Source: Leucobacter soli (GTDB lineage Bacteria > Actinomycetota > Actinomycetes > Actinomycetales > Microbacteriaceae). Taken from it: a DNA stretch of 64,000 nt. The stretch lies in assembly GCF_910593785.1 (NCBI RefSeq), contig NZ_CAJVAP010000008.1, forward strand, positions 1 to 64,000, written 5' to 3'. This document shows, piece after piece, positions 1-64,000 of this stretch. The translations under genes and the position numbers were made by a program. Each line of letters begins with the position of its first letter. Within the stretch, counting starts at the first letter, position 1. The notes under the pieces were generated by a model. That model ran no database searches. It saw nothing but the letters and a program-made list of their open reading frames with translations, and was not told the origin of the DNA.

Positions 1-28
1 GGGCGGGCGGGACCGCCGCGGCGGCGGA

Positions 29-265
29 TCAGGATCGGGCCGCGGAGTAGCCGGCCTCGTCGACCGCCGCGAGAACGGCGGCGTCGAAGTCGACGGCATT
101 GACGTCGGCAGCGCCTGACGCGGCATCCGCGGTCACCGCCAGCCGGCCGGTCCGGTGGTCGACCTTGACGCCGGTGACGCCGGCGATCCGTCCGATCTCG
201 TCGCGCACGTGGCGTTCGCAGCTGGTGCAGGTCATCCCGGTGACGGTGTACTCGATGGTCCCCAT
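29..265 (-). CDS. copZ: CopZ-like heavy-metal-associated (HMA) domain protein
   Basis: A 78-residue single-domain protein with the metal-binding motif GMTCTSC near residues 10-15, followed by the usual ferredoxin-like beta-alpha-beta pattern. Proteins of this family carry Cu(I) in the cytoplasm and hand it to a P-type ATPase or to a repressor. I start it at the ATG at 265 because the HMA fold begins there; a longer upstream reading runs through the promoter region and through the operators. Two palindromes of CsoR type lie just upstream, so copper induction is likely. Anything downstream of it (such as a copper ATPase) would lie left of the window. Confidence 0.85.
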   Translation of the reverse strand: MGTIEYTVTGMTCTSCERHVRDEIGRIAGVTGVKVDHRTGRLAVTADAASGAADVNAVDFDAAVLAAVDEAGYSAARS

Positions 266-298
266 GGCGCGTTCCCTTCGGCGGCTCTGGTGCGACAT

Positions 299-315
299 AT
301 ACCCAGGTGGGGTAT
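299..315. promoter_or_regulatory. CsoR-type copper operator 1
   Basis: Perfect 17-bp inverted repeat ATACCC-AGGTG-GGGTAT, 34 bp upstream of the copZ-like start. The ATACCC/GGGTAT arms with a 5-bp G-rich centre fit operators of the CsoR/RcnR copper repressor family. The regulator gene is not in the window. Confidence 0.6.
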
Positions 316-336
316 GTGTTCGCATACTCCAACTAT

Positions 337-353
337 ATACCCGGGGGAGGTAT
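337..353. promoter_or_regulatory. CsoR-type copper operator 2
   Basis: Second 17-bp site, ATACCC-GGGGG-AGGTAT, with one mismatch between its arms and the same 5-bp centre as the site at 299. It lies between the copZ-like gene and the divergent glycosyltransferase gene (start 387), so it could act on either. Confidence 0.5.
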
Positions 354-386
354 TCCCGGCAAGTCGCCCTGCGATACGGTCGTAGG

Positions 387-1616
387 GTGACTCCCTCCCC
401 GCTCGGCATCGCCTTCGTGGTGCTGCACACCTCCCCCCTCGACGAACCGGGGACCAAGGACGCGGGAGGCATGAACGTCGTCGTCCGCGCGCACGCCGAG
501 GAACTGGCCAGGGCCGGCCACCGGGTGCAGCTCATCACGCGGCGCAGCTCGCCCGAGCTGCCCGACGAGGTCGAGCCGGTGCCCGGGCTCTCCGTCGTCC
601 ACCTCGACGCCGGGCCGCCGAGGCTGCTCGCGAAGGGTGAGCACGAGGCGCTGATCCAGCCCTTCGGCGACGCCCTGCGCGCGCGGTTGGCCGAGCATCC
701 GGTGGACCTCATCCACGCCGAGCACTGGTACTCGGGGCTCGCCGCGCTGCCGGTCGCCGCGGAGCTCGGCGTGCCCATGGTGCAGAGCTACCACAGCATC
801 GCCGCCGGGAGCACGACGCCTCTCACCGAAGGAGAGCGTCCCGAGTCCCCGGGCCGGCCGGCGGGGGAGCGGCGACTCGCGCGCGAGGCGGACCTCGTCG
901 TCACGGTGAGCGCGGCCGAGCGCGCCACGGTCCTGGAGCGGCTGGGCGGCGACGAGGACCGGATCCGCGTCGTCGAACCGGGCGTCGACACCCGCGTCTT
1001 CCGCCCCTGCACCGGCGCAGAATGCGCCGAGCGTGCGCAGTGGATCGAGCACGGCGGACGGCCGGAGGTGCTGGTCGCCGGGCGGCTGGACCCCCTGAAG
1101 GGCTTCGACCTCGCGATCGCCGCGGTCGCCGCGATCCCGGCAGATCGGCGGCCGATGCTGCGCATCGTCGGCGCGCCGCCCCCCGACGGCGACGCCTATG
1201 CCCGGTCGCTGCACGAGGCGACGGCCGCCGCCGGCATGATCTCGTCGACCTCCTTCGACGGTGCGCTATCGCGCAGCGTTCTGGCGGAGCGGATGCGCCT
1301 CGCCTCGCTCGTGCTCGTGCCGTCGCACTCCGAGACCTTCGGACTCGTCGCGCTCGAGGCCGCCGCCTCGGGGGTGCCCGTCATCGCCCGCGCCGCCGGC
1401 GGGCTGCGCGAGGCCGTCATCGACGGCGAGACCGGTGTGCTGCTCGAGGGCGATGATCCCGAGGTCTGGGCTGAGGAGATCGAGCGGATCCTCGCCGACA
1501 GGGCTCTCGCCGACCGGATGGGCGCGGCCGCGCGGCAGTCCGCGCTGCACCGCAGCTGGATCGCCTCCACGCGGTCGCTGCTCGCCGCGTATCGCGAGCT
1601 GCTCGACCGGCAGTGA
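387..1616 (+). CDS. GT4-family glycosyltransferase, MshA-like
   Basis: A 409-residue GT-B fold protein. The N-terminus has the pattern HTSPLDEPG-x-x-DAGGMNV, which closely resembles MshA, the D-inositol-3-phosphate glycosyltransferase that starts mycothiol synthesis by joining UDP-GlcNAc to inositol phosphate. The C-terminal nucleotide-sugar domain shows GRLDPLKGFDL and an E-x7-E motif (ETFGLVALE). I use the GTG at 387, where the Rossmann strand starts; upstream in-frame codons would pass through the copper operators. Its neighbours give no pathway support, so another UDP-sugar glycosyltransferase role is possible. Confidence 0.65.
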   Translation: MTPSPLGIAFVVLHTSPLDEPGTKDAGGMNVVVRAHAEELARAGHRVQLITRRSSPELPDEVEPVPGLSVVHLDAGPPRLLAKGEHEALIQPFGDALRARLAEHPVDLIHAEHWYSGLAALPVAAELGVPMVQSYHSIAAGSTTPLTEGERPESPGRPAGERRLAREADLVVTVSAAERATVLERLGGDEDRIRVVEPGVDTRVFRPCTGAECAERAQWIEHGGRPEVLVAGRLDPLKGFDLAIAAVAAIPADRRPMLRIVGAPPPDGDAYARSLHEATAAAGMISSTSFDGALSRSVLAERMRLASLVLVPSHSETFGLVALEAAASGVPVIARAAGGLREAVIDGETGVLLEGDDPEVWAEEIERILADRALADRMGAAARQSALHRSWIASTRSLLAAYRELLDRQ

Positions 1617-1697
1617 TCTCAGCGACGCCGAAGCTCGGAGGTGCGAGGACTGCGCGTCGAACGGAGCGGTCGACCGCCCGATCGGCGAAGCGACGGG

Positions 1698-3104
1698 CTA
1701 AGCGGCGAGCTGCGCCGCGAGTTGCAGCAGGCGCACCTCGTCGCCTGCCCGCCCGATGAGCTGCACGCTCATGGGCAGCCCGGCCGCGGTGCGATGCGTC
1801 GGCGCCGTGACCGCCGGGAGGCCCGCTACGTTGACCATCGAGGTCTGCGGAGCCCACTCGCACTGCAGCCGGTAGTCCCCCTCGGGGCCGAGCGCGCGGA
1901 AGGCCCCGACCCGGGGTGCGGGCGAGGCGAGCGCCGGTGTGAGCACGACATCGTACGCGCCCCACTGACGCGCGACGTCGGCGGCGAAGGATCGCAGAGC
2001 CGCGGCGGCCTTCTCCACCTGTGCCCGCGGGGTGTCCCGCGCTCGCCGCAGGAACATGCCGGCGAGCGCGCCCAGGCGATCCTCCGCGCCCGGCTCGAAG
2101 GCGATGCGGCCGAGACCCGCCGTCCAGACGGTCGTGAACGCCTCGGGGTAGCGGGAGTCGTAGGCGATCTCCGCCTCCTCGACGGTGTGCCCGGCGGCGG
2201 TCAGGGCGTCGACGCCGGCCTGCAGCGCGGCGAGCGCGTCGGGGTCGAAGCGGATCGGGATCCACTCCTCGAAGGGCGAGGCGAGGCTGACGCCGATCCG
2301 CAGCCCGCGCAGCGATCCCGGCTGCGTCATGACGCTCGCCACGGCCAGGTGCGCGGGTTCGTCGGCACGCCCGCGCAGTGCGTCGTAGAGGATCGCCGCA
2401 TCGCGCGCGTCCCGTGCGATCGGCCCGGAAACGCCCATCCGCGGCGCGCCGAAGTCGTCGAGCGAGGGGTCGGACCCGGCGCTTCTCGTCCGGTCGGCCG
2501 GCACGGCGCCCCGTCCCGGCTTCAGCCCGACGAGTCCGCACGCGGCTGCGGGGATGCGGATCGATCCGCCGGCGTCGCTCGCGATCGCCCCCGGGATCAC
2601 TCCGGCGGCGATCGCGGCGGCGGTGCCCCCGCTCGATCCGCCCGCGGTGCGCGCGGGGTCGTGGGGGTTCCGCGCAGGGGGAGCGATCTCGTTCTCGCTG
2701 TAGCCGGCGATGCCGAACTCGGGCACCTGGGTCTTGCCGAGGGAGACGGCACCGGCTGCGCGGACGGCCGCGGCGACCGGGTCGTCCTCGGCCGCCGGGA
2801 GGTGCGGCACGGCGGCCGAGCCGTGCGTCGTGACGATGCCGCGCACGGCGACCAGATCCTTGTGCGCGGTCGGAAGCCCGAGCAGCGGCGGGAGCCCGCG
2901 GCGAGCGGTCGCGGAGACGGTCGCGGCGATCCTCGCGTCGGCCGCGCGGGCCTCGGCGAGGGCGAGCTCGCCGTTCAGGCTGACGAAGGCGCCGAGGTCG
3001 GCCGATGCCTCGGCGCGTTCGAGTGCCGTGCCGACGAGATCGTGCGACGAGACCTCGCCGTGCCGCAGCGCCTCGCGGAGATCGAAAAGCCCGGGGTCCT
3101 CCAC
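1698..3104 (-). CDS. Amidase signature family amidase
   Basis: A 468-residue protein with the complete amidase-signature core: catalytic Lys82 (in PTAHKDL), the GGSSGG loop near residues 155-160 carrying the cis-Ser, and nucleophile Ser181 in DAGGSIRIP. The family hydrolyses amides through this Ser-Ser-Lys triad. The length fits AtzF/GatA-type amidases, but no GatB or GatC lies beside it, so it is probably a free-standing catabolic amidase rather than the tRNA amidotransferase subunit. No signal peptide is visible, so it should be cytoplasmic. It is convergent with the glycosyltransferase. Substrate unknown. Confidence 0.85.
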
Positions 3105-3169
3105 GGATCCAGCCTAGAGGTCGCGCGGATAGGTCGCTCCTACTGCAGTGCGTCGCCGCGCCAACTTGT

Positions 3170-3184
3170 TGCGAACAGTTCTCA
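3170..3184. promoter_or_regulatory. Zur-like box 1
   Basis: TGCGAACAGTTCTCA, a 15-bp inverted repeat (TG-n-GAAC around one central base) with one mismatched pair. It has the 15-bp size of actinobacterial Zur boxes and sits about 95 bp upstream of the zinc-uptake start. Confidence 0.55.
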
Positions 3185-3197
3185 TTTGCATATAGAG

Positions 3198-3212
3198 TGA
3201 GATCCGTTCTCA
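3198..3212. promoter_or_regulatory. Zur-like box 2
   Basis: TGAGATCCGTTCTCA, a 15-bp site with perfect 5-bp arms (TGAGA/TCTCA). It starts 28 bp after box 1, and both boxes end in GTTCTCA. Their place in front of an operon that itself ends in a Fur/Zur gene supports zinc-dependent autorepression. Confidence 0.6.
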
Positions 3213-3277
3213 ACAAGATGGCGGATCGAGGCTCGACCGCCGGACCGGTCGCCGCACGACCGTGGAAAGGTTCCTCC

Positions 3278-4417
3278 GTGAACACTCGCACCCCCCTCAC
3301 CCTCCTCGCCGCCGGCGCCGTCGCGGGGGCACTCGCCCTCACCGGATGCGCCGGCGACCCCGCCGGTGCCGGCGCCGGCGCGGAAGGGACGCTCAAGGTG
3401 GTCGCCACGACCACCCAGCTGGCCGACTTCGCCGCGCAGGTGGGCGGCAGCGGCATCGCGCTCACCGGGCTGCTCGCCCCCGGCGCCTCCGCCCATCATT
3501 TCGACCCGAGCCCCGCCGACCTGCTCGCGCTCGGGGCGGCCGACGTGCTCATCGTCAACGGGGCCGGCCTCGAGACGTTCATCGACAGCGCCGTCGAGGC
3601 CTCCGGCTTCAGCGGCACGGTCGTGACCGCGAGCGATGGGATCGACCTCGCCGAGGCCGAGCGCATCACCGCGGAGGCCGAGGAGGAGGCCGAGCACGAC
3701 CACGATCACGCCGATGAGGATCATGCGGATCACGATCATGCCGATGAGGGCGAGGAGCACGCCGACGAGCATGCTGAAGAGGTGCACGAGCACGACGAGG
3801 ACCACGCGCACGAGGGCGACGAGCACGACCACGATCACGGCGGCCTCAACCCGCACATCTGGACCTCGCCCCGCCTCGCGCAGGGCATGGTCGCGGAGAT
3901 CGCGGAGGGCCTGAGCGCGGCGGATCCGGCGCACGCCGCCGGTTACGAGGAGCGGGCGGATGCGTACACCGCGCGGCTCGCCGCCCTCGACACGTGGATC
4001 GGCGAGCAGTTCTCGCGAGTGCCCGATGCCGACCGCGTCCTCGTCAGCGGCCACGACTCCCTCCGCTACTACCTGCACGACTACGGCATCGCCTTCATCG
4101 GCTCCCTCGTGCCGAGCTTCGAGGACAACGCCGAGCCGAGCGCCGCTCAGATCGACGAGCTGGTCGAGGAGATCCGGGAGCACGGCGTGAAGGCGATCTT
4201 CGTGGAGTCGTCGATGAGCCCGAAGCTCGCGCGCACGGTTGCCGCCGAGGCCGGGATCCGAGTGGTCGACGCCGAGAGCCTCTACGCGGACTCGCTGGGC
4301 CCGGCCGACACCGCCGCATCCACCTATCTCGGCGCTACGATCGAGAACACGCGCACGATCCTCGAGGCCTGGGGGGCGGGCGTGGATCCGCTGCCGGCAG
4401 AACTGGAGAGTCAGTGA
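3278..4417 (+). CDS. znuA: Zinc ABC transporter substrate-binding lipoprotein
   Basis: A 379-residue lipoprotein with a lipobox (LTGC, Cys24) after a short hydrophobic signal. It is a cluster-9 metal-binding protein: metal-ligand His residues in SAHHFDP, LNPHIW and SGHDS, plus an acidic residue late in the protein. A long His/Asp/Glu-rich loop (roughly residues 130-190) sits before LNPHIW, which is typical of zinc rather than manganese binders. The GTG at 3278 follows the AAAGG-rich stretch and gives a proper signal peptide. First gene of a five-gene operon behind two Zur-like boxes; it should capture Zn(II) outside the membrane and deliver it to the permeases downstream. Confidence 0.93.
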   Translation: MNTRTPLTLLAAGAVAGALALTGCAGDPAGAGAGAEGTLKVVATTTQLADFAAQVGGSGIALTGLLAPGASAHHFDPSPADLLALGAADVLIVNGAGLETFIDSAVEASGFSGTVVTASDGIDLAEAERITAEAEEEAEHDHDHADEDHADHDHADEGEEHADEHAEEVHEHDEDHAHEGDEHDHDHGGLNPHIWTSPRLAQGMVAEIAEGLSAADPAHAAGYEERADAYTARLAALDTWIGEQFSRVPDADRVLVSGHDSLRYYLHDYGIAFIGSLVPSFEDNAEPSAAQIDELVEEIREHGVKAIFVESSMSPKLARTVAAEAGIRVVDAESLYADSLGPADTAASTYLGATIENTRTILEAWGAGVDPLPAELESQ

Positions 4418-5274
4418 CGCAGACCCCCGACGAGTGCACTGCCGTGGAGCCGGCCGCCGCAGATGCGGCTGCCGGCTCCACGGCCGACCCAGCCGACCCG
4501 ATTGTCCGCCTTCGGGGGGCGGCGTTCGGCTATGCCGGCCGGGGCCGGGTCGCCGGGCTCACGCTCGACATCCACGCCGGCGAGGTGATCGCGCTCATCG
4601 GCCCGAACGGATCCGGCAAGTCGACACTGCTGCGCGGCCTGCTCGGCCTGGCCGAGCACCTTGGCGGGCAGGTGCAGGTGCTCGGCACGACGCCGACCCG
4701 GGCCCGCCAGGGGATCGGCACGCTCCCGCAGGCCGACACTCGCGACGCCGGGCTGCCGGTGAGCCTGCGTCAGGTCGTCGCGATGGGCCTGTACCGGGAG
4801 CTCGGGCCGCTGCGGCCGCTCGGCAGCGCCGGTCGCGCCGCCGTGAGCGCGGCGCTCCAGCGCGTGGGCCTCGCCGGGGTCGCGGGCCGCCGCTTCGGCG
4901 AGCTCTCGGGCGGGCAGCAGCAGCGCGGCATTCTCGCCCGTGCGCTGGTCTCGAACCCCCGCCTGCTCCTGCTCGACGAGCCGTTCAACGGCCTGGACCG
5001 CGAGAACCGCGACACCCTGCTCGAGCTGCTCGGCGAGCTGCGCGCCGAGGGGCGCACGATCATCGTGAGCACGCACGACCTCGAGATCGCGCAGAAGGCC
5101 TGCACGCATGTGCTGCTGCTCTCCGCCGGGCACTCGCACGACCAGCCGGGGCACCCGGCCGGCTTCGGTCCGATCGGCGAGGCGCTCACGCTGGAGGCCG
5201 TGGAGCATGCGTTCCACGACATGACGGTGGAGCTCGACGAGCACACCGTGACCACCTCCCGCGAGACGGAGTAG
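4414..5274 (+). CDS. znuC: Zinc ABC transporter ATP-binding protein
   Basis: A 286-residue ABC ATPase with Walker A GPNGSGKS (residues 63-70), signature LSGGQQQR, Walker B LLLLDEP and a switch His (STHD). The GTG start overlaps the znuA stop codon (GTGA), so the two genes are translationally coupled. About 30 acidic, Ala-rich residues precede the ABC domain, and the C-terminus has a short His-containing segment. It energises zinc import with the two permeases that follow. Confidence 0.92.
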   Translation: MTQTPDECTAVEPAAADAAAGSTADPADPIVRLRGAAFGYAGRGRVAGLTLDIHAGEVIALIGPNGSGKSTLLRGLLGLAEHLGGQVQVLGTTPTRARQGIGTLPQADTRDAGLPVSLRQVVAMGLYRELGPLRPLGSAGRAAVSAALQRVGLAGVAGRRFGELSGGQQQRGILARALVSNPRLLLLDEPFNGLDRENRDTLLELLGELRAEGRTIIVSTHDLEIAQKACTHVLLLSAGHSHDQPGHPAGFGPIGEALTLEAVEHAFHDMTVELDEHTVTTSRETE

Positions 5275-5281
5275 GCGCCCC

Positions 5282-6190
5282 ATGGATGTCGGCCTCCTCG
5301 AGGTGTTCGCGTTGCCCTTCATGGCGCGCGCGCTCGCGACGGTCGCGATCCTCGCCGTCGCGGCGGGCGTCGTGGGACTCGGGATCAGCTTCCGCGAGAT
5401 GGAGTTCGTGAGCGACGGCGTCGTGCACGCCGTGTTCCCCGGGCTCGTGATCGGCGCGGCCCTCGGCGGATCCGCCGGGCTCCTGCCCGGGGCGGTGCTC
5501 GCCGCCCTCATCGCGGCCGTGCTGTTCGCGCTCCTCGGCGGCGGGCATGGCGGCGGTCGTCGTGGCGGGTCGCCCCGCGCGGACGGGGATGCGGCGATCG
5601 CTGTCGTGCTCACCGGTCTCTTCAGCCTGGGCGTCGTCCTCGTCTCCAGGCAGGAGGGGTACGTCTCGCAGCTGCAGGAACTGCTCTTCGGTCGTCTGCT
5701 CACGGTGACCGCGGTGCAGCTGTGGCAGATCCTCGCCGTCGCGATCCTCGCGATCGGGATCATGCTGGTGACGCGCCGCGCCCAGATCTTCCGCGCCTTC
5801 GACCCCGAGGGCGCCGAGGCGGCCGGCTACTCGCCGCGCGCGGCGGATCTGGCGCTCACCGCGGCGATCGCCCTGCTCACCGTCGCAGGCGTGCAGGCGC
5901 TCGGCGTCCTCATGGTCGTAGCGCTGCTGACCGTGCCGATGGCGGTGTCCCGCCTCGCGACGCGCCGGCTCCGACTGCTCGTCCCGGTCGCTGTGCTCGT
6001 CCCTCTCGTCGCCGGTGTCGCCGGGCTGTGGCTGGCCTTCGACTGGTCGGTGCGTACCGGGGCGACCATCTCCCCGGGGGCCCTCGTGGTCCTGCTGCTC
6101 GTGGCCCTCTACGCCCTCGCCGTGCTGATCCGCTCGCTCGCGGGTCGGATCGGCGCCGGTGCCGCACGTCCGGCCGGAGGCGCACGATGA
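5282..6190 (+). CDS. znuB: Zinc ABC transporter permease (first)
   Basis: A 302-residue polytopic protein of the ABC-3 metal-transporter permease family, with about eight hydrophobic helices and the family's conserved region around DPEGAEAAGYSPR. A Gly/Arg/His-rich cytoplasmic loop (around residue 95) separates early helices. It begins 7 nt after znuC. A second family member follows directly, so the importer is probably a heterodimer of two permeases. Confidence 0.9.
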   Translation: MDVGLLEVFALPFMARALATVAILAVAAGVVGLGISFREMEFVSDGVVHAVFPGLVIGAALGGSAGLLPGAVLAALIAAVLFALLGGGHGGGRRGGSPRADGDAAIAVVLTGLFSLGVVLVSRQEGYVSQLQELLFGRLLTVTAVQLWQILAVAILAIGIMLVTRRAQIFRAFDPEGAEAAGYSPRAADLALTAAIALLTVAGVQALGVLMVVALLTVPMAVSRLATRRLRLLVPVAVLVPLVAGVAGLWLAFDWSVRTGATISPGALVVLLLVALYALAVLIRSLAGRIGAGAARPAGGAR

Positions 6191-7023
6191 ACTACTTCGC
6201 CCTCGCCGCGCTCGAACTCGCCCTGCTCGGCCTCCTCGGCGGCGTCGCAGGCACCCTGATCGTGCTGCGCCGCCGTTCCTTCTTCGCCGTGGCCCTCAGC
6301 CACGCGACGTTCCCGGGCGGGGTGATCTTCGCGATCGCCGGCGCCAACCTGCTGATCGGGCAGGCGCTCTTCGCGCTGCTGCTGGTGCTCATGATGACGC
6401 TGCTCTCCCGAGTGCCCGGGCAGGGTCGGCAGGTGGCGAGCGGCGTCGTGCTGTCGTTCGGTTTCGCCCTCGGCGCACTGCTGTCGAGCCTGAACCCGGG
6501 GCTGGGCGTGCCCGTCGACGCGCTGTTGGTCGGCTCGCCCCTCTCCGTGACGGGTGCCGACGTCACGGCGACCGCAGTGGTCCTGGCGCTCTCGCTGATC
6601 GTCGCGGGCGTGATGGCGAGGCGGATCCTCTTCCACACCTTCGACCCCGTGGGCTTCGAGACGGCCGGCTTCCGGAGCTGGCCGATCGAACTGGCGGTCA
6701 CGGGCATCGTCGCCGCGAGCGTCGTCGTGGCGATGCCCGCGGTGGGCGCGATCCTCGGCGTCGCCGTGCTGATCGGTCCGGCGGCGGCGGCGCAGCTCGT
6801 GGCGCCTCGGGTGCACTGGATCCCGCCCATCGCCGCCGGCCTCGGCGTCGTCGGCGGCCTCGCGGGCCTCTGGGCGTCGCGGGCCTTCGACATCGCCGCG
6901 GGCGGCTCGGTCGGCCTCGCGATGAGCGTGCTCTACCTGCTCGCCCTCGGTGCTCGCCGGGTCATGCGGTGGATCGTGCGGCGCCCGGCGCGCTATCCTC
7001 GGGTGGCAGGAGAACTCGCATGA
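6187..7023 (+). CDS. Zinc ABC transporter permease (second)
   Basis: A 278-residue ABC-3 family permease, starting at the ATG that overlaps the previous stop (ATGA). It shows the same family landmark (FDPVGFETAGF) and about eight hydrophobic helices. Two adjacent permease genes in one zinc operon are common in actinobacteria, whereas the E. coli znu system has one. It pairs with the preceding gene product in the membrane. Confidence 0.9.
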   Translation: MNYFALAALELALLGLLGGVAGTLIVLRRRSFFAVALSHATFPGGVIFAIAGANLLIGQALFALLLVLMMTLLSRVPGQGRQVASGVVLSFGFALGALLSSLNPGLGVPVDALLVGSPLSVTGADVTATAVVLALSLIVAGVMARRILFHTFDPVGFETAGFRSWPIELAVTGIVAASVVVAMPAVGAILGVAVLIGPAAAAQLVAPRVHWIPPIAAGLGVVGGLAGLWASRAFDIAAGGSVGLAMSVLYLLALGARRVMRWIVRRPARYPRVAGELA

Positions 7024-7418
7024 CCAGACCGCAGAGGAACACGTGGCAGCGCGAGGCGGTGCGCGCAGCGCTCGCCGAGGCGCACGGCTTCGTGGGCGCC
7101 CAGCGACTGCACGAGACACTGCGGGCGCAGGGCTCGACGATCGGGCTCGCGACCGTCTATCGCTCGCTGGCGGCGCTCGCCGAGGCCGGGGAGGCCGACA
7201 GCCTGCAGTCGCCCGAGGGCGAGAACCTGTTCCGATCCTGCGCCACGCGGGGCCACCACCATCACCTGATCTGCCGGGGCTGCGGCGACACCCGTGAGCT
7301 CGAGGCCCGGGTCGTCGAGGACTGGGCGGCCAGAGTCGGCGCCGAGCACGGCTTCAGCGAGATCGAGCACGTCGTCGACCTCTTCGGGCTCTGCGCCCGA
7401 TGCCGCGAGGTCGCGTAG
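7020..7418 (+). CDS. zur: Fur-family zinc regulator Zur
   Basis: A 132-residue Fur-family protein, overlapping the permease stop (ATGA). It has the winged-helix segment with LATVYRSLAALAEAG, then the HHHHLICRGCG regulatory metal-site region and a second CARC pair near the C-terminus; these four cysteines form the structural zinc site of the family. Placement at the end of a zinc-uptake operon that starts with two 15-bp Zur-like boxes supports Zur rather than Fur or Nur. With zinc bound it should repress this operon. Confidence 0.9.
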   Translation: MTRPQRNTWQREAVRAALAEAHGFVGAQRLHETLRAQGSTIGLATVYRSLAALAEAGEADSLQSPEGENLFRSCATRGHHHHLICRGCGDTRELEARVVEDWAARVGAEHGFSEIEHVVDLFGLCARCREVA

Positions 7419-7438
7419 GGCGTTCGCCCGGCACAATC

Positions 7439-7463
7439 GAACCCGGCAGCGACCCCCGGGTTC
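7439..7463. terminator. Likely bidirectional terminator hairpin
   Basis: 8-bp perfect stem GAACCCGG/CCGGGTTC with a 9-nt loop, between the convergent zur and SGNH-hydrolase genes; it overlaps the stop codon of the latter. No clear U tract, as is usual in high-GC actinobacteria. Confidence 0.45.
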
Positions 7464-8256
7464 AGCCGAGATCGCCGCGCCCGCGCGGCGGCACCCAGAC
7501 GAACTCGGGGTGCTTGGCGGTGCGACCGTCGCCGCTCGACCGGCCGGTCAGGCGGCGCTTGATCCACGGCAGCACGTGCTCGCGGGTGTACCGCAGCTGC
7601 TCGCGTCGGGTGGGGACGGGCAGCGGATCCGCGTCGATCACCCAGTCCGCCGGTGCCGGCCGGCCGAGGCTGCGGAGCACGTTCGTCGCCACCCGATGAT
7701 GCCCGACCGGGGCCAGGTGCAGGCGATCGTGCGACCAGTACTCGCGTCGGGCGAGCACGGGGTCGCTCCAGTTGTCGCAGAACCGGATGCCGAGGCCTGC
7801 CGCGAGCTCCCCGGCCGCCGCCGTCAACTCGTCCCCCTTCGCCCGGACGCGGCCGCCGCTCGGCAGGCCGGCCGTCGGGTTCGCCCCCGCGAGGAGGAGG
7901 GGCTCGGCGCCGGTATCGAGGATCCGGCGCAGTGCGGCCTCGGTGCGGCCGATGATCCACGGCATGTCGGTGCCCGGACGCAGCATGTCGTTGCCGCCGC
8001 CGTTGAAGCTGATGAGGGTCGGTCCGAGTGCGAGTGCCGGCTCGAGCTGCTGCTCGACGATCGGGTCGAGCAGGCGGCCGCGGATCGCGAGGTTCGCGTA
8101 TTGGATCGGCCGGCCGGTCGCGTCCGCGAGCCCCTGTGCCACGAGGTCGGCCCAGCCGCGCGCCGATCCGTCGGGGAGCTCGTCGCCGACGCCCTCGGTG
8201 AAGCTGTCGCCGATCGCGACGTAGCGGATCTCGGCCGGAAGCGCCTGGTTCGTCAC
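7462..8256 (-). CDS. SGNH/GDSL-family hydrolase
   Basis: A 264-residue protein with the SGNH blocks: GDSFTEG (nucleophile Ser, block I), a Gly in NLAIRGR (II), NGGGND (III) and DRLHL-x-PVGH (V, the Asp-x-x-His pair). These enzymes are esterases, lipases or acyl-hydrolases. No signal peptide is seen, so it should act in the cytoplasm. It stands alone, convergent with zur. Substrate cannot be told from the sequence. Confidence 0.87.
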   Translation of the reverse strand: MTNQALPAEIRYVAIGDSFTEGVGDELPDGSARGWADLVAQGLADATGRPIQYANLAIRGRLLDPIVEQQLEPALALGPTLISFNGGGNDMLRPGTDMPWIIGRTEAALRRILDTGAEPLLLAGANPTAGLPSGGRVRAKGDELTAAAGELAAGLGIRFCDNWSDPVLARREYWSHDRLHLAPVGHHRVATNVLRSLGRPAPADWVIDADPLPVPTRREQLRYTREHVLPWIKRRLTGRSSGDGRTAKHPEFVWVPPRGRGDLG

Positions 8257-8348
8257 GCGTCCACTGTACGGCAGCCGGGGTGCGGATTCTGCAGGCTCCT
8301 CTCCGCGCCCTCGCTTCCCCGATGCCCTCGCCTCGCCCGGATCGGCTT

Positions 8349-8431
8349 TTCGTGGATCGCACCGATCTGCAGAATGGCACAGGAATCCTGCGCAAATCGG
8401 TGTTCTTCTGCAGATCGGTGCAGTTCTGCAG
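8349..8431. repeat. Palindromic CTGCAG repeat cluster
   Basis: Perfect 16-bp inverted repeat at 8359-8374 and 8406-8421. Within it, two tandem 18-bp units of form ATCGGTG-N3/4-TTCTGCAG lie at 8396-8413 and 8414-8431 (15 of 18 identical), and at least one inverted, decayed copy lies at 8367-8384. A further TTCTGCAG occurs near 8287. The rest of the 8257-8600 gap shows no convincing gene. Confidence 0.7.
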
Positions 8432-8601
8432 GTGTCGGATCGGTTCCGAGCCGGTGAACCTTCGGCGAGACAGGTCGGCGCGCTCGATCCTCGAGCCTCG
8501 CTGCACCATTCCTATGGAACTGGTGATTTCGTTCCGCGGGCATTCTTATCTCAGGCACCGGGACTGCTACGCGGGCATATCAGGTGAGGCCCGCAGGCCG
8601 T

Positions 8602-8631
8602 TTGCGGAATGCGGCGCTTTCCGCGTAAGAT
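8602..8631 (+). promoter_or_regulatory. Predicted promoter of rpmB-rpmG-rpsN
   Basis: -35 TTGCGG (8602-8607), 18-bp spacer, -10 TAAGAT (8626-8631). It gives a leader of about 115 nt before rpmB. No convincing Zur box overlaps it. Confidence 0.5.
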
Positions 8632-8718
8632 TGATCTTTGGCTGTGCGCAGTCCCAGCGCGCAGACCGTGGGGGCGACTCGGATGAGATCCCGAGCCCCT
8701 GCAGACAAGAGATCTTGG

Positions 8719-8738
8719 GTGGGGCCTTCAGGCCTCAC
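8719..8738 (+). other. Leader hairpin upstream of rpmB
   Basis: 8-bp stem (one G-U pair) with a TTCA loop, ending a few nt before the strong Shine-Dalgarno GGAGGA at 8745-8750. It could modulate translation of the ribosomal protein operon; that role is inference. Confidence 0.4.
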
Positions 8739-8755
8739 GGTAATGGAGGAAAACC

Positions 8756-8992
8756 ATGGCAGCAGTGTGCCAGGTGACCGGAGCCGTTCCCGGCTTCGGA
8801 CACAACATCTCGCACTCGCACCGTCGCACCAAGCGCCGGTTCGATCCGAACATCCAGAAGAAGACCTACTACGTGCCCTCGCTCGGCCGCAAGGTGACCC
8901 TCACCCTGTCGGCTAAGGGCATCAAGGTGATCGATGCCCGTGGCATCGAGGCCGTCGTGGCAGATCTGAAGAAGCGTGGGGTGAAGTTCTAA
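8756..8992 (+). CDS. rpmB: 50S ribosomal protein L28 (Zn-independent form)
   Basis: A 78-residue L28 with the core [17 protein letters not shown]. It has one Cys only (residue 5), so it lacks the CxxC pairs of the zinc-ribbon form: this is the C-minus type. Strong Shine-Dalgarno GGAGGA six nt upstream. First gene of rpmB-rpmG-rpsN; its stop overlaps the rpmG start. C-minus L28, L33 and S14 encoded together are often zinc-starvation paralogues in actinobacteria. Confidence 0.95.
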
Positions 8993-9159
8993 TGGCTAAG
9001 GCACAGGACGTACGTCCCATCATCAAGCTCCGTTCGACGGCGGGCACGGGGTTCACCTACGTGACCAAGAAGAACCGTCGCAACACCCCCGATCGCCTCG
9101 TGCTCAAGAAGTACGACCCGGTGATCCGCAAGCACGTCGAGTTTCGAGAGGAGCGCTAA
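8992..9159 (+). CDS. rpmG: 50S ribosomal protein L33 (Zn-independent form)
   Basis: A 55-residue L33 (starts [15 protein letters not shown], ends HVEFREER). It contains no cysteine, so it is the C-minus form that needs no zinc. Its ATG overlaps the rpmB stop (TAATG), and rpsN follows 2 nt later, so the three genes form a tight operon. Confidence 0.95.
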
Positions 9160-9161
9160 GC

Positions 9162-9467
9162 ATGGCTAAGAAGAGCATGATCGCCAAGAACAAGCAGCGC
9201 CAGGAAGTCGTGGCCCGCTACGCCGAGCGCCGCCTCGAGCTGAAGAAGGCCCTGGTCGACCCCAACGGCACCGACGAGAGCCGCGAGGCCGCCCGCGTCG
9301 CGCTCCAGAAGCTGCCCCGCAACGCCTCGCCGGTGCGCGTGCGCAGCCGCGACGTCATCGACGGCCGCCCCCGCGGCGTGCTGTCGAAGTACGGCATCAG
9401 CCGTGTCCGCTTCCGCGACATGGCGCACCGGGGCGAGCTGCCCGGCATCACGAAGTCGAGCTGGTAA
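9162..9467 (+). CDS. rpsN: 30S ribosomal protein S14 (long, Zn-independent form)
   Basis: A 101-residue S14 with the typical C-terminus [19 protein letters not shown]. It is the long form without any cysteine, as opposed to the 61-residue zinc-binding form. Last gene of the rpmB-rpmG-rpsN operon. Its stop codon lies in the GTAA loop of a perfect 8-bp hairpin (9456-9475), an arrangement that is repeated downstream. Confidence 0.95.
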
Positions 9468-9539
9468 CAGCTCGATCATAAGCACTGCCGAGTGCGACTG
9501 GTCGCGTGAGCGGCCAGTCGAGCTGGTAACAGCTCGACT
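9456..9539 (+). other. Train of GNRA-loop hairpins after rpsN
   Basis: Hairpin A, 9456-9475: 8-bp stem, loop GTAA, containing the rpsN stop. Hairpin B, 9495-9520: 11-bp stem with one G-U, loop GTGA. Hairpin C, 9516-9539: 10-bp perfect stem, loop GTAA; it repeats the core of A. B and C share bases 9516-9520, so they compete. A 5-bp hairpin lies at 9482-9495. Loops GTAA and GTGA are GNRA tetraloops. Confidence 0.7.
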
Positions 9540-9555
9540 CACGAGCCTTTCGTGC

Positions 9556-9592
9556 ACGGGGCGATCGCGTAAGCGGTCGCCCCGTTGTCGTT
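9556..9592 (+). terminator. Terminator of the rpmB-rpmG-rpsN operon
   Basis: 13-bp stem (9556-9568 with 9573-9585, one G-U pair), GTAA loop, then the T-rich GTTGTCGTT. Strongest hairpin of the region and best candidate for the operon end. Confidence 0.75.
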
Positions 9593-9624
9593 CCACCGGT
9601 CGTTCCACCGGTCGTTCCACCGGT
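9589..9624. repeat. 12-bp tandem repeat, three copies
   Basis: CGTTCCACCGGT repeated three times without mismatch directly after the terminator, with a decayed fourth start (CGTTTC). Confidence 0.85.
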
Positions 9625-9669
9625 CGTTTCGCGGGACGCGCGCGGCCGGGTGCCGCCGAGGCCGCTGCA

Positions 9670-9748
9670 CGAAACCGTACGAGATCGTCGAGACGGTACG
9701 AGATCGTCTGTCGAAAGGGTGCAGCGCGGACGATCGCGTACTGTCTCG
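9670..9748. repeat. 79-bp three-unit dispersed repeat, copy 1
   Basis: Units at 9670-9688 and 9689-9707 in tandem, a 22-nt spacer, and an inverted unit at 9730-9748. Unit consensus CGAGACNGTACGNGATCGT (19 bp). The copy at 56566-56644 has the same layout in the opposite orientation. No gene is seen in the 9593-9802 gap besides this. Confidence 0.8.
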
Positions 9749-9802
9749 TGCGCGCGGATGCCGCCGGGCGCTCGTGCGAGTCGACCGTACGGGCGGGTAT
9801 CG

Positions 9803-10594
9803 CTACTCCGCCGCCCCGCGTTCCGCCTTCGCGGCGCGGGCCGCGTCGACGAGGGAGCGGGCGAGCAGGGTGAAGTCCTCGACGCTGCCGCCGCCGTCCT
9901 CGGGGTGCCACTGGACCCCGACGATCCAGCTCCCCTCGGTCGACTCCACGCCCTCGACCACGCCGTCGCCCGCCCGCGCGGTGATGCGCAGGCCGTCGCC
10001 CGGCCGGTCGATGGACTGGTGGTGCGCCGAGCGGATCGGCACGGGGCTCCGGCCGTAGATCTCGGCGATGCGGCTGCCCGGTTCGAGGTCGACCTCGTGG
10101 TCGATCATCAGGTCCGGGCCGGGGCGGCCGTTGTGCACGGTATGGAGACCGAGGTCGGGCACCAGCGAGCCGCCGAGCGCCACGTTGAGCAGCTGCGCGC
10201 CGCGGCAGATGCCGAGGAGCGGCCGTCCGGTCGCGATCGCCTGCTTCAGGATCGCGGACTCGTTGTCGTCGGCGGGGCGCTGCACGTCGGCCGCATCCAC
10301 CTGCGCGATGGCCTCCGGGTCCGAGGTGTAGAGCGTCGGATCGACATCCGCGCCGCCGAGGATCAGCACACCGTCCACCTCCTCGACCAGCTGTTCCGGG
10401 GCGGCCGGCAGACGGAGGGAGTCGACGAGCCAGACCTGCACGTCGTCACCGGTGCTCATGATGACCCGGGCGGCGTTCGCGGCGAGCCGATGCAACTCGT
10501 CGGAGTAGTCCGCGGGGAGGTTCGGAGCATCCATGAAGTAGGTCGTGAGGATGCGGATCGGCCGCGTGGTCGTTGCGTCGGTGGGGTCTGACAT
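9803..10594 (-). CDS. Class I glutamine amidotransferase-like hydrolase (peptidase C26, PuuD-like)
   Basis: A 263-residue protein of the gamma-glutamyl hydrolase/PuuD family. Nucleophile Cys130 sits in GICRGAQLLNVALGG, and the His-x-Glu pair in VGVQWHPED. The family cleaves gamma-glutamyl bonds, for example gamma-glutamyl-GABA in putrescine breakdown. I start it at the ATG at 10594, which has GGAGA nine nt upstream, rather than at 10615. No other putrescine-pathway gene adjoins it, so the exact substrate is open. Confidence 0.85.
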   Translation of the reverse strand: MSDPTDATTTRPIRILTTYFMDAPNLPADYSDELHRLAANAARVIMSTGDDVQVWLVDSLRLPAAPEQLVEEVDGVLILGGADVDPTLYTSDPEAIAQVDAADVQRPADDNESAILKQAIATGRPLLGICRGAQLLNVALGGSLVPDLGLHTVHNGRPGPDLMIDHEVDLEPGSRIAEIYGRSPVPIRSAHHQSIDRPGDGLRITARAGDGVVEGVESTEGSWIVGVQWHPEDGGGSVEDFTLLARSLVDAARAAKAERGAAE

Positions 10595-10882
10595 GGGTAT
10601 CGGTCTCCGGGGCATTGCTGTTCTGGCCGGCTCGGGAGCCGCCCTGAGGATCTACGGGGCGCAGCCGAATCGTCGCCGGGCGGGCCCTTCACACTCACCA
10701 TAGATGCTCTGAGAGTTCGCTCAGGGTGAAACGATGAGAAATATGGCGCAAATCCGCACGATTCCGCCGATCCTCCGGGAATTTGGGGTAGATTCGTACG
10801 CGATCACCCGATCGAGCCCCGTGAGGGGCACACCACATGACGGGCACGGCTCAGCAGGGCCCAGCCCTCGGAAGGACAAAAC

Positions 10883-11161
10883 ATGTCGCTGAACAAGACG
10901 GAACTCGTTGCCAAGGTCGCCGCTGAGACCGGTCAGAGCCAGGCCGCGGTGTCGGCCGTGCTCGATGGCCTCTTCTCGGCAGTTTCCGAGACCGTTGCCA
11001 AGGGCGGCAAGGTGTCGATCCCGGGTTGGCTGTCGTTCGAGGCCGTTGACACCGCTGCTCGTACCGGTCGCAACCCGCGCACCAACGAGACCATCAACAT
11101 CCCCGCGGGCAAGCGCGTGAAGGTGTCGGTCGGCAGCAAGCTGAAGGCCGCCGTCAAGTAA
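10883..11161 (+). CDS. hup: HU-family DNA-binding protein
   Basis: A 92-residue HU (starts MSLNKTELVAKVAAETGQSQ) with the family DNA-arm region GRNPRTNETINIPAGKRVKVSVGSK split around residues 62-85. It lacks the Lys/Ala-rich C-terminal tail of mycobacterial HupB. It compacts DNA in the nucleoid. It has a long upstream region (10595-10882) with a probable -10 TAGATT at 10799-10804 and a GGAAGG-type Shine-Dalgarno. Single gene with its own terminator. Confidence 0.95.
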   Translation: MSLNKTELVAKVAAETGQSQAAVSAVLDGLFSAVSETVAKGGKVSIPGWLSFEAVDTAARTGRNPRTNETINIPAGKRVKVSVGSKLKAAVK

Positions 11162-11177
11162 GCGTCGTCGCTGCTGC

Positions 11178-11207
11178 GAAGCCCCCGGCCGCGAGGTCGG
11201 GGGCTTC
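11178..11207. terminator. Terminator after HU gene
   Basis: 13-bp stem (one mismatch pair as G-T) GAAGCCCCCG.../...CGGGGGCTTC, GCGA loop, followed by GTCGTTCT. It lies between convergent genes and can serve both. Confidence 0.8.
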
Positions 11208-11225
11208 GTCGTTCTCCGGGCGGGA

Positions 11226-14150
11226 TCATCCCGCGACGCGGAAGACGCCGTGCGCCCCGCGCTCGGCGTCGACCATGAGGTGCGACACGAACGGGTAGGT
11301 GCCGGACTCGGGGAACACGAGCTCGACGAATCCGCCCTGCGCGGGCTGCAGCGCGAGCGCCTGCGATCCGGTCGTTGCAGCCCGGTGCACCAGGTAGCGC
11401 CCCTCCGACCACACCGTGTCGAACTGGCCGCCCACCACGTGGAAGCTCGAGGCGCGGTTCGGCCCCGCGTCGAGCACCCAGATGCGCACCCGCTCGCCGA
11501 CGGCGGCGGCCAGCGGAGCGTGGTCGTACTGGGCCGCATAGCCGTTGAACGTCACGAGGTCCGGCTGTTCCGCCGCGAGCCGATCCATGTCGACCTCGCC
11601 GTCCTGCGGCCCCAGGTAGTACTCGCCCTGCACGAGCGCGTAGCTCCGATCCGCCTCGGGCAGATCCTCGGGCTCGATGATCACTGCCCCGTACATGCCG
11701 TTCGCGATGTGCGCCGACATCGGCATGGTGGAGCAGTGGTACATCCAGATCCCCGACCGCGTCGCCGTGAAGGCGTAGGTCAGCGACTCGCCCGGCGCGA
11801 TGGTGCGCATCGGTTCGTCGGGCGCGAGCGCCCCGGCGTGGAAGTCGATCGAATGCCCGATCGTGCCGTCGTTGACGAGCGTGATCTCGAAGGTGTCGCC
11901 GACGCGGCCGTGCAGGATCGGGCCCGGTGCGGAACCGCCGAACGTCCAGAGCCGCTGGCGCACCCCGGGCGCGACCTCCTGGACCTGCTCGGTCACCGGC
12001 AGTTCGATGCGGTGCGTCGTCGGCCGGTCGGTGGCGGGCAGCGGATCCAGCACCGCGTCGTAGGGGGAGAAGCCGGCGCCCGGATCCCGCGTCAGGTCGA
12101 TGAGCCCGGCCGCGCTCTCGTCGGATGCCTCGCCGGATCCGGCGTGGTCGTGCTCGGCCGCAGCGCCCGGGTCGTCTGCGTCCGCGCCGTTCGCGCCGTT
12201 CGCGCCTGCGTCGCCGCCGGTCGCGATGATCTCGAGGGTCATCCCCATCTGACGATGCCCCACGATCGAGCACCAGCCGGCGACGTCGCCGGTGATGATC
12301 CCGACGTCGATGGTCTCGGAGGCGCCCGGAGCGAGACGCGTACCATGCACGCCGTTCGCCAGCACCAGGTCGTGCACGAGCTCCGGGTCGGCATTCGTCA
12401 GCTCGATCACCAGCCGGGTGCCCGCGGGAACCTCGATCCGGTTCGGCGTGAACCGCATGTCGGCGGCGGTGACGTGCACCGTCTGCGCGGGTGCGGCGGC
12501 GTCGGCGGTGGCTGTGTTCGCACCGCTCGCTCCGCTCGAAGACGTCGCCGAGGTTCCGAGCGCGTGCGGGTCGATCGCCCCGCCGATCGCCGCGACGAGG
12601 ATCACCGCGAGCAGGCCGGCCACCGCTTGACCGGCGCGCCGCCCGGGCGGGTGCTCGCCCTCCGGGCGGATCGGCCCGCGCCGCCCCGGCTCGTCCAACC
12701 GCGCGCCCGCGCGCTTCGCCTGCGCCTGGCGTCGGATAGCGATCAGGAGGAGCGGCACGAAGGCGGCCATGGCGATGAGGTAGAGGATCGACGCACCCAC
12801 CCGGATCAGGCTCGAGACCGGGAGCGCGCACACGAAGAGCGCGACGTTGGCCGTCGCGATCCGCCACGGCCCGAAGCGGTCGAGAATCGCGGTGCCGATC
12901 CGCACGGGCGTGGGCCCGCCGCCGAGTGCGACCGGTACGAGATAGCTGAGCGCGCCGAACAGGATCTGCGCGGCGAAGCCGGCGGCGAGGTAGGGCGCCG
13001 CCCAGTCGATCCCCCGCTGCACGACTACCGGATCGCCCACGGCCCAGGCCTCGACGGCGCGCACCGTCAGCACGACGAGGCACGCCGCCCACCAGGCGAC
13101 CGCGGCGCCGGCCGAGAGCGTGGCGAAGCTCCGCGGCGGCGTGCGCCGCGCGGCGCGGGCGAACGAGACTCCGAGGAGGCCCAGCCCGGCGGCGTAGGCG
13201 GCGAAGCCGAGAGCAACGACGGCGGAGAGTCCGGCCGCGGCGCCGCCGGCCGCGACGAGCACGGCGGCGGCGAGGATCGGCAGGGCGCGTGCGGCGTGCG
13301 TCGCGGCGCGGTCGTCGGCCCGCGTCCGCAGCATCGTGGGCCACAGGGAGACGAGGGTGCCGGCGACGGTCAGGCCGATCCAGCCGAGCACGTTGAGGAT
13401 CGCGTGCGCGAGGATCAGGCGGCCGTCGGGGTCGCCGGGCCCGGCCAGCCAGGCCCCGATCGCGGCGCCGATCGGCAGGAATACGGCGGAGGCGACGTAG
13501 TACCGGATCGTGCGTGCGTAGGGCCCGGTCAGTCCGCGACGCAGCGCGCGGCGGAGGCGGCGCAGGATCGAGGCGCCGTGCCAGACCACGGCGATGATGA
13601 GCAGGGCCGCGCCCGCGAGGGTGAGCGGCCAGACGACGAGCGGGACGCCGGCGAGCACGAGCGCGATGCCGGTGTTCGCGAGCAGCAGGCGGACGTTCTG
13701 GGCCCGGCGATCCGGCACGGTGAGCGTGCTGCGGGTGAGCGCGATCGCGAAGTGCTGGCTCCAGACGAGGATCGCGTGCGTGATCGCGCCGAGGAAGAGC
13801 AGGTGCAGAAGCAGCCACGGCGCCGCCGGCAGGTTGCGGTGGGCGACGGCGGCGACGATCGCGAGGATCAGCCACAGCAGCGTGGGCAGGTCGCGCAGCA
13901 CCCAGAAGCCGCGGCCCGGCGCGCGCTTCGGGAGAGCTCCGAGGGCGGGTTCGGAAGCGTGTTCGCGGCCGGATTCGGAGGTCGGCTCCGACGCGTGCGA
14001 CGCGAGGAGGCCGGGCATGCGCGCCGACGCGCGCTCGACCACCCGGTCCTGATCCTGCTCGGAGCTCCGATCCTGTGCGGGGCTCCGATCCCGTGTGGCG
14101 CCTCCGGACTGATCCTGCGCGGCGGGCTCGTGGTCGCTGCGTTCAGGCAC
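11226..14150 (-). CDS. nirK: Membrane-fused copper nitrite reductase (NirK) with extra cupredoxin domain
   Basis: A 974-residue three-part protein. After a disordered acidic N-terminus come about 12 hydrophobic helices (roughly residues 90-500). Next is a single cupredoxin (about 565-650) with its own type 1 copper ligands (VHDL, then WCSIVGHRQM). Last is a two-domain NirK (about 700-974). In the latter the type 1 ligands are His766, Cys806, His814 and Met819; the type 2 ligands are His771, His805 and His957; catalytic Asp769 and His904 are present. It should reduce nitrite to NO outside the membrane. I choose the GTG at 14150 because GGAAGGAG lies just upstream; it overlaps the preceding gene by 8 nt. 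Confidence 0.88.
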   Translation of the reverse strand: MPERSDHEPAAQDQSGGATRDRSPAQDRSSEQDQDRVVERASARMPGLLASHASEPTSESGREHASEPALGALPKRAPGRGFWVLRDLPTLLWLILAIVAAVAHRNLPAAPWLLLHLLFLGAITHAILVWSQHFAIALTRSTLTVPDRRAQNVRLLLANTGIALVLAGVPLVVWPLTLAGAALLIIAVVWHGASILRRLRRALRRGLTGPYARTIRYYVASAVFLPIGAAIGAWLAGPGDPDGRLILAHAILNVLGWIGLTVAGTLVSLWPTMLRTRADDRAATHAARALPILAAAVLVAAGGAAAGLSAVVALGFAAYAAGLGLLGVSFARAARRTPPRSFATLSAGAAVAWWAACLVVLTVRAVEAWAVGDPVVVQRGIDWAAPYLAAGFAAQILFGALSYLVPVALGGGPTPVRIGTAILDRFGPWRIATANVALFVCALPVSSLIRVGASILYLIAMAAFVPLLLIAIRRQAQAKRAGARLDEPGRRGPIRPEGEHPPGRRAGQAVAGLLAVILVAAIGGAIDPHALGTSATSSSGASGANTATADAAAPAQTVHVTAADMRFTPNRIEVPAGTRLVIELTNADPELVHDLVLANGVHGTRLAPGASETIDVGIITGDVAGWCSIVGHRQMGMTLEIIATGGDAGANGANGADADDPGAAAEHDHAGSGEASDESAAGLIDLTRDPGAGFSPYDAVLDPLPATDRPTTHRIELPVTEQVQEVAPGVRQRLWTFGGSAPGPILHGRVGDTFEITLVNDGTIGHSIDFHAGALAPDEPMRTIAPGESLTYAFTATRSGIWMYHCSTMPMSAHIANGMYGAVIIEPEDLPEADRSYALVQGEYYLGPQDGEVDMDRLAAEQPDLVTFNGYAAQYDHAPLAAAVGERVRIWVLDAGPNRASSFHVVGGQFDTVWSEGRYLVHRAATTGSQALALQPAQGGFVELVFPESGTYPFVSHLMVDAERGAHGVFRVAG

Positions 14151-15390
14151 GGTCGGCTCCTTCCGCGGCGGATCCGGCGGCTGCGGAGGATCCGGCGGGG
14201 TCGCCGGTACTGTTGGCGTCGCCCGGTCCGGCGGGGTCGCCGGGGGCGCCGGGGCCGTGATCCTGCCCGGCCCCGCCGCGTGCACGCGGCTTCGGCGGGC
14301 CCGCGATGGCGCTGCCGACCGCGGTCAGCAGGAACAGCACGAGGGCGGCCACGCCGAGCGCGCCGCCCCAGACGAACGCCCACTGCAGTCCGAGCCCGTC
14401 GCCGAGCCAGATCCGGACGACGAGGCTCGTGTGGAGCAGAGCCGCCGGGACCCAGAACACCGGACGGTAGGGCAGCGAGATGTGCAGGATGGCGGGGAGG
14501 ATCGTTGTCGCGTGCGCCATGATCATCGACATCGTGAAGCCCAGCAGGATCGCGTGCGTGACCGCGTCGTAGGCCGGCTGCGCGACGGGGAATCCGCTCG
14601 GCCCGGAGAGCAGCAGGAGCGTGCTCGCGAGCGCCAGCCAGACGTAGCCGCCGAGCATGCAGGCGGCCATGTAGCGGGTTGCGCCGCGCGCGCGGATCGT
14701 GCGGCGCGCGACGTCGTGGCGCACCAGCCACGCGGTCAGGGCGAGCAGGGCGGCGCCGAGGGCGATCGCCCCGAGACGCGCGTCGGCGAGGCCGACGAGC
14801 AGCGCGCCCGCCACGGTCCAGGCGTGCACCAGGATCCTACGGCCGGCGCCCGGTCCGAGCGTGAGGGCGAGCTCGACCCGCTCCGCCGCGATCGTGAGCA
14901 CGATGAACGCGTAGAGCCAGGGCAGGAGGCGGGGGAACTCGACGCCGCCGATCCAGAGCACGCACGCCGCCAGCGCGAAGCCCGCGGCGAGCAGCTGCAC
15001 GAGCAGTTGCGCGTCGTAGCGCCGCCGCCAGAGCGGGATGTAGAGGGCGGTGAACGCGGCAGCGCCGGCGGCGAGGATCCACTTCGCGACGATCAGCGGC
15101 ACGGGGTCGGCCACGAGGAGCACCCCGCCGAGTCCCAGCAGGCCCGGCGCCGCATAGCCGTACCAGCGTCGCAGTGCGGTGGCGCGCTCGAGCGCGATGA
15201 GCGTGCCCACGAAGCCGACCACCAGCAGCATGCCGTGCGTCTCGGGCAGGCGACGCGTCGTCACCGGGGCCGGGAGGCCGAGCAGAAGCAGGGCGGCGTC
15301 GAGCCCGGCGAGCAGGCTGAGGCCCGCGGGCAGCATCCAGACGAGTCGCAGGGAGGGGCGTCGGCGGACGGCGCCCACGGCGGGGCTCAC
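14143..15390 (-). CDS. Polytopic membrane protein, NnrS-like, linked to nirK
   Basis: A 415-residue protein with about 12 hydrophobic helices and a 60-residue Gly/Pro/Asp-rich tail. Helix-embedded His residues occur in PETHGMLLVVGF, DAVTHAILLGFTMSMIMAHATTILPAIL and LLHTSL, a pattern like that of NnrS-type, haem/copper-associated membrane proteins of NO metabolism. It overlaps the regulator stop (GTGA) and the nirK start, so it is in their operon. A role in nitrite/NO handling or electron supply to NirK is inference; the family assignment is tentative. Confidence 0.55.
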   Translation of the reverse strand: MSPAVGAVRRRPSLRLVWMLPAGLSLLAGLDAALLLLGLPAPVTTRRLPETHGMLLVVGFVGTLIALERATALRRWYGYAAPGLLGLGGVLLVADPVPLIVAKWILAAGAAAFTALYIPLWRRRYDAQLLVQLLAAGFALAACVLWIGGVEFPRLLPWLYAFIVLTIAAERVELALTLGPGAGRRILVHAWTVAGALLVGLADARLGAIALGAALLALTAWLVRHDVARRTIRARGATRYMAACMLGGYVWLALASTLLLLSGPSGFPVAQPAYDAVTHAILLGFTMSMIMAHATTILPAILHISLPYRPVFWVPAALLHTSLVVRIWLGDGLGLQWAFVWGGALGVAALVLFLLTAVGSAIAGPPKPRARGGAGQDHGPGAPGDPAGPGDANSTGDPAGSSAAAGSAAEGADRA

Positions 15391-16307
15391 CGCCCGTCCG
15401 CCAGCTGGAGCACGCATTCGCCCGGGGCGGTGAAGGGGAGCAGCCGCACCGTCCGCTCGCCGACGGTCACGGTACTGCCCTCCGCGTGATCGGATCCGGG
15501 CCCATCCGCGCCTGCACGGCGCGATCCTGCGCGATCCGATCCTGCTCCGCACGGCCCGTCCCCGCCGGGATCGTGCGCCTCCATGAGCCCCGCGACCATG
15601 CCCAGGTGCACGGCGCATACCACGTCGGAGCGCGTCGATGCCGCCTCGATGAGCGGGCACTGGCGCAGGACGATCGAGGTGCCGTCGACATGATGGCGCG
15701 CGCGCGACGGGGCATCGGCGCGGTGGCCGTGGGTCTCGCGGCCGTCGGTCTCGCGGCCGGGTGCCTCGGCGAAGGAGCCGGTCGAGGCACCGGTCGCTGC
15801 GCCGGCAACTGCGCCGGCAACTGCGCCGGATCGCGCGGCGACCACGGGTGCGAAGCCCTGATCCCGCATCACGTCCACGACCTGCTCGTGCAGCTCGGCC
15901 TCCGTGCCGGGTCTCGGCAGCTCCGCGGCGATGGCCCGGCCCCAGACGCGGCCGGCCTCCCGGCCCTCGCGGGCGGGGTCCGGGCTCAGGCGAGCGACGG
16001 CGTCGGCGAGTACGCCGGCGAGCGCGGCGTAGGCGGACTCGGGGCGGCCGGGCTTCGCGGCCCAGCGCCAGGAGGGGCGGCCGCGGCCGTCGGGCTCGCC
16101 GTCGATCCGCGATACGTAGCCGTCCTGCCACAGCGCCCGGAGGTGGCCGCGCACGGTGTTCTGGTGCCAGCCGGTCGACTCGGCGAGCTCGGCGATCGAC
16201 GACGGGTCGCGCTGTGACTCGAGGTCGCGCAGCAGCGCCTCCCGCGTCGGCGAGTGCCGCCGACCGGAGGAGGATCGGCGGGTGTCTGCGGGCTCCCTAT
16301 TTTTCAC
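15387..16307 (-). CDS. HTH transcriptional regulator with Cys/His C-terminal motif
   Basis: About 306 residues. The N-terminal winged helix (SIAELAESTGWHQNTVRGHLRALWQDGYV) is of the ArsR/DeoR-like type followed by a GRGRPSWRW wing. Far downstream comes CPLIEAA..., then VVCAVHLGMVAGL, the Cys-x(n)-Cys-x2-His pattern seen in SufR-like and related regulators that may hold an Fe-S cluster or sense NO. The middle has a low-complexity Ala/Gly/Thr insertion. The GTG at 16307 is my start; it lies inside a 14-bp palindrome. It heads the nirK operon and probably controls it. Confidence 0.65.
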   Translation of the reverse strand: MKNREPADTRRSSSGRRHSPTREALLRDLESQRDPSSIAELAESTGWHQNTVRGHLRALWQDGYVSRIDGEPDGRGRPSWRWAAKPGRPESAYAALAGVLADAVARLSPDPAREGREAGRVWGRAIAAELPRPGTEAELHEQVVDVMRDQGFAPVVAARSGAVAGAVAGAATGASTGSFAEAPGRETDGRETHGHRADAPSRARHHVDGTSIVLRQCPLIEAASTRSDVVCAVHLGMVAGLMEAHDPGGDGPCGAGSDRAGSRRAGADGPGSDHAEGSTVTVGERTVRLLPFTAPGECVLQLADGR

Positions 16308-16319
16308 ACTATATAGTGT
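16306..16319. promoter_or_regulatory. 14-bp palindrome, likely operator/promoter
   Basis: Perfect palindrome ACACTATATAGTGT between the divergent regulator and DUF2249 genes. Its centre gives TATAGT, a good -10 on either strand, in otherwise GC-rich DNA. Probably bound by the adjacent regulator. Confidence 0.55.
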
Positions 16320-16354
16320 AGTAATTAATCGGACATCGAATTCGAGGAAGTGCA

Positions 16355-16672
16355 ATGTCGAGCATCGAGATCCACCGGAACCGCGAGGACGCCGGTGCCG
16401 CAGGAGGTACCGGCTGCGCCTGCGGCGGCCACGACGAGGGCACGCCCGAGGTCGACGTGCAGACCATCCCGCACGCGGTGCGGCACGCGGCGATCTTCGG
16501 GATGCTCGACGGGATCCGGCCCGGCTTCGCCCTGATCCTCTCGGCCACGCACGACCCGGTGCCGCTGCTGCAGCAGCTCGATGAACGGTCGCACGGCATC
16601 TTCGACGTCGAGTACCTCGACCGCGGGCCCGAGCGGTGGCGGCTGCACATCCGCCGCCGCCCGGTCGGTTGA
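16355..16672 (+). CDS. DUF2249 domain protein
   Basis: A 105-residue protein; residues 36-103 match the DUF2249 pattern (PHAVRHAAIFGMLDGIRPG..., SATHDPVPLL..., RGPERWRLHIRRR). DUF2249 proteins commonly neighbour NO and denitrification genes. An N-terminal Cys-containing segment (GTGCACGGH) may bind metal. It is divergent from the nirK operon across the palindrome at 16306, so the two units are probably co-regulated. Molecular function unknown. Confidence 0.75.
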   Translation: MSSIEIHRNREDAGAAGGTGCACGGHDEGTPEVDVQTIPHAVRHAAIFGMLDGIRPGFALILSATHDPVPLLQQLDERSHGIFDVEYLDRGPERWRLHIRRRPVG

Positions 16673-16786
16673 GCGCACCCGCCGAGCAGCTGATGGTCCG
16701 CGCCGAGCAGTCGGGGCCGGCGCTGAGCGGCCGGGGCCCCGCGCTGAACGGCTCGGCTGCGAACCCGCCGGCGAGCGGCCGCCTTG

Positions 16787-16854
16787 CTGACGAGCGGCTG
16801 CCTTCTTGACGGTGAAAAAGGGGGCCGCCGGTCAGGAAGACTGCCGCTCGTCAG
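16787..16854. repeat. 24-bp imperfect inverted repeat
   Basis: Arms 16787-16810 and 16831-16854 match at 21 of 24 positions, with a 20-nt loop. It stands in the 347-bp gap between the DUF2249 and CopD-CtaG genes, where no gene was seen. It could end the DUF2249 transcript, though there is no U tract. Confidence 0.6.
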
Positions 16855-17019
16855 GGGGGAACCGGTGCTGGGCGTGGAGCGGGCCGCCCGGTCGGTCGGG
16901 GAACCTCGTCAGGGGGCGGACCGGTGCCGGACGCGGGGCCGCCTGTCTGCCCGGCACCGGCGACGCGGCGGCGGACGACGCCCCGAGCGCCCAGCATCCC
17001 GCGCCCCGCACGGCGTAGC

Positions 17020-19023
17020 ATGGAGGCCGTGCCCCGCTCGCTCCGCATCCTCGCGCCCGCCGCACTGCTGGCAGCGACGCTGATCTCCCTGGTGATCGGG
17101 CTCGCGATCGGCGGAGCCGCAGCGGAACGCACCCTCGCCGACCCCGGCACCGTCGTCCGGTACGGGCTGCCGGCCGCGCGAACCCTCGTCAACGTGAGCA
17201 TGGCCGTGCTGATCGGCGCGCTCGTGACGGCCGTATGGGCGCTCGCGCCCGAGCGCAAGGAATGGCGGACCGCCCTCGACCTCGCCGCCGGCGCGGCCGC
17301 CGTGCTGACGGTCGCCAGCGCCGCGACGATCATCTTCACCTACGTCGACGTCTCGGCCCAGCCGTTCTCGGGCGACGCGGCGTTCGGGGCCGGGCTCGCG
17401 CAGTTCGTGACCCAGCTCGAGCTCGGCCAGCTGTGGCTGATCGAGCTGCTGCTCGCCGCAGCCACGACCGTGCTCTGCTTCGCGGTGCGGGACCGCCGCT
17501 GGGCGCTGGTCGCGCTCGTCGCCGCACTCGCGACCACGCTGCCGCTCGCGCAGCAGGGCCACGCCGCCGGCGCCTCGGGCCATGCGCAGGCCGTGAACTC
17601 GCTGCTCGTGCACCTGATCGGCGCCTCGGTGTGGCTCGGCGGCCTCGTCGCGCTGGTCGTCGTCTCCCGAGGCATGGACCGGGGACGGCTGGCGACGGTC
17701 ACCGCCCGGTACTCGACGCTCGCGCTGCTCGCCTTCATCGGCGTGGCGGCCTCGGGCGTGGTGAGCGCCTGGCAGCGGATCGGATCCTTCGACGCGCTCT
17801 TCGGCAGCGGCTACGGCGCACTCGTGCTGCTCAAGGTCGCCGCGCTGCTCGGCCTCGGCATCGCCGGGGTGGTCTGGCGGCGTGCCGCGATCCCGCGCCT
17901 CGGCGGCCCGAGGGGAGCGCGCATCTTCACCTGGCTGGTGCTCGCCGAGCTCGCCGTGATGGGTGCGGCGAGCGGATTCGCCGGCGCCCTCGGTCGCACG
18001 GCGACCCCGCTGGCGCTGGAGTCCGCGCGCGACACCGGCAGCCCGACGGTCTCCCCCGCGGAATGGCTGACCGGCGATCCGCTGCCGCCGGAGCTGACCG
18101 CCGGGAGCTACGTCACCGTGTGGAAGTTCGACCTCGCGTGGATCCTCGTCTGCGTCTTCGGCGCGATCTTCTACCTGGGCGGCGTGATCCGGCTCCACCG
18201 CCGCGGCGACCGCTGGCCGATCGGCCGCACCGTCGCCTGGCTCGCCGGCCTCGCGATGCTGTTCTACACGACGAACGGGGCGCTCAACGCCTACGAGCAG
18301 TACCTCTTCAGCGTGCACATGCTCGGGCACATGATGCTGACGATGCTCATCCCGCTCGTGCTCGTGCTCGGCGCCCCCGTCACGCTCGCGCTGCGGGCGG
18401 CCGAGAAGCGGAGCGACGGCTCGTGGGGCCCCCGCGAGTGGATCCTCTGGCTCGTGCAGACCCCGTACTCGAAGGTGATCACGCACCCGGCGGTCGCCGC
18501 CGTGGTCTTCGCCGGCTCGCTCTGGGTCTTCTACTTCACACCGATCGCACGCTGGGCGGCGTCCGAGCACCTCGGCCACCAGTGGATGATCATCCACTTC
18601 CTCATCTCCGGCTACCTGTTCAGCCTGTCGATGATCGGCATCGATCCGGTCCCCTACCGCTTCCCCTACCCGCTGCGCATCGTGATCCTCTTCGCGACGA
18701 TGGCCGCCCACGCGTTCTTTGGGGTGACCATCATGACCGGTCAGGGACTCCTGCTCGCCGACTGGTACGGCGCGATGGGCCGCACCTGGGGCGCGACCCC
18801 GCTCGAGGATCAGCGCACCGGCGGCGGCATCGCCTGGGGCATCGGCGAGCTGCCGACGCTCGCGCTCGCGCTCATCGTCGCGATCCAGTGGTCGCGGAGC
18901 GACGACCGGGAGCAGAAGCGCAAGGATCGCGCCGCGGATCGCTCGGGCGACGCCGAGCTGCGCGCCTACAACGAGATGCTGGCCAAGCAGGCGGAGCGGG
19001 ATCAGCGGCAGGTGCGGCGCTGA
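17020..19023 (+). CDS. CopD-CtaG fusion: copper import / cytochrome c oxidase assembly membrane protein
   Basis: A 667-residue membrane protein of two halves. Residues about 1-330 are CopD-like, with the helix motifs GHAAGASGHAQAVNSLLVHLIGAS split by His residues and WLGGLVALV. Residues about 360-640 are CtaG-like (caa3 oxidase assembly), with His/Met-rich helices (SVHMLGHMMLTMLIPL, HLGHQWMIIHFLISGYLFSLSMIGIDPVPYR). The fusion is common in actinobacteria and is thought to bring copper to the CuB/CuA sites. I begin at the ATG at 17020. It ends in a charged, Lys/Arg-rich cytoplasmic tail. It fits the copper theme of the nirK neighbours. Confidence 0.85.
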   Translation: MEAVPRSLRILAPAALLAATLISLVIGLAIGGAAAERTLADPGTVVRYGLPAARTLVNVSMAVLIGALVTAVWALAPERKEWRTALDLAAGAAAVLTVASAATIIFTYVDVSAQPFSGDAAFGAGLAQFVTQLELGQLWLIELLLAAATTVLCFAVRDRRWALVALVAALATTLPLAQQGHAAGASGHAQAVNSLLVHLIGASVWLGGLVALVVVSRGMDRGRLATVTARYSTLALLAFIGVAASGVVSAWQRIGSFDALFGSGYGALVLLKVAALLGLGIAGVVWRRAAIPRLGGPRGARIFTWLVLAELAVMGAASGFAGALGRTATPLALESARDTGSPTVSPAEWLTGDPLPPELTAGSYVTVWKFDLAWILVCVFGAIFYLGGVIRLHRRGDRWPIGRTVAWLAGLAMLFYTTNGALNAYEQYLFSVHMLGHMMLTMLIPLVLVLGAPVTLALRAAEKRSDGSWGPREWILWLVQTPYSKVITHPAVAAVVFAGSLWVFYFTPIARWAASEHLGHQWMIIHFLISGYLFSLSMIGIDPVPYRFPYPLRIVILFATMAAHAFFGVTIMTGQGLLLADWYGAMGRTWGATPLEDQRTGGGIAWGIGELPTLALALIVAIQWSRSDDREQKRKDRAADRSGDAELRAYNEMLAKQAERDQRQVRR

Positions 19024-19143
19024 CAGAGCCCGCCGGCTGAGCCCACCAGCCGGGCCCGCCGGCTGAGCGCCTGCGCGATCCGTCAGAGCCGGCCCTGCCG
19101 CGCACCGTCGCCGAGCGATGCGGAACGGAGTGCGCCGGACCCC

Positions 19144-19749
19144 TCAGCCCCCGGGCTGCCCCGCGTCGGTCCCGGTCACGTCCGCGCGGTGGAAGTTCTG
19201 GAACGAGCGCGAGGCCGTGGGGCCGCGCTGCCCGAGGTAGCGGGAGTAGGTGGCGCCTGCGCCGTAGGGCCGCTCGGCCGGCGACGACAGCCGGAAGAAG
19301 CACAGCTGGCCGATCTTCATGCCGGGCCAGAGGCGGATCGGCAGGGTGGCGACGTTCGAGAGCTCGAGCGTGACGTGGCCCTCGAAACCGGGGTCGATGA
19401 ACCCCGCGGTCGAATGGGTGAGGAGGCCGAGACGGCCGAGCGAGCTCTTGCCCTCGAGGCGCGCGGCCACGTCGTCGGGCAGGCCGACCTGCTCGTAGGT
19501 GGAGCCGAGGACGAACTCGCCGGGGTGCAGGATGAACCCCTCGTCCGGGTCGACCTCGATCAGCCGGGTGAGCTCGGGCTGCTCCTCCGAAGGGTCGATG
19601 ACCGCGTACTTGTGGTTGTCGAAGAGGCGGAAGTAGCGGTCGAGGCGCACGTCGACGCTCGACGGCTGCACCATCTCCGGTTCGCTCGGCGAGAGGCTGA
19701 TGCGGCCTGAGGCGAGTTCGGCGTTGATGTCGCGATCGGAGAGCAGCAC
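19144..19749 (-). CDS. dcd: dCTP deaminase
   Basis: A 201-residue trimeric dCTP deaminase. Landmarks are MLLSDRDI at the start, [31 protein letters not shown] with catalytic Glu129, and [10 protein letters not shown]. It deaminates dCTP in the dUTP/dTMP pathway; in many actinobacteria the enzyme also cleaves the product to dUMP. Start is GTG, with the Shine-Dalgarno overlapping the stop codon of the MFS gene 9 nt upstream, so it may be partly read from that operon. It is a housekeeping gene in an otherwise catabolic stretch. Confidence 0.95.
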
Positions 19750-19758
19750 GGGTCCATC

Positions 19759-21024
19759 CTATCCAGCGGGCGGGCGCACGGTCGCGCGTTCGAAGAGGCG
19801 GCGCGGCCGGCCGGCGAGCGCGCCGGCGACGACCTGCGCTGCGCCGATCGCGGTCAGCAGCAGCATCGGGAGCGTCCAGCCACCGCTGGCGGCGAGCAGC
19901 CAGCCGAACAGGATCGGACCCGCTGCGGCGAGCGTGTAGCCGGCGGACTGCGCCATGCCGGAGAGCGCGCTGGCGTCGCCGTGGGTGCGCGTGCGCACCG
20001 CGATGAGGGTGATCGACATCGTGAAGGTCGCGCCGAGGCCCAGCCCGGTCATCGCCGCCCAGAGGACGATGAGCGAGGGGGCGACGATGATGCCGACGCA
20101 GGCCACGAGCAGCGGGACGGGCAGGACCGCCGGGAGCCAGCGCACGAGGCGTCCGCGGTACAGCGCGGGAGTCGCCGCCGATCCCGCGACGCACACGATC
20201 TGGATCACCATCGTGTCGAGGCCGGCCAGCGTCGCCGACCGGCCCTGAGCGGCCTCCATGGCGACGAGCCAGGTGAGGAGCGTGTAGAAGATCGTCGACT
20301 GGGCCCCCATGTAGATCGCGATCTGCCAGGCGAGCGCCTCGCCCCAGACCCTTCGGCCGGAATCGGGGCGGTGCTCGGCACCCGGCCCGTCGGCCGTCGC
20401 CGACGCGGCATCTGCGCCGCCCCGCATCGGGGGGCGCACGTCGCGGTTGCGGAAGGCCCAGCTCCAGGCGACGAGCGCGACGGGGATGGCGAGCCCGAAC
20501 GACAGCAGGGTCCAGCGCCAGCCGAGTTCCTGACCCGCGACCTGGATCCCGGCGAGCGGGATCACGATGCCCGAGGCGATGGCGCCGGCGATCGCCACGG
20601 TCGAGGAGAATGCCCCCATGACGAAGGGGGCGCGATCGTCGAACTCGCGTTTGATGATCGCCGGCATGAGCACGTTGCCGGCGGCGAGTGCGGCGCCGAT
20701 GATCGCGGTGCCGAGCCACAGGTTGATCGGAGACCCCGCGAGCGAGCGCAGCGCGGTGCCCGCGGCGAGGAGGATCAGCGACCAGGCCACGGTGCGATGC
20801 ATGCCGAAGCGTTCGCCGAGACGGTGCATGAGCGGGGAGAGCAGCGCCCAGGTGAGCATCGGGACGGCGCCCAGGGCGCCGAGCGCGGCGAGCCGCATCC
20901 CCTCGCTCGTGGCGATCTCCTCGAGCAGCGGACCGACCGATGCGATCGTGAGCCGCATGTTGATCGACACCAGGACGATCGCGATGAACGGCGGCGACCA
21001 GATGAGCGGATGCCGCGCGCTCAT
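19759..21024 (-). CDS. MFS transporter, CynX/NimT family
   Basis: A 421-residue protein with about 12 hydrophobic helices and the CynX/NimT-like start (FIAIVLVSINMRLTIASVGPLLEEI) plus the MFS loop MHRLGERFGMHRT. This family moves small anions or drug-like compounds (cyanate, nitroimidazole). The ATG overlaps the stop of the upstream dehydrogenase (ATGA), so it belongs to the dapA-type operon and may carry that pathway's substrate or product. Direction cannot be told. Confidence 0.85.
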   Translation of the reverse strand: MSARHPLIWSPPFIAIVLVSINMRLTIASVGPLLEEIATSEGMRLAALGALGAVPMLTWALLSPLMHRLGERFGMHRTVAWSLILLAAGTALRSLAGSPINLWLGTAIIGAALAAGNVLMPAIIKREFDDRAPFVMGAFSSTVAIAGAIASGIVIPLAGIQVAGQELGWRWTLLSFGLAIPVALVAWSWAFRNRDVRPPMRGGADAASATADGPGAEHRPDSGRRVWGEALAWQIAIYMGAQSTIFYTLLTWLVAMEAAQGRSATLAGLDTMVIQIVCVAGSAATPALYRGRLVRWLPAVLPVPLLVACVGIIVAPSLIVLWAAMTGLGLGATFTMSITLIAVRTRTHGDASALSGMAQSAGYTLAAAGPILFGWLLAASGGWTLPMLLLTAIGAAQVVAGALAGRPRRLFERATVRPPAG

Positions 21025-22031
21025 CAATCGGTGCGGTGATAGGTGAGCGGGTTCTCGAAGTGCTTCAGCAGTGAGGAGAGCTGGATCATCCCGCGGTCGC
21101 GCTCCCGGACGTTGTCCTCCCAGGATCGGTGCGGCAGCGAGTTCTCGACCGCGCGGGCGACCTGCTCGATCGTCTCCGGCGTCCAGGGATCCTCCTGGGC
21201 CCGTTCGATGCCGATGCGCGCGTAGACGGGGCCGAGGACCTCGCCGTGCCTGCGCAGACCGCCCCGGGTGTTGAGCTCACTGGTCGTGAACGGGCCGATC
21301 AGCGACCAGCGGAGACCGAGGCCCTCGCGCACGAGCGTGTCCAGCTCCACCGGCGTGACGATCTCGTCGCGCACCAGGCAGTAGGCCTCCCGGAGCAGCG
21401 CTCCCTGCAGACGGTTGAAGACGAAGCCCTCGATCTCCTGCTTCAGCAGGATGGGTGCGAGACCGCTGCTCGCGAGCAGCTCCGACGTCGTGCTGACGGT
21501 CGACTCGGAGGTGAACGGGGCGGGGACGATCTCGGCCACACGCAGGAAGTAGGGCGGATTCGCGGGGTGCACCACGATGCAGCGGTCGCGCCCTGCGAGG
21601 TCCGATGCGAACCGGGAGGCCATGATCGTCGAGGTGGAGCTCGCCAGCACCACGTCCCGCGGGGTGAGCGCGTCGAGCCGGGCGAAGAGCTCCTGCTTGG
21701 CCTCGAGGTTCTCGATGATGCATTCCTGCACGTATCCGACTCCGGCGACCGCCTCTTCGAGCGATCCGCTCACCGAGATGCGGCTCAGCACCGTGGCGAT
21801 GGGTTCCCTGAGCAAGCCGCCCGCCTCGAGCTCGTGCAGCTTCGATTTCGCCTCCCCGAGCGCGATCTCGCGCCGGGCCGGGTCGACCTCCTGCATCTGC
21901 ACCCGTCGGCCGGCGCAGGCGAAGACGATGGCCCAGGCGATGCCGATGCTTCCCGCGCCGACGACGGCGACGGAGTCCACCGCGGAGGCGTGGGGGGCCG
22001 CCTCCGCGGTGTCGAGGGGGGACTCGTCCAT
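21024..22031 (-). CDS. 3-hydroxyacyl-CoA-dehydrogenase-type NAD oxidoreductase
   Basis: A 335-residue protein with an N-terminal NAD-binding fold (VAVVGAGSIGIAWAIVFACAG) and the 3HCDH segments IENLEAKQELF, SSTSTIMAS, HPANPPYFLRVAEIVP with the catalytic His, and a C-terminal helical domain (GFVFNRLQGALLREAY). The size and the HPANPP motif resemble lambda-crystallin-like enzymes (L-gulonate or carnitine 3-dehydrogenase) more than fatty-acid oxidation enzymes. It lies between the DapA-family gene and the MFS gene, overlapping the latter. It probably oxidises a 3-hydroxy acid in the IclR-controlled pathway. Confidence 0.82.
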   Translation of the reverse strand: MDESPLDTAEAAPHASAVDSVAVVGAGSIGIAWAIVFACAGRRVQMQEVDPARREIALGEAKSKLHELEAGGLLREPIATVLSRISVSGSLEEAVAGVGYVQECIIENLEAKQELFARLDALTPRDVVLASSTSTIMASRFASDLAGRDRCIVVHPANPPYFLRVAEIVPAPFTSESTVSTTSELLASSGLAPILLKQEIEGFVFNRLQGALLREAYCLVRDEIVTPVELDTLVREGLGLRWSLIGPFTTSELNTRGGLRRHGEVLGPVYARIGIERAQEDPWTPETIEQVARAVENSLPHRSWEDNVRERDRGMIQLSSLLKHFENPLTYHRTD

Positions 22032-22033
22032 AT

Positions 22034-22966
22034 TCAGAGGCCGATCTGCTTGGTGTACTCGTTCAGCTCGTCGATGATCGCGCCGATGCGCGCCAGGCGC
22101 TCTTCGCCCTCGGCGCCGAGCTGGTCGAAGGTGGTGAGGGGAGCGCGCACGGGGCCCATGGGGAACCCCTCGCGCTGCGCGAGGCGCTTCGAGTAGCACT
22201 GGTGGCCGTAGGTGGGGTGGCCTTCGGCGATGATGGCGTCGAAGCGGTGGATGAGGCGATCGATCTGGCGCGCCTCGTCGATGCGCCCGGCGGTCAGCAG
22301 GTCCCAGATCCCGGCCGATGCGCGGGGGATGTAGTTGCCGTAGGGGTTGACGTATCCTTCGGCCCCGAGGAGGAAGGAGTCGACCACCCGCTCGCCGGCG
22401 TAGACCGTCATGTCGTCGCCCGCGAGCTCGATCACGTCGCGCACGCGAGCGATGTCCTGCGAGGACTCCTTGATGTAGGAGACGTTCTCGAAGTCCTTGG
22501 CGAGGCGCGCCACGAGCTCGGCGCTCATGTCGACGTTCGAGGTGACCGGGTTGTTGTAGAGCATGATCGGCACGCTGGTCGCGTTCGCGATCGCCTCGTA
22601 GTAGCGGTAGATCTCGTCGTCGGTCGGCGTGTAGTAGTAGGGCGGGAGGGTCATGAAGCCGTCGGCGCCCAGCGCCTCGGCCTCGACGCTCTGCTGCACG
22701 GCGATCGCGGTGGACGCGTTCATCGTGCCGACGAGCACGGGGATGCGCCCGTCGATGCGCTTCACGGTCTCCTCGACGAGCAGGCGGCGCTCCTCCGGGG
22801 TCACGGCGACGAACTCGCCGGTGGTGCCGAGCATGATGATGCCGGGCACGCCCTCCTCGAGCTGCCAGTCGAGGAACGCGTGAAGGCGAGGGATATCGAT
22901 GGCGCTGGCGTCATCATTGAAGGGGGTGACAGCGACGGTGTAGGACCCCGTGAACGATTTCGACAT
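22034..22966 (-). CDS. DapA-family aldolase/lyase (Schiff-base class I)
   Basis: A 310-residue TIM-barrel protein with the family marks GTTGE (47-51), Tyr137 in LYNNP and Schiff-base Lys166 in YIKESSQD. The family includes dihydrodipicolinate synthase, N-acetylneuraminate and KDG lyases and the pyrroline-hydroxycarboxylate deaminase of D-hydroxyproline breakdown. It lies in a catabolic operon with a dehydrogenase and a carrier, and opposite a DadA-like flavoprotein, so it is not likely the lysine-pathway DapA. I start at the ATG at 22966; the in-frame codons upstream pass through the IclR-type site. Confidence 0.85.
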   Translation of the reverse strand: MSKSFTGSYTVAVTPFNDDASAIDIPRLHAFLDWQLEEGVPGIIMLGTTGEFVAVTPEERRLLVEETVKRIDGRIPVLVGTMNASTAIAVQQSVEAEALGADGFMTLPPYYYTPTDDEIYRYYEAIANATSVPIMLYNNPVTSNVDMSAELVARLAKDFENVSYIKESSQDIARVRDVIELAGDDMTVYAGERVVDSFLLGAEGYVNPYGNYIPRASAGIWDLLTAGRIDEARQIDRLIHRFDAIIAEGHPTYGHQCYSKRLAQREGFPMGPVRAPLTTFDQLGAEGEERLARIGAIIDELNEYTKQIGL

Positions 22967-22987
22967 ACTGACCTCTCTGCGAACACT

Positions 22988-23004
22988 TGTACGTATGGTG
23001 AACA
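22988..23004. promoter_or_regulatory. IclR-type site 1
   Basis: TGTACG-TATGG-TGAACA, a 17-bp imperfect inverted repeat between the divergent dapA-type and FAD-oxidoreductase genes. It aligns with the sites at 31547, 36685 and 36759. A second GAACAC half lies at 22981. Confidence 0.5.
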
Positions 23005-23022
23005 CAAGGATACGGTGTCAAC

Positions 23023-24180
23023 ATGACAAACGGAAAGCTCAATCGCGAAGTTTTTGATGTTGCCGTCGTCGGAGGCGGCATCAGCGGGTGCGCGACGGCC
23101 TATTTCCTGAGCCGATCGGGCGCGCGCGTCCTGCTCCTGGAACGGCACGATCTCAACACGGAGGCGTCCGGCCGCAACGCGGGGAGCCTCCACGGCCAGA
23201 TCCAGCACGAGCCGTTCCTCGAGGAGGGGGAGGAATGGGCACGGAACTGGCTGCCCGCCCTGCGCTTCCTCGCCGACTCGCTCGAGATCTGGGACGGGCT
23301 CAGCGAGGAGCTCGGCATCGACCTGCAGGTGGCCAAGCGCGGCGGACTGCTCGTCGCCGACCATCCCGACCAGATGCCGGCCATCGAGCGCAAGGTCGCG
23401 CTCGAGCAGAGCATCGGCATCGACAGCCGGGTGCTGACGGGGGACGAGCTCAGGGAGATCGCCCCGTACATCACCGACGACGCCGTAGGAGGGGAGCTCT
23501 GCCCGATCGAGGGCAAGGCCAATCCGCTCCTCGCCGCCCCGGCATTCGCCACGCGGGCGGTCGAGCACGGCGCCGTCATCCGCACCGGCACCAGCGTCGA
23601 GGGGTTCGCCGAGTCCGGCGGCGTCACCGAGATCCGGACCGCGAAGGGCGCGTTCGCGGCGCGCAAGGTCGTGCTGGCCGGCGGCGACGGCATGCCGGAT
23701 CTCGGCCGGCACTTCGGCATCGAGCTGCCGATCAGCAGCGGTGCGGTGCAGGTGAGCGTGACCGAGCGGATCGACCCGCTCGTCAAGCACCTAGTCTACT
23801 ACGCCGGCGGCAAGCTGACGTTCAAGCAGGCGCAGGCCGGCACGCTGCTGATCGGCGGCGGGTGGCCCGCCCGCCAGAACGCGGCGGGCGAGTGGGTGCT
23901 CAACCCGGAGTCCCTGCGCACCAACCTCGGGATCGCGACGCGCGTCGCCCCCGTGGTCTCGGACGTCAAGCTCCTGCGTACCTGGGTCGGGATCGGCAAC
24001 GGCACGCCGGATCACAGCCCGATCATCGGCCCCGTGCCCGGGCACCCGAACGTGATCCTCGGCTTCTACCCCTACATGGGGTTCACCGCCGGCCCGCTGA
24101 TGGGCCGGGTGCTCTCCCGGCTCGCGCAGGACGAGGAGCCGGGGGTCGATCTCCGCCCGTTCGCGCCGGATCGCTTCTGA
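23023..24180 (+). CDS. FAD-dependent amine/imino-acid oxidoreductase (DadA/HcnC-like)
   Basis: A 385-residue DAO-family flavoprotein: an FAD-binding start VVGGGISGCATAYFLSRSGARV, then TEASGRNAG, and a C-terminal FAD segment (WVGIGNGTPDHSPIIGPVPG). Homologues oxidise D-amino acids, sarcosine, glycine or D-hydroxyproline, either alone or as the beta subunit of a complex with a [2Fe-2S]/FAD partner like the one at 24286. Its ATG at 23023 has no clear Shine-Dalgarno and sits close to a possible -10, so the mRNA may be leaderless. Under the IclR-type site at 22988. Confidence 0.83.
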   Translation: MTNGKLNREVFDVAVVGGGISGCATAYFLSRSGARVLLLERHDLNTEASGRNAGSLHGQIQHEPFLEEGEEWARNWLPALRFLADSLEIWDGLSEELGIDLQVAKRGGLLVADHPDQMPAIERKVALEQSIGIDSRVLTGDELREIAPYITDDAVGGELCPIEGKANPLLAAPAFATRAVEHGAVIRTGTSVEGFAESGGVTEIRTAKGAFAARKVVLAGGDGMPDLGRHFGIELPISSGAVQVSVTERIDPLVKHLVYYAGGKLTFKQAQAGTLLIGGGWPARQNAAGEWVLNPESLRTNLGIATRVAPVVSDVKLLRTWVGIGNGTPDHSPIIGPVPGHPNVILGFYPYMGFTAGPLMGRVLSRLAQDEEPGVDLRPFAPDRF

Positions 24181-24237
24181 ACGGCCGCTCGCGTCGGCAT
24201 CGTCGCATGAGCGCGCGCCGGCACCACGCAGGGCGCC

Positions 24238-24279
24238 CGGGCGGGCCCGTCCGCCGCGGTCGCGCGACAGGCCCGCCCG
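24238..24279. terminator. Bidirectional terminator hairpin
   Basis: 10-bp perfect stem CGGGCGGGCC/GGCCCGCCCG with a 22-nt loop, between the convergent flavoprotein and [2Fe-2S]/FAD dehydrogenase genes. Confidence 0.5.
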
Positions 24280-24285
24280 GAAGCG

Positions 24286-26013
24286 CTACGCGGTGTTCTG
24301 CGGCGGGGCGGCGACATCGATGAGGGGGACCGGTTTGACCGGCGCCTGCGGGGCGAAACCGGATCGTTCGCCGATCGGCGAGCCCGTACGGCGCTCCTGC
24401 ATCGCCGTCAGCACCGGTCCGCAGTAGCGGCCCTGGCACTTGCCCATGCCCGCACGGGTGATCCGCTTGACCGATCCCGGTGAGGAGGTCCGATCCGACA
24501 TCGCCTCGGAGACCTCGGCGTGTGTGACGCTCTCGCACCGGCAGACCACCGTCTCGGGCTCCGCGAGCTGATCGGTGAGCACCGGGGCCGCGAACATGCC
24601 CTGCACGCCCCGCTGGAACGCGAGGTTCCGGCGCGCGGCCCTCCGAGCAGCGGCATCGGGCAGCACGTGGCGCTCGAGTAGTTCGGAGGCGACCGCGGCG
24701 GCTGCGAGGGCGCCCTGGGCCTGAGCGAACTTCGCGCCGCGCACGCCGGCGCTGTCGCCGATCGACCACACCGTCGGGATGGAGGTGCGCCCGGTGGCGT
24801 CGGTCCGGGTGACGAGGCTCCCGAGCGCGGCATCGAAGTCGTGCGCGCAGCCGAGACTGCGGGCGAGATCGTTGCTCGGGAGGAACCCGTAGCCGAGGCA
24901 GACGGCATCCACGTCGAACGCGCGCCGACGACCCGTCGGCCGCCCCTCGGCATCCACCCCCGCGACCGTCGCCCGTCGGACGCCGGTCACGGGATCGCCC
25001 TCGAGCCGTTCGATCACCGATCCCGTGATCAGGGGGACGCGCCTGGCGGCCAGACCCGCCAGGTACTTCACGCCGTCGAGGGTGAGGCCCGGGGAGTTCA
25101 GGCCCATCCGCACTCCGGAGAGGAGCCGCGCCGGCGACAGCATCCTCGACGCCTCTACGAGGCCGACGATGCGCACGCCCGCCCGCGAGAGCTCGGCCGC
25201 GAGCTGGATGTTCAACGGCCCGTTCCCGGCGATCAGCACGCGATCGCCCGCCGAGACCTGGTACGAGCGCAGCAGCGTCTGCCCGGCACCGGTGGTCATG
25301 ACACCCGGCAGGGTCCACCCGGGCACGGGCACGCCGCGCTCGAAGGCTCCGGTCGCGAGGATCACCCGCTTCGGCGCGATCACCCAGCGCTCATCGGCCG
25401 ACCGCGCCATGAAGCGGTCGGGCTCGAAGGCCGCCCAGACCGTCACGCCGGTGAGGGCGGTGATCCCGGCCGAGACGGCCTCGTCCATCAGCTTGCGCCC
25501 GCTGAGGTACTGGCCGTCCAGCTCGCGCTCGTCCACCGGCAGGCCGGTGCTCGGCTGCTTGAAGAACTGGCCGCCGAGCTTCGCCCGGTCGTCGACCACC
25601 AGGACGTCGAGCCCGGCCCGAGCGAGATCCCTCGCTGCCGCCAGGCCGGAGGGGCCGGCGCCGACCACCAGGACGTCGGGCGTGAGCGTGTGCTCGGTCT
25701 TCGCGGCCGCCGCCGCCGACGGCACCAGGCGGTAGACGGGCTGGCACTCGACCTCCTGCCCCGGCCGAGCCGGGGTGGTGCAGGCGAGCGAGCCGCCGTC
25801 GCCGTCGACCGAGACGGTGCACTCGTGGCAGACGCCCATGCCGCACCAGAGGCCGCGACGGCCGCCTTCGATGTCCGCCCGCAGGCCGCGTACGCCGGCG
25901 GCGGTGAGCGCCGAGGCGATGGTGTCGGAGGCGGCCACGGGGATCTCCTGGCCCTCGAAGGTCAGGGATCCGGCCTCGTCGGGCGATCCGACACCGGGCG
26001 AGTTGACCCTCAT
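24286..26013 (-). CDS. [2Fe-2S]/FAD dehydrogenase alpha subunit (HcnA-HcnB-like fusion)
   Basis: A 575-residue fusion. Residues 1-95 are a [2Fe-2S] ferredoxin-like domain with Cys57, Cys62, Cys65 and Cys78. An FAD/NAD-binding disulfide-reductase fold follows (VLVVGAGPSGLAAARDLARAG, later GDRVLIAGNGPLNIQ and the SIGDSAG motif). The C-terminus is a BFD-like [2Fe-2S] region (VCRCES, then GKCQGRYCGP). This is the layout of HcnA+HcnB, opine/octopine and D-hydroxyproline dehydrogenases and of sarcosine-oxidase alpha without its GcvT-like tail. It probably works with the DadA-like flavoprotein encoded at 23023. ATGA overlap with the PLP gene upstream; last gene of a five-gene operon. Confidence 0.85.
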   Translation of the reverse strand: MRVNSPGVGSPDEAGSLTFEGQEIPVAASDTIASALTAAGVRGLRADIEGGRRGLWCGMGVCHECTVSVDGDGGSLACTTPARPGQEVECQPVYRLVPSAAAAAKTEHTLTPDVLVVGAGPSGLAAARDLARAGLDVLVVDDRAKLGGQFFKQPSTGLPVDERELDGQYLSGRKLMDEAVSAGITALTGVTVWAAFEPDRFMARSADERWVIAPKRVILATGAFERGVPVPGWTLPGVMTTGAGQTLLRSYQVSAGDRVLIAGNGPLNIQLAAELSRAGVRIVGLVEASRMLSPARLLSGVRMGLNSPGLTLDGVKYLAGLAARRVPLITGSVIERLEGDPVTGVRRATVAGVDAEGRPTGRRRAFDVDAVCLGYGFLPSNDLARSLGCAHDFDAALGSLVTRTDATGRTSIPTVWSIGDSAGVRGAKFAQAQGALAAAAVASELLERHVLPDAAARRAARRNLAFQRGVQGMFAAPVLTDQLAEPETVVCRCESVTHAEVSEAMSDRTSSPGSVKRITRAGMGKCQGRYCGPVLTAMQERRTGSPIGERSGFAPQAPVKPVPLIDVAAPPQNTA

Positions 26014-27551
26014 GCGTGCTGCTCCGAAGCGCTCGAATGCTTGCGCCGGTAGGCCGCCCAGGTGACCGCCCACTGCTCCGGATCGTCGAGACCCGAGCCG
26101 TCGATCTGCGCGACGACCTGATTGTGCGGCGCGGTGCGCACCAGCTCGGGGTCGCGGCGCCCCTCGTCGAGCACGTGCGCGAGCACGTCGATCCATTCGT
26201 CGAGATCCTCCTTCGACCACATCTCGCCGGCTTCGGGGGTGAACGGCTCGGGGACGATCCAGGGCTCGTGCGCGAGCCAGTAGGCGTCGATGCCGAAGTC
26301 GGTCATCCGGTTCTGCACGTCGACCGTCGAGAGCCCGGTCTCGGCCGTGTACTCCTCGAGGGAGTAGCGGGTCATCTCGAGGCGCGGCAGCGCCTTCCCG
26401 GGGAACGACATGGTGACGCCGGGGATCCGCATGAGGCGCTTCTCCATGTAATTGTTCGCGAGCACCGAGATGTCGGCGGCCTCGCGCAACCCGTCGGTGC
26501 CCATGGCGCGCGTCCACGAGTACGCCTTGACCAGCTGCTGCACGTTGCCGATGAACTCGCGGACCCTTCCGACGCTCTGCGCCGGCTCGATCAGCTCGTA
26601 GCGATCGCCGTCCCGCACGACGCGGGGGCCGGGCAGGAACTCGGCGAGCTCCGCCGAGCAGCCGTACGCGCCGACCGAGGGGCCGTTGCCGCCCTTCGGC
26701 ACGCCGAAGCTCTTGTGCAGCATGTACATGCAGGCGTCGAAGCCGAGATCCCGTGCGCGCAGGCGGGTCATCACGCCGTTGAAGTTGGCGTTGTCGTAGA
26801 AGCAGAGCCCGCCGACGGCGTGCACGGCGTCGATGAATTCCGTGATCCGCGGGTTGTAGATGCCCATGTCGTCGGGGTTGTTCAGCACCAGCGCCGCGGT
26901 GCGCGGGCCGATCGCGGCCTGCAGCGCCTCGAGCGACGGATAGCCCTCCTCCTCGACGGGCAGGGTGATCACCTCGAAGCCCGCGGCCTTCGCCGTAGCC
27001 GGGTTGCAGGGGTGCGCCTGCTGCGTCGTCACGATCTGGGTGCGCTGGGAGAGTTCGCCGCGCGAGGCGTGGTAGGCGCGCGTCACCACCGCGTTCAGGT
27101 AGGCCGCGTCGGCGCCGCCTCCCGGCTGGAAGCTGTAGGCGGACATGCCCGAGAGGTTGCACAGCTCCTGCTCGAGGTCGTGCACGATGCCCAGCAGCCC
27201 CTGATAAGTCGCGGGATCCTGCCGCGGGTGCACGGCCGCCACCTCGGGCCGTGCCGTGATCTGCTCGTTGACGGTCGGGTTGTGCTTCATCGTGCAGGTG
27301 CCGAAGAGGCTGATGCCGATCATGCCCATCGTCTGCTGAGACAGATGGGTGAAGTGACGGCGCACCTCGTATTCGGCGAGCTCGGGCAGATCGGCCTCCG
27401 CCGTGCGCCGCAGCGCAGCGGGGAAGGCGGATCCCTCGCGCGACGGCGCCCATGGGGCGGGAGGGACGACCCCGCGCCGGCCGGGCGCGCCCAGCTCGTA
27501 GACGATTCCCTCATCCCAGGATGCGGCGTGGTAGCGGCGGATCGCGCTCAT
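26010..27551 (-). CDS. Divergent glycine-decarboxylase-like PLP enzyme, subunit 2 (GcvPB-like)
   Basis: A 513-residue fold-type I PLP protein recognisable as GcvPB: GTCTMKHNPTVNEQ (84-97) and the QPGGGADA-type region near 142-149. Lys280 in MLHKSFGVPKGGNGPSVGA is the PLP lysine. Canonical GcvPB has HKTF-x-x-PHGGGGPG here, so PHGGGGPG has become PKGGNGPS; the His-to-Lys and Gly-to-Asn changes line the active site. It overlaps its partner subunit and the [2Fe-2S]/FAD gene by ATGA junctions. No H- or T-protein gene is in the window. A substrate other than glycine is likely; this is inference. Confidence 0.8.
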   Translation of the reverse strand: MSAIRRYHAASWDEGIVYELGAPGRRGVVPPAPWAPSREGSAFPAALRRTAEADLPELAEYEVRRHFTHLSQQTMGMIGISLFGTCTMKHNPTVNEQITARPEVAAVHPRQDPATYQGLLGIVHDLEQELCNLSGMSAYSFQPGGGADAAYLNAVVTRAYHASRGELSQRTQIVTTQQAHPCNPATAKAAGFEVITLPVEEEGYPSLEALQAAIGPRTAALVLNNPDDMGIYNPRITEFIDAVHAVGGLCFYDNANFNGVMTRLRARDLGFDACMYMLHKSFGVPKGGNGPSVGAYGCSAELAEFLPGPRVVRDGDRYELIEPAQSVGRVREFIGNVQQLVKAYSWTRAMGTDGLREAADISVLANNYMEKRLMRIPGVTMSFPGKALPRLEMTRYSLEEYTAETGLSTVDVQNRMTDFGIDAYWLAHEPWIVPEPFTPEAGEMWSKEDLDEWIDVLAHVLDEGRRDPELVRTAPHNQVVAQIDGSGLDDPEQWAVTWAAYRRKHSSASEQHA

Positions 27552-28948
27552 CGGACGACCTCCTTCAGGGCGGCGAGCAGCTGTTCGACGTCCTCCTCGG
27601 CGATCACCTCGGTGACGCAGTAGAGCGCGCAGCCGTCGAGGGCCTCGTGGGTGCCGGTGAGATCGTGGCCCCCGAGGATGCCGTGCTCCAGCAGCGCCGC
27701 GTTGATCTCGGCGACGGAGCGGCCGGTGCCGCTGAAGTCGACGATGAACTCCTTGAAGATGCGGTCGCCGTAGCGCACCGAGACCCCGGGGAGCTCATCG
27801 ATCAGCTCGGCCGTGCGCCGGGCGTTGGCGACGACCGTGTCGGCGAGCTCCCGGAATCCCGCCGGGCCGAGCAGCGACATGTAGACGGCTGCGCGGATCG
27901 CCCAGAGGTAGACGGAGTTGCCCGTCCAGTCGTTGCCGAGCTCGCGCGCGCCGTAGGAGCTCTGCCCGAAGAGCGTCATGCCGAAGGCGCGCTCGCCCTC
28001 CCGAGCGGTGGGGGCGAGACTCACCTGCAGCGTCGGGAACTGGCGCGCGTAACGCTCCTCGTCGCGCGAGGCGATGAATCCGCCGACGCCGCCGCCGGCG
28101 TTCAAGTGGATCCCGAGCGGTTGCAGCGAGCCGACGAGGATGTCGGCACCGAAGACCGCCGGGGAGGCCAGCCCGCCGAGCGAGATCGGATCGACCCCGA
28201 TCACCGCTTCGGCACCGGCGTCGTGCGCGGAGGCGATGATCCGCTCGATCTCGTGCTCGATGACGCCCCAGGAGTTCGGTGTCTCGACGTAGACGGCGGC
28301 GACGCGATCGTCGAGCGCCTCGGTGAGCGCCGCGAGGGACACCGTACCCGTTTCAGGATCGATCGCGACCTCGCGCACGGTCAGGGCGCCCGGCATCTCC
28401 GCGTAGCCGCAGTAGGTGTCGATGACGAGGCGCCGTTCCCGATCGAGGTTCGCGGGCAGCACGACGACGTCCCGGCCGGTGAGGCGGGAGGCCATGCGAA
28501 GCGCGTGGCCGGCGGCCGTCGCCCAGCTGTAGATGGGCAGTCCGACGAACTCGAGTTCCAGCAGGGCGCCGAGCTGCGACGTGAATTCGAACCACGCCTG
28601 GTTGCGGCCGTGGTCGGAGCTCGGCGTGCCCCAGACGGAGGTCGAGATCTCGGGCCGCGCGACGATCTCGTCGCAGAGCGCGGGGACGTAGTGCTTCCAG
28701 TACCCGCCGCCGAGGAACGAGAGATGGCTCTCGGTCGAAACGCCGCCCCGGAGGCGCCCCTCGATCATCCGCCGGAGCGCGAACTCCGAGCGGATCCCCT
28801 CGCGGGGCTCGATCCGCTCGTCGGCGCGCTGCGCGGCCGGGATCTGCGTGAACAGCTCCTCGATGTCGTCGATGCCGACCGCGTCGATCAGCGCCTGTCT
28901 GCTGCCTGCGGCGGAGTTCGCCATATAGGGGTGCGCCGAACGGCTCAT
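27548..28948 (-). CDS. Divergent glycine-decarboxylase-like PLP enzyme, subunit 1 (GcvPA-like)
   Basis: A 466-residue partner of the preceding protein. The family start PYMANSAAGSRQALIDAVGIDDIEELF and FLGGGYWKHYVPAL are clear. But the canonical YTPYQPEISQG stretch is replaced by WGTPSSDHGRNQ, and the usual N-(A/S)-S-(L/M)-Y-D-G-(A/G)-T-A segment reads PIYSWATAAGHA. The ATG at 28948 has AGGAGA eight nt upstream. It lies 53 nt after the kinase-like gene and overlaps subunit 2. Two-subunit P-proteins occur widely in Gram-positives, but this pair has its own diverged active-site segments. Confidence 0.78.
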   Translation of the reverse strand: MSRSAHPYMANSAAGSRQALIDAVGIDDIEELFTQIPAAQRADERIEPREGIRSEFALRRMIEGRLRGGVSTESHLSFLGGGYWKHYVPALCDEIVARPEISTSVWGTPSSDHGRNQAWFEFTSQLGALLELEFVGLPIYSWATAAGHALRMASRLTGRDVVVLPANLDRERRLVIDTYCGYAEMPGALTVREVAIDPETGTVSLAALTEALDDRVAAVYVETPNSWGVIEHEIERIIASAHDAGAEAVIGVDPISLGGLASPAVFGADILVGSLQPLGIHLNAGGGVGGFIASRDEERYARQFPTLQVSLAPTAREGERAFGMTLFGQSSYGARELGNDWTGNSVYLWAIRAAVYMSLLGPAGFRELADTVVANARRTAELIDELPGVSVRYGDRIFKEFIVDFSGTGRSVAEINAALLEHGILGGHDLTGTHEALDGCALYCVTEVIAEEDVEQLLAALKEVVR

Positions 28949-29001
28949 GTGCCCTCTCCTAACCTCGTCTGTTCTCTTCGAAATCCGTGCACGCGCCGCG
29001 A

Positions 29002-30147
29002 TCAGGCGGCCGCGTCAATTACCCGCATGACGCTGCTCTGGCGAGCGCCCGTGCACACGCGTCGGTAGCCCTCGAGCGGGTGCGGCCGTCGGTCGCCGTC
29101 GCCCGTCGCCCGTCGGTCGTCGTCGACGTCGATGAGCAGCACCGGCGGGAACAGCCCGCCGATCTTCTCCTCGGCGGCGACGATGCTCACGCGGTCGGCA
29201 CCGATCCGGCCGATCACCCGTGTGCTGATCTCCTGGTTGCCGCGCCCCAGGAGGAAGCCCTGGCCGCCCACGACTCCGAGCACGAGATGCGGCTCGGCGG
29301 CGTCGCGTGCGATCTCGTAGAGGCGAGCCTCGTCGACGTCGAGCTCGATGTCGCCCGACGGATGCCGCACGTCCACTCCGCGGAGCGTGGCCGCGAAGCC
29401 GAGCTCCGCGGCGAGGGCGCCGGTGGTGGTCCCGGGGCCCAGCACCCAGGTCGTGGCGTCGCCGGACGCGGCGATCAGCTCGCGGGCGATCGTGCGGCGA
29501 GCGGCGGCCCCGTCCTGCGGGCGCGCGGAGGACTTCGCCCCCTGCAGCGGTTCGCGAGCCCTCGGCGCGCGCAGCTCCGCGACCACGCCGGTGCGATCGT
29601 CGGGGCCCACGTCGAGCACCTCGACGATCGCGGACTCCCGGGAGCCGTGCAGGAACTGGGAGAGGAGGCGCCCGGCCGCCTCGGGCGACCTCGCGAACAC
29701 CTCGGAGTGCATCTTCACGCCGGAGGGCACGCCGATCACGGGCACGTCGGTCCCGATCGCCTCGGCGATATCGGTCGCCGTGCCGTCGCCCCCGGCGAAG
29801 ACGATGCAGCAGACCCCGGCGTCCCTGAGCGCCCGTGCGGCGGCTATCGTGTCGGTGCGCCTGGTGCGCTCGCGCGGCGATGGCACCGGCGCGTCCAGCA
29901 CTCGGTGCGCGATGCCCGCCGTGCTCAGCGCCCGCCCGCCGAGCAGCCCGGGAGGGGCCAGCAGCTCGGCGGCCGCATCAGGGCGGCCCAGACCCTCGAC
30001 GGCGCGGATCAGGCGGCGCTCGGCGCGGCCGGCGGCCACGGCCTCGTCGAACCGGCCCTCGGGCAGCCGGTCGGTGCCGTGCAGCGCCAGCGTGCCGCCG
30101 AACCCCGCGATGGGGTTCAGCAGCACGCCGACGCCGAGGGGAGCCAT
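29002..30147 (-). CDS. ATP-NAD kinase-family protein (AcoX-like)
   Basis: A 381-residue member of the NAD kinase/diacylglycerol kinase superfamily: a nucleotide-binding GGDGTATDIAEA motif, GVPSGVKMHSEVFA, and GPGTTTGALA in the C-terminal beta domain. The size and GVPSGVKM pattern are those of AcoX-like proteins rather than true NAD kinase. Such proteins sit in catabolic operons, for example acetoin, and their substrate is usually unknown. It lies between the class III aminotransferase and the GcvP-like genes, 8 nt after the former. Confidence 0.8.
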   Translation of the reverse strand: MAPLGVGVLLNPIAGFGGTLALHGTDRLPEGRFDEAVAAGRAERRLIRAVEGLGRPDAAAELLAPPGLLGGRALSTAGIAHRVLDAPVPSPRERTRRTDTIAAARALRDAGVCCIVFAGGDGTATDIAEAIGTDVPVIGVPSGVKMHSEVFARSPEAAGRLLSQFLHGSRESAIVEVLDVGPDDRTGVVAELRAPRAREPLQGAKSSARPQDGAAARRTIARELIAASGDATTWVLGPGTTTGALAAELGFAATLRGVDVRHPSGDIELDVDEARLYEIARDAAEPHLVLGVVGGQGFLLGRGNQEISTRVIGRIGADRVSIVAAEEKIGGLFPPVLLIDVDDDRRATGDGDRRPHPLEGYRRVCTGARQSSVMRVIDAAA

Positions 30148-30155
30148 GACCGCCG

Positions 30156-31526
30156 CTAGGCCTTCCGCTGCGCTTCGACGGCCCGGTCGAGGCCGGTGCG
30201 CACGCCGGCGACCATGCGCTCGAGCTCGCTCTCGGTCACCACGAAGGGCGGCGAGAACGAGACGGTGTCCGCGGCCGGCAGAGCGCGGGTGATCACGCCT
30301 TCGGCGAGCGCTCCCTGGTAGACCGCGCCCGCGAAGGCGCCCTGGGCGGCGAAGGGGCGGAGGGGCTCCCGCGACTCCACGAACTCGACGGCGGCCATGA
30401 GGCCGCGCCCGCGGATCTCACCGACGTTCGGATGGTCCGCGAACGCCGCGTGCAGCAGTTCGCTCAGCAGCTCGCCCTTGCGCGCGACCTCGGCCACGAG
30501 GCCGTCGCGCTCGATGATGTCGAGGTTCTTCATCGCTGCGGCCGCGGCGAGCGGGTGCGCCGAATAGGTGTATCCGTGGCCGAAGCTGCCGTACTTGGCC
30601 GAGCCCTCGAGCATCACCTGCCAGATGCGGTCGCTGACGAGCACGGCGGAGAGGGGGACGTAGGCGGAGGTGATGCCCTTGGCGACCGTCATCAGGTCGG
30701 GCTGCATGTTCACGGCGTTCGATCCGAACGGCACGCCCAGGCGGCCGAAGCCGTTGACCACCTCGTCGGCGATCAGCAGCACGTCGTGGCGGCGGAGCAC
30801 CTCCTGGATCTTCGGGAAGTAGGTCTCCGGCGGCACGATCACGCCGCCGGCCGCCATCACGGGCTCGGCGATCATGGCGGCGACCGTCTCGGGACCCTCG
30901 TTGATGATGAAGCGCTCGAGCTCGACGGCGAGGGCGGTGGCGAACTCGTCGTCGGTCTGACCCGGCTCCCGCTCCCAGAGGCCGTGCGGCGGACGAACGT
31001 GGCGGATCATCGGCAGCGGCAGGTCGAAGCCGTCGTGGAGGTTCTTGAACCCGGTGAGCCCGCCCGAGAGCACCGTCACCCCGTGGTAGCCGCGCCGGCG
31101 GGAGATGATCTTCTTCTTCTCCGGGCGCCCGAGCACGTTGTTGTAGTACCAGACGAGCTTCGCCTGGGTATCGTTCGCGTCGGAGCCCGAGTTGCCGTAG
31201 AAGACCTTGCTCATCGGCACCGGCGCCATCTCGATGAGCCTCTCGGAGAGCTGCGCCGGCAGGTCGGTGCCCATCGACGAGAAGGCGTGGAAGTAGGGCA
31301 GCTTGAGCGTCTGCTCGCGGAGGGCGTCCGCCATCTCCGGGTGGGAGTAGCCGACGTTCACGCACCAGAGGCCGGCCATCGCATCGAGGTAGTCCCGACC
31401 CGCGCGGTCGGTGACGGTGGAACCGTGGGCGGACACGACGGTCATCGGCGGGCCGGTCTGCTCGTGGGCCGCCAGATTCGTCATGGGATGGAAGAGGTAG
31501 TTCTTGTCCTTTTCCTCGATCTCCAC
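30156..31526 (-). CDS. Class III (omega) aminotransferase
   Basis: A 456-residue PLP aminotransferase: the start DYLDAMAGLWCVNVGYSHPEM, NSGSDANDTQAKLVWYY for cofactor phosphate binding, the Asp in LLIADEVVNGFGR, and the Schiff-base Lys in DLMTVAKGITSAYVPL. The subgroup transfers amino groups from omega-amino acids, beta-alanine or amines to pyruvate or 2-oxoglutarate. Start is the GTG at 31526 with GGGAG upstream. It opens the operon aminotransferase, AcoX-like, GcvPA-like, GcvPB-like, [2Fe-2S]/FAD dehydrogenase. The divergent semialdehyde dehydrogenase could oxidise its aldehyde product. Confidence 0.9.
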   Translation of the reverse strand: MEIEEKDKNYLFHPMTNLAAHEQTGPPMTVVSAHGSTVTDRAGRDYLDAMAGLWCVNVGYSHPEMADALREQTLKLPYFHAFSSMGTDLPAQLSERLIEMAPVPMSKVFYGNSGSDANDTQAKLVWYYNNVLGRPEKKKIISRRRGYHGVTVLSGGLTGFKNLHDGFDLPLPMIRHVRPPHGLWEREPGQTDDEFATALAVELERFIINEGPETVAAMIAEPVMAAGGVIVPPETYFPKIQEVLRRHDVLLIADEVVNGFGRLGVPFGSNAVNMQPDLMTVAKGITSAYVPLSAVLVSDRIWQVMLEGSAKYGSFGHGYTYSAHPLAAAAAMKNLDIIERDGLVAEVARKGELLSELLHAAFADHPNVGEIRGRGLMAAVEFVESREPLRPFAAQGAFAGAVYQGALAEGVITRALPAADTVSFSPPFVVTESELERMVAGVRTGLDRAVEAQRKA

Positions 31527-31546
31527 GTGCTTCTCCCTTACAGTTG

Positions 31547-31563
31547 TGTTCGCATAACGCACT
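31547..31563. promoter_or_regulatory. IclR-type site 2
   Basis: TGTTCG-CATAA-CGCACT, 17 bp, in the divergent region of the aminotransferase and aldehyde dehydrogenase genes. It shares spacing and arms with the sites at 22988, 36685 and 36759. Confidence 0.5.
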
Positions 31564-31649
31564 TTTGGTCGCAAATCGAACAATACCGCGTATGCTTGGC
31601 ATCGTCCACACGATAATCGTCCACGTACATGAGAAGCGAGGATCCGGCC

Positions 31650-33119
31650 ATGGTTTCGACTCGAGAGGCGCTCGCCGACAGCGGCCTGCTGCGCACCGAA
31701 CTCTTCTACGGCGGCCAGTGGCGCGAGGGCTCGACCGGCGAGCGCAGCGCGGTCATCGACCCGGCGACGGGCGAGGAGATCGCGCAGGTCGCGGTCGCGA
31801 CCGCCGAAGACGTGGAGGCCGCTATCGACGCGGCCGGCGAGGCGTTCACGACCTGGTCGAAGGTGCCCGCACCGGAGCGGTCGCGCATCCTGCGCCGGTG
31901 GTACGAGCTGGTGGTCGCCCACGCCGACGAGCTCGCCGAGATCCTCACCTGGGAACAGGGCAAGCCCCTCGCCGAGGCTCGGGGCGAGGTGCTCTACGGC
32001 GCCGGCTTCATCGAGTGGTTCGCCGAGGAGGCCAAGCGGCTCTACGGCGAGGTCATCCCGACCAACAACCCGAACCGGCGCATGATGACGACGCGCAGCG
32101 CCGTCGGGGTCACCGCGGCCATCACGCCGTGGAACTTCCCGAGCGCCATGATCCTGCGCAAGGCCTCGCCGGCGCTCGCCGCCGGCTGCACCATGATCAT
32201 CAAGCCGGCCAGCGAGACCCCGCTCTCCGCCTTCGCCCTCGTCGCCCTCGCCGAGCAGGCGGGCATCCCCGCCGGCGTGCTCAGCGTGGTCAACGGCAAG
32301 GGATCGGTCATCGGCGGGATCTTCACCTCGCACGATCTGATCCGCACGATCAGCTTCACCGGATCCACCGAGGTCGGCCGCACGCTGATGGAGCAGTCCG
32401 CCGGCACGATCAAGCGTCTCGCCCTCGAGCTCGGCGGCAACGCCCCGCTGATCGTCTTCGACGACGCGGACATCGAGACCGCGGTCAAGGGCACGATGGA
32501 CTCGAAGTTCCGCAACGCCGGCCAGACCTGCGTCTGCGCGAACCGCATCTTCGTGCAGGCGGGCATCCACGACGCCTTCGTCGCGGCGCTCGCGCGCGAG
32601 GTCGCGAAGCTTCGCGTCGGCGACGGCCGCGATCCCGAGACCACCCAGGGTCCGCTGATCTCGCAGTCGGCGCTCGAGAAGGTGGAGTCGCACGTCGCCG
32701 ACGCCACGGCGAAGGGCGGCACGATCGTCAACGGCGGCGCGCGGAGCGATCTCGGCGGCACCTTCTACTCTCCCACCGTGATCGTCGGCGCTACCCCCGA
32801 GATGCGCGTCGCGAGCGAGGAAACGTTCGGCCCCATCGCCCCGGTGTTCAAGTTCACGACCGAGGAGGAGGCGATCGAGCTGGCGAACGACACGGAGTTC
32901 GGTCTCGCCGGATACTTCTTCAGCCGTGACATCGGCCGCGTCACGCGCGTCGCCGAGGCGCTCGAGGTGGGCGTCGTCGGCGTGAACACCGGCCTCATCT
33001 CGTACGAGGGCGCACCGTTCGGCGGCGTGAAGCAGTCGGGCATCGGCCGTGAGGGCTCGATGCACGGCATCGAGGAGTACACGGAGCTGAAGTACATCTG
33101 CATCGAGGGAGTGCTGTGA
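31650..33119 (+). CDS. gabD: NAD(P)-dependent succinate-semialdehyde-type dehydrogenase
   Basis: A 489-residue ALDH: ITPWNFP, general-base Glu in LALELGGNAP and catalytic Cys in NAGQTCVCANR, with the TCVCANR form typical of succinate-semialdehyde dehydrogenases. It should oxidise a short semialdehyde, either succinate or 2-oxoglutarate semialdehyde, to the acid. I favour the ATG at 31650 (GCGAGGA upstream) over 31629. The stop overlaps the SDR start. Divergent from the aminotransferase operon across IclR-type site 2. Confidence 0.88.
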   Translation: MVSTREALADSGLLRTELFYGGQWREGSTGERSAVIDPATGEEIAQVAVATAEDVEAAIDAAGEAFTTWSKVPAPERSRILRRWYELVVAHADELAEILTWEQGKPLAEARGEVLYGAGFIEWFAEEAKRLYGEVIPTNNPNRRMMTTRSAVGVTAAITPWNFPSAMILRKASPALAAGCTMIIKPASETPLSAFALVALAEQAGIPAGVLSVVNGKGSVIGGIFTSHDLIRTISFTGSTEVGRTLMEQSAGTIKRLALELGGNAPLIVFDDADIETAVKGTMDSKFRNAGQTCVCANRIFVQAGIHDAFVAALAREVAKLRVGDGRDPETTQGPLISQSALEKVESHVADATAKGGTIVNGGARSDLGGTFYSPTVIVGATPEMRVASEETFGPIAPVFKFTTEEEAIELANDTEFGLAGYFFSRDIGRVTRVAEALEVGVVGVNTGLISYEGAPFGGVKQSGIGREGSMHGIEEYTELKYICIEGVL

Positions 33120-33880
33120 ACGATCTCAGCGGGAAGACGGTGCTGGTCACCGGAGCATCGAGCGGCATCGGGTTCGCGACGGTGCGGCGCCTGGCGTCGA
33201 CGGGCGCGCGGGTGGTCGCGCACTACCATTCGAACGCGGACGGGGCGCGCGCGGCGACGACCGGGTACGCCGAGGGCGATGCGATGCTCGTCTCGGCGGA
33301 CCTCGGAGCGCCGGGCGGCGCGGCGGAGCTGTGGGAGCGGGCCGTGGCCGCGGCCGGGCGGATCGACGTGGTGGTGCTGAACGCCGGGATCATGCCGAAG
33401 GTCGAGCTGGACGCTCCCGACGACGAGTGGGACGAAGTGCTCGGGCGCGCGCTGCAGGTGAACGCGCTCAGTCAGCTCGCGCTCGTGCGCCGCGCGCTCG
33501 GGCACTTCTCGGCGCACGGCGCCGGCGTCCTGATCGGCCTGAGCAGCTGGGTGACCCAGCGCGGCGCGGGCAACCCGAACCTCGCTGTCTACGCCGCCTC
33601 CAAGGCGGCCACGGCGGCGGCGCTCAAGACGGTGGCGCGCGCCTACGCGAAGGCGGGGGTGCTCACCTACCTGATCGCGCCCGGCGCCGTGGACACGCAG
33701 ATGACCGCCGACTCGGCGGCCGACCGCGGCGGACGCGAGGCCCTCATGCAGACCCTCGCCATGGGCGAGATGGTGCCGCCCGAGGAGATCGCCGAGCTTG
33801 TCGCTATGCTTTCGGGAGGAAAGGTTCGTCATCTCAGCGGGGCCACGCTGGACATCAACGGGGCCTCCTACGTTCGATGA
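33116..33880 (+). CDS. SDR-family oxidoreductase
   Basis: A 254-residue classical SDR with TGASSGIG, NAG (in LNAGIM), catalytic Ser in LSSW and YAASK. The GTG start overlaps the dehydrogenase stop (GTGA), so it is cotranscribed. It probably acts on a hydroxy/keto intermediate of the same pathway; the cofactor cannot be fixed with certainty. The IclR gene follows after about 60 nt. Confidence 0.85.
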   Translation: MNDLSGKTVLVTGASSGIGFATVRRLASTGARVVAHYHSNADGARAATTGYAEGDAMLVSADLGAPGGAAELWERAVAAAGRIDVVVLNAGIMPKVELDAPDDEWDEVLGRALQVNALSQLALVRRALGHFSAHGAGVLIGLSSWVTQRGAGNPNLAVYAASKAATAAALKTVARAYAKAGVLTYLIAPGAVDTQMTADSAADRGGREALMQTLAMGEMVPPEEIAELVAMLSGGKVRHLSGATLDINGASYVR

Positions 33881-33942
33881 CGATCGCAGGGTGAAGCCGC
33901 CGCTCGCCCTCGATGACGAAACCCACTGAGAGAGTCGATGCC

Positions 33943-34737
33943 ATGACAGACACTGACCAGGCACGCCCGTCGGGCGAATTCGTGCAGTCCCTCGCCCGTG
34001 GGCTGGCGGTGATCCGCGCGTTCTCGAACGAGCGCAGCATGCTCACGCTGGCCGACGTCGCCCGGATCGCCGGGTTGAGCCGTGCCTCGGCGCGGCGGTC
34101 CCTCCTGACGCTGGAGTCCCTCGGCTACATCGGCAGCCGGGAGAACCGCTTCTACCTCCGGCCCCGAGTGCTTGATCTCGGCTACGCGTTCCTCTCGTCA
34201 TCCTCGGTGGTCGACATCACGCAGGATCACCTGCGGCGCCTCTCCGCCCGGATCGGCGAATCGTGCTCGGCCTGCGAGTACGACGACGGCGACGTCGTCT
34301 ACGTGGCGCGGGCCGCGGCGGACTCCGTGATGCCGATCCGGCTGGGCATCGGCCGTCGCCTCCCGGCGTTCTGCACCAGCACCGGGCTCGTGTTGCTCTC
34401 GGCGTTCAGCGACGAGGCGCTCGACGAGTTCTTCGAGAAGTACCCGCGCGAGAAGATCTCTCCCGCCACCGTGACGGACGAGGCGAAGATCCGCGAGCGG
34501 CTCCACGAGGTCCGGGAGCGCGGATGGTCGCTGAACAACCAGGAGGTGGATCTCGGCGGCCGTTCGGTCGCCGCGCCCATCGTCGGGCCGTCGGGCGAGT
34601 ACCTCAGCGCGGTGAACATCACGGTGTCGACCTCGCGGGTATCGGTGGAGCAGCTGGTCGACGAGTACCTGCCTCAGCTGCTCGAGACGACGAAGCAGAT
34701 CAGTTCCGAAGTCGCCCTGGTGGCGCGTCAACGTTAG
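33943..34737 (+). CDS. IclR-family transcriptional regulator
   Basis: A 264-residue IclR protein. The winged helix is at about residues 10-75 (EFVQSLARGLAVIRAF, LTLADVARIAGLSRASARRSLLTLESLGYI) and the ligand domain follows (PIRLGIGRRLPAFCTSTGLVLLS, WSLNNQEVDLGGRSVAAPI), resembling PcaU/PobR/PcaR activators of aromatic-acid catabolism. An ATG at 33913 is an alternative start. It is flanked on both sides by the genes it presumably controls, and four 17-bp sites of one pattern occur in their promoters. Confidence 0.9.
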   Translation: MTDTDQARPSGEFVQSLARGLAVIRAFSNERSMLTLADVARIAGLSRASARRSLLTLESLGYIGSRENRFYLRPRVLDLGYAFLSSSSVVDITQDHLRRLSARIGESCSACEYDDGDVVYVARAAADSVMPIRLGIGRRLPAFCTSTGLVLLSAFSDEALDEFFEKYPREKISPATVTDEAKIRERLHEVRERGWSLNNQEVDLGGRSVAAPIVGPSGEYLSAVNITVSTSRVSVEQLVDEYLPQLLETTKQISSEVALVARQR

Positions 34738-34744
34738 AGCATGT

Positions 34745-34778
34745 CTGCCGTTCCGCGTGATCGCGGGCCCGACGGCAG
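34745..34778. terminator. Bidirectional terminator hairpin
   Basis: 7-bp outer stem CTGCCGT/ACGGCAG enclosing a 5-bp inner stem CCGCG/CGCGG with a TGAT loop, between the convergent IclR and ABC-ATPase genes. Confidence 0.5.
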
Positions 34779-34787
34779 GAACGAGGC

Positions 34788-35576
34788 TCATCCCTGATTG
34801 GTGTTGACGACCCGGGAGAGGAACTGGCGGGTGCGCTCCTCGCGGGGGTTGTCGAGGACCTCGGCCGGCGTGCCCTGCTCGATGATGTCCCCGCCGTCCA
34901 TGAAGGCGACGCGATCCGCCACGTCCCGCGCGAAGTCGATCTCGTGGGTGACCACCATCATGGTGAGACCCTCGGAGGCGAGCCGGCGCATGACCGAGAG
35001 GACCTCGCCGACGGTCTCCGGATCGAGGGCGGAGGTCGGCTCGTCGAAGAGCATCACCTTGGGCCGCATCGCCAGCGCACGCGCGATCGCGGCGCGCTGC
35101 TGCTGACCGCCGGAGAGCTGCCTCGGGTAGGTGTTCTCCTTGCCCTCGAGGCGCACCCATTCGAGCAGCTGGCGCGCGTGCTCGAGTGCCTTCGCCTTCG
35201 ACTCGCGGAGCACCTGCACCGGCGACTCGATGATGTTCTCGAGGACGGTCATGTGCCCGAAGAGGTTGAAGCTCTGGAACACCATCCCCACCTCGGTCCG
35301 CTGCCGGGTGAGCTCTGCCGGGGGCAGCTCGACGAGGCGGTCGTTGCGCACCTCGACGCCGATCATCTCGCCGTCGACCTTCACCCAGCCCTCGTCGGGC
35401 TGCTCGAGGTGGTTGACGCAGCGCAGCAGCGTGCTCTTGCCCGAACCGGAGGGGCCGATGATGCAGACGACCTCGCCCGCGTAGACGTCGAGGTCGACGC
35501 GGTCGAGCACGTGGAGCGGCCCGAAGCTCTTCGAAACGCCCTCGATCTGGATCAGCGGAGTCTTGTCTTCGGTCAT
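34788..35576 (-). CDS. Polar amino-acid ABC transporter ATP-binding protein
   Basis: A 262-residue ABC ATPase of the HisP/GlnQ type: Walker [11 protein letters not shown]-loop [15 protein letters not shown], signature LSGGQQQR, Walker [15 protein letters not shown] and switch THE. The FNLFGHMT segment and PxxALEHA spacing mark the polar amino-acid family. It follows its permease with a one-base TGATG overlap. It powers import of the substrate bound by the lipoprotein encoded at 36890. Confidence 0.92.
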
Positions 35577-36583
35577 CACACGCTCGCTTTCGCAGTGGCG
35601 GCCTGCGGGGTGCCCGGCTTGCCGATGAGCTTCTTGAACTTGGTCAGGTAGGTGTCGGGAGCGTTGCGGGTCGCGCCCTTCGAGTAGTGCTTCTCGATGT
35701 AGTGCTGGCCGATCGAGAGCACCGTGGTGAGGAACAGGTACCAGATGCAGGCCACGACGAGCAGCGGGATCGTCTGGAAGTTCCGGGCGTAGATGACCTG
35801 GGCGGTGTAGAGCAGCTCGCTGATGGCGATGATGCTGACGAGGCTCGTGCCCTTGAGCATCGAGATCACCTGGTTCCCGGTCGGGGGGACGATCACGCGC
35901 ATGGCCTGCGGGAGGACGATGCGTCGCATCGCGAGCCGGCGCGGCATGCCGAGCGCCGCCGCGGCCTCGTTCTGACCGTGGTCGACGGACTGGATGCCGG
36001 CGCGGAAGATCTCGGACATGTACGCGCCCTCGTTGAGCCCGAGGCCGAGCATCGCCGCCATGAGCGGCGTGATCACGCTGTTCGTGTCGAATCCGAAGAA
36101 CTGGATGCCGAAGGGGATGCCCACGGTGAGCTCGGGCAGGAACGTCGCGAGGTTGTACCAGACGAGCAGCTGGACGAGCAGCGGCGTGCCGCGGAAGAGC
36201 CAGATGTAGCCGTCGGCGGCCGCGTTGAGGATGAGGCTGTCTGACAGCTTCATCAGAGCGAGGAACAGACCGATGACGCAGCCGAGGATCATCGCGATCG
36301 CCGTCAGGACGAGCGTGAGGACCACGCCGTTGAGGATCTTGCCGTCGAAGAGGTAGGAGCCGATGACGTCCCACTTCATCGCGTCCGCGGTGAGGAACTT
36401 CGCGACGATCTCGAGGATGATGAGGATGACGAGGACGCGGGCGACCCAGCCTCCGATCTTGGACCAGAGCCGGGCGCGGTCCGAGGCGGCCTTCGGGCGA
36501 CTGCTCTTGCCCTCGCTGAGTTGCAGCTGGGTGGTGAGCGGGCCGCGTTCGGGACTCTGTTCACTCGGATTATTGGTGGTCAT
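35576..36583 (-). CDS. Polar amino-acid ABC transporter permease
   Basis: A 335-residue HisM/GlnP-type permease. After about 60 polar residues come five to six helices and the EAA loop [25 protein letters not shown] (split here), which contacts the ATPase. [14 protein letters not shown] is typical of the family. One permease gene only, so it may act as a homodimer. Start ATG at 36583. It is divergent from its binding-protein gene, and the region between holds two IclR-type sites. Confidence 0.92.
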
Positions 36584-36684
36584 GAGCAGTCCGTCTCTCT
36601 CTTCGGTGAATGGCGGCGGCACGCCCGGTGCTCTGCTGATCACACTAGCCAAGCATTTTCCTCTGCGTTCGTCAAGCGACCAAC

Positions 36685-36701
36685 TGTGCGAATAGCGCAC
36701 A
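36685..36701. promoter_or_regulatory. IclR-type site 3
   Basis: TGTGCG-AATAG-CGCACA, a perfect 6+5+6 inverted repeat, the best of the four related sites. It is closer to the permease gene. Confidence 0.6.
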
Positions 36702-36758
36702 AGTTGCGGGAAGCGCGCGCGTCGTGCCCGAATCGTGACCTGTCCTTCTTGACAAGAT

Positions 36759-36775
36759 TGGACGTATAGTGAACA
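36759..36775. promoter_or_regulatory. IclR-type site 4
   Basis: TGGACG-TATAG-TGAACA, 17 bp, almost the same as site 1 (12 of 17 or more shared, including GTAT and GTGAACAC around it). It overlaps a TTGACA/TATAGT region likely to be the binding-protein promoter. Confidence 0.5.
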
Positions 36776-36889
36776 CTAGTGCGCAGAGCGAACATTTCCG
36801 GTCGATGGATCTGGATCCACTCCGGAGTGCGACGTCTCTCATAAGGCTGGTATCGACGTGGACACTAACACCCGAAGGAGCACTGTCCC

Positions 36890-37834
36890 ATGAAGAAACT
36901 CACGATGAACTCGCGCCGCAGCGTCGCTGCGCTGGGTCTGAGCGTGGCACTCGCCGGCTCGCTGGTCGCCTGCAGCAGCGCCGACAACGGCGATGCCGGC
37001 GGCGACAACGGCGGCGCCGAGGGCGTCGACGTGGCCGGCGTGATCATCCAGAAGGACGACGAGCTCGCGGCGATGCTGCCCGAGGACGTCGCGGCCGAGG
37101 GCAAGCTGACGGCGATCCAGTACGACAATGCGCCTGCCGATACCTTCCTCGACGAGGACAGCAACCTGGTCGGGTGGGGTCCGGATCTCGGTCGCGCAGT
37201 GGCAGCGACCCTGGGTCTGGAGTACGAGGCCGAGGTCTCCGGTGCGTTCGATACGTTCATGCCCGGCATCCAGAACGGTCGCTACGACACCTCCTGGGCC
37301 TCGATCATCATCTCCGACGAGCGTCTCGAGGTCGTCGACATCGTCTCCGCGCATGAGAGCACGACCGGCGTGATCACGAACGAGGGCTCCGGCCTGACCA
37401 TCGCAGCGCCCGAGGACCTCTGCGGGCTCAAGGTCGGTGCACTCGCCGGCTCGGCCTTCCTCATCCAGATCGAGGAGATCGGCGAGATCTGCGAGGACGC
37501 CGGCGAGTCCGCTCCGAGCGTCGACTCCTTCCCGCAGCAGGGCGCCGCCGTCCTCGCCGTGCAGTCGGACCGTATTGACGCGTTCATGACCGCGAAGGGC
37601 CAGCTCACCTGGCTGTTCCGCGACGGCAGCGATGTCGAGGGTCTCGAGGTCCAGCCGCTCGATTACCAGCCGAACCTCGAGGGCGTCGCAGTGGGCAAGG
37701 ACTCCGGGATGACCGAGCCGATCGCCGCCGCGCTCAACAAGCTCATCGGCGACGGTTCCTACGAGAAGATCCTCGCCACGTGGGGCATCGACTTCGGTCT
37801 GGTCGAGACCGCAGAGGTCAACCCCGCCGTCTGA
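36890..37834 (+). CDS. Polar amino-acid ABC transporter substrate-binding lipoprotein
   Basis: A 314-residue lipoprotein (lipobox LVAC, Cys28) followed by an Asp/Gly-rich linker and a periplasmic-binding type 2 (SBP_bac_3) domain: QYDNAPADTFLDEDSNLVGWGPDLGRAVA, then the second lobe from about residue 150. It should bind an amino-acid-like solute outside the membrane and deliver it to the divergently encoded permease and ATPase. Shine-Dalgarno GAAGGAG upstream. A strong hairpin follows, so it can be expressed above the SDR gene downstream. Confidence 0.9.
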   Translation: MKKLTMNSRRSVAALGLSVALAGSLVACSSADNGDAGGDNGGAEGVDVAGVIIQKDDELAAMLPEDVAAEGKLTAIQYDNAPADTFLDEDSNLVGWGPDLGRAVAATLGLEYEAEVSGAFDTFMPGIQNGRYDTSWASIIISDERLEVVDIVSAHESTTGVITNEGSGLTIAAPEDLCGLKVGALAGSAFLIQIEEIGEICEDAGESAPSVDSFPQQGAAVLAVQSDRIDAFMTAKGQLTWLFRDGSDVEGLEVQPLDYQPNLEGVAVGKDSGMTEPIAAALNKLIGDGSYEKILATWGIDFGLVETAEVNPAV

Positions 37835-37849
37835 GCGCACGAACCCGCA

Positions 37850-37885
37850 GGTGCCTCGATGCGAACGGTTTCGTATCGAGGCACC
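37850..37885 (+). terminator. Intercistronic hairpin, terminator or attenuator
   Basis: 16-bp stem (11 perfect pairs, one G-U, four more pairs) around a CGGT loop, between the binding-protein gene and the SDR gene. Only a short T-containing tail (GCTGTT) follows. Confidence 0.65.
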
Positions 37886-37921
37886 GCTGTTCCCGGCTGT
37901 CGACCGGAGAAGGATACATAC

Positions 37922-38674
37922 ATGTTTGATTTGAGCGGCCGGCTCGCCGTCGTGATCGGCGGCGGCAGAGGAATCGGTCGGGCAGCCGCGGAGGCGCTGG
38001 CGGATCAGGGCGCGAAGCTCGTGGTCGCGGACCAGTCGCTCGAGCTCTTGACGGAGGCGTTCGGTGCACGCGAGGGCGTCGTGCTGCGGCAGCTCGACGT
38101 GCTCGATTCCGGCCAACTGGAAGCGCTCGCGGACGAGTTCCCCGAGACCGACATCCTGCTGCACTGCCCCGCCAAGGGAGCGAGAAAGGCGCTTGTCGAT
38201 CTCAGCATGGACGAGGTCGAGTCCGTTCTGCGGCTGAACGTGACCTCGTTGTGGGACACGATCCGCTGCTTCGCTCCCGCCATGGTCTCCCGCGGGCGCG
38301 GGTCGATCATCGCGTTCTCGTCCATTCGTGCCAGCGTCGTCGAACCGGGCCAGGGCATCTACGCCGCGTCGAAGGGCGCCGTGAGTCAGCTCGTCAAGGG
38401 CTTCGCCTCCGAACTGAGCCCGTCCGGAGTGCGCGTGAACGCGATCGCGCCAGGAGTGGTGGAGACGCCGTTGACGTCGTCGCTCCGGTCGAACGAGGAG
38501 TGGTATCGGGCGTACTCTGAGAAGAGCGCGCTGGGGCGCTGGGCCCAGCCGGAGGAAATGGCGGGCGCCGTCGTGTATCTCGCGTCGGACGCCGCGTCGT
38601 ACGTCACCGGCTCGGTGCTCTCGGTCGACGGCGGATGGACCGCCATCGACGGCCGCTACAACCCGCCCATCTGA
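37922..38674 (+). CDS. SDR-family oxidoreductase
   Basis: A 250-residue classical SDR: GGGRGIG in the nucleotide site, Ser in FSSIR, YAASK, and the C-terminal SVLSVDGGWTAIDG typical of the FabG-like group. The usual NNAG loop reads HCPAKG, a departure from the family. It follows the ABC binding-protein gene after a strong hairpin and precedes an OYE reductase gene by 16 nt, with which it likely forms an operon. Substrate unknown. Confidence 0.85.
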   Translation: MFDLSGRLAVVIGGGRGIGRAAAEALADQGAKLVVADQSLELLTEAFGAREGVVLRQLDVLDSGQLEALADEFPETDILLHCPAKGARKALVDLSMDEVESVLRLNVTSLWDTIRCFAPAMVSRGRGSIIAFSSIRASVVEPGQGIYAASKGAVSQLVKGFASELSPSGVRVNAIAPGVVETPLTSSLRSNEEWYRAYSEKSALGRWAQPEEMAGAVVYLASDAASYVTGSVLSVDGGWTAIDGRYNPPI

Positions 38675-38690
38675 GAAAGGCCGTCACCTC

Positions 38691-39785
38691 ATGGCGAATC
38701 CGCTGCTCTTCCAGCCTCTCACCCTGCGCGGCCTCGAGGTCCGCAATCGCCTCTGGGTCTCCCCGATGTGCCAGTACTCGGCGATCGCGAGTTCCGGCGC
38801 GGACGAGGGGGTGCCCGGGGACTGGCACGTCGCGCACCTCGGCGGGCTCGCCCGGGGCGGGGCCGCCGTCGTGATGGTCGAGGCGACGGCCGTCGTGCCG
38901 GAGGGCCGGATCTCTCCGCGCTGCCTCGGCCTCTACTCGGACGAGCAGGAGGCCGCGTTCTCGCGCATCGTGCCGCAGGTGCAGGCCCACGGGGCGCGTA
39001 TCGGTATCCAGCTCGCGCACGCCGGGCGCAAGGCCTCGGTCCACCCGCACCTTCCGGGCTATCCCGATGCGGCCGTGCCCGAGGACGAGGGCGGCTGGCA
39101 GCCGGTGGCGCCGACCGCGATTCCGTTCGGCGATCTGGCGACTCCGCGGGAGCTCGAGCTCGATGAGATCCCGGGTGTGATCGAGGCGTTCGTCGAGGCG
39201 AGCCGACGAGCGGTTCGCGCGGGCTTCGACCTCATCGAGGTGCACGCGGCGCACGGCTACCTGCTGCACGAGTTCCTCTCACCGCTCAGCAACCGGCGGA
39301 GCGACGGCTACGGCGGTTCTCCCGAGAATCGGGCCCGGTTGACGCGGGAGATCGTGCGAGCGCTTCGCGCCGAGCATCCGGATCTCCCGATCGTCGTGCG
39401 CATCTCCGGCGACGAATGGGTCGAGGGCGGTTTCGGCCGGGAGGACTCGGCGCAGCTCGTGGGGTGGTTGGCGGAGGACGGCGCCGACCTGATCGACTGC
39501 TCGTCGGGCGGCAACGTGCCCAGGGCGCCGATCCCCGTCGGCCCGTCCTACCAGGTGGGCATCGCGGATCGCGTGCGCACGGCCGGGCTGCCGGTGGGCG
39601 CGGTCGGCCTGATCACCTCGGCGGAGCAGGCCGAGGGGATTCTCGCGACGGGTCAGGCGGACATCATCAGCCTGGGGCGGCCGTTGCTCGCGGATCCGCA
39701 CCTGCCGATCAGCTGGGCGCATCGTCTCCGGGCGGAGGATGCCGCTGCGCTGGTACCGCCGCAGTACTGGCGCGCACGATTCTGA
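38691..39785 (+). CDS. NADH:flavin oxidoreductase, old yellow enzyme family (YqjM-like)
   Basis: A 364-residue OYE TIM barrel with YqjM-class marks: Cys in SPMCQYSA, Trp in DWHVAHLG, and HAAHGYLLHEFLSPLSNRR with the substrate-anion His residues. It binds FMN and reduces activated C=C bonds, or demethylates/reduces N-heterocyclic and dienoyl substrates. It follows the SDR gene with a Shine-Dalgarno in GAGAAAGG. It may serve the island to its left; no IclR-type site stands directly before it. Confidence 0.92.
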   Translation: MANPLLFQPLTLRGLEVRNRLWVSPMCQYSAIASSGADEGVPGDWHVAHLGGLARGGAAVVMVEATAVVPEGRISPRCLGLYSDEQEAAFSRIVPQVQAHGARIGIQLAHAGRKASVHPHLPGYPDAAVPEDEGGWQPVAPTAIPFGDLATPRELELDEIPGVIEAFVEASRRAVRAGFDLIEVHAAHGYLLHEFLSPLSNRRSDGYGGSPENRARLTREIVRALRAEHPDLPIVVRISGDEWVEGGFGREDSAQLVGWLAEDGADLIDCSSGGNVPRAPIPVGPSYQVGIADRVRTAGLPVGAVGLITSAEQAEGILATGQADIISLGRPLLADPHLPISWAHRLRAEDAAALVPPQYWRARF

Positions 39786-39852
39786 GCTGCGCGCCCCGGC
39801 CGGCGAGTCGGATCGGCGCCCGCGCCTCGGGCATGCCTCGTAAATCCTGCGT

Positions 39853-40692
39853 CTACTGCGCGAGCCCGGCCTGGATCTCGGCGAACCTCGCCCGGATGCC
39901 GGCCTCGTTCCACGACCAGATGTCGTCGCCGCGGAGGACCGCGTCGGAGCCGCCGTCGCAGTAGATGGTCTGGCCGCAGCAGTGCGTGTTCTCGGCCGAG
40001 GTGAGCCAGATCAGCAGGTTAGCGATGCTCTCGGGGCCCTGATGCCCGTTCAGGGGCATCGGCACGACCGCGTCCACGTGCGCGGTGCTCTCGGGGGTGG
40101 CAAGCAGCTCGGCGGTCATGGGCGTCTCGACGATGCCGGGGCCGACGGCGTTGAGGGGGATGCCGGCCCCGGCCCAGTCCGCCCGCGGCGCTTCGCGGCG
40201 CACCCAGCGGGAGAGGGCCTGCTTGGAGGAGGAGTAGATGAGGTTGCCGGTCTGCGGATCCTTCGCGAGCTCGGCCGCGATCGCGAGCGCGGGGGCCTCG
40301 TCGTCGGCGAGCAGCGCCTCGACGAGTGGCGGGGCGACCGGTTGCAGGGACGCCATCGACGAGACGACCGCCGCGCGCGGCGCGGTGGATCGGGCGAGTG
40401 CCGGGCGCATCGCCTCGAGGAACTCGGTGACGCCGAAGTAGTTGACGGCGGCCGTGACGACCTTCGGCAGCGAGAGGCCGGCGCAGGCGATGACGGCGTC
40501 GACCGTTCCGCCTGCGAGTCCGGTCGCCTCAGCGGCGGCGTTCGCACGGCCCGCCGCAGTCGACAGGTCGCCGGAGACCTCGACGCCCTGCAGGTCGACG
40601 CCGATGACGGTATCGCCGCGGTCGCGGAGGATCTGGGCGGTCGCCCGGCCGATGCCGGAGGCCGCGCCGGTGATGACGTAGGTGCGGGTCAT
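39853..40692 (-). CDS. SDR oxidoreductase, 3-alpha-hydroxysteroid-dehydrogenase-like
   Basis: A 279-residue SDR: TGAASGIGRATA, CAG (ACAGLS), Ser in VSSMAS and YSSSK. The compact N-terminus, the long insertion before YSSSK and the tail resemble 3-alpha-HSD/carbonyl reductase (HsdA type). It is the second gene of a TetR-SDR operon (ATGA overlap) and is divergent from an export pair, so it may modify a hydrophobic compound that the exporters also handle. Confidence 0.82.
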   Translation of the reverse strand: MTRTYVITGAASGIGRATAQILRDRGDTVIGVDLQGVEVSGDLSTAAGRANAAAEATGLAGGTVDAVIACAGLSLPKVVTAAVNYFGVTEFLEAMRPALARSTAPRAAVVSSMASLQPVAPPLVEALLADDEAPALAIAAELAKDPQTGNLIYSSSKQALSRWVRREAPRADWAGAGIPLNAVGPGIVETPMTAELLATPESTAHVDAVVPMPLNGHQGPESIANLLIWLTSAENTHCCGQTIYCDGGSDAVLRGDDIWSWNEAGIRARFAEIQAGLAQ

Positions 40693-41459
40693 GAGGAGTC
40701 CCTTCGATCGGATGGTGGGGTTCTGGGTCGCGACGGATCCGCGCTCGACTCGGGGTTCCGCGATTCGGCGCCCTTCGATGCGGCGCCGCTCTGCGCCGCA
40801 ACCGGCTCGGCGATCACCTCGGTCAGCGCGAAGAGCAGTTCGGCGAGGCGGTCGCTGAGCTCGTCGATGCCGCCGGGGGCCGCCGGGCCGGCGAGCGCCG
40901 ATGCGCGCAGGGCGCGGTGGTAGACGTCGGCGAGCACCGGGATGGCGTGCTCCACGGGCAGCGTGAACCGCCGCCCGGCCGCGAGGATCACGCGTTCGAC
41001 GATCCCGGAGATCCCGGCGTAGAAGCCCTCGAGGAAGTCGTGGTGGCCGGGCGCGAGCGCCGGATCCCGCATCGCCAGCAGCAGGAACTCCGTCTCGAGC
41101 GCGAACCAGGCCGTCGCGTCGCTCCTCGGCATGAAGAACTCGGCGATGTAGCGGGCGGCCTCGGGCGGCGTGAGCCGGCCTCCGCAGGCCAGGAGCTCCG
41201 GTTCGATGCCGAGCGCCATCGACTCGACCTCGCGTGCGCGCTGGTCGAACTCGTCCCGCAGCATTGCGAGGAAGAGCTCCTCCTTGCTGGCGAAGTTCGA
41301 GTAGAAGGCGCCGCGGGTGAAGCCGGCGCGCGAGCAGATCGCCTCGACGGAGGCTCCCTGCAACCCGGACTCGGCGAACACCTCGGTGGCGGCCTCGAAC
41401 AGTCGCATGCGGGTGGCGCGGCGCCGCGGGCTCGGTGCGGTGGTTGGATCGTCGTTCAT
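40689..41459 (-). CDS. TetR-family transcriptional regulator
   Basis: A 256-residue TetR protein with the N-terminal HTH LFEAATEVFAESGLQGASVEAICSRAGFTRGAFYSNFASKEELF (split) and a diverse ligand domain, plus a Ser/Pro/Arg-rich tail. ATG at 41459. Two palindromic operators lie about 70-100 bp upstream, between it and the MMPL gene, so it probably represses itself, the SDR and the divergent exporters. Confidence 0.9.
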   Translation of the reverse strand: MNDDPTTAPSPRRRATRMRLFEAATEVFAESGLQGASVEAICSRAGFTRGAFYSNFASKEELFLAMLRDEFDQRAREVESMALGIEPELLACGGRLTPPEAARYIAEFFMPRSDATAWFALETEFLLLAMRDPALAPGHHDFLEGFYAGISGIVERVILAAGRRFTLPVEHAIPVLADVYHRALRASALAGPAAPGGIDELSDRLAELLFALTEVIAEPVAAQSGAASKGAESRNPESSADPSRPRTPPSDRRDSS

Positions 41460-41525
41460 CTGTGCCCTCCTCGCCCGATCGTACGCCCGTCGGCCACGCC
41501 GTTCCCAGGAATTTCGAAGCCGTCT

Positions 41526-41543
41526 CGATACATCAGTGTATCG
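41526..41543. promoter_or_regulatory. TetR operator 1
   Basis: CGATACA-TCAG-TGTATCG, an 18-bp perfect inverted repeat, in the divergent tetR/MMPL region. Confidence 0.7.
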
Positions 41544-41548
41544 AATCG

Positions 41549-41564
41549 GATACACTTGTGTATC
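41549..41564. promoter_or_regulatory. TetR operator 2
   Basis: GATACAC-TT-GTGTATC, a 16-bp perfect inverted repeat. Aligned with operator 1 it gives GATACANNNGTGTATC; centres are 22 bp apart, about two helix turns. Confidence 0.7.
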
Positions 41565-41707
41565 GAAATCGTGCGTCGGCGCCCGGTGCCGGGTACCGAC
41601 GCGGTGACCGGACCAAGCGCGAACCCGCACACGCACCGATGCCGAACCGGTCCGACCCCGCCTTCGACGCGGACCCGAACCGGCGAGGATCCACCAGGAA
41701 GGCCCGC

Positions 41708-44596
41708 ATGTCCTCACTGCTCCACGCCCTCGGCGCCTGGGCCGCGCGCGCCCGCGTGCTCGTGCTCGTGATCTGGCTGGCGATCCTCGCGCTGCTCGGC
41801 GCCGGCGCCGTCTTCCTCTCCCAAGGCGCCAACGCACCGATCACGATCCCGGGCACCGAGTCGCAGCAGGCGATCGACACGCTCAGCCGCACGTTCCCCG
41901 AGGTCAGCGGCACCAGCGCCACGATCATCGTCGTGGCGCCCGAGGGCGAGCGCGCAGACGATGCGGCCTACGAACGGGCGATCGTCGCGGTGAGCGAGGA
42001 GCTCGAGGAGCTCGAGACGGTCACCGCGGTCTCGACCCCGTTCGCCGAGCTCGCGCCGAGCGAGGTGAGCGACGACGGCCGCGCCGCGCTGCTCACCGTC
42101 CAGATGGATGCCAGCATGAACACGGTGCCCGAGGCGACGGCGCAGGGCATCGAGGAGGCGGCCGGCGAGCTGGGCGAGCGGCTGCCCGACGGCGCGCAGG
42201 TCTCCTACGGAGGCGACCTCTTCTCGACCTCCATTCCGGGCTTCACCGCCACCGAGGCCCTCGGCGTCGTCATCGCCTTCATCGTCCTGATCTTCACGCT
42301 CGGATCCCTGCTCGCCGCGGGCATGCCGCTCGTCATCGCCCTCATCGGCGTCGGGATCTCGGTCGCGGGCATCTTCTTCTCGACCGCGTTCCTCGACATG
42401 ACCTCGACCACCCCGATGCTCGCGCTCATGCTGGGGCTCGCGGTCGGCATCGACTACACCCTCTTCATCGTGAGCCGGCATCAGGAGCAGCTGCGCGCCG
42501 GCCTCGGCGTGCGCGAGAGCATCGCCCGCGCAACCGCCACCAGCGGCAGCGCCGTGGTCTTCGCCGGGATCACGGTGATCATCGCCCTGCTCGGACTCTC
42601 GGTGGCGGGCATCCCGTTCCTCACCGCGCTCGGCGTCGCCGCCGCGGCGGCCGTCGCGGTCGCCGTGCTGATCGCGGTCACCCTGACGCCCGCCGTCCTC
42701 TCGATGGCGGGCCCGCGGATCCTCTCGCGCCGGCAGCGACGCGCGCTCTCGGCGGAGGCCGAGGACCCGACGGCGGGCGCGGGCCACTCCGGCACCGCCG
42801 CGCCCAGCCTCGACGCGCCCGGTCCCGCGCCCTCCCGCGCCGATCGCTTCTTCGCCGGCTGGGTGCGCGCGGTCACCGCCAAGCCGATCCTCACCGTCGT
42901 CGCAGTCCTCCTGCTGCTCGGCGCGGCCTCGGTACCGGCGCTCAGCCTGCGCCTCGCCCTCCCGGGCGCGGAGACGCTCGAGCCGCAGGATCCGGCTCGC
43001 GTCACCTACGAGCTCACCGGCGAGCACTTCGGCGAGGGTGCGAACGGCCCGCTGCTGCTGACCGGATCCATCATCACGAGCACCGACCCGCTCGGCCTCA
43101 TGGACGACCTCGCCGACGAGGTGCGCGCCCTCCCCGGCGTCGCGGACGTCCCGCTCGCAACGCCGAACCAGGGCGCGGATACCGGGATCATCCAGGTCGT
43201 CCCGGAGGAGGGCCCGCAGGCCGAGAGCACCGCCGCGCTCGTCTCCGAGCTGCGCGCGCATCACGACGAATGGCTGGACCGCTACGGCGTGAGCCTCGCC
43301 GTCACCGGATTCACCGCGGTTGGCATCGACGTCTCGCAGCTGCTCTTCGAGGCGCTGCTGCCCTTCGGGGTCCTGGTGGTGGGCCTCTCGCTGATCCTCC
43401 TCGCCATGGTGTTCCGCAGCGTGTGGGTGCCGATCAAGGCGACGCTCGGCTATCTGCTCTCGGTCGGCGCGGCGTTCGGCGCGGTCGTCGCCGTGTTCCA
43501 GTGGGGCTGGCTCGGCGATCTGCTGAACGTGCACCACGCCGGCCCCGTGCTCAGCTTCATGCCGATCATCCTGATGGGTGTGCTCTTCGGCCTCGCGATG
43601 GACTACGAGGTGTTCCTCGTCTCGCGCATCCGCGAGGAGGTCGTGCACGGCGCGGACTCCCGCACCGCGATCCGCCGCGGCTTCGTCGGCTCGGGTCGTG
43701 TCGTCACGGCTGCCGCGATCATCATGATCTCCGTCTTCGCCGCATTCGTGCCCGAGGGCGACCCGTCGATCAAGGTGATCGCGCTCGGCCTCGCCGTCGG
43801 CGTGTTCGTCGACGCGTTCGTGGTGCGCATGACGCTCGTGCCCGCGGTGCTGCAGCTGCTCGGCGATCGCGCGTGGCGGATGCCGCGGTGGCTCGACCGC
43901 CTGCTGCCGGTCTTCGACGTCGAGGGCGAGGGGCTCGCGCGCGAGCTCGAGCACGCCGACTGGCCCGCGGACGCGCCGACCGCGCGCATCGCCGCGTCGA
44001 AGCTCCTGCTCGCCGACGGCCGGACCCTGCCCGAGCTGCGGGTCGGCGCGCTCTCCGCCCGTGGCGGAGAGGCGCTGCGACTCGACCCGCGCGACCCGGC
44101 CGCGGCCCCGCTCGCGGCGGCGCTCAGCGGCCGCGGGCCGATCCGCGCTGGCACCGTCAAGTCGGCGGGCCTGCTGCTGCCCGAGCGGGCGAGCAGCCTC
44201 CGCCGCCGCGCCGCCTGGGCGACGCCCGAGACAGCCGGGCCGGCGCTCGCCGACGCGCCGGAGCTGCTCGTGCTCGACCTGCGGCAGTGGGGCCCGGCCA
44301 CGGGCAACCTCCGCGCCGCGGAGCAGGCGGAGGCCGTGCGCGCGCGGCTCCAGGCGCGGGCGGTGCTGGCGGATCGGGGCGAGGCGAGGCCGCTCGCGGT
44401 GATCGTGCTCGGCGGAGCCGAGGCGACGGCGCGACTGCTGCCGGAGTCGACGCGGATCCTCGAGGTCGCGCCGCCCGAGGCGGTGCCGGCGCACGATCCC
44501 GCGCGACTCGCGCCCGCACTCGCGCCCGCGCCCGAACTCTCGACGGCCGCCGCGGGGCCGCTCGCCGAGCAGACTTCTGAAGGGGAGGCCCGTTGA
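41708..44596 (+). CDS. MMPL-family RND exporter with C-terminal cytoplasmic extension
   Basis: A 962-residue MMPL protein: two repeats of a helix, a long extracytoplasmic domain and five helices (LMLGLAVGIDYTLFIVSRHQEQ and LFGLAMDYEVFLVSRIREE carry the family Asp-Tyr pairs). After the last helix comes an unusual tail of about 220 residues, rich in Ala/Arg/Leu. The family exports lipids, siderophores or drugs with the proton gradient. I start at the ATG at 41708 with AGGAAGG before it. A TGATG junction couples it to the YhgE/Pip gene. Divergent from tetR over two operators. Confidence 0.9.
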   Translation: MSSLLHALGAWAARARVLVLVIWLAILALLGAGAVFLSQGANAPITIPGTESQQAIDTLSRTFPEVSGTSATIIVVAPEGERADDAAYERAIVAVSEELEELETVTAVSTPFAELAPSEVSDDGRAALLTVQMDASMNTVPEATAQGIEEAAGELGERLPDGAQVSYGGDLFSTSIPGFTATEALGVVIAFIVLIFTLGSLLAAGMPLVIALIGVGISVAGIFFSTAFLDMTSTTPMLALMLGLAVGIDYTLFIVSRHQEQLRAGLGVRESIARATATSGSAVVFAGITVIIALLGLSVAGIPFLTALGVAAAAAVAVAVLIAVTLTPAVLSMAGPRILSRRQRRALSAEAEDPTAGAGHSGTAAPSLDAPGPAPSRADRFFAGWVRAVTAKPILTVVAVLLLLGAASVPALSLRLALPGAETLEPQDPARVTYELTGEHFGEGANGPLLLTGSIITSTDPLGLMDDLADEVRALPGVADVPLATPNQGADTGIIQVVPEEGPQAESTAALVSELRAHHDEWLDRYGVSLAVTGFTAVGIDVSQLLFEALLPFGVLVVGLSLILLAMVFRSVWVPIKATLGYLLSVGAAFGAVVAVFQWGWLGDLLNVHHAGPVLSFMPIILMGVLFGLAMDYEVFLVSRIREEVVHGADSRTAIRRGFVGSGRVVTAAAIIMISVFAAFVPEGDPSIKVIALGLAVGVFVDAFVVRMTLVPAVLQLLGDRAWRMPRWLDRLLPVFDVEGEGLARELEHADWPADAPTARIAASKLLLADGRTLPELRVGALSARGGEALRLDPRDPAAAPLAAALSGRGPIRAGTVKSAGLLLPERASSLRRRAAWATPETAGPALADAPELLVLDLRQWGPATGNLRAAEQAEAVRARLQARAVLADRGEARPLAVIVLGGAEATARLLPESTRILEVAPPEAVPAHDPARLAPALAPAPELSTAAAGPLAEQTSEGEAR

Positions 44597-46767
44597 TGGC
44601 CACGTTCACTCGACTCCGGGCGGATCGGCCCGTGCGCTGGTCCACGATCCTCGGCCTGCTGCTGGTGCCCGTCACCGTGGCCGGCCTGCTGCTCTGGGGG
44701 CTCTGGAAGCCCGACGCCCGTCTCGAATCGATCACCGCCGCGGTCGTGAACCTCGACGAGCCGGTGACGGTCGACGGGCAGACCGTGCCGCTGGGCCGGG
44801 TGCTCGCGGGCGAGCTGATCGGCGGAGCCGACGGCTCGGAGGATGCGGGGGACGCGGGCGGGGCGGCCGGCACGGACACTGCCACCGGTCGCGACGCCGA
44901 CGCCGACACCGACGCAGACGCCGCGACCGCCTCGAACTTCACCTGGGTGCTCACCGACGCGGCAGACGCTTCAGCCGGTGCGGAGGACGGGCGCTACGCC
45001 GCGGTCGTGACGATCCCCGAGGACTTCTCGGCCGCCGCGACCTCGGCGTCGCGGGGGATCGACGAGGCGGAGCAGGCGATGATCGAGGTGCAGACGAGCG
45101 ATCGCGGACGGCTGCTCGACAGCGCGCTCGCCGGCATCGTCATGTCCACCGCTACCGGGGTCCTCAACCAGACGCTCGGCGAGCAGTCGGTCGCGAGCGT
45201 CTTCGTCAGCATGAACGAGCTCGGCGACGGGATCGCCGACGCCGCCGACGGCGCGGGGCGCCTCGCGGACGGCGGTTCCCAGCTCGCCGACGGCGTCGAC
45301 GAGCTGGCCGGAGGCGCGGGCGAGCTCGCGGCGGGGACCGGGGAGTTCGTGGACGGCGTCGGAACGCTCTCGGCCGGAGCCGGGGATCTCGCCTCGGGCA
45401 GCTCGGAGTTCGCGGACGGCGCGGCGAAGCTGTCGAAGGGCGTCGGCGCGCTCGCGACGGGAGCCGGGGATCTCGCGACGGGAGCCGGGGATCTCGCCAC
45501 CGGTGCGAAGCAGGCCGCCGCGGGCGGGCAGACGCTGGCCGACGGCGTGAAGGGCTACACCGACGGCGTCAACACCGCGATCGGCGGGCTCCAGCAGGGC
45601 GCCGCGGCAGCGATCGCACCGCTGCAGCAGTACCGCGATGCGATCGCGGACGACACCATCCCGATGCCGAGTCCGGAGGCGAAGGAGCAGGCCCTCGCAG
45701 GCCTGGATCAGCTCCTCGCTCAGCTCGGCGCACTGTCGTCCGAGGACCCGGAGACGGATCTCAACCAGCTCAAGGCGGGCGGCACCGGCCTCGCGAAGGG
45801 CGCGCAGGATTCGGCCGACGGCCAGAAGAAGCTCGCGACGGGGGCCAAGAAGCTCGCGAAGGGCGCCTCGAAGCTCTCGGACGGAGTGGACGAGCTCGAG
45901 ACCGGGACTTCGACCCTCGCGACGGGTGCGCGGAAGCTCTCCACCGGCACGTCGGCGTTCGCCGACGGGGCGTCCCTGCTCGCGGCGGGCGGCGCCCAGC
46001 TGGCGACCGGCACGACCGAGCTCGCCTCGGGCACCGAACAGCTCGCGACCGGTGCCCGGCAGTCGGCGGTCGGAGCGCAGGGTCTGGCCGACGGGCTGCA
46101 GACGGCCGCGGACCAGATCCCGAGCACCACGGAGGCGCAGCGGACCGCGCTGGCCGAAACGATGGTGAGTCCGGTGCGCGCCGAGGGCGCGAGCGGGGAG
46201 CTGTTCAACGCCGCCGGCGTGCCGCTCTTCGCCGGAATCGCGCTGTGGGCCGGGTCGCTCGCGAGTTTCCTCGTGCTGGCGCCGCTCTGGCGGCGCACCC
46301 GCGAGGCGGCGCGCGGCGTCGGGGCCATCGCGCTCCGCAGCGCCCGGCCGGCCCTCGTCCTCGGTGTCGCGCAGGGGCTCCTCGCCGGGCTCATCCTGCC
46401 GCCGCTGCTCGGATACGATCCGGGGCAGTGGCTCGCCTTCCTCGGCCTCTCCGTCGTCGCCGGCGTCTCCTTCGCCCTCGTGAACCAGGGGCTCTCGGCC
46501 CTGCTCGGCGGTTTCGGCCGGTTCCTCTCCTTCGCGCTGCTCGTCGGAGCGTTCGCGATCGGGGTCGTCTCGACGGCGCCTCCGCTGCTGCAGGCGGTCG
46601 GCGACGCGAGCCCGATCGGCGCGCTCTTCGCCGGGTTCCAGGCCGCGGCCATGGAGACGGCCGGTGTCGGTGCGGCGTTCGGCGTGCTGACGCTGTGGGC
46701 GCTCGGGGGCTTCGCGCTCACCGCCTTCGCGGTCGCGCGGGAGCGGAAGCGGCCGGTCGCGGCCTGA
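44596..46767 (+). CDS. YhgE/Pip-domain membrane protein
   Basis: A 723-residue protein: one N-terminal helix (VTVAGLLLWGLW), an extracytoplasmic domain, a long region (about 210-520) of repeats like LADG-x-x-x-LA-x-G-x-x-x-L that form an extended helical or coiled rod, then a C-terminal ABC-2-like block of five to six helices. This is the YhgE/phage-infection-protein family, found with MMPL exporters and type VII secretion loci. TGATG overlap with the MMPL gene makes a joint export unit likely, induced when TetR is released. Confidence 0.9.
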   Translation: MATFTRLRADRPVRWSTILGLLLVPVTVAGLLLWGLWKPDARLESITAAVVNLDEPVTVDGQTVPLGRVLAGELIGGADGSEDAGDAGGAAGTDTATGRDADADTDADAATASNFTWVLTDAADASAGAEDGRYAAVVTIPEDFSAAATSASRGIDEAEQAMIEVQTSDRGRLLDSALAGIVMSTATGVLNQTLGEQSVASVFVSMNELGDGIADAADGAGRLADGGSQLADGVDELAGGAGELAAGTGEFVDGVGTLSAGAGDLASGSSEFADGAAKLSKGVGALATGAGDLATGAGDLATGAKQAAAGGQTLADGVKGYTDGVNTAIGGLQQGAAAAIAPLQQYRDAIADDTIPMPSPEAKEQALAGLDQLLAQLGALSSEDPETDLNQLKAGGTGLAKGAQDSADGQKKLATGAKKLAKGASKLSDGVDELETGTSTLATGARKLSTGTSAFADGASLLAAGGAQLATGTTELASGTEQLATGARQSAVGAQGLADGLQTAADQIPSTTEAQRTALAETMVSPVRAEGASGELFNAAGVPLFAGIALWAGSLASFLVLAPLWRRTREAARGVGAIALRSARPALVLGVAQGLLAGLILPPLLGYDPGQWLAFLGLSVVAGVSFALVNQGLSALLGGFGRFLSFALLVGAFAIGVVSTAPPLLQAVGDASPIGALFAGFQAAAMETAGVGAAFGVLTLWALGGFALTAFAVARERKRPVAA

Positions 46768-46803
46768 TCCGCGCGGTGCGGCTCGCCGCCGGTCGCGCCG
46801 GGG

Positions 46804-47493
46804 TCACTCCGACTCGTCGAAGTGCGCCTCGGGCGCCGAGAGCACCGCGTCTGCGGCCGCGCGGATGTGCTGCCGGCAGAGCTCCTCTGCGAGTTCGCCG
46901 TTGCGCGCGACGATGGCGTCACGGATCTTCTCGATCTCCTGCAAGGAGTGCACCGGTCGCCCGGGAATGGCGAGGGAGTTGACGCGGAGCAGGGTGATGC
47001 GCTGGCGCAGCCCCTCGAGGATGCGGCGCAGTTCGGGGTTGCCGGCTCCGTCGAACAGCACGTCGTAGAAGCGGGATTTCTCCGCGAGCATCGTGGAGGG
47101 GTCGTCGACTGCTCGGGAGAGACGGTCGACGGTGCTGACGAGCGCGCCGAGCTGCGCGGAGTCCGCGTGCTCGGCGAAGAGCCGGCAGGCGAGCCCCTCG
47201 AGCTGCCCCCGGATCTCGTAGATGTTCTTCGCCTCGGTGCGCGAGAGCGAGGCCACGAGCGTCCCCTTGCGCAGCTCGGAGACGATGAGCCCTTCGGCCT
47301 CGAGCTGGCGGAGCGCCTCGCGCACGGTGGCGCGGGAGGCCGTGGTGGCCTCGCAGATCTCCCGTTCGATGAGCATCGCCCCGGGCGGAAGCTTCAGCGA
47401 GGTGATCTGCCCTCGTATGTAGTCGGCTACCTGATCACGGATCAGGGCCGGTGCCCGCTGAACGACGCCGTTCAGACTCAATGTCTCGCTCAT
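46804..47493 (-). CDS. GntR/FadR-family transcriptional regulator
   Basis: A 229-residue GntR protein with the HTH at about residues 15-80 (PPGAMLIEREICEATTASRATVREALRQLEAEGLI, split) and a C-terminal FCD ligand domain (YEIRGQLEGLACRLFAEHA..., later HIRAAADAVLSAPEAH). Such regulators sense a small organic acid. ATG at 47493. It is divergent from the flavin-reductase operon; the operator GTCTG-N4-CAGAC between them recurs at 57708 and 60521. Confidence 0.9.
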   Translation of the reverse strand: MSETLSLNGVVQRAPALIRDQVADYIRGQITSLKLPPGAMLIEREICEATTASRATVREALRQLEAEGLIVSELRKGTLVASLSRTEAKNIYEIRGQLEGLACRLFAEHADSAQLGALVSTVDRLSRAVDDPSTMLAEKSRFYDVLFDGAGNPELRRILEGLRQRITLLRVNSLAIPGRPVHSLQEIEKIRDAIVARNGELAEELCRQHIRAAADAVLSAPEAHFDESE

Positions 47494-47521
47494 ATTACAT
47501 ATCTTATGGGTGGATTGACTT

Positions 47522-47535
47522 GTCTGACAGCAGAC
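47522..47535. promoter_or_regulatory. GntR-type operator A
   Basis: GTCTG-ACAG-CAGAC, a 14-bp inverted repeat within TTGTCTGACAGCAGACCAA, between the GntR gene and the flavin-reductase operon. Confidence 0.65.
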
Positions 47536-47577
47536 CAATATGCTGTTGCCACTCGAGTTCGGACGAAGGAGTTGAAC

Positions 47578-48579
47578 ATGTCGGACGCTGTACGCATGAA
47601 TCCCGACGGATCCGTCAACGTCATGGAGTACCGGCGCACGCTCGGCGCGTTCATGACCGGCGTCACCGTCGTCACCACCACCGACGGAGAGGGTCGCCCG
47701 CGCGGGATGACCATGAACTCGTTCACCTCGGTCTCGCTCGACCCGCCGCTCGTCCTCGTCTGCGTGGATCACCGGGCCGCGAGCTACGACGCGTTCGTCG
47801 AGTCGGCGGGCATCGCGGTCCACATCCTCGGCTCGGAGCAGCAGGATCTCGCCCGCACCTTCGCATCGAAGTCGGAGGACAAGTTCGCCGACGTCGAGAC
47901 GGTGGACGGCCGCGGCGGCGCACCGGTGATCCCGGACGTGCACGCGTGGATCGACTGCGCCACCGACCAGGTGGTCATCGCCGGCGACCACGCGATCATC
48001 ATCGGCCGGGTGCTCGACTACGACGCGCAGGATCGCCGTCCGCTCGGGTTCTACCAGGGCAAGTTCAACGCCTTCTCCACCGACGAGGAGATCGTGCAGC
48101 AGCGGGGGGACGCCAGCGCGCAGACCACGGTCCGCTGGGTGGTCGAGACCGCGGACGGGCGCCTCGCGGTCCGCGCGGCCGACGACGGTTCCCTGGCGCT
48201 GCCGGAGAGCCGCCTGAGCGCCGAGCAGCTGTCCCACGGCGGGCTCTCGACCGCAGCTGCCGCCCGCCTGGGGTGCGACGTCGAGATCGACTTCCTCTAC
48301 TCGGTGTACGACAGCGCGCAGGGCAATCCGATCCTCGTCTACCGCGGCCGCGCGCCCGGCGGGCTGGGCGACGCGACCGCGGACTGCACCCTGATCCCGG
48401 CCGCGCAGACGGACGGCGCCCGGTTCCGCGACCGGTCCGAGCAGGCCGTGATCCTGCGCTACCTCGATGAGCGCGCCGGCGCCGCCTTCGGCATCTACGC
48501 CGGCACGCAGGCCGAGGGATCGGTGGCCGTGCTCACCACCCCGCCTCGCTCGCACAAGCGCGAGGAGGAGGCGCGATGA
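47578..48579 (+). CDS. Flavin reductase family protein with C-terminal extension
   Basis: A 333-residue protein. The first 160 residues are a flavin-reductase (FMN-binding split barrel) domain: FMTGVTVVTT, RGMTMNSFTSVSLDPPLVLVCVDHRA (split), GRVLDYDAQDRRPLGFYQGKF. The remaining 170 residues (from about QQRGDASAQTT) are of unknown kind. Flavin reductases supply reduced FMN to partner monooxygenases, here most likely the LLM protein at 50171. Shine-Dalgarno AAGGAG seven nt upstream. First of nine genes on this strand. Confidence 0.85.
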   Translation: MSDAVRMNPDGSVNVMEYRRTLGAFMTGVTVVTTTDGEGRPRGMTMNSFTSVSLDPPLVLVCVDHRAASYDAFVESAGIAVHILGSEQQDLARTFASKSEDKFADVETVDGRGGAPVIPDVHAWIDCATDQVVIAGDHAIIIGRVLDYDAQDRRPLGFYQGKFNAFSTDEEIVQQRGDASAQTTVRWVVETADGRLAVRAADDGSLALPESRLSAEQLSHGGLSTAAAARLGCDVEIDFLYSVYDSAQGNPILVYRGRAPGGLGDATADCTLIPAAQTDGARFRDRSEQAVILRYLDERAGAAFGIYAGTQAEGSVAVLTTPPRSHKREEEAR

Positions 48580-50111
48580 GCCCGCAGCTGCGCAGCGTCC
48601 CGAGCGAGGTCGAGACCGGGATCGCCGACAGGATCAGCGCCGCCGGCCTGCCGCTGCTGATCGGCGGCGAGGAGGTGGCGGCCGCCGACGGGCGGACCTT
48701 CGCCAGCGTCGACCCCTTCTCGGGGGAGACCTGGTACGAGGCCGCCGATGCCGGTGCGGAGGACGTCGACCGGGCTGTGCGCTCCGCCGTCGAGGCCCAG
48801 CGAGCCTGGGCGCTGACCTCGGCCTACGACCGCGCGCGGATCCTGCTCCGGATCGCGGACGCCGTCGAGGCCGACGCGGAGTCGATCGGTGTGATCGACA
48901 CGCTCGACAACGGCAAGCTGCTGCGAGAGACCCGCTCGCAGGCGAGCGGCGTCGCCCACTCGCTGCGCTACTCCGCCGGCAACGCCGAGACGATCGAGGG
49001 GATCACCGCCCCCACGGCCAAGCACACCACGCTCGGGCTGACGATCCGCGAACCCTATGGCGTGATCGGCTGCATGGTGCCCTGGAACTCGCCCGTGCCG
49101 CTGATGATCGACACCGCCGCGCCCGCGCTCGCCGCCGGCAACGCCGTCGTGGTGAAGACGCCCGAGGATGCACCGGCCTCGGTGCTCCACTTCGCGAGGC
49201 TCGCGGTGGAGTACGGCCTGCCCCCGGGGCTCCTCAACGTGGTCTCGGGCAAGGGTCCCGCAGCCGGCGAGGCCCTGGTGAACCACCCGGATGTCGCGAA
49301 GCTCGTCTTCGTCGGCGGCGGCGTGGTCGGCCGGAAGGTCGCCGCGGCCGCGGCCGATCGGCTCATCCCCGTGATGCTCGAGCTCGGCGGGAAGTCGCCG
49401 CAGATCGTGCTGCCGGACGCCGACCTCGACAACGCCGTGCCCGGCCTCATCTCGGGCGTGATCGCTGCGGCCGGTCAGACCTGCGTCGCCGGATCGCGCG
49501 CCCTCATCCACGAGAGCATCTACGACGAGGTGCTGGCCGCCTTCGCCGCTCGAGTCGGCCGCCTCGCCTACGGCGATCCGCTGGCACCGGCCACCGAGAT
49601 CGGGCCGCTCGCCTCCGCGCGGCAGACCGAGAGCGCGCTCCGTCACGTGTCGCAGGCGGAGGAGGACGGCGCCCGGCTCGTCGCCGGCGGCGCGCTCCGC
49701 GAGACGGGTGCGGGATCCGGCCGGTTCTTCGAACCGGCGATCTTCGCCGACGTGCGACCGGAGCACCGCCTGTTCCAGACGGAGGTCTTCGGTCCCATCA
49801 TCGGCTTCACCCCCTTCTCCGACATCGACGAGGCGCTCGCGCTCGCCAACGATTCGGCCTTCGGCCTCGCGTCGGGCCTGTGGACGCGGAGCATCGACAC
49901 CGCCCTGACCGTCGCCAAGCGCATCAAGGCCGGCACGGTCTGGGTCAACACCTACCGGGCGCCCGAGCAGTCGATCTCCTCCGGGGGCTACAAGGAGAGC
50001 GGTTACGGGCGCATCGGCGGCAGCCGGGAACTCTACGAGTTCACCCGCGAGAAGACCATCATCATCAACCACTCCGGGACGGTGAACGACCCGTTCGTCA
50101 TGGGCGGCTGA
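48576..50111 (+). CDS. Aldehyde dehydrogenase
   Basis: A 511-residue NAD(P)-dependent ALDH: VPWNSPVPLM, general-base Glu in MLELGGKSPQ, catalytic Cys in AAGQTCVAGSR, and the C-terminal YKESGYGRIGG. ATGA overlap with the flavin-reductase gene. It should oxidise an aldehyde formed by the monooxygenase or hydrolase of the same operon; the substrate is not predictable. Confidence 0.92.
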   Translation: MSPQLRSVPSEVETGIADRISAAGLPLLIGGEEVAAADGRTFASVDPFSGETWYEAADAGAEDVDRAVRSAVEAQRAWALTSAYDRARILLRIADAVEADAESIGVIDTLDNGKLLRETRSQASGVAHSLRYSAGNAETIEGITAPTAKHTTLGLTIREPYGVIGCMVPWNSPVPLMIDTAAPALAAGNAVVVKTPEDAPASVLHFARLAVEYGLPPGLLNVVSGKGPAAGEALVNHPDVAKLVFVGGGVVGRKVAAAAADRLIPVMLELGGKSPQIVLPDADLDNAVPGLISGVIAAAGQTCVAGSRALIHESIYDEVLAAFAARVGRLAYGDPLAPATEIGPLASARQTESALRHVSQAEEDGARLVAGGALRETGAGSGRFFEPAIFADVRPEHRLFQTEVFGPIIGFTPFSDIDEALALANDSAFGLASGLWTRSIDTALTVAKRIKAGTVWVNTYRAPEQSISSGGYKESGYGRIGGSRELYEFTREKTIIINHSGTVNDPFVMGG

Positions 50112-50170
50112 TCCCGCCGCCCCACCAGCGCCCCGACGGGGCACCCGCAGACACTACGAGGGAGTACAAG

Positions 50171-51223
50171 ATGAGATTCGCACTGATGATCGACCTGGGG
50201 CGCACGAGCCCCGACACGTCGATGGCGGAGGTCATCCGCAACGTCACCGCGATCGCCAAGACGGCCGAGGAGTCGGGCTTCGAGGCCCTCTTCGTGGGCG
50301 AGCACCACGGCCACGAGCGGACGATCGCCCCGGCGCCGTTCACCCTGCTCACCTACCTGGCCGGCCACACCGAACGCATCCGCCTCGGCACCGCCGTGCT
50401 CTGCGCCCCCTACTGGCACCCCATCCGACTGGCCGGCGAGGCCGCACTGTTCGACCATCTGAGCGGTGGTCGCCTGGAGCTCGGGATCGGCCGCGGCGCC
50501 TACCCCTACGAGTTCGCCCGCATGGCCGGCGGCATTCCGCCGGAGATCGCGCGCGAGCAGCTCGGCGAACTGCTCCCGGCGCTGCGCGGACTCTGGGCCG
50601 GCGACTACGCTCACGACGGCACGATGTGGAAGTTCCCGTCGAGCACCTCGACGCCGCGGCCTCTGGACCCCGCGGGTCCGCCGCTGTGGGTGTCGGCGCG
50701 CCACCCCGACGTGTTCCGGCTCGCCGTGGAGAACCGCGCGAACCTCATGGTCGCGCCCCTCATGAAGGGCTTCGAAGAGGTCGTGTCGCTGCGCGAGCGC
50801 GTCGACGCCGCGACCGCCGAGGTCGACAACGGCTTCGTGCCCGAGATGATGGTGCTGCGCAACACCTACGTCTCCGCGGAGGGCGAGGATCTCACCGCCG
50901 CCGCAGAGGCCTACCGCCGCGACTCGGGTACCTTCGAGAACCTCTACAGCACGAACGGCAAGGTCGAGCAGGGCTGGGTGGAGTACATCGATCCGAGCAT
51001 CAGCGAGTCCCGCAGCGAGTACACGGTCGAGAAGATCCTCGAGAACCTGGTGTTCGGCACGAGCGCCGAGGTGGTCGAGCAGCTGCGCGCCTACGAGGAG
51101 GTGGGCACCGACGTCTACCTCTACGACGCCAGCCTGGGCATGTCCCTCGAGGAAGAACTGGCCTCGATCCGGCGTTTCGGCGCCGAGGTCATCCCCCACT
51201 ACGCCACCGCGAAGGAGAACTGA
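50171..51223 (+). CDS. LLM-class flavin-dependent monooxygenase
   Basis: A 350-residue luciferase-like (LLM) TIM barrel: FVGEHHGHERTIAPAPFTLL, IRLGTAVLCAPYWHPIRLAGEAALFDHLSGGRLELGIGRG (split) and WVSARHPDVFRLAVEN. It uses reduced FMN, from the reductase encoded at the operon start, to insert oxygen, commonly next to N, S or a ring carbonyl. Shine-Dalgarno GAGGGAG about 10 nt upstream. Followed 4 nt later by a hydrolase gene, which may open the oxygenated product. Confidence 0.9.
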   Translation: MRFALMIDLGRTSPDTSMAEVIRNVTAIAKTAEESGFEALFVGEHHGHERTIAPAPFTLLTYLAGHTERIRLGTAVLCAPYWHPIRLAGEAALFDHLSGGRLELGIGRGAYPYEFARMAGGIPPEIAREQLGELLPALRGLWAGDYAHDGTMWKFPSSTSTPRPLDPAGPPLWVSARHPDVFRLAVENRANLMVAPLMKGFEEVVSLRERVDAATAEVDNGFVPEMMVLRNTYVSAEGEDLTAAAEAYRRDSGTFENLYSTNGKVEQGWVEYIDPSISESRSEYTVEKILENLVFGTSAEVVEQLRAYEEVGTDVYLYDASLGMSLEEELASIRRFGAEVIPHYATAKEN

Positions 51224-51227
51224 ACCG

Positions 51228-51995
51228 ATGCACACCGAGTACCGCATCGCGCACCCCGAGGGCACCGGGACGCCGATCCTCTGCATCCATGGCGTGGGCG
51301 CGTCGATGAGCTCCTGGGACCGCGTCATCGAGCAGCTCCCCGTCGACCGTCCCATCGTGAGCTACGACCTCCGCGGTCACGGGGGCTCCGACAAGCCCGC
51401 CGGGCCGTATTCGATCGACGACTTCATCGGCGACGCGCTGGCGCTCATGGACGACCTGGGGATCGCGGTCTTCGATGTCGCCGGGTTCTCGCTGGGCGGG
51501 CTCATCGCCCAGGGTCTCGCGCTGAAGGCGCCGGATCGCATCCGCCGACTGGTGCTCGTCGGTACCGTCGCGAACCGGACCGAGGAGGAGCGGGCGCGCG
51601 TCGAGCAGCGCTATCAGGAGCTGGCCACCGAGGGGCCGGTCGCCATCGCGCAGCGGAGCGTCGACCGTTGGTTCACGCCCGAGTACATCGCCGAGCACCC
51701 CGAGGTGCGCGAGCAGACCCTGCAGCGGATGGCCGAACTCGATCCGGCGGCCTACACTGCGGCCTACCGGGTGCTCGCGACGACCGACTTCGCGGATCGG
51801 GTGCACGAGATCCAGGCCCCCACCCTGGCCATTGCCGGCGAGGGCGATGTCGGCTCCCCGCCGCACATGTCGGAGTACATCGTGAACGCGGTGGCCGACG
51901 GCCGCCTCGTCGTCATCCCCGGCGTCAAGCACAACATGCTGAGCGTCACGACGGATAGGATCGCGAAGGAGATCACCGCACATGTCGACGACTGA
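51228..51995 (+). CDS. Alpha/beta hydrolase (PcaD-like)
   Basis: A 255-residue alpha/beta hydrolase: ILCIHGVGASMSSWDRV oxyanion region, nucleophile Ser in VAGFSLGGLIAQGLAL, Asp in the late GEGDVGSPP strand region and His in PGVKHNML. The size and sequence style match 3-oxoadipate enol-lactonase-type hydrolases. Its gene overlaps the carboxymuconolactone-decarboxylase-like gene by 14 nt, echoing the PcaD-PcaC pair of protocatechuate breakdown, although no ring-cleavage dioxygenase is present. Confidence 0.88.
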   Translation: MHTEYRIAHPEGTGTPILCIHGVGASMSSWDRVIEQLPVDRPIVSYDLRGHGGSDKPAGPYSIDDFIGDALALMDDLGIAVFDVAGFSLGGLIAQGLALKAPDRIRRLVLVGTVANRTEEERARVEQRYQELATEGPVAIAQRSVDRWFTPEYIAEHPEVREQTLQRMAELDPAAYTAAYRVLATTDFADRVHEIQAPTLAIAGEGDVGSPPHMSEYIVNAVADGRLVVIPGVKHNMLSVTTDRIAKEITAHVDD

Positions 51996-52395
51996 GCCGA
52001 ATTCCGAGAGCCTCTTCGAGCGAGGCATGCAGGTGCGCCGCCGCGTGCTCGGCGACGAGTACGTCGACGCCGCGATGGCCGAGACGGATCCGCTGACGAC
52101 CGCGTTCCAGCCGTTCATGACCTCGTACTGCTGGGGCGAGATCTGGACCGATGACACCCTGCCCCCGCGAGAGCGCAGCCTCATCGTGCTCTCGATCACC
52201 GCGGCGCTCGGCCGCATGGGAGAGTTCGAGATCCACACGCGCGGCGCGCTGCGCAACGGGGTCACCCCCGACGAGCTGCTCGCCGTGCTGAAGCAGATCA
52301 CCGTCTACGCCGGCGTTCCGGCCGGCGTGAGCGGACTCAAGATCATGCGCAGGATCATCGCCGAGTTCGAGGCCGACCCTACCCGCACCGAATAG
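51982..52395 (+). CDS. Carboxymuconolactone decarboxylase-like protein
   Basis: A 137-residue AhpD-fold CMD protein: FERGMQVRRRVLGDEYVDAAM at the start, YCWGEIW, LPPRERSLIVLSITAALGRMGEFEIHTRGALRNGVTPDEL (split). It follows PcaC/CMD architecture, and the peroxidase CxxC of AhpD is absent (only one Cys). It overlaps the preceding hydrolase gene by 14 nt. A decarboxylase or isomerase step after ring opening is the likely role. Confidence 0.85.
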   Translation: MSTTEPNSESLFERGMQVRRRVLGDEYVDAAMAETDPLTTAFQPFMTSYCWGEIWTDDTLPPRERSLIVLSITAALGRMGEFEIHTRGALRNGVTPDELLAVLKQITVYAGVPAGVSGLKIMRRIIAEFEADPTRTE

Positions 52396-52438
52396 ACCGA
52401 CCGACTACCGTTGTAGAAGATATCGAAGGAGATACACC

Positions 52439-53527
52439 ATGAAACTGTCCATCAAACGGACCATCGGGGGCGCACTCGCGGCGTCCCTCGCGGTCGCGGC
52501 CCTCGCCGGCTGCGCGCCGAGCAGCGACGGCGGCGGCGATGGCGGCGACGGCGGTTCGTCCGACGTCACCCTGACGCTCGTCACCTGGGGCGGCACGACG
52601 GAGGAGGGCTTCAAGAAGGTCTACGCCGATCCGTTCACGGCGGAGACCGGCATCAAGACCAAGATGGTCAACCCCGTCGACTACGGCAAGTACACGGCGC
52701 AGCTCGAGACCGGCAACATCACCTGGGACTGGGTCGATATCGAGGGCTGGTTCGCCTACCAGCGCCAGGCCGACTGGGCCACGATCGATCGCGATGTCGT
52801 GCAGTACGACGACGCAGACGTGATCAACCCGCCCGGCAAGGACTACAGCACGATCGACTGGGGCATCCCGTCGCCGTCGTACTCGTTCGTGATCTCGTAC
52901 CGCACGGAGGAGGCGCAGCACCCGACCACCTGGGAGGAGTTCTTCGACACCGACGCGATCCCGGGCAAGCGCGCCATCTACAACTGGCCGTACGGCATGC
53001 TCGAGGTCGCCCTCCTCGGCGACGGAGTGCCCATGGACGAGCTCTACCCGCTCGACGTGGACCGCGCGCTCGCGAAGCTCGACTCGGTGCGCGACGACCT
53101 CGTCTTCTGGAACTCGGGCGCCGAGCTGCAGCAGATCCTCAGCACCGGCGGCGCTCCCTTCGCCTTCGCGTGGAACAACCGCGTCGCCGCGCTGATGAAG
53201 GAGGACCAGCCGGTCGCGATCGAGTGGGGCGAGAACCTGCAGGACGGCAGCGTCAACACCATCGCCGCAGCCTCGCCGCGTCTCGACGAGACCATGCAGT
53301 TCTTCAACTTCATGATGGATGCCGACCGTCAGCGCGATGTCGCGCTCTCGACCGGCTACTCGCCCGTGCTGAAGTCGTCGTTCGAGAAGATCGACACCGA
53401 CCTGCAGCCGCTCTACAACGCCTACCCGGCGAACCTGGAGCAGGCCGTGGGCACGATCGACCACGACTGGTGGGCCGAGAACTACGACGCGGTCAGCGCC
53501 AAGTGGACCGAGTGGGCCGCGGGCTGA
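52439..53527 (+). CDS. Polyamine-type ABC transporter substrate-binding lipoprotein
   Basis: A 362-residue lipoprotein (lipobox LAGC, Cys25, then a Ser/Gly/Asp linker) of the PotD/SBP type 2 fold: LTLVTWGGTTEEGFKKVYADPFTAETGIK and the WDWVDIEGW region. The family binds spermidine/putrescine or other small amines and acids. Shine-Dalgarno GAAGGAG nine nt upstream. A 14-bp-stem hairpin separates it from the permease genes, which fits higher expression of the binding protein. Confidence 0.9.
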   Translation: MKLSIKRTIGGALAASLAVAALAGCAPSSDGGGDGGDGGSSDVTLTLVTWGGTTEEGFKKVYADPFTAETGIKTKMVNPVDYGKYTAQLETGNITWDWVDIEGWFAYQRQADWATIDRDVVQYDDADVINPPGKDYSTIDWGIPSPSYSFVISYRTEEAQHPTTWEEFFDTDAIPGKRAIYNWPYGMLEVALLGDGVPMDELYPLDVDRALAKLDSVRDDLVFWNSGAELQQILSTGGAPFAFAWNNRVAALMKEDQPVAIEWGENLQDGSVNTIAAASPRLDETMQFFNFMMDADRQRDVALSTGYSPVLKSSFEKIDTDLQPLYNAYPANLEQAVGTIDHDWWAENYDAVSAKWTEWAAG

Positions 53528-53538
53528 TCACCGACTGA

Positions 53539-53572
53539 CGGTTGCGGGGCGCGGGCAGGCGCCCCGCAACCG
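53539..53572 (+). terminator. Intercistronic hairpin after the binding-protein gene
   Basis: 14-bp perfect stem (53539-53552 with 53559-53572) and a GGGCAG loop. No U tract, so it is probably an RNA-stabilising or partial-termination element. Confidence 0.65.
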
Positions 53573-53638
53573 CCCCCCCGGATCGGCTCACCGCCGATCC
53601 ACCGACGAACCCCATGGATTCGCGAGAAAGTAGTTGAC

Positions 53639-54517
53639 ATGACGACCGATCTCCACGCGGTGGTGAGCCGAGCCCCGCGTCGCGACCGACGCGGGAGCAT
53701 CTGGGCGAACGCCGCCTGGCTCTACGTGCCGGCGCTGCTCATCCTGCTGCCGGTCTTCCTGGCCCCCACCATCCTGCTGCTCTCCATGAGCGTGACCGCG
53801 GAGCCGGCCGGTCTCAGCCACTACCAGGAGCTGTTCGGCTCCAACCTGTTCTGGACCGTGCTCTGGCGCAGCGTCGTGATGTCGTTCGTGGTCGCCGCGA
53901 TCGCGCTCGTCATAGGCCTGCCCTACGCCTCGATCGCGAACTCGGCCGGGCCCAGGATGAGCGCCGTGCTCTACGGCGCCATCGTGTCGTCGCTCTTCTT
54001 CAGCGTGATCGTCCGCGCCTACGCGTGGCTGGCGCTCCTCGGGACCGGCGGTCCCGTCATCAAGTTCTTCGAGCAGATCGGCATCCCGACCGAGAAGCTC
54101 GCGCTCGTCAACAGCCCGACCGGCGTCGTGATCGGCATGGTCCAGTACGGCGTGCCCTTCATGGTGCTCGCCATCTCCGACGTGATGCGCCGCGTCGACT
54201 CGAGCTACGATCGCGCGGCGGCCACGCTCGGCGCGGGCCCGATCACCCGCTGGGTGAAGGTCAAGCTGCCGATGCTCATGCCCGGCATCACCGCCGGCAT
54301 CACCATCGTCTTCGTCACGACGCTCGGCTACTTCATCATTCCGTCGATCCTCGGCTCGCCGCAGCAGATGATGATCGGCCAGCTCATCAGCCAGCAGGTC
54401 GGCACCACCATGAACTGGGGCATGGGCGCTGCGATGGCGAGCGTGCTGCTCATCATCACGCTCGCCATCGTGCTCGTCATGCAGTGGGTCGGCAAACGCA
54501 TCGGGAGGCAGCAGTGA
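53639..54517 (+). CDS. Polyamine-type ABC transporter permease (PotB-like)
   Basis: A 292-residue permease with six helices, the first at about residue 25, and the EAA-like loop YDRAAATLGAGPITRWVKVKLPML (split). It fits the PotB family. Only a weak Shine-Dalgarno is seen before the ATG at 53639. The next permease overlaps it (GTGA). Confidence 0.9.
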   Translation: MTTDLHAVVSRAPRRDRRGSIWANAAWLYVPALLILLPVFLAPTILLLSMSVTAEPAGLSHYQELFGSNLFWTVLWRSVVMSFVVAAIALVIGLPYASIANSAGPRMSAVLYGAIVSSLFFSVIVRAYAWLALLGTGGPVIKFFEQIGIPTEKLALVNSPTGVVIGMVQYGVPFMVLAISDVMRRVDSSYDRAAATLGAGPITRWVKVKLPMLMPGITAGITIVFVTTLGYFIIPSILGSPQQMMIGQLISQQVGTTMNWGMGAAMASVLLIITLAIVLVMQWVGKRIGRQQ

Positions 54518-55329
54518 AACCCAGACTCGCCACGCGCGTCGTCGGCATCATCTTCGGGCTGCTCGTCGCCGCCTACCTTATCCTGCCGGCGCTCGCCGTC
54601 GTGCCCATGGCCTTCTCCTCCGGCATGTTCCTCGAGTTCCCGCCGCCCGGCTACTCGATGCAGTGGATCGTCCGCTTCTTCGAGGATCCGGAGTGGGTGG
54701 CGGCGCTGACACGCAGCCTGTGGGTCGCGGCGGCCACCGCCGTCGTCGCCGCGCCGCTCGGCACGCTCGCCTCGTACGCGATCCTCACCGCGAGCCCGCG
54801 CCTCGCGCGCATCAATCAGCCGCTCCTGATGCTCCCCATGATGGTGCCGGTGGTCATCTCGGGCTTCGGGCTCTACCTCGTCACGCTGCTCTTCCGCGTG
54901 CAGGGCGGCCTCTGGCTCGTGGTGCTCGCGCACATCGGCCTCGCGCTGCCGTTCGTCGTCATCACGGTGACCGCCTCGCTGCGCACCTTCGACTTCCGGC
55001 TCGTCCGGGCGGCGCGCGTGCACGGCGCCACCGCGCTGCAGACCTTCCTCAAGGTCGTCGTGCCCGTGATCGCGCCGGGCATCGGCGCCGGCGTGCTCAT
55101 CGCGCTGATGGTCTCGCTCGACGAGGCGGTCGTCGCCCTGTTCGTGGCCGGCGACTACGAGCCGACGCTGCCGGTGCGCATGTTCGGCAGCATCACCTAC
55201 GAGCTCAACCCGCTCGTACCCGTAGCCGCGACCGTGCTGACGCTGTCGACCTTCCTGCTGCTCGGCGGCGCGCTGCTGCTGAACACCATTTCCAAGCGTC
55301 GCACCGGTGCCGCGCTCAAGTTCGGATAG
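54514..55329 (+). CDS. Polyamine-type ABC transporter permease (PotC-like)
   Basis: A 271-residue six-helix permease with the EAA-like loop RAARVHGATALQTFLKVVVPVI (split), starting at a GTG that overlaps the previous stop, with GGGAGG before it. It pairs with the preceding PotB-like protein in the membrane. Confidence 0.9.
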   Translation: MKPRLATRVVGIIFGLLVAAYLILPALAVVPMAFSSGMFLEFPPPGYSMQWIVRFFEDPEWVAALTRSLWVAAATAVVAAPLGTLASYAILTASPRLARINQPLLMLPMMVPVVISGFGLYLVTLLFRVQGGLWLVVLAHIGLALPFVVITVTASLRTFDFRLVRAARVHGATALQTFLKVVVPVIAPGIGAGVLIALMVSLDEAVVALFVAGDYEPTLPVRMFGSITYELNPLVPVAATVLTLSTFLLLGGALLLNTISKRRTGAALKFG

Positions 55330-55344
55330 TCCAAGGAGAAACCG

Positions 55345-56457
55345 ATGACGACCACCATCCCGGCACCCCTGCACGACCTCGCGGGGCCCGCGGCGAGCCT
55401 CGATCTCGTCGATCTGAGCAAGCACTACGGCGACGTCGTCGCAGCGAACGAGGTGAACCTCTCGATCAAGCCCGGCGAGTTCGTGACACTGCTCGGCCCG
55501 AGCGGATCGGGCAAGAGCACGACGCTCGCGATGGTCGCGGGGTTCGAATCGCCGACCTCCGGCCAGATCTTCCTGAACCAGAAGGACATCACGCATCTCG
55601 TCACGCACAAGCGCGGGCTCGGCATGGTGTTCCAGGGCTATGCGCTCTTCCCGCACATGACGGTCTTCGAGAACGTCGCCTTCCCGCTGCGGCTCCGCAA
55701 GAGCCGCGACACGGACGTGCGGGCCCGAGTCATGGAGACCCTCGAGGCTGTCTCGCTCGAGCGGTTCGCCGACCGCCGCCCCGCCGCCCTCTCCGGCGGT
55801 CAGCAGCAGCGCGTCGCGCTCGCCCGAGCGTTCGTGCACCGGCCGCCGATCCTGCTCATGGACGAGCCGCTCAGCGCCCTCGACAAGAACCTGCGGGAGC
55901 AGATGCAGGCGGAGATCCGGCGCCTGCACCAGGAACTCGGCACGACCGTGCTCTTCGTCACCCACGACCAGGAGGAGGCGCTCGGGCTGAGCGACCGCGT
56001 GGTCGTGATGCGCGACGGCGAGATCTCCCAGGTCGGCACGCCCGAGGAGATGTACGAACTGCCGCGCAACGAGTTCGTCGGCAGCTTCCTGGGCGCCGCC
56101 AACTACCTGAGCGGATCGGTCCTCGAGGAGCGCGACGGCATGGTCGATGTGCGTCTGGATGGCGGCGGCGCGATGCGCGGCCGCTCGGCGGCGTCGCTCG
56201 GCACGGGCACGCCGGTCAAGGTGCTGCTGCGCCCCGAGGACGGCGTGGCCGCTCTCGGTTCGGGTGTCAACGAGGTGCGGATCCGTCCCACCGAGCTCGT
56301 CTACCTGGGCGAGAGGATCCGCGTCGGCGCCGACTTCATCGACGGCGGAGAGGGCTTCTTCTGGGCCGACCACGGCTCGGTGTCCGGCATCGACCTGGGG
56401 CGCGAGACGACGATGGGGTGGCCGATCGAGCGCACGGCGGTCGTCCCGGCCGGTTGA
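55345..56457 (+). CDS. Polyamine-type ABC transporter ATP-binding protein (PotA-like)
   Basis: A 370-residue ABC ATPase with Walker [10 protein letters not shown], signature [15 protein letters not shown], Walker B ILLMDEPLSALD and switch FVTHDQEEAL. A C-terminal TOBE domain (from about residue 285, VKVLLRPEDGVA) follows, as in PotA. Shine-Dalgarno AAGGAG upstream. Last gene of the nine-gene operon that begins with the flavin reductase. Confidence 0.92.
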   Translation: MTTTIPAPLHDLAGPAASLDLVDLSKHYGDVVAANEVNLSIKPGEFVTLLGPSGSGKSTTLAMVAGFESPTSGQIFLNQKDITHLVTHKRGLGMVFQGYALFPHMTVFENVAFPLRLRKSRDTDVRARVMETLEAVSLERFADRRPAALSGGQQQRVALARAFVHRPPILLMDEPLSALDKNLREQMQAEIRRLHQELGTTVLFVTHDQEEALGLSDRVVVMRDGEISQVGTPEEMYELPRNEFVGSFLGAANYLSGSVLEERDGMVDVRLDGGGAMRGRSAASLGTGTPVKVLLRPEDGVAALGSGVNEVRIRPTELVYLGERIRVGADFIDGGEGFFWADHGSVSGIDLGRETTMGWPIERTAVVPAG

Positions 56458-56505
56458 GCGGTCCAGCCGCGTCGTCGCCCCGGTAGACCGAGGCGTCGGC
56501 GCCGC

Positions 56506-56541
56506 TGGCACTGGTGCTGGTGCTGACACTGGCGCTGGCGG
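56506..56541. repeat. Degenerate 6-bp tandem repeat
   Basis: Six copies of a TGGYRC-like hexamer in a row, just before the 79-bp dispersed repeat. The 56458-56722 gap shows no convincing gene. Confidence 0.6.
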
Positions 56542-56565
56542 GCGCGTCGGCGGCGGATACCCGCG

Positions 56566-56644
56566 CGAGACTGTACGGGATCGTCGGGACTGCATGTTTC
56601 TGCGGCACGATCCTGTACCGCGTCGACGATCCCGTACAGTCTCG
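56566..56644. repeat. 79-bp three-unit dispersed repeat, copy 2
   Basis: Unit at 56566-56584, a 22-nt spacer, then two tandem inverted units at 56607-56625 and 56626-56644. Outer arms match perfectly over 21 bp (56566-56586 with 56624-56644). It is the reverse-oriented equivalent of the copy at 9670-9748. Confidence 0.8.
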
Positions 56645-56722
56645 AGACCGGCAGCCGTGCAGCGGGCGCCGCACGCCCGGCTGCCGCCGCCTGATCATCG
56701 CCCGCCCGGAGGCGCCGGCCGC

Positions 56723-57067
56723 TCAGGCCCAGCTGCGGGTGCCGAGCAGGCGCAGCGCCAGGACGGCCTCTCCCTCGAGCGGGCCGTCGACGACGCGGAC
56801 GCGATGCGGATCGCGCCCGTCGATCTCGACGCCGAAGGGTTCGCCGGTGCCGATGGCGTTCGCCGCGAAGGTGCGGGTGGCCTCGGCCTCCGCATCGGCG
56901 CCGAGCAGCTCGACGGCCCGCGCGCGCAGCCGCTCGAGCGTGGCGGCCTCGGCGATCGTCTCGGGCGCGCCGATCGCGAACACGGTGACGCTCCGCGCGA
57001 CCGGTGCCGTGAAGATGTCGGCTCCGGTGTAGCTGTCGAGCACGTTGCTGTGGACTGTGTGCAGCAT
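56723..57067 (-). CDS. Small conserved-looking protein, partner of the DUF1185 gene
   Basis: A 114-residue protein that I do not recognise. It starts MLHTVHSNVLDSYTGADIFT, has an Ala/Glu-rich middle and ends VLALRLLGTRSWA, with no helix long enough for the membrane and no cysteine. The ATG at 57067 shares its last base with the stop of the DUF1185 gene, with AAGGAG five nt upstream, so it is a real coupled gene. It may be a second, short member of the DUF1185 group, which often occurs as adjacent pairs. Confidence 0.65.
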   Translation of the reverse strand: MLHTVHSNVLDSYTGADIFTAPVARSVTVFAIGAPETIAEAATLERLRARAVELLGADAEAEATRTFAANAIGTGEPFGVEIDGRDPHRVRVVDGPLEGEAVLALRLLGTRSWA

Positions 57068-57690
57068 CACTGCTCCTTGCCGGGGTAGAGCGGGTGCGAC
57101 GCGTAGTCGTCGAGGGTCACCTTGGGGTCGGTCGTGCGGTCGCCGATGCGGGCATTGGGCCGGGGACCGGTGGAGCCCACGAGGATCAGCGCGATCTCGT
57201 CAGGCTGCGGCGCCTCGTCGACCCAGACCGGCATGGACTCGAAGAAGTCGCGCCGGCCGCCGAGCAGCTTGTTGCCCATCGGCGCCGAGAGCAGCGTGCC
57301 CGCGGGGCCGCGCACGTCGGTGGAGCTGATGATCTGCGTCGCGCCGAGCCGGTCGCGCACGACGTTGCCGAAGAAGGCCGTGTGCTGGAACGCCGCGCCG
57401 TGCTCGCGCTCGCCGTCCACGCCGACGATCGCCCCCTTGCCGAACGAGACGACGGCGTCGACGCCGCCGAGCAGGTCGATGAGGATCTGCGTGAGGAGGA
57501 ACGCGAGATCCGGCGCCATCCGCTCGACCTCGGGCCGCAGGCTCCCCCGGGTGTCCCGTGCTCCGCTGTCGGCGAGCCACGGGTTCGCGAAGACGGCGAC
57601 GGCCGCCGCGCGGGTGACGGTGTGCATGGGGGGCGCGCCGCATTCGAGGAGGATCTCCTCGCTGAGGCCGACCGATCTCCGGAGTTCCAT
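57067..57690 (-). CDS. DUF1185 (amino acid synthesis family) protein
   Basis: A 207-residue protein with DUF1185 features: AAVAVFANPWLADSGARD, AVVSFGKGAIVGVDGEREHGAAFQHTAFFGNVVRD (split), SAPMGNKL and DEIALILVGSTGPRPNARIGD. The database name amino acid synthesis protein is not backed by a known reaction. I take the ATG at 57690, with AAGGGA upstream, over 57705. It is divergent from an aldo/keto reductase gene across GntR-type operator B, which ties it to the LLM-monooxygenase pathway. Confidence 0.82.
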   Translation of the reverse strand: MELRRSVGLSEEILLECGAPPMHTVTRAAAVAVFANPWLADSGARDTRGSLRPEVERMAPDLAFLLTQILIDLLGGVDAVVSFGKGAIVGVDGEREHGAAFQHTAFFGNVVRDRLGATQIISSTDVRGPAGTLLSAPMGNKLLGGRRDFFESMPVWVDEAPQPDEIALILVGSTGPRPNARIGDRTTDPKVTLDDYASHPLYPGKEQ

Positions 57691-57707
57691 CCGTGGTCCC
57701 TTCATCT

Positions 57708-57721
57708 GTCTGACAACAGAC
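57708..57721. promoter_or_regulatory. GntR-type operator B
   Basis: GTCTG-ACAA-CAGAC; with flanks TGTCTG/CAGACA it is a 16-bp perfect inverted repeat. It lies between the DUF1185 pair and the aldo/keto reductase gene. Confidence 0.65.
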
Positions 57722-57774
57722 AGTCTATCGGGTCGGTGTAGGGTCGGTCCAGAAGCTGTCGAAAGGAGTGCCGG

Positions 57775-58773
57775 ATGGATGAGCCGCGCATGCTCGCCGG
57801 CGGGCTCGCGGTGAGCGCGCAGGGCTACGGGGCGATGTCGTTGAGCGACGCCTACGGGCCGATCGACGCGGAAGAGGCGGGCGCGGTGGTCGCCGCGGCG
57901 CGGGACCTCGGCATCACCCTCTTCGACTCGGCCAACATCTACGGCGACGGCTGGAGCGAGGAGATGCTCGGGCGCGCCTTCCGCCGGCCGGCCGATCGGG
58001 ACCGGGTCGTCATCGCGACCAAGTTCGGGATCGTCCGCGGTGGCGGCCCGGGTCATCGCGGGATCCGCGGCGACCGGGACTACGTCTTCGAGCAGGTCGA
58101 CGCCAGTCTGCGGCGACTCGGCACCGACCATATCGATCTGCTCTACCAGCACCGGATCGACCGCGAGCTGGGCGTCGAGGAGACGGTCGGTGCGATGGCG
58201 GAACTCGTCGCCGCGGGCAAGGTCCGCCACCTCGGCCTCTCCGAGGCGACCGGCTCAGAGGTGCGGCGCGCGAACGCGGTCCACCCGATCGCCGCGGTGC
58301 AGAGCGAGTGGAGCGCGTTCAGCCGCGATATCGAGGAGAACCTGCTCCCGGATCTGGCGGAGCTCGGCATCCCCATCGTCCCCTACGCCCCGCTGAGCCG
58401 AGGTCTGCTGACCGGGCGGATCGAGCCCGGTGGGTACGAGCAGCCGGACATCCGCGCCATCTTCCCGCGCTTCGGGCTCGAGTCGCTGCCGCACAACCTG
58501 CGGCTCGTCGCCGAACTCGCCGAGCATGCAGAGCGGTTGGACGCGACTCCGGGCCAACTGGCACTCGCCTGGCTCGACGCGCGAGCGGCGGAGCTCGGCG
58601 TCACCAGCATCGCGATCCCCGGCACCCGGAGCCCTGCGCACCTCGCGGAGAACATCGGCGCACTCGGCCTGAGCCTTCCGCCCGAGACGAAGCGGCTGCT
58701 CGACGGCTTCGCCGAGCGGGTCAGCGGGCCGCGCAACGCGGACCCCCGCTGGACCTCGCTCGGGCGGCCCTGA
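57775..58773 (+). CDS. Aldo/keto reductase
   Basis: A 332-residue AKR TIM barrel: the catalytic Asp-Tyr-Lys-His set can be placed at DSANIYGDGWSEEML (Asp, Tyr), ATKFGI (Lys) and LLYQHRID (His). It resembles YajO/AKR13-type NADPH reductases with GYGAMSLSDAYGP at the start. Shine-Dalgarno AAAGGAG seven nt upstream. Controlled, by position, from GntR-type operator B. It likely reduces an aldehyde or ketone of that pathway. Confidence 0.9.
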   Translation: MDEPRMLAGGLAVSAQGYGAMSLSDAYGPIDAEEAGAVVAAARDLGITLFDSANIYGDGWSEEMLGRAFRRPADRDRVVIATKFGIVRGGGPGHRGIRGDRDYVFEQVDASLRRLGTDHIDLLYQHRIDRELGVEETVGAMAELVAAGKVRHLGLSEATGSEVRRANAVHPIAAVQSEWSAFSRDIEENLLPDLAELGIPIVPYAPLSRGLLTGRIEPGGYEQPDIRAIFPRFGLESLPHNLRLVAELAEHAERLDATPGQLALAWLDARAAELGVTSIAIPGTRSPAHLAENIGALGLSLPPETKRLLDGFAERVSGPRNADPRWTSLGRP

Positions 58774-58861
58774 CGGGGGCAGCCGCCCGCCCCGCGGGCA
58801 TCGCCGCTCGCCCCGCCCGTCCCGCCGTCGCTCCGCCCGTCCCGCCACCGCCTCTCCACCA

Positions 58862-58922
58862 CGCAAGTGCTCAGTAGTTCAGGGTGTCGAGGGGTCCGAC
58901 CCAGCACTACTGCGCACTTGCG
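58862..58922. terminator. Long inverted repeat between convergent genes
   Basis: 17-bp arms at 58862-58878 and 58906-58922 (16 of 17 matching) around a partly paired 27-nt centre. It sits between the convergent aldo/keto reductase and decarboxylase genes, so a bidirectional terminator is likely. Confidence 0.55.
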
Positions 58923-58950
58923 CCGATGGAGGGGCGTGCGGCCCCCCGGC

Positions 58951-60453
58951 TCAGGCGATCACGCGGAAGGCGCTTACGGCGGAGTCGAGCGCGCCGCGCA
59001 CGTAGCCGATCGGCGACGCGGCGACGGCCTGCAGGAAGGCGACGGTCTCGGCCGTGATGGTCTCTCCGGGAACGATGTTCGGGATGCCCGGCGGGTAGGC
59101 GGCGAGGGCGTCGGCCGAGATCCGGCCGGCGGCGGCGTCGGCGGGGACGACCTCGGTCGCCGCGAAGTACGCCTCGCGCGGCGTCATCACCCCGGGCCCG
59201 GGCGCGGGGAGCGGAGGCATCGCCGCGCCCGCGGTCGCCCGATCCGCGTCGCGAGTCCCGGCGATCCGGGTCAGCGCGGCCTCCAGCTGTTCGACCTCGA
59301 GAGGCTTGCCGGGGCCGAAGAAGGCGACGATCGCGCTCGACGTGGCGATCTCGAGCAGGATCCCGTCCTGCTCGGCCAGCAGCGAGCGCACCTCGTAGCC
59401 GGTCCGCCCGGTCCGGCTGACGTCGATCGGCACGCGCAGGGGGTCTGCGCCGACGATGTCGGGGAACTCGCCGAAGTCGTCGCCGACCAGCGAGAAGTCG
59501 GCGTGCTCGCGCACCCAGCCGCGCAGTCGGTCCGCGAGGCCGATGCTGAGCTCGAGCAGGTCGGGCCGCGTGACGAGCGCGCGGCGGGCGATGTCCAGCG
59601 AGCCGAGCAGGAGAGAGCTCGCGCTGGTGGTCTGGGTGAGGCGGAACGCGCGATCGAGCAGCGGTTCGAGGCGCTCGGTGAATGGGCCGTCCGAGAGATG
59701 GACCAGTGCGGACTGGCCGAGACTGCCGCCCATCTTGTGGGCGCTCGTGACCACTATGTCGGCGCCGAGGCGGGTCGGCGACTCGGGCAGGGCGTCGTGG
59801 AAGCCGAAGTGGGCGCCCCAGGCCGCATCGACGATGAGCGGGACGCCGTGCGCATGTGCGGCGGCGGCGAGGCCGGGAATGTCGGAGACCGCGCCGAAGT
59901 AGCTCGGGGAGATGACGTAGACGGCGCAGACGGCGGCCCCGTCGGCGGCCGCCCGTGCCAGCTCGCCCACCAGCATCGCGGGGGTGACGCCGTGGTTGAT
60001 GCCGCGTCGGTGGTCGATGTTCGGGGCGAGGAACCGGGGCGCCAGGCCGGTGACGATCAGCCCGTCGGTGAGACTCGAATGCGCGCTGCGCTGGGCGACG
60101 ATCCCGTCTCCGATGCCCAGGCCGGCTGCGGCGAGGACGGCGATGCGGTTGCCCTGCGACGACCCGTTGGCGAGGAACCAGGTGCGATGCGCGCCCCAGG
60201 CGTCGGCGGCGAGCTGTTCGGCCTCGACGAAGGCGCTCTCCGGGCCGACGTCGATGCCGTCGATGAGCTGGGGGATGTCCATCGCCAGTGCGCGCTCGCC
60301 CACGAACTCGGCGAGCTCCTCGGAGAGCCCGCTCGGGGTGCCCGCGTGGCTGGGGACCATGAACATGAGCGGCTGCCGCTCGGCGTGCGCGCGCAGCGCG
60401 GCGGCGTAGGGTGCCGAGGCGTGCTGGGCCTCGCTGAAGCGGCGTCTGGCCAT
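58951..60453 (-). CDS. Orn/Lys/Arg decarboxylase-family PLP protein
   Basis: A 500-residue fold-type I PLP decarboxylase of the short YaaO/SpeA-type: MFMVPSHAG at the start, GSSQGN for cofactor binding, VDAAWGAHFGFH, and PLP Lys in TSAHKMGGSLGQSA. The C-terminal domain ends with the APPGxPxxxPGExI-like AYPPGIPNIVPGETI. It makes a diamine (cadaverine, agmatine or putrescine) from a basic amino acid. GntR-type operator C lies upstream, and the polyamine-type importer is in the same neighbourhood, so a link to amine metabolism is possible. Confidence 0.9.
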   Translation of the reverse strand: MARRRFSEAQHASAPYAAALRAHAERQPLMFMVPSHAGTPSGLSEELAEFVGERALAMDIPQLIDGIDVGPESAFVEAEQLAADAWGAHRTWFLANGSSQGNRIAVLAAAGLGIGDGIVAQRSAHSSLTDGLIVTGLAPRFLAPNIDHRRGINHGVTPAMLVGELARAAADGAAVCAVYVISPSYFGAVSDIPGLAAAAHAHGVPLIVDAAWGAHFGFHDALPESPTRLGADIVVTSAHKMGGSLGQSALVHLSDGPFTERLEPLLDRAFRLTQTTSASSLLLGSLDIARRALVTRPDLLELSIGLADRLRGWVREHADFSLVGDDFGEFPDIVGADPLRVPIDVSRTGRTGYEVRSLLAEQDGILLEIATSSAIVAFFGPGKPLEVEQLEAALTRIAGTRDADRATAGAAMPPLPAPGPGVMTPREAYFAATEVVPADAAAGRISADALAAYPPGIPNIVPGETITAETVAFLQAVAASPIGYVRGALDSAVSAFRVIA

Positions 60454-60520
60454 GGTCTCAATCTCTCGTCGGTGCGGTTCGCCGGATGGGGGAGGCGCGG
60501 TGTCGCGCCCGACCCGCTTG

Positions 60521-60534
60521 GTCTGCTGTCAGAC
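60521..60534. promoter_or_regulatory. GntR-type operator C
   Basis: GTCTG-CTGT-CAGAC; on the other strand its 14-bp core is identical to operator A at 47522. It lies upstream of the decarboxylase gene. Confidence 0.65.
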
Positions 60535-60559
60535 AGTGTACCGAGGGCTGGATCCCTCG

Positions 60560-61630
60560 TCAGGGGACGCGTCGGATCCAGGCCTCGGTCGTGAACTTGG
60601 AGGCCATCAGCTGCTCGGCCGCCGCGTAGTCGGCGTCGCTCAGCTCGTCGGCTTCGCCGCCGTGTCGGTGGGTGAAGGTCTCGAGCATCCGCTCGATGAT
60701 CGCCTCGCGCGGCAGCCCGGTCTGGCTGCGCAGCGGATCCACGCGCTTCTGCGCGCTCGCGGTCCCCTTGTCGCTCAGCTTCTCGCGGCCGATCCGCAGA
60801 ACCCGCGTCATGGCGTCGGCATCCATGTCGTAGGCCATCGTCGCGTGATGCAGCACGGCTCCGCTCGCGAGCCGCTTCTGGGCGGCGCCGCCGATCTTGC
60901 CCAGCGGGCTCGTGATGTCGTTGAGCGGCTGGTAGACGGCGTCGATCCCGAGCGAGCGCAGCGCTTCGAGCACCCACTCGTCGAGGAACGCGTACGATTC
61001 AGCGAATCCCATGCCCTGCACCAGCTCGATCGGCGCGTAGAGGGCGTAGGTGATGGTCGCCTCCGGTTCCATGAACATCGCGCCGCCGCCGGAGATGCGG
61101 CGAACCAGCTGGGCTCCGCGGGCGGCGAGCTGCTCCTCGTCCACCTCGTTCCGCACCGACTGGAAGCTGCCGATGATCACGGCCGGGCGATCCCACTCCC
61201 AGATGCGCAGCGTCGGCCCGCGCTCGCCGCGGCCGACCTGCGTCGTCAGCACCTCGTCGAGGGCGGCGTTCAGCATAGGCGACACCGGGCGGGTGCGCAG
61301 GATCCGCCAGTCGTAGTCCCGCCACTGCGCGGCGCCGGTGAGCGCCCGGCGCACCGCCACCCCGACCGACTCGGGGGTCACCCCGAGCAGCTGCGCGTCC
61401 GCGGGCAGCGCGTGCTGGATCGCCGCGCCGACCTCCTCGACCGTGCTCTCGACGCTCAGCCCATCCACCGCGCCGTTGATGACGTCGAGCAGATCGTCGG
61501 GCTCGAGGAAGAAGTCGCCGCTCAGCCGGAAGTCGGTGATCCGGCCCCCGTCGCCGGCGTCCTCCACCTCGAAGTCGACGACGACCAGCTTGCCGCCGGG
61601 AACCTTGTACTCGCTGTGCTTTCCGCTCAC
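60560..61630 (-). CDS. lplA: Lipoate-protein ligase family protein
   Basis: A 356-residue BPL/LplA/LipB-fold protein. Residues about 100-356 hold RRISGGGAMFMEPEATITYALY and the substrate-binding Lys in DITSPLGKIGGAAQKR. The first 95 residues are an accessory domain (SEYKVPGGKLVVVDFEVED...) that in E. coli LplA sits at the C-terminus, so the order is swapped. It attaches lipoate, or octanoate, to E2 or GcvH-type proteins. It stands between the decarboxylase and a hydrolase without clear operon links. Confidence 0.85.
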   Translation of the reverse strand: MSGKHSEYKVPGGKLVVVDFEVEDAGDGGRITDFRLSGDFFLEPDDLLDVINGAVDGLSVESTVEEVGAAIQHALPADAQLLGVTPESVGVAVRRALTGAAQWRDYDWRILRTRPVSPMLNAALDEVLTTQVGRGERGPTLRIWEWDRPAVIIGSFQSVRNEVDEEQLAARGAQLVRRISGGGAMFMEPEATITYALYAPIELVQGMGFAESYAFLDEWVLEALRSLGIDAVYQPLNDITSPLGKIGGAAQKRLASGAVLHHATMAYDMDADAMTRVLRIGREKLSDKGTASAQKRVDPLRSQTGLPREAIIERMLETFTHRHGGEADELSDADYAAAEQLMASKFTTEAWIRRVP

Positions 61631-61727
61631 CCCTCCAGGCTACGCCGTCGTGCGTGCGGTCGCCGATCGATGACAGCGCCTGATACCGTCCGACGCCGCC
61701 CGTGGCCGACAGTCTCCTTCGGCCGCC

Positions 61728-62654
61728 TCAGCCGCCCGTGACGCGGTCCGTGATCCAGGTGATGAGGTCCGCCGTCACCTCGTCGCGGTTCGTCTCGTTG
61801 AGCGTCTCGTGCCTCGCGCCCGGGTAGATCCTCACCGTGACGTCGCGCACGCCCCGCGCCCGGTAGGCGGCCGCGAGCCGCTGCAGGCCGTCGCCGCGAC
61901 TGAGCGGGTCGTCGCCGCCCGAGACGATGAGCAGGGGGATCTCGGGGGCGAGCCCGGGGCCGGGCGTGCCGAAGAGGCGCAGTCCGTCGGCGACGCCGAA
62001 GAGCTTCAGGATGTCGGCCTCGAAGCACAGCGGGTCCGCGGCGAACGCGACCGAGACGGCCGTGTCGCGGCTCAGCCACTCGAAGCCGTTCGCGCCCGCT
62101 CCGCGCCAATTCCGGTTGAGGTCGCCGCTCTCCATGAAGCGGGCGGTGCGGTACGCGCTGCCCGAGAGGATCACGGCGTCGAAGGCGCGCGGTTCGCGGT
62201 TCAGGATCCGCTGCGCCATGAGCGAGCCCCACGAGTGCCCGAACATCACGAGCGGCAGGTCCGGGTGCCTCTCGCGGATGATGCCGGTCAACTGCCGGAT
62301 CGCGGATTCGGCCGCGCGCAGACCGCCCGGCCCGAGCCGCCCGAGCCGCGAGGTGTCGCCGTCGTACTGCTGCATTCCGGTCCGGCCGTGCCCGCGGTGA
62401 TCGTCCGCGTATACGACGAAGCCGTTCGACACGAGGGCCCGGGCGAAGGCGTCGTAGCGCAACGCGTACTCGCCGACTCCGTGCGAGATCTGCACCACGC
62501 CCAGCGGCCCGGCGCCGTCGAGAGCTCCCGCGATCACGTCGGTGTCGTTGCTCGGAGCACCCGGTCCCCAGCGGTACGCGGTGATCTCGACTCCCCGGGC
62601 ATCGGTGTAGGTGAAGGTCTCGTGCGTCACCTCGTCGCCCGAACGTCCGCTCAT
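61728..62654 (-). CDS. Alpha/beta hydrolase, monoacylglycerol-lipase-like
   Basis: A 308-residue serine hydrolase of the Hydrolase_4 group: QISHGVGEYALRYDAFARALVSNGFVVYADDHRGHGRTG (split), nucleophile Ser in MFGHSWGSLMAQ, Asp in IVSGGDDPLS and His in YPGARHETLNE. This is the monoglyceride lipase/lysophospholipase pattern. I prefer the ATG at 62654, with GGAGG seven nt upstream. No signal peptide. Single gene, following the amidohydrolase gene. Confidence 0.87.
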   Translation of the reverse strand: MSGRSGDEVTHETFTYTDARGVEITAYRWGPGAPSNDTDVIAGALDGAGPLGVVQISHGVGEYALRYDAFARALVSNGFVVYADDHRGHGRTGMQQYDGDTSRLGRLGPGGLRAAESAIRQLTGIIRERHPDLPLVMFGHSWGSLMAQRILNREPRAFDAVILSGSAYRTARFMESGDLNRNWRGAGANGFEWLSRDTAVSVAFAADPLCFEADILKLFGVADGLRLFGTPGPGLAPEIPLLIVSGGDDPLSRGDGLQRLAAAYRARGVRDVTVRIYPGARHETLNETNRDEVTADLITWITDRVTGG

Positions 62655-62734
62655 CTCGATGCCTCCGTGCCAGTCGGGTCCGCGTCCGTGCCGCTGTGCC
62701 AGTGCCTCATGCACCCGAGCCTATTGCCCGAGCC

Positions 62735-64000
62735 TCAGACGACCCGCCGGTGCGCGACCCCGCCGTCGACCAGGGTCAACCGCGAGGCCGTGCCGAGCAG
62801 CGCCTCCGGGGCCTCGTGCAGCGGATCCGCCGCGAACACCACCGCATTGGCGCGGTAGCCGGCCGCGAGCCTGCCGAGCTCGCCGTCGCGGCACGTGGCG
62901 TAGGCGGTGCCGAGCGTCATCGCCTCGAGCGCCTGCTCTGGCGTGAACACCCGTTCCGGCTGGTACGGCGGGCGATCCGCCTCGAGCGCCGACTTCGCGG
63001 TGAGAGCGATGAAAAGGTTGTCGGGCGCCTCGTGGGGCGCGGTGGGCGCGTCGGTGCCGAGCGCGAGGTGCACCCCGGCGGCGCGGAACTTGTGCCAGGG
63101 GAATCCGCCGAGCGCGCGCTCGTCCCCGAGCATCGCCTGCCAGTTGTCGAGCACGGCGGGATCGCAGTGGACCGGCTGCATCGATGCCGTCACCCCGAGC
63201 GCCGCCATGCGCGCGATCGTGTCGTCGGCGACGTACTCCAGGTGCTCCACCCGCGGGCGGCGATCCGCGCGCGGCCCGTTCACGCGTATGCACTCCTGCA
63301 CCATGTCGAGCGCGATCGTGCTCGCCTCGTCGCCGATCGCGTGCAAGGCGAGGCGGAGCCCGGCCGCATCGGCGGCGACGGCCATCGGCAGCGCGAACTC
63401 GCGCTCCCAGATGGGCCCGGGCAGGGCGCCGTTCGCGTAGGGCGCGCGCATCGTGGCGGTGCAGGCGTCGATCACGCCGTCGAGGATGAACTTCACGCCC
63501 ACGATCCGCAGCCAGTCGTCGCCGTATCGTACCGAGACGTCGTCGCGGATGCGTGCGATCCCGTCGATCTGCGCCAGGTCGCGCTCGTGGTCGCCGGTCG
63601 CGGTGAGCAGCCAGTGGGCGTCGACGGGGAACGGCAGCCGGCCGTCCCGGTCCAGGCGTCGGCTGTAGGCGGCGAGCTCCGCGCGGCCGAACGACATCTC
63701 CGTCGCGCCGGTCACCCCGGTCTCGAGATAGGCGGCGAAGGCGTTGTCGAGGAAGCGATCCTGATCCTCGTCCGTCGTGACCGATGCCAGGTAGTCCCAG
63801 CCGTACTGGATGGCGGCGGTCTCGAGCAGGAACCCGGTCGCATCGCCGTGCTCGTCGCGCACGATCTCCCCGCCCACGGGGTCGGGCGTGTCGCGGTCGA
63901 TGCCGATCGCCTCGAGCGCCGCCGAGTTCACCCAGATGGAGTGCAGATCGTTGGCGTCGAGGATCACCGGTACGTCGGGCACGGCCTCGTCGAGCATCGC
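62735..64000 (-). CDS. Amidohydrolase family protein (YtcJ-like), cut by window end
   Basis: At least 420 residues of an amidohydrolase_3 (YtcJ/AepA-like) protein; its N-terminus, with the first HxH metal ligands, lies beyond the right edge. Visible are NDLHSIWVNSAALEAIGI, the His residues in LRLALHAIGDEAS and PRVEHLEYV, and the metal Asp in LGTDAPTAPHEAPD. These metal-dependent enzymes hydrolyse amides or N-formyl compounds; the substrate of this subgroup is mostly unknown. The complete gene is probably about 540 codons. Confidence 0.85.
   Translation of the reverse strand, partial: AMLDEAVPDVPVILDANDLHSIWVNSAALEAIGIDRDTPDPVGGEIVRDEHGDATGFLLETAAIQYGWDYLASVTTDEDQDRFLDNAFAAYLETGVTGATEMSFGRAELAAYSRRLDRDGRLPFPVDAHWLLTATGDHERDLAQIDGIARIRDDVSVRYGDDWLRIVGVKFILDGVIDACTATMRAPYANGALPGPIWEREFALPMAVAADAAGLRLALHAIGDEASTIALDMVQECIRVNGPRADRRPRVEHLEYVADDTIARMAALGVTASMQPVHCDPAVLDNWQAMLGDERALGGFPWHKFRAAGVHLALGTDAPTAPHEAPDNLFIALTAKSALEADRPPYQPERVFTPEQALEAMTLGTAYATCRDGELGRLAAGYRANAVVFAADPLHEAPEALLGTASRLTLVDGGVAHRRVV

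Follow-up and report, generated by a model that had tools for sequence, protein, structure and literature searches.

Pairs of a kinase and a PLP enzyme are known from several systems, among them threonine kinase/CobD, hydroxylysine kinase/PHYKPL and sphingosine kinase/S1P lyase. The locus described here also couples a kinase to a PLP enzyme, but its PLP half is a relative of the P-protein. The surrounding genes recall the hydroxyproline and opine oxidase islands (LhpBCEF, OoxAB and HcnABC), with which they have in common the FeS-FAD and DAO subunits and, for hydroxyproline, also a DHDPS-family enzyme. To our knowledge, these islands do not carry GcvPAB and the kinase, and the FeS-FAD, DAO and DHDPS genes are accessory and variable here. 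The AcoX protein of acetoin operons is a predicted small-molecule kinase of unknown substrate, whose gene lies next to that of a C-C bond-cleaving enzyme (PMC10943186). AcoX is reportedly required for acetoin dehydrogenase activity. Likened to AcoX by description, our kinase is likewise a predicted small-molecule kinase beside such an enzyme's gene, but its partner is a PLP enzyme rather than the TPP/lipoyl acetoin dehydrogenase.

The closest known counterparts of the PLP enzyme are the canonical two-subunit P-proteins, with which it shares the fold, the subunit plan, the PLP lysine with its HK motif, and the GxCTMK segment. PB is 32-33% identical to 1WYT_B/1WYU_B by structural alignment, and PA is 27-32% identical to six two-subunit PAs. 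By contrast, PA/PB forms a clade of its own in which the PLP core sits within rebuilt active-site and H-docking segments (the YTPY loop, the H interface, the Thr894 position and the glycine-rich loop are all changed), has a kinase partner and no gcvH nearby, and occurs in a cell whose canonical system is encoded elsewhere.

Within the window, the whole 64-kb stretch of Leucobacter soli DNA that we analyzed, the two coupled P-protein-like subunits claimed by the original prediction were borne out as minus-strand open reading frames that overlap by 4 nt (Table 1); another 4-nt overlap joins PB to the [2Fe-2S]-FAD gene. Both frames are intact and carry a strong coding signal (GC3 of 0.93 for PA and 0.93 for PB), which rules out a pseudogene or an artefact. 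Their matches to the NCBIfam GcvPA and GcvPB models lie above the cut-offs, if not by much. Pfam and NCBIfam likewise supported the neighbors named at the outset, a [2Fe-2S]/FAD dehydrogenase, an AcoX-like kinase and a class III aminotransferase, the last separated by 8 nt from the kinase gene that lies downstream of it. Relatives at 49-89% identity span actinobacteria, proteobacteria and one haloarchaeon, and because the same features recur over these 88 loci, they are not due to chance. Out of 249 confirmed relatives, the best 80 supplied the genome loci, so our locus counts describe close relatives; loci G808 and G175 probably repeat contigs of L077 and L025, whose lengths they match. A search of the open-access literature by titles, abstract openings and term counts, which covered the PA/PB pair, the kinase, catabolic gene sets of this sort and bacterial hydroxylysine breakdown, found no description of the pair.

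Table 1. Features of the island in the window. Occurrence is given as loci among the 88 relatives; gene calls outside annotated plasmids are codon-usage calls that miss genes at stretch edges, and the clusters for SDR, DAO and ABC genes may each lump paralogues together.
Feature	Coordinates	Strand	Evidence	Occurrence
3-hydroxyacyl-CoA/L-carnitine dehydrogenase family enzyme	21024..22031	-	PRK06129, 370.8 bits (cut-off 347)	54/88
Dihydrodipicolinate-synthase (DHDPS) family lyase/deaminase	22034..22966	-	Pfam DHDPS	type a 30/88, type b 18/88
DAO/SoxB-like FAD amine oxidase subunit	23023..24180	+	Pfam DAO, 212 bits	44/88
Fused 2Fe-2S/FAD/BFD dehydrogenase subunit (opine-oxidase, Hcn, SoxA-like)	24286..26013	-	Fer2_4, Pyr_redox_2, Fer2_BFD, SO_alpha_A3	53/88
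GcvPB-like catalytic subunit with PLP Lys280, 513 aa	26010..27551	-	NCBIfam PRK04366, 492.8 bits (cut-off 441)	
GcvPA-like subunit, noncanonical clade, 466 aa	27548..28948	-	NCBIfam PRK00451, 378.5 bits (cut-off 364)	
AcoX-like/NAD-kinase-family small-molecule kinase	29002..30147	-	Pfam NAD_kinase, 66.8 bits	
Class III aminotransferase (AT3), omega-transaminase type	30156..31526	-	Pfam Aminotran_3; PRK06105, 557 bits (cut-off 517)	43/88
Succinate-semialdehyde-dehydrogenase family enzyme	31650..33119	+	TIGR01780, 686.5 bits (cut-off 646)	33/88
Short-chain dehydrogenase (SDR) 1	33116..33880	+	Pfam adh_short	50/88
IclR-family regulator (PcaR/PcaU/PobR-like)	33943..34737	+	TIGR02431, 279 bits (slightly below cut-off 284.75)	36/88
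Polar-amino-acid-type ABC transporter, whole	34788..37834		Pfam ABC_tran, SBP_bac_3	
ABC ATPase	34788-35576	-		
ABC permease	35576-36583	-	similarity to clustered neighbor solely	
SBP family 3	36890-37834	+		
Short-chain dehydrogenase (SDR) 2	37922-38674	+	Pfam	
OYE-family oxidoreductase	38691-39785	+	Pfam	26/88

The GcvPA/GcvPB tree that the original prediction proposed places the pair in a noncanonical clade, outside all 40 canonical rows. In this 88-row tree, a branch of 1.54 changes per site (SH-aLRT 100, quick mode) separates the canonical rows from 48 noncanonical ones; L126, which we had labelled window-type, grouped with a sister clade. Across the alignment, 67 columns (44 in PB and 23 in PA) are near-fixed for residues that differ between the window-type and canonical enzymes. 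The search for a second gcvP with gcvH and gcvT was positive: contig C14 of the same genome encodes a canonical one-chain gcvP (563 bits), gcvT and gcvH, which rules out PA/PB as the sole gcvP. The original prediction had set against itself a genome with no other gcvP and a pair clustering inside the canonical enzymes; we found neither. A canonical gcvP is also present in 27 of 28 variant-bearing genomes picked from the 80 genome loci. As judged from sequence, PA/PB is a separate enzyme family and not the cell's ordinary glycine decarboxylase.

Close examination of the alignments shows which parts of the enzyme were kept. The PLP lysine, Lys280, is present in all 97 noncanonical PB rows and in 12/12 canonical ones, together with the HK(T/S)F motif, and the PLP core is retained. 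Foldseek returned P-protein structures as the best matches to a PB fold model (pLDDT 69.8, with the first 100 residues poor), which served solely as fold confirmation. Lys280 and the motifs PKGGNGPS and GTPSSDHG are as first described, although PKGGNGPS is a local variant of the usual noncanonical form PKGGGGPA (K286 in 89, N289 in 12 and S292 in 10 of the 97 PB rows).

The claim that the active-site segments differ from those of the glycine enzyme held at the YTPY tyrosines, the Thr894 position and the glycine-rich loop alike. Where canonical enzymes have YTPYQPEISQG, L. soli PA reads GTPSSDHG, and G107, S111, D112 and G114 occur in 87/87 window-type PA rows (100 noncanonical rows in all, with 13 from the sister clade). 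The PA loop runs V-W-G-T-P-S-S-D-H-G in place of YTPYQ, with the second tyrosine position deleted. In human P-protein numbering (an offset of 43 from 6i33), Y161, Y164 and T894 are active-site residues, and a docking model assigns R373, K376 and I372 to the H-protein interface (PMC7259800). The Y161 position is valine in 80/87 window-type rows and tyrosine in 13/13 sister rows, Y164 is deleted in 100/100 noncanonical PA rows, and the T894 equivalent is Trp425 in the window-type enzyme. At the interface, Arg373 survives in 2/87 window-type rows versus 12/12 canonical ones (alanine in L. soli PA), Lys376 in 8/87 versus 9/12, with two further canonical rows carrying arginine (leucine in L. soli PA), and I372 in 0/87. 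New invariant basic residues are R395 (window-type and sister), R390 (window-type) and K286 (window-type).

As had been claimed, the window lacks gcvH and gcvT: the H and T proteins of this genome, used as tblastn queries, gave no match there. No H protein gene was found by tblastn in the window or at any of the 88 relative loci (genome loci: the best 80 of 249), whereas the identical query found one at 12 of 36 canonical loci with short flanks of 1.5-6 kb. A single T-like stretch occurs among the 88 loci (L039, 24.6% identity). Because all 28 variant-bearing genomes carry gcvH elsewhere, though none near PA/PB, its co-occurrence is uninformative on H independence.

The most constant partner of the pair is the kinase. 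Its AcoX label denotes resemblance only, and Pfam supports a predicted NAD-kinase-like family. In a 40-row alignment, the motifs GGDGT (119-123), GVK (143-145) and GRGN (301-304) are invariant, and the invariance of the nucleotide-binding GGDGT motif fits a working kinase. By tblastn, the kinase gene lies near PA/PB in 84 of the 88 relatives (genome loci again the best 80 of 249). Of the four loci without it, three are truncated where their contigs end; the remaining one, from the haloarchaeon, has the kinase gene ~55 kb off on the same plasmid. There, aminotransferase, DHDPS, SDR and CoA-transferase genes accompany it. At L051, the kinase gene adjoins PA on the opposite strand (tblastn). None of the 36 canonical gcvP loci has the kinase, which is weaker evidence because their flanks are short, and 11 genomes searched contained no second strong match to the kinase profile. 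Standalone kinase relatives occur in Aeromonas and Pseudoalteromonas.

The amine-handling genes are less steady. The original prediction's emphasis on them stood in that the transaminase and the flavoprotein recur, called in 35 and 41 of 60 well-covered loci, but it proved too narrow: neither was found in many of the loci, and the kinase is the constant partner. Twenty-five of the 60 lack a complete AT3 call, and in at least one of these, L011, a copy is cut at the stretch edge; L012 and L017 have a primary-amine oxidase in its stead. Alanine dehydrogenase genes occur in four loci, NCBIfam-confirmed in one, and CoA transferase and thiolase genes in some. Substrates read from the neighbors (hydroxyproline-like, hydroxylysine, a gamma-hydroxy amino acid or lysine-type) each explain some of these genes and none explains all, and we set this approach aside. 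The kinase, PA and PB genes together make up the functional unit, a module of three. Because the kinase is steadier than the amine-handling genes and follows the sister clade into another setting, this arrangement suggests that it works with GcvPAB directly.

We give an even chance to the reading that GcvPAB is an alpha-beta PLP enzyme of P-protein fold, independent of lipoyl-H, that together with the kinase acts on an amino compound, either hydroxylated or acidic. Its substrate appears to be a non-glycine, probably larger, amino compound, and it most likely works without the lipoyl H protein. In such a scheme, the NAD-kinase-family kinase would phosphorylate a hydroxyl group on an amino alcohol or a hydroxylated amino acid, and the new invariant Arg/Lys residues of GcvPAB could bind the anionic substrate, be it phosphorylated or acidic. 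PLP carbanion chemistry would then yield an amine by decarboxylation, or an aldehyde by elimination of phosphate and ammonia, and a proton or the leaving group, not lipoamide, would quench the quinonoid. From there the product would pass to the transaminase, semialdehyde dehydrogenase and hydroxyacid dehydrogenase and, in some loci, to the CoA transferase and thiolase.

Simpler chemistry is conceivable. GcvPAB could act purely as an alpha-decarboxylase, turning a larger amino acid into an amine that becomes an aldehyde through the transaminase or amine oxidase, with the kinase acting at another step. Decarboxylation is the parent chemistry of the P-protein, a transaminase or, in L012 and L017, a primary-amine oxidase lies beside the module, and the semialdehyde dehydrogenase, alanine dehydrogenase and CoA-transferase genes fit a flow from amine to aldehyde to acid. 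Yet the kinase is steadier than any amine-handling gene and accompanies the sister clade too, and the 25 well-covered loci without a complete AT3 call also speak against this reading, which we consider doubtful. Pairing with two GcvPAB clades in differing gene settings would suit a kinase that activates or repairs GcvPAB, in the way that acetoin dehydrogenase reportedly requires AcoX, while the substrate stays unphosphorylated; given that the invariant GGDGT motif fits a working kinase and that the parallel to AcoX is one of resemblance, we hold this to be improbable.

Glycine or glyoxylate can arise from DAO/SoxB-like oxidases, and GcvPAB might be a specialized glycine decarboxylase that relies on the H protein encoded on the chromosome, for instance to remove glycine formed by the island's amine oxidases. 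The gcvH gene in every sampled genome and the two NCBIfam scores above cut-off agree with this. Against it, fixed changes affect the tyrosines of the active site, the equivalent of Thr894 and the majority of H-interface positions, nearly all of these genomes already have a canonical gcvP, and the loci lack an H gene and show just the one T-like stretch, all of which makes it the least probable of the readings, and very improbable at that.

The H-independent enzyme acting with the kinase may extend to the sister clade of GcvPAB, which has the same kinase partner in a different gene setting. Its loci are packed with GH42 beta-galactosidase and GH63-clan alpha-glucosidase genes (tested by Pfam in selected loci). 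The enzyme YgjK is specific for Glc-alpha-1,2-Gal. Published work shows its complex with glucose and lactose and takes some other alpha-glucoside as its presumed natural substrate. Tentatively, and well short of an even chance, the kinase and GcvPAB might form an unrecognized two-step system, in which the kinase adds phosphate to an amino alcohol or a hydroxylated amino acid, after which the lipoate-free P-protein relative removes CO2, or phosphate with ammonia. Each of the two clades would have its own substrate; for the sister clade this would be the aglycone of a glucosyl-galactosyl conjugate, for which 5-hydroxylysine of collagen is the first candidate. If so, AcoX-type kinases would gain a substrate class, and many glycine dehydrogenase annotations would pass to a new enzyme. 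A P-protein free of lipoyl-H would, if true, be a new use of the fold, and the near-constant pairing opens a way to study an orphan class of kinases. Metabolic models would gain a glycine reaction, probably wrongly, from the glycine dehydrogenase label; among the plasmid records examined, those of alphaproteobacteria, Rhodococcus and the haloarchaeon give the genes this name.

The two P-protein-like subunits claimed by the original prediction exist and are coupled, being intact genes on the minus strand that overlap by 4 nt, and this overlap recurs in 73 of 86 related pairs. GcvPB (PB) in turn overlaps by 4 nt the gene for a fused 2Fe-2S/FAD/BFD dehydrogenase subunit (FeS-FAD). An AcoX-like, NAD-kinase-family gene lies 53 nt upstream of GcvPA (PA), and a class III aminotransferase gene (AT3) another 8 nt upstream, giving the order AT3-kinase-PA-PB-FeSFAD.

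Location of the two P-protein-like genes in the window
Feature	Coordinates	Strand	State
GcvPA-like	27548-28948	minus	intact, strong coding signal
GcvPB-like	26010-27551	minus	intact, strong coding signal

We inferred a maximum-likelihood tree from 88 rows in quick mode. It places the pair in a clade apart from canonical P-proteins: the 48 noncanonical and the 40 canonical rows lie on opposite sides of a branch 1.54 changes per site long (SH-aLRT 100). The noncanonical clade comprises the window type, whose deepest branch is a haloarchaeal member, and a sister type. Among 40 listed plasmid matches of 159 records, 8 show 49-60% identity and the remaining 32 at most 39%. Within the window's family (199 genomes), the variant profile scores 566-937 bits in 9 genomes and no more than 221 bits in the remaining listed matches; judged by the PLP-loop motif, 7 of these 9 carry the sister type. 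Across 296 genomes of the phylum, 119 contain a match at E 1e-100; two exceed 800, and the remaining 117 range from 339 to 466 and are canonical two-subunit forms in the 28 examined.

The PB comparison took in 89 rows of the window type, 14 of the sister type and 40 canonical ones; for PA the numbers were 87, 13 and 12. Columns with one residue in at least 90% of window-type rows and another in at least 80% of canonical rows number 44 in PB and 23 in PA. PMC7259800 names Y161, Y164, T894 and W897 of human GLDC as part of the active site, and Q366, I372, R373 and K376 as H-interface residues assigned by docking; we transferred the human numbering through PDB chain 6i33 (K711 = K754, offset 43). 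Y164 is deleted in all 100 noncanonical PA rows, and the T894 position is Trp425 in both noncanonical clades. Where the human enzyme has Y161, Val stands in 80/87 window-type rows and Tyr persists in 13/13 sister rows. At the H interface, I372 is retained in none of the 100 noncanonical PA rows, R373 in 2/87 window-type and 2/13 sister rows, and K376 as Lys in 8/87 and 0/13. Both clades share E392 and R395 as new invariant residues; R390 is a further one of the window type. The glycine-loop His has given way to K286, a change confined to window-type rows. The alignment would place these new residues in the GcvPAB pocket. Every row retains the PLP Lys280 and His279; a 30-row window-type alignment also shows no variation at His180 and Asp253. 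With the PLP core kept and the active-site and H-interface residues changed, GcvPAB appears to be a working catalyst, though not one that handles glycine and lipoamide in the customary manner.

All seven annotated plasmid relatives examined bear the names gcvPA/gcvPB, and in six the kinase directly adjoins the pair. These names can be explained by NCBIfam scores that pass their cut-offs, which the window proteins exceed modestly (378.5 vs 364 for PA, 492.8 vs 441 for PB). The genome-wide check for a second, canonical system found it on another Leucobacter soli contig, where a one-chain gcvP (563 bits) stands together with gcvT and gcvH. In 28 variant-bearing genomes chosen out of the 80 genome loci, gcvH is present in all and canonical gcvP in 27, at 382-602 bits; the sole exception, G209, has gcvH and no match for canonical gcvP, possibly an effect of a fragmented assembly. 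Given gcvH in every one of these genomes, GcvPAB might be read as a glycine enzyme that uses a borrowed H protein, which we consider unlikely. The separate clade, the changed residues and the canonical system elsewhere support the earlier view that the pair is not an ordinary glycine enzyme. The absence of gcvH and gcvT from the window was likewise upheld by tblastn. An H-protein query found nothing in the 88 variant loci, in the 9 family loci (one being the window's own) or in the window, and the same query matched in 12 of 36 canonical loci. The sole T-like stretch across the loci searched is in L039.

The link to the orphan kinase is the most interesting feature of the GcvPAB variant. By tblastn, the kinase is present in 84 of 88 loci (8 plasmids plus the genome contigs of the 80 best among 249 relatives). 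It adjoins PA or PB in 80 of the 83 cases found by codon-usage gene calls, 54 on the same strand as the pair and 26 on the opposite one; in the 84th, L051, missed by gene calls, tblastn places it immediately next to PA, on the opposite strand. No kinase was found in L042, L054 and L073, loci interrupted by contig ends, and in the haloarchaeal L016 the same plasmid encodes it ~55 kb from the pair, with aminotransferase, DHDPS, SDR and CoA-transferase genes in its vicinity. None occurs in the 36 canonical loci, which have short flanks. Where both flanks reach 8 kb or more (60 loci), genes were called as follows: kinase 58 (59 with L051), FeS-FAD 41, 3HCDH 40, SDR1 40, DAO 36, AT3 35, SDR2 34, IclR 31, SSADH 28, OYE 23, and DHDPS type a 20 and type b 15. 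Some loci add a 3-oxoacid CoA-transferase, a 3-oxoadipyl-CoA-thiolase-like enzyme or alanine dehydrogenase. In L012 (19892-21886) and L017, which have no AT3, a primary-amine oxidase, an acyl-CoA synthetase and an APC permease lie near the module.

Most likely, the kinase would prepare or activate a substrate, on which GcvPAB would then carry out H-free PLP chemistry, a decarboxylation or elimination. An amine or aldehyde formed in this way could be passed on to the window's AT3 and SSADH. For hydroxylated amino compounds, kinase-plus-PLP-enzyme pairs are known from other fold families.

The sister clade retains the kinase despite a different gene setting: an SDR-kinase-PB-PA block is constant in 12 loci (L119, L120, L122, L124, L156 and L170-L176). 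Pfam identifies a GH42 beta-galactosidase in 6/6 loci tested (L119, L122, L156, L170, L171, L173) and an MGH1-like/GH63-clan glycosidase in 7/7 (L119, L120, L122, L171, L173, L175, L176). L122 and L176 have a confirmed sugar-type binding protein; L124 instead carries an oligopeptide-type ABC gene. L121 and L123 carry an SSADH-like gene, with an amidohydrolase and 3HCDH (Pfam) also in L121. Beta-galactosidase and alpha-glucosidase beside an amino-compound enzyme suggest the idea of a glucosyl-galactosyl conjugate as the target; glucosylgalactosyl-hydroxylysine of collagen is one such known conjugate.

On a Deinococcus sp. QL22 plasmid (L110:1038-6059), a MOSC protein and a class III aminotransferase are encoded next to a GcvPA/PB pair that looks canonical; the 6.4-kb stretch has neither gcvH nor gcvT. 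Standalone kinase relatives occur in Aeromonas (L201:5938-7107, 48% identical to module kinases) and Pseudoalteromonas (L202:5983-7110, 44% identical); gene calls around them gave no GcvPAB homologues. In the window, a weak, sub-threshold GDC-P family match (59725-59952, 18.2 bits) lies inside a 525-aa minus-strand open frame, perhaps another PLP enzyme. Genome G207, which holds L027, has three GDC-P family matches: canonical gcvP at 538 bits and two others that score lower (206 and 161 bits), so it possibly holds a further divergent copy. On a Peptoclostridium acidaminophilum plasmid (L199:8695-10771), a kinase relative overlaps a HisC/CobD-like PLP enzyme gene, making another kinase and PLP enzyme pair.
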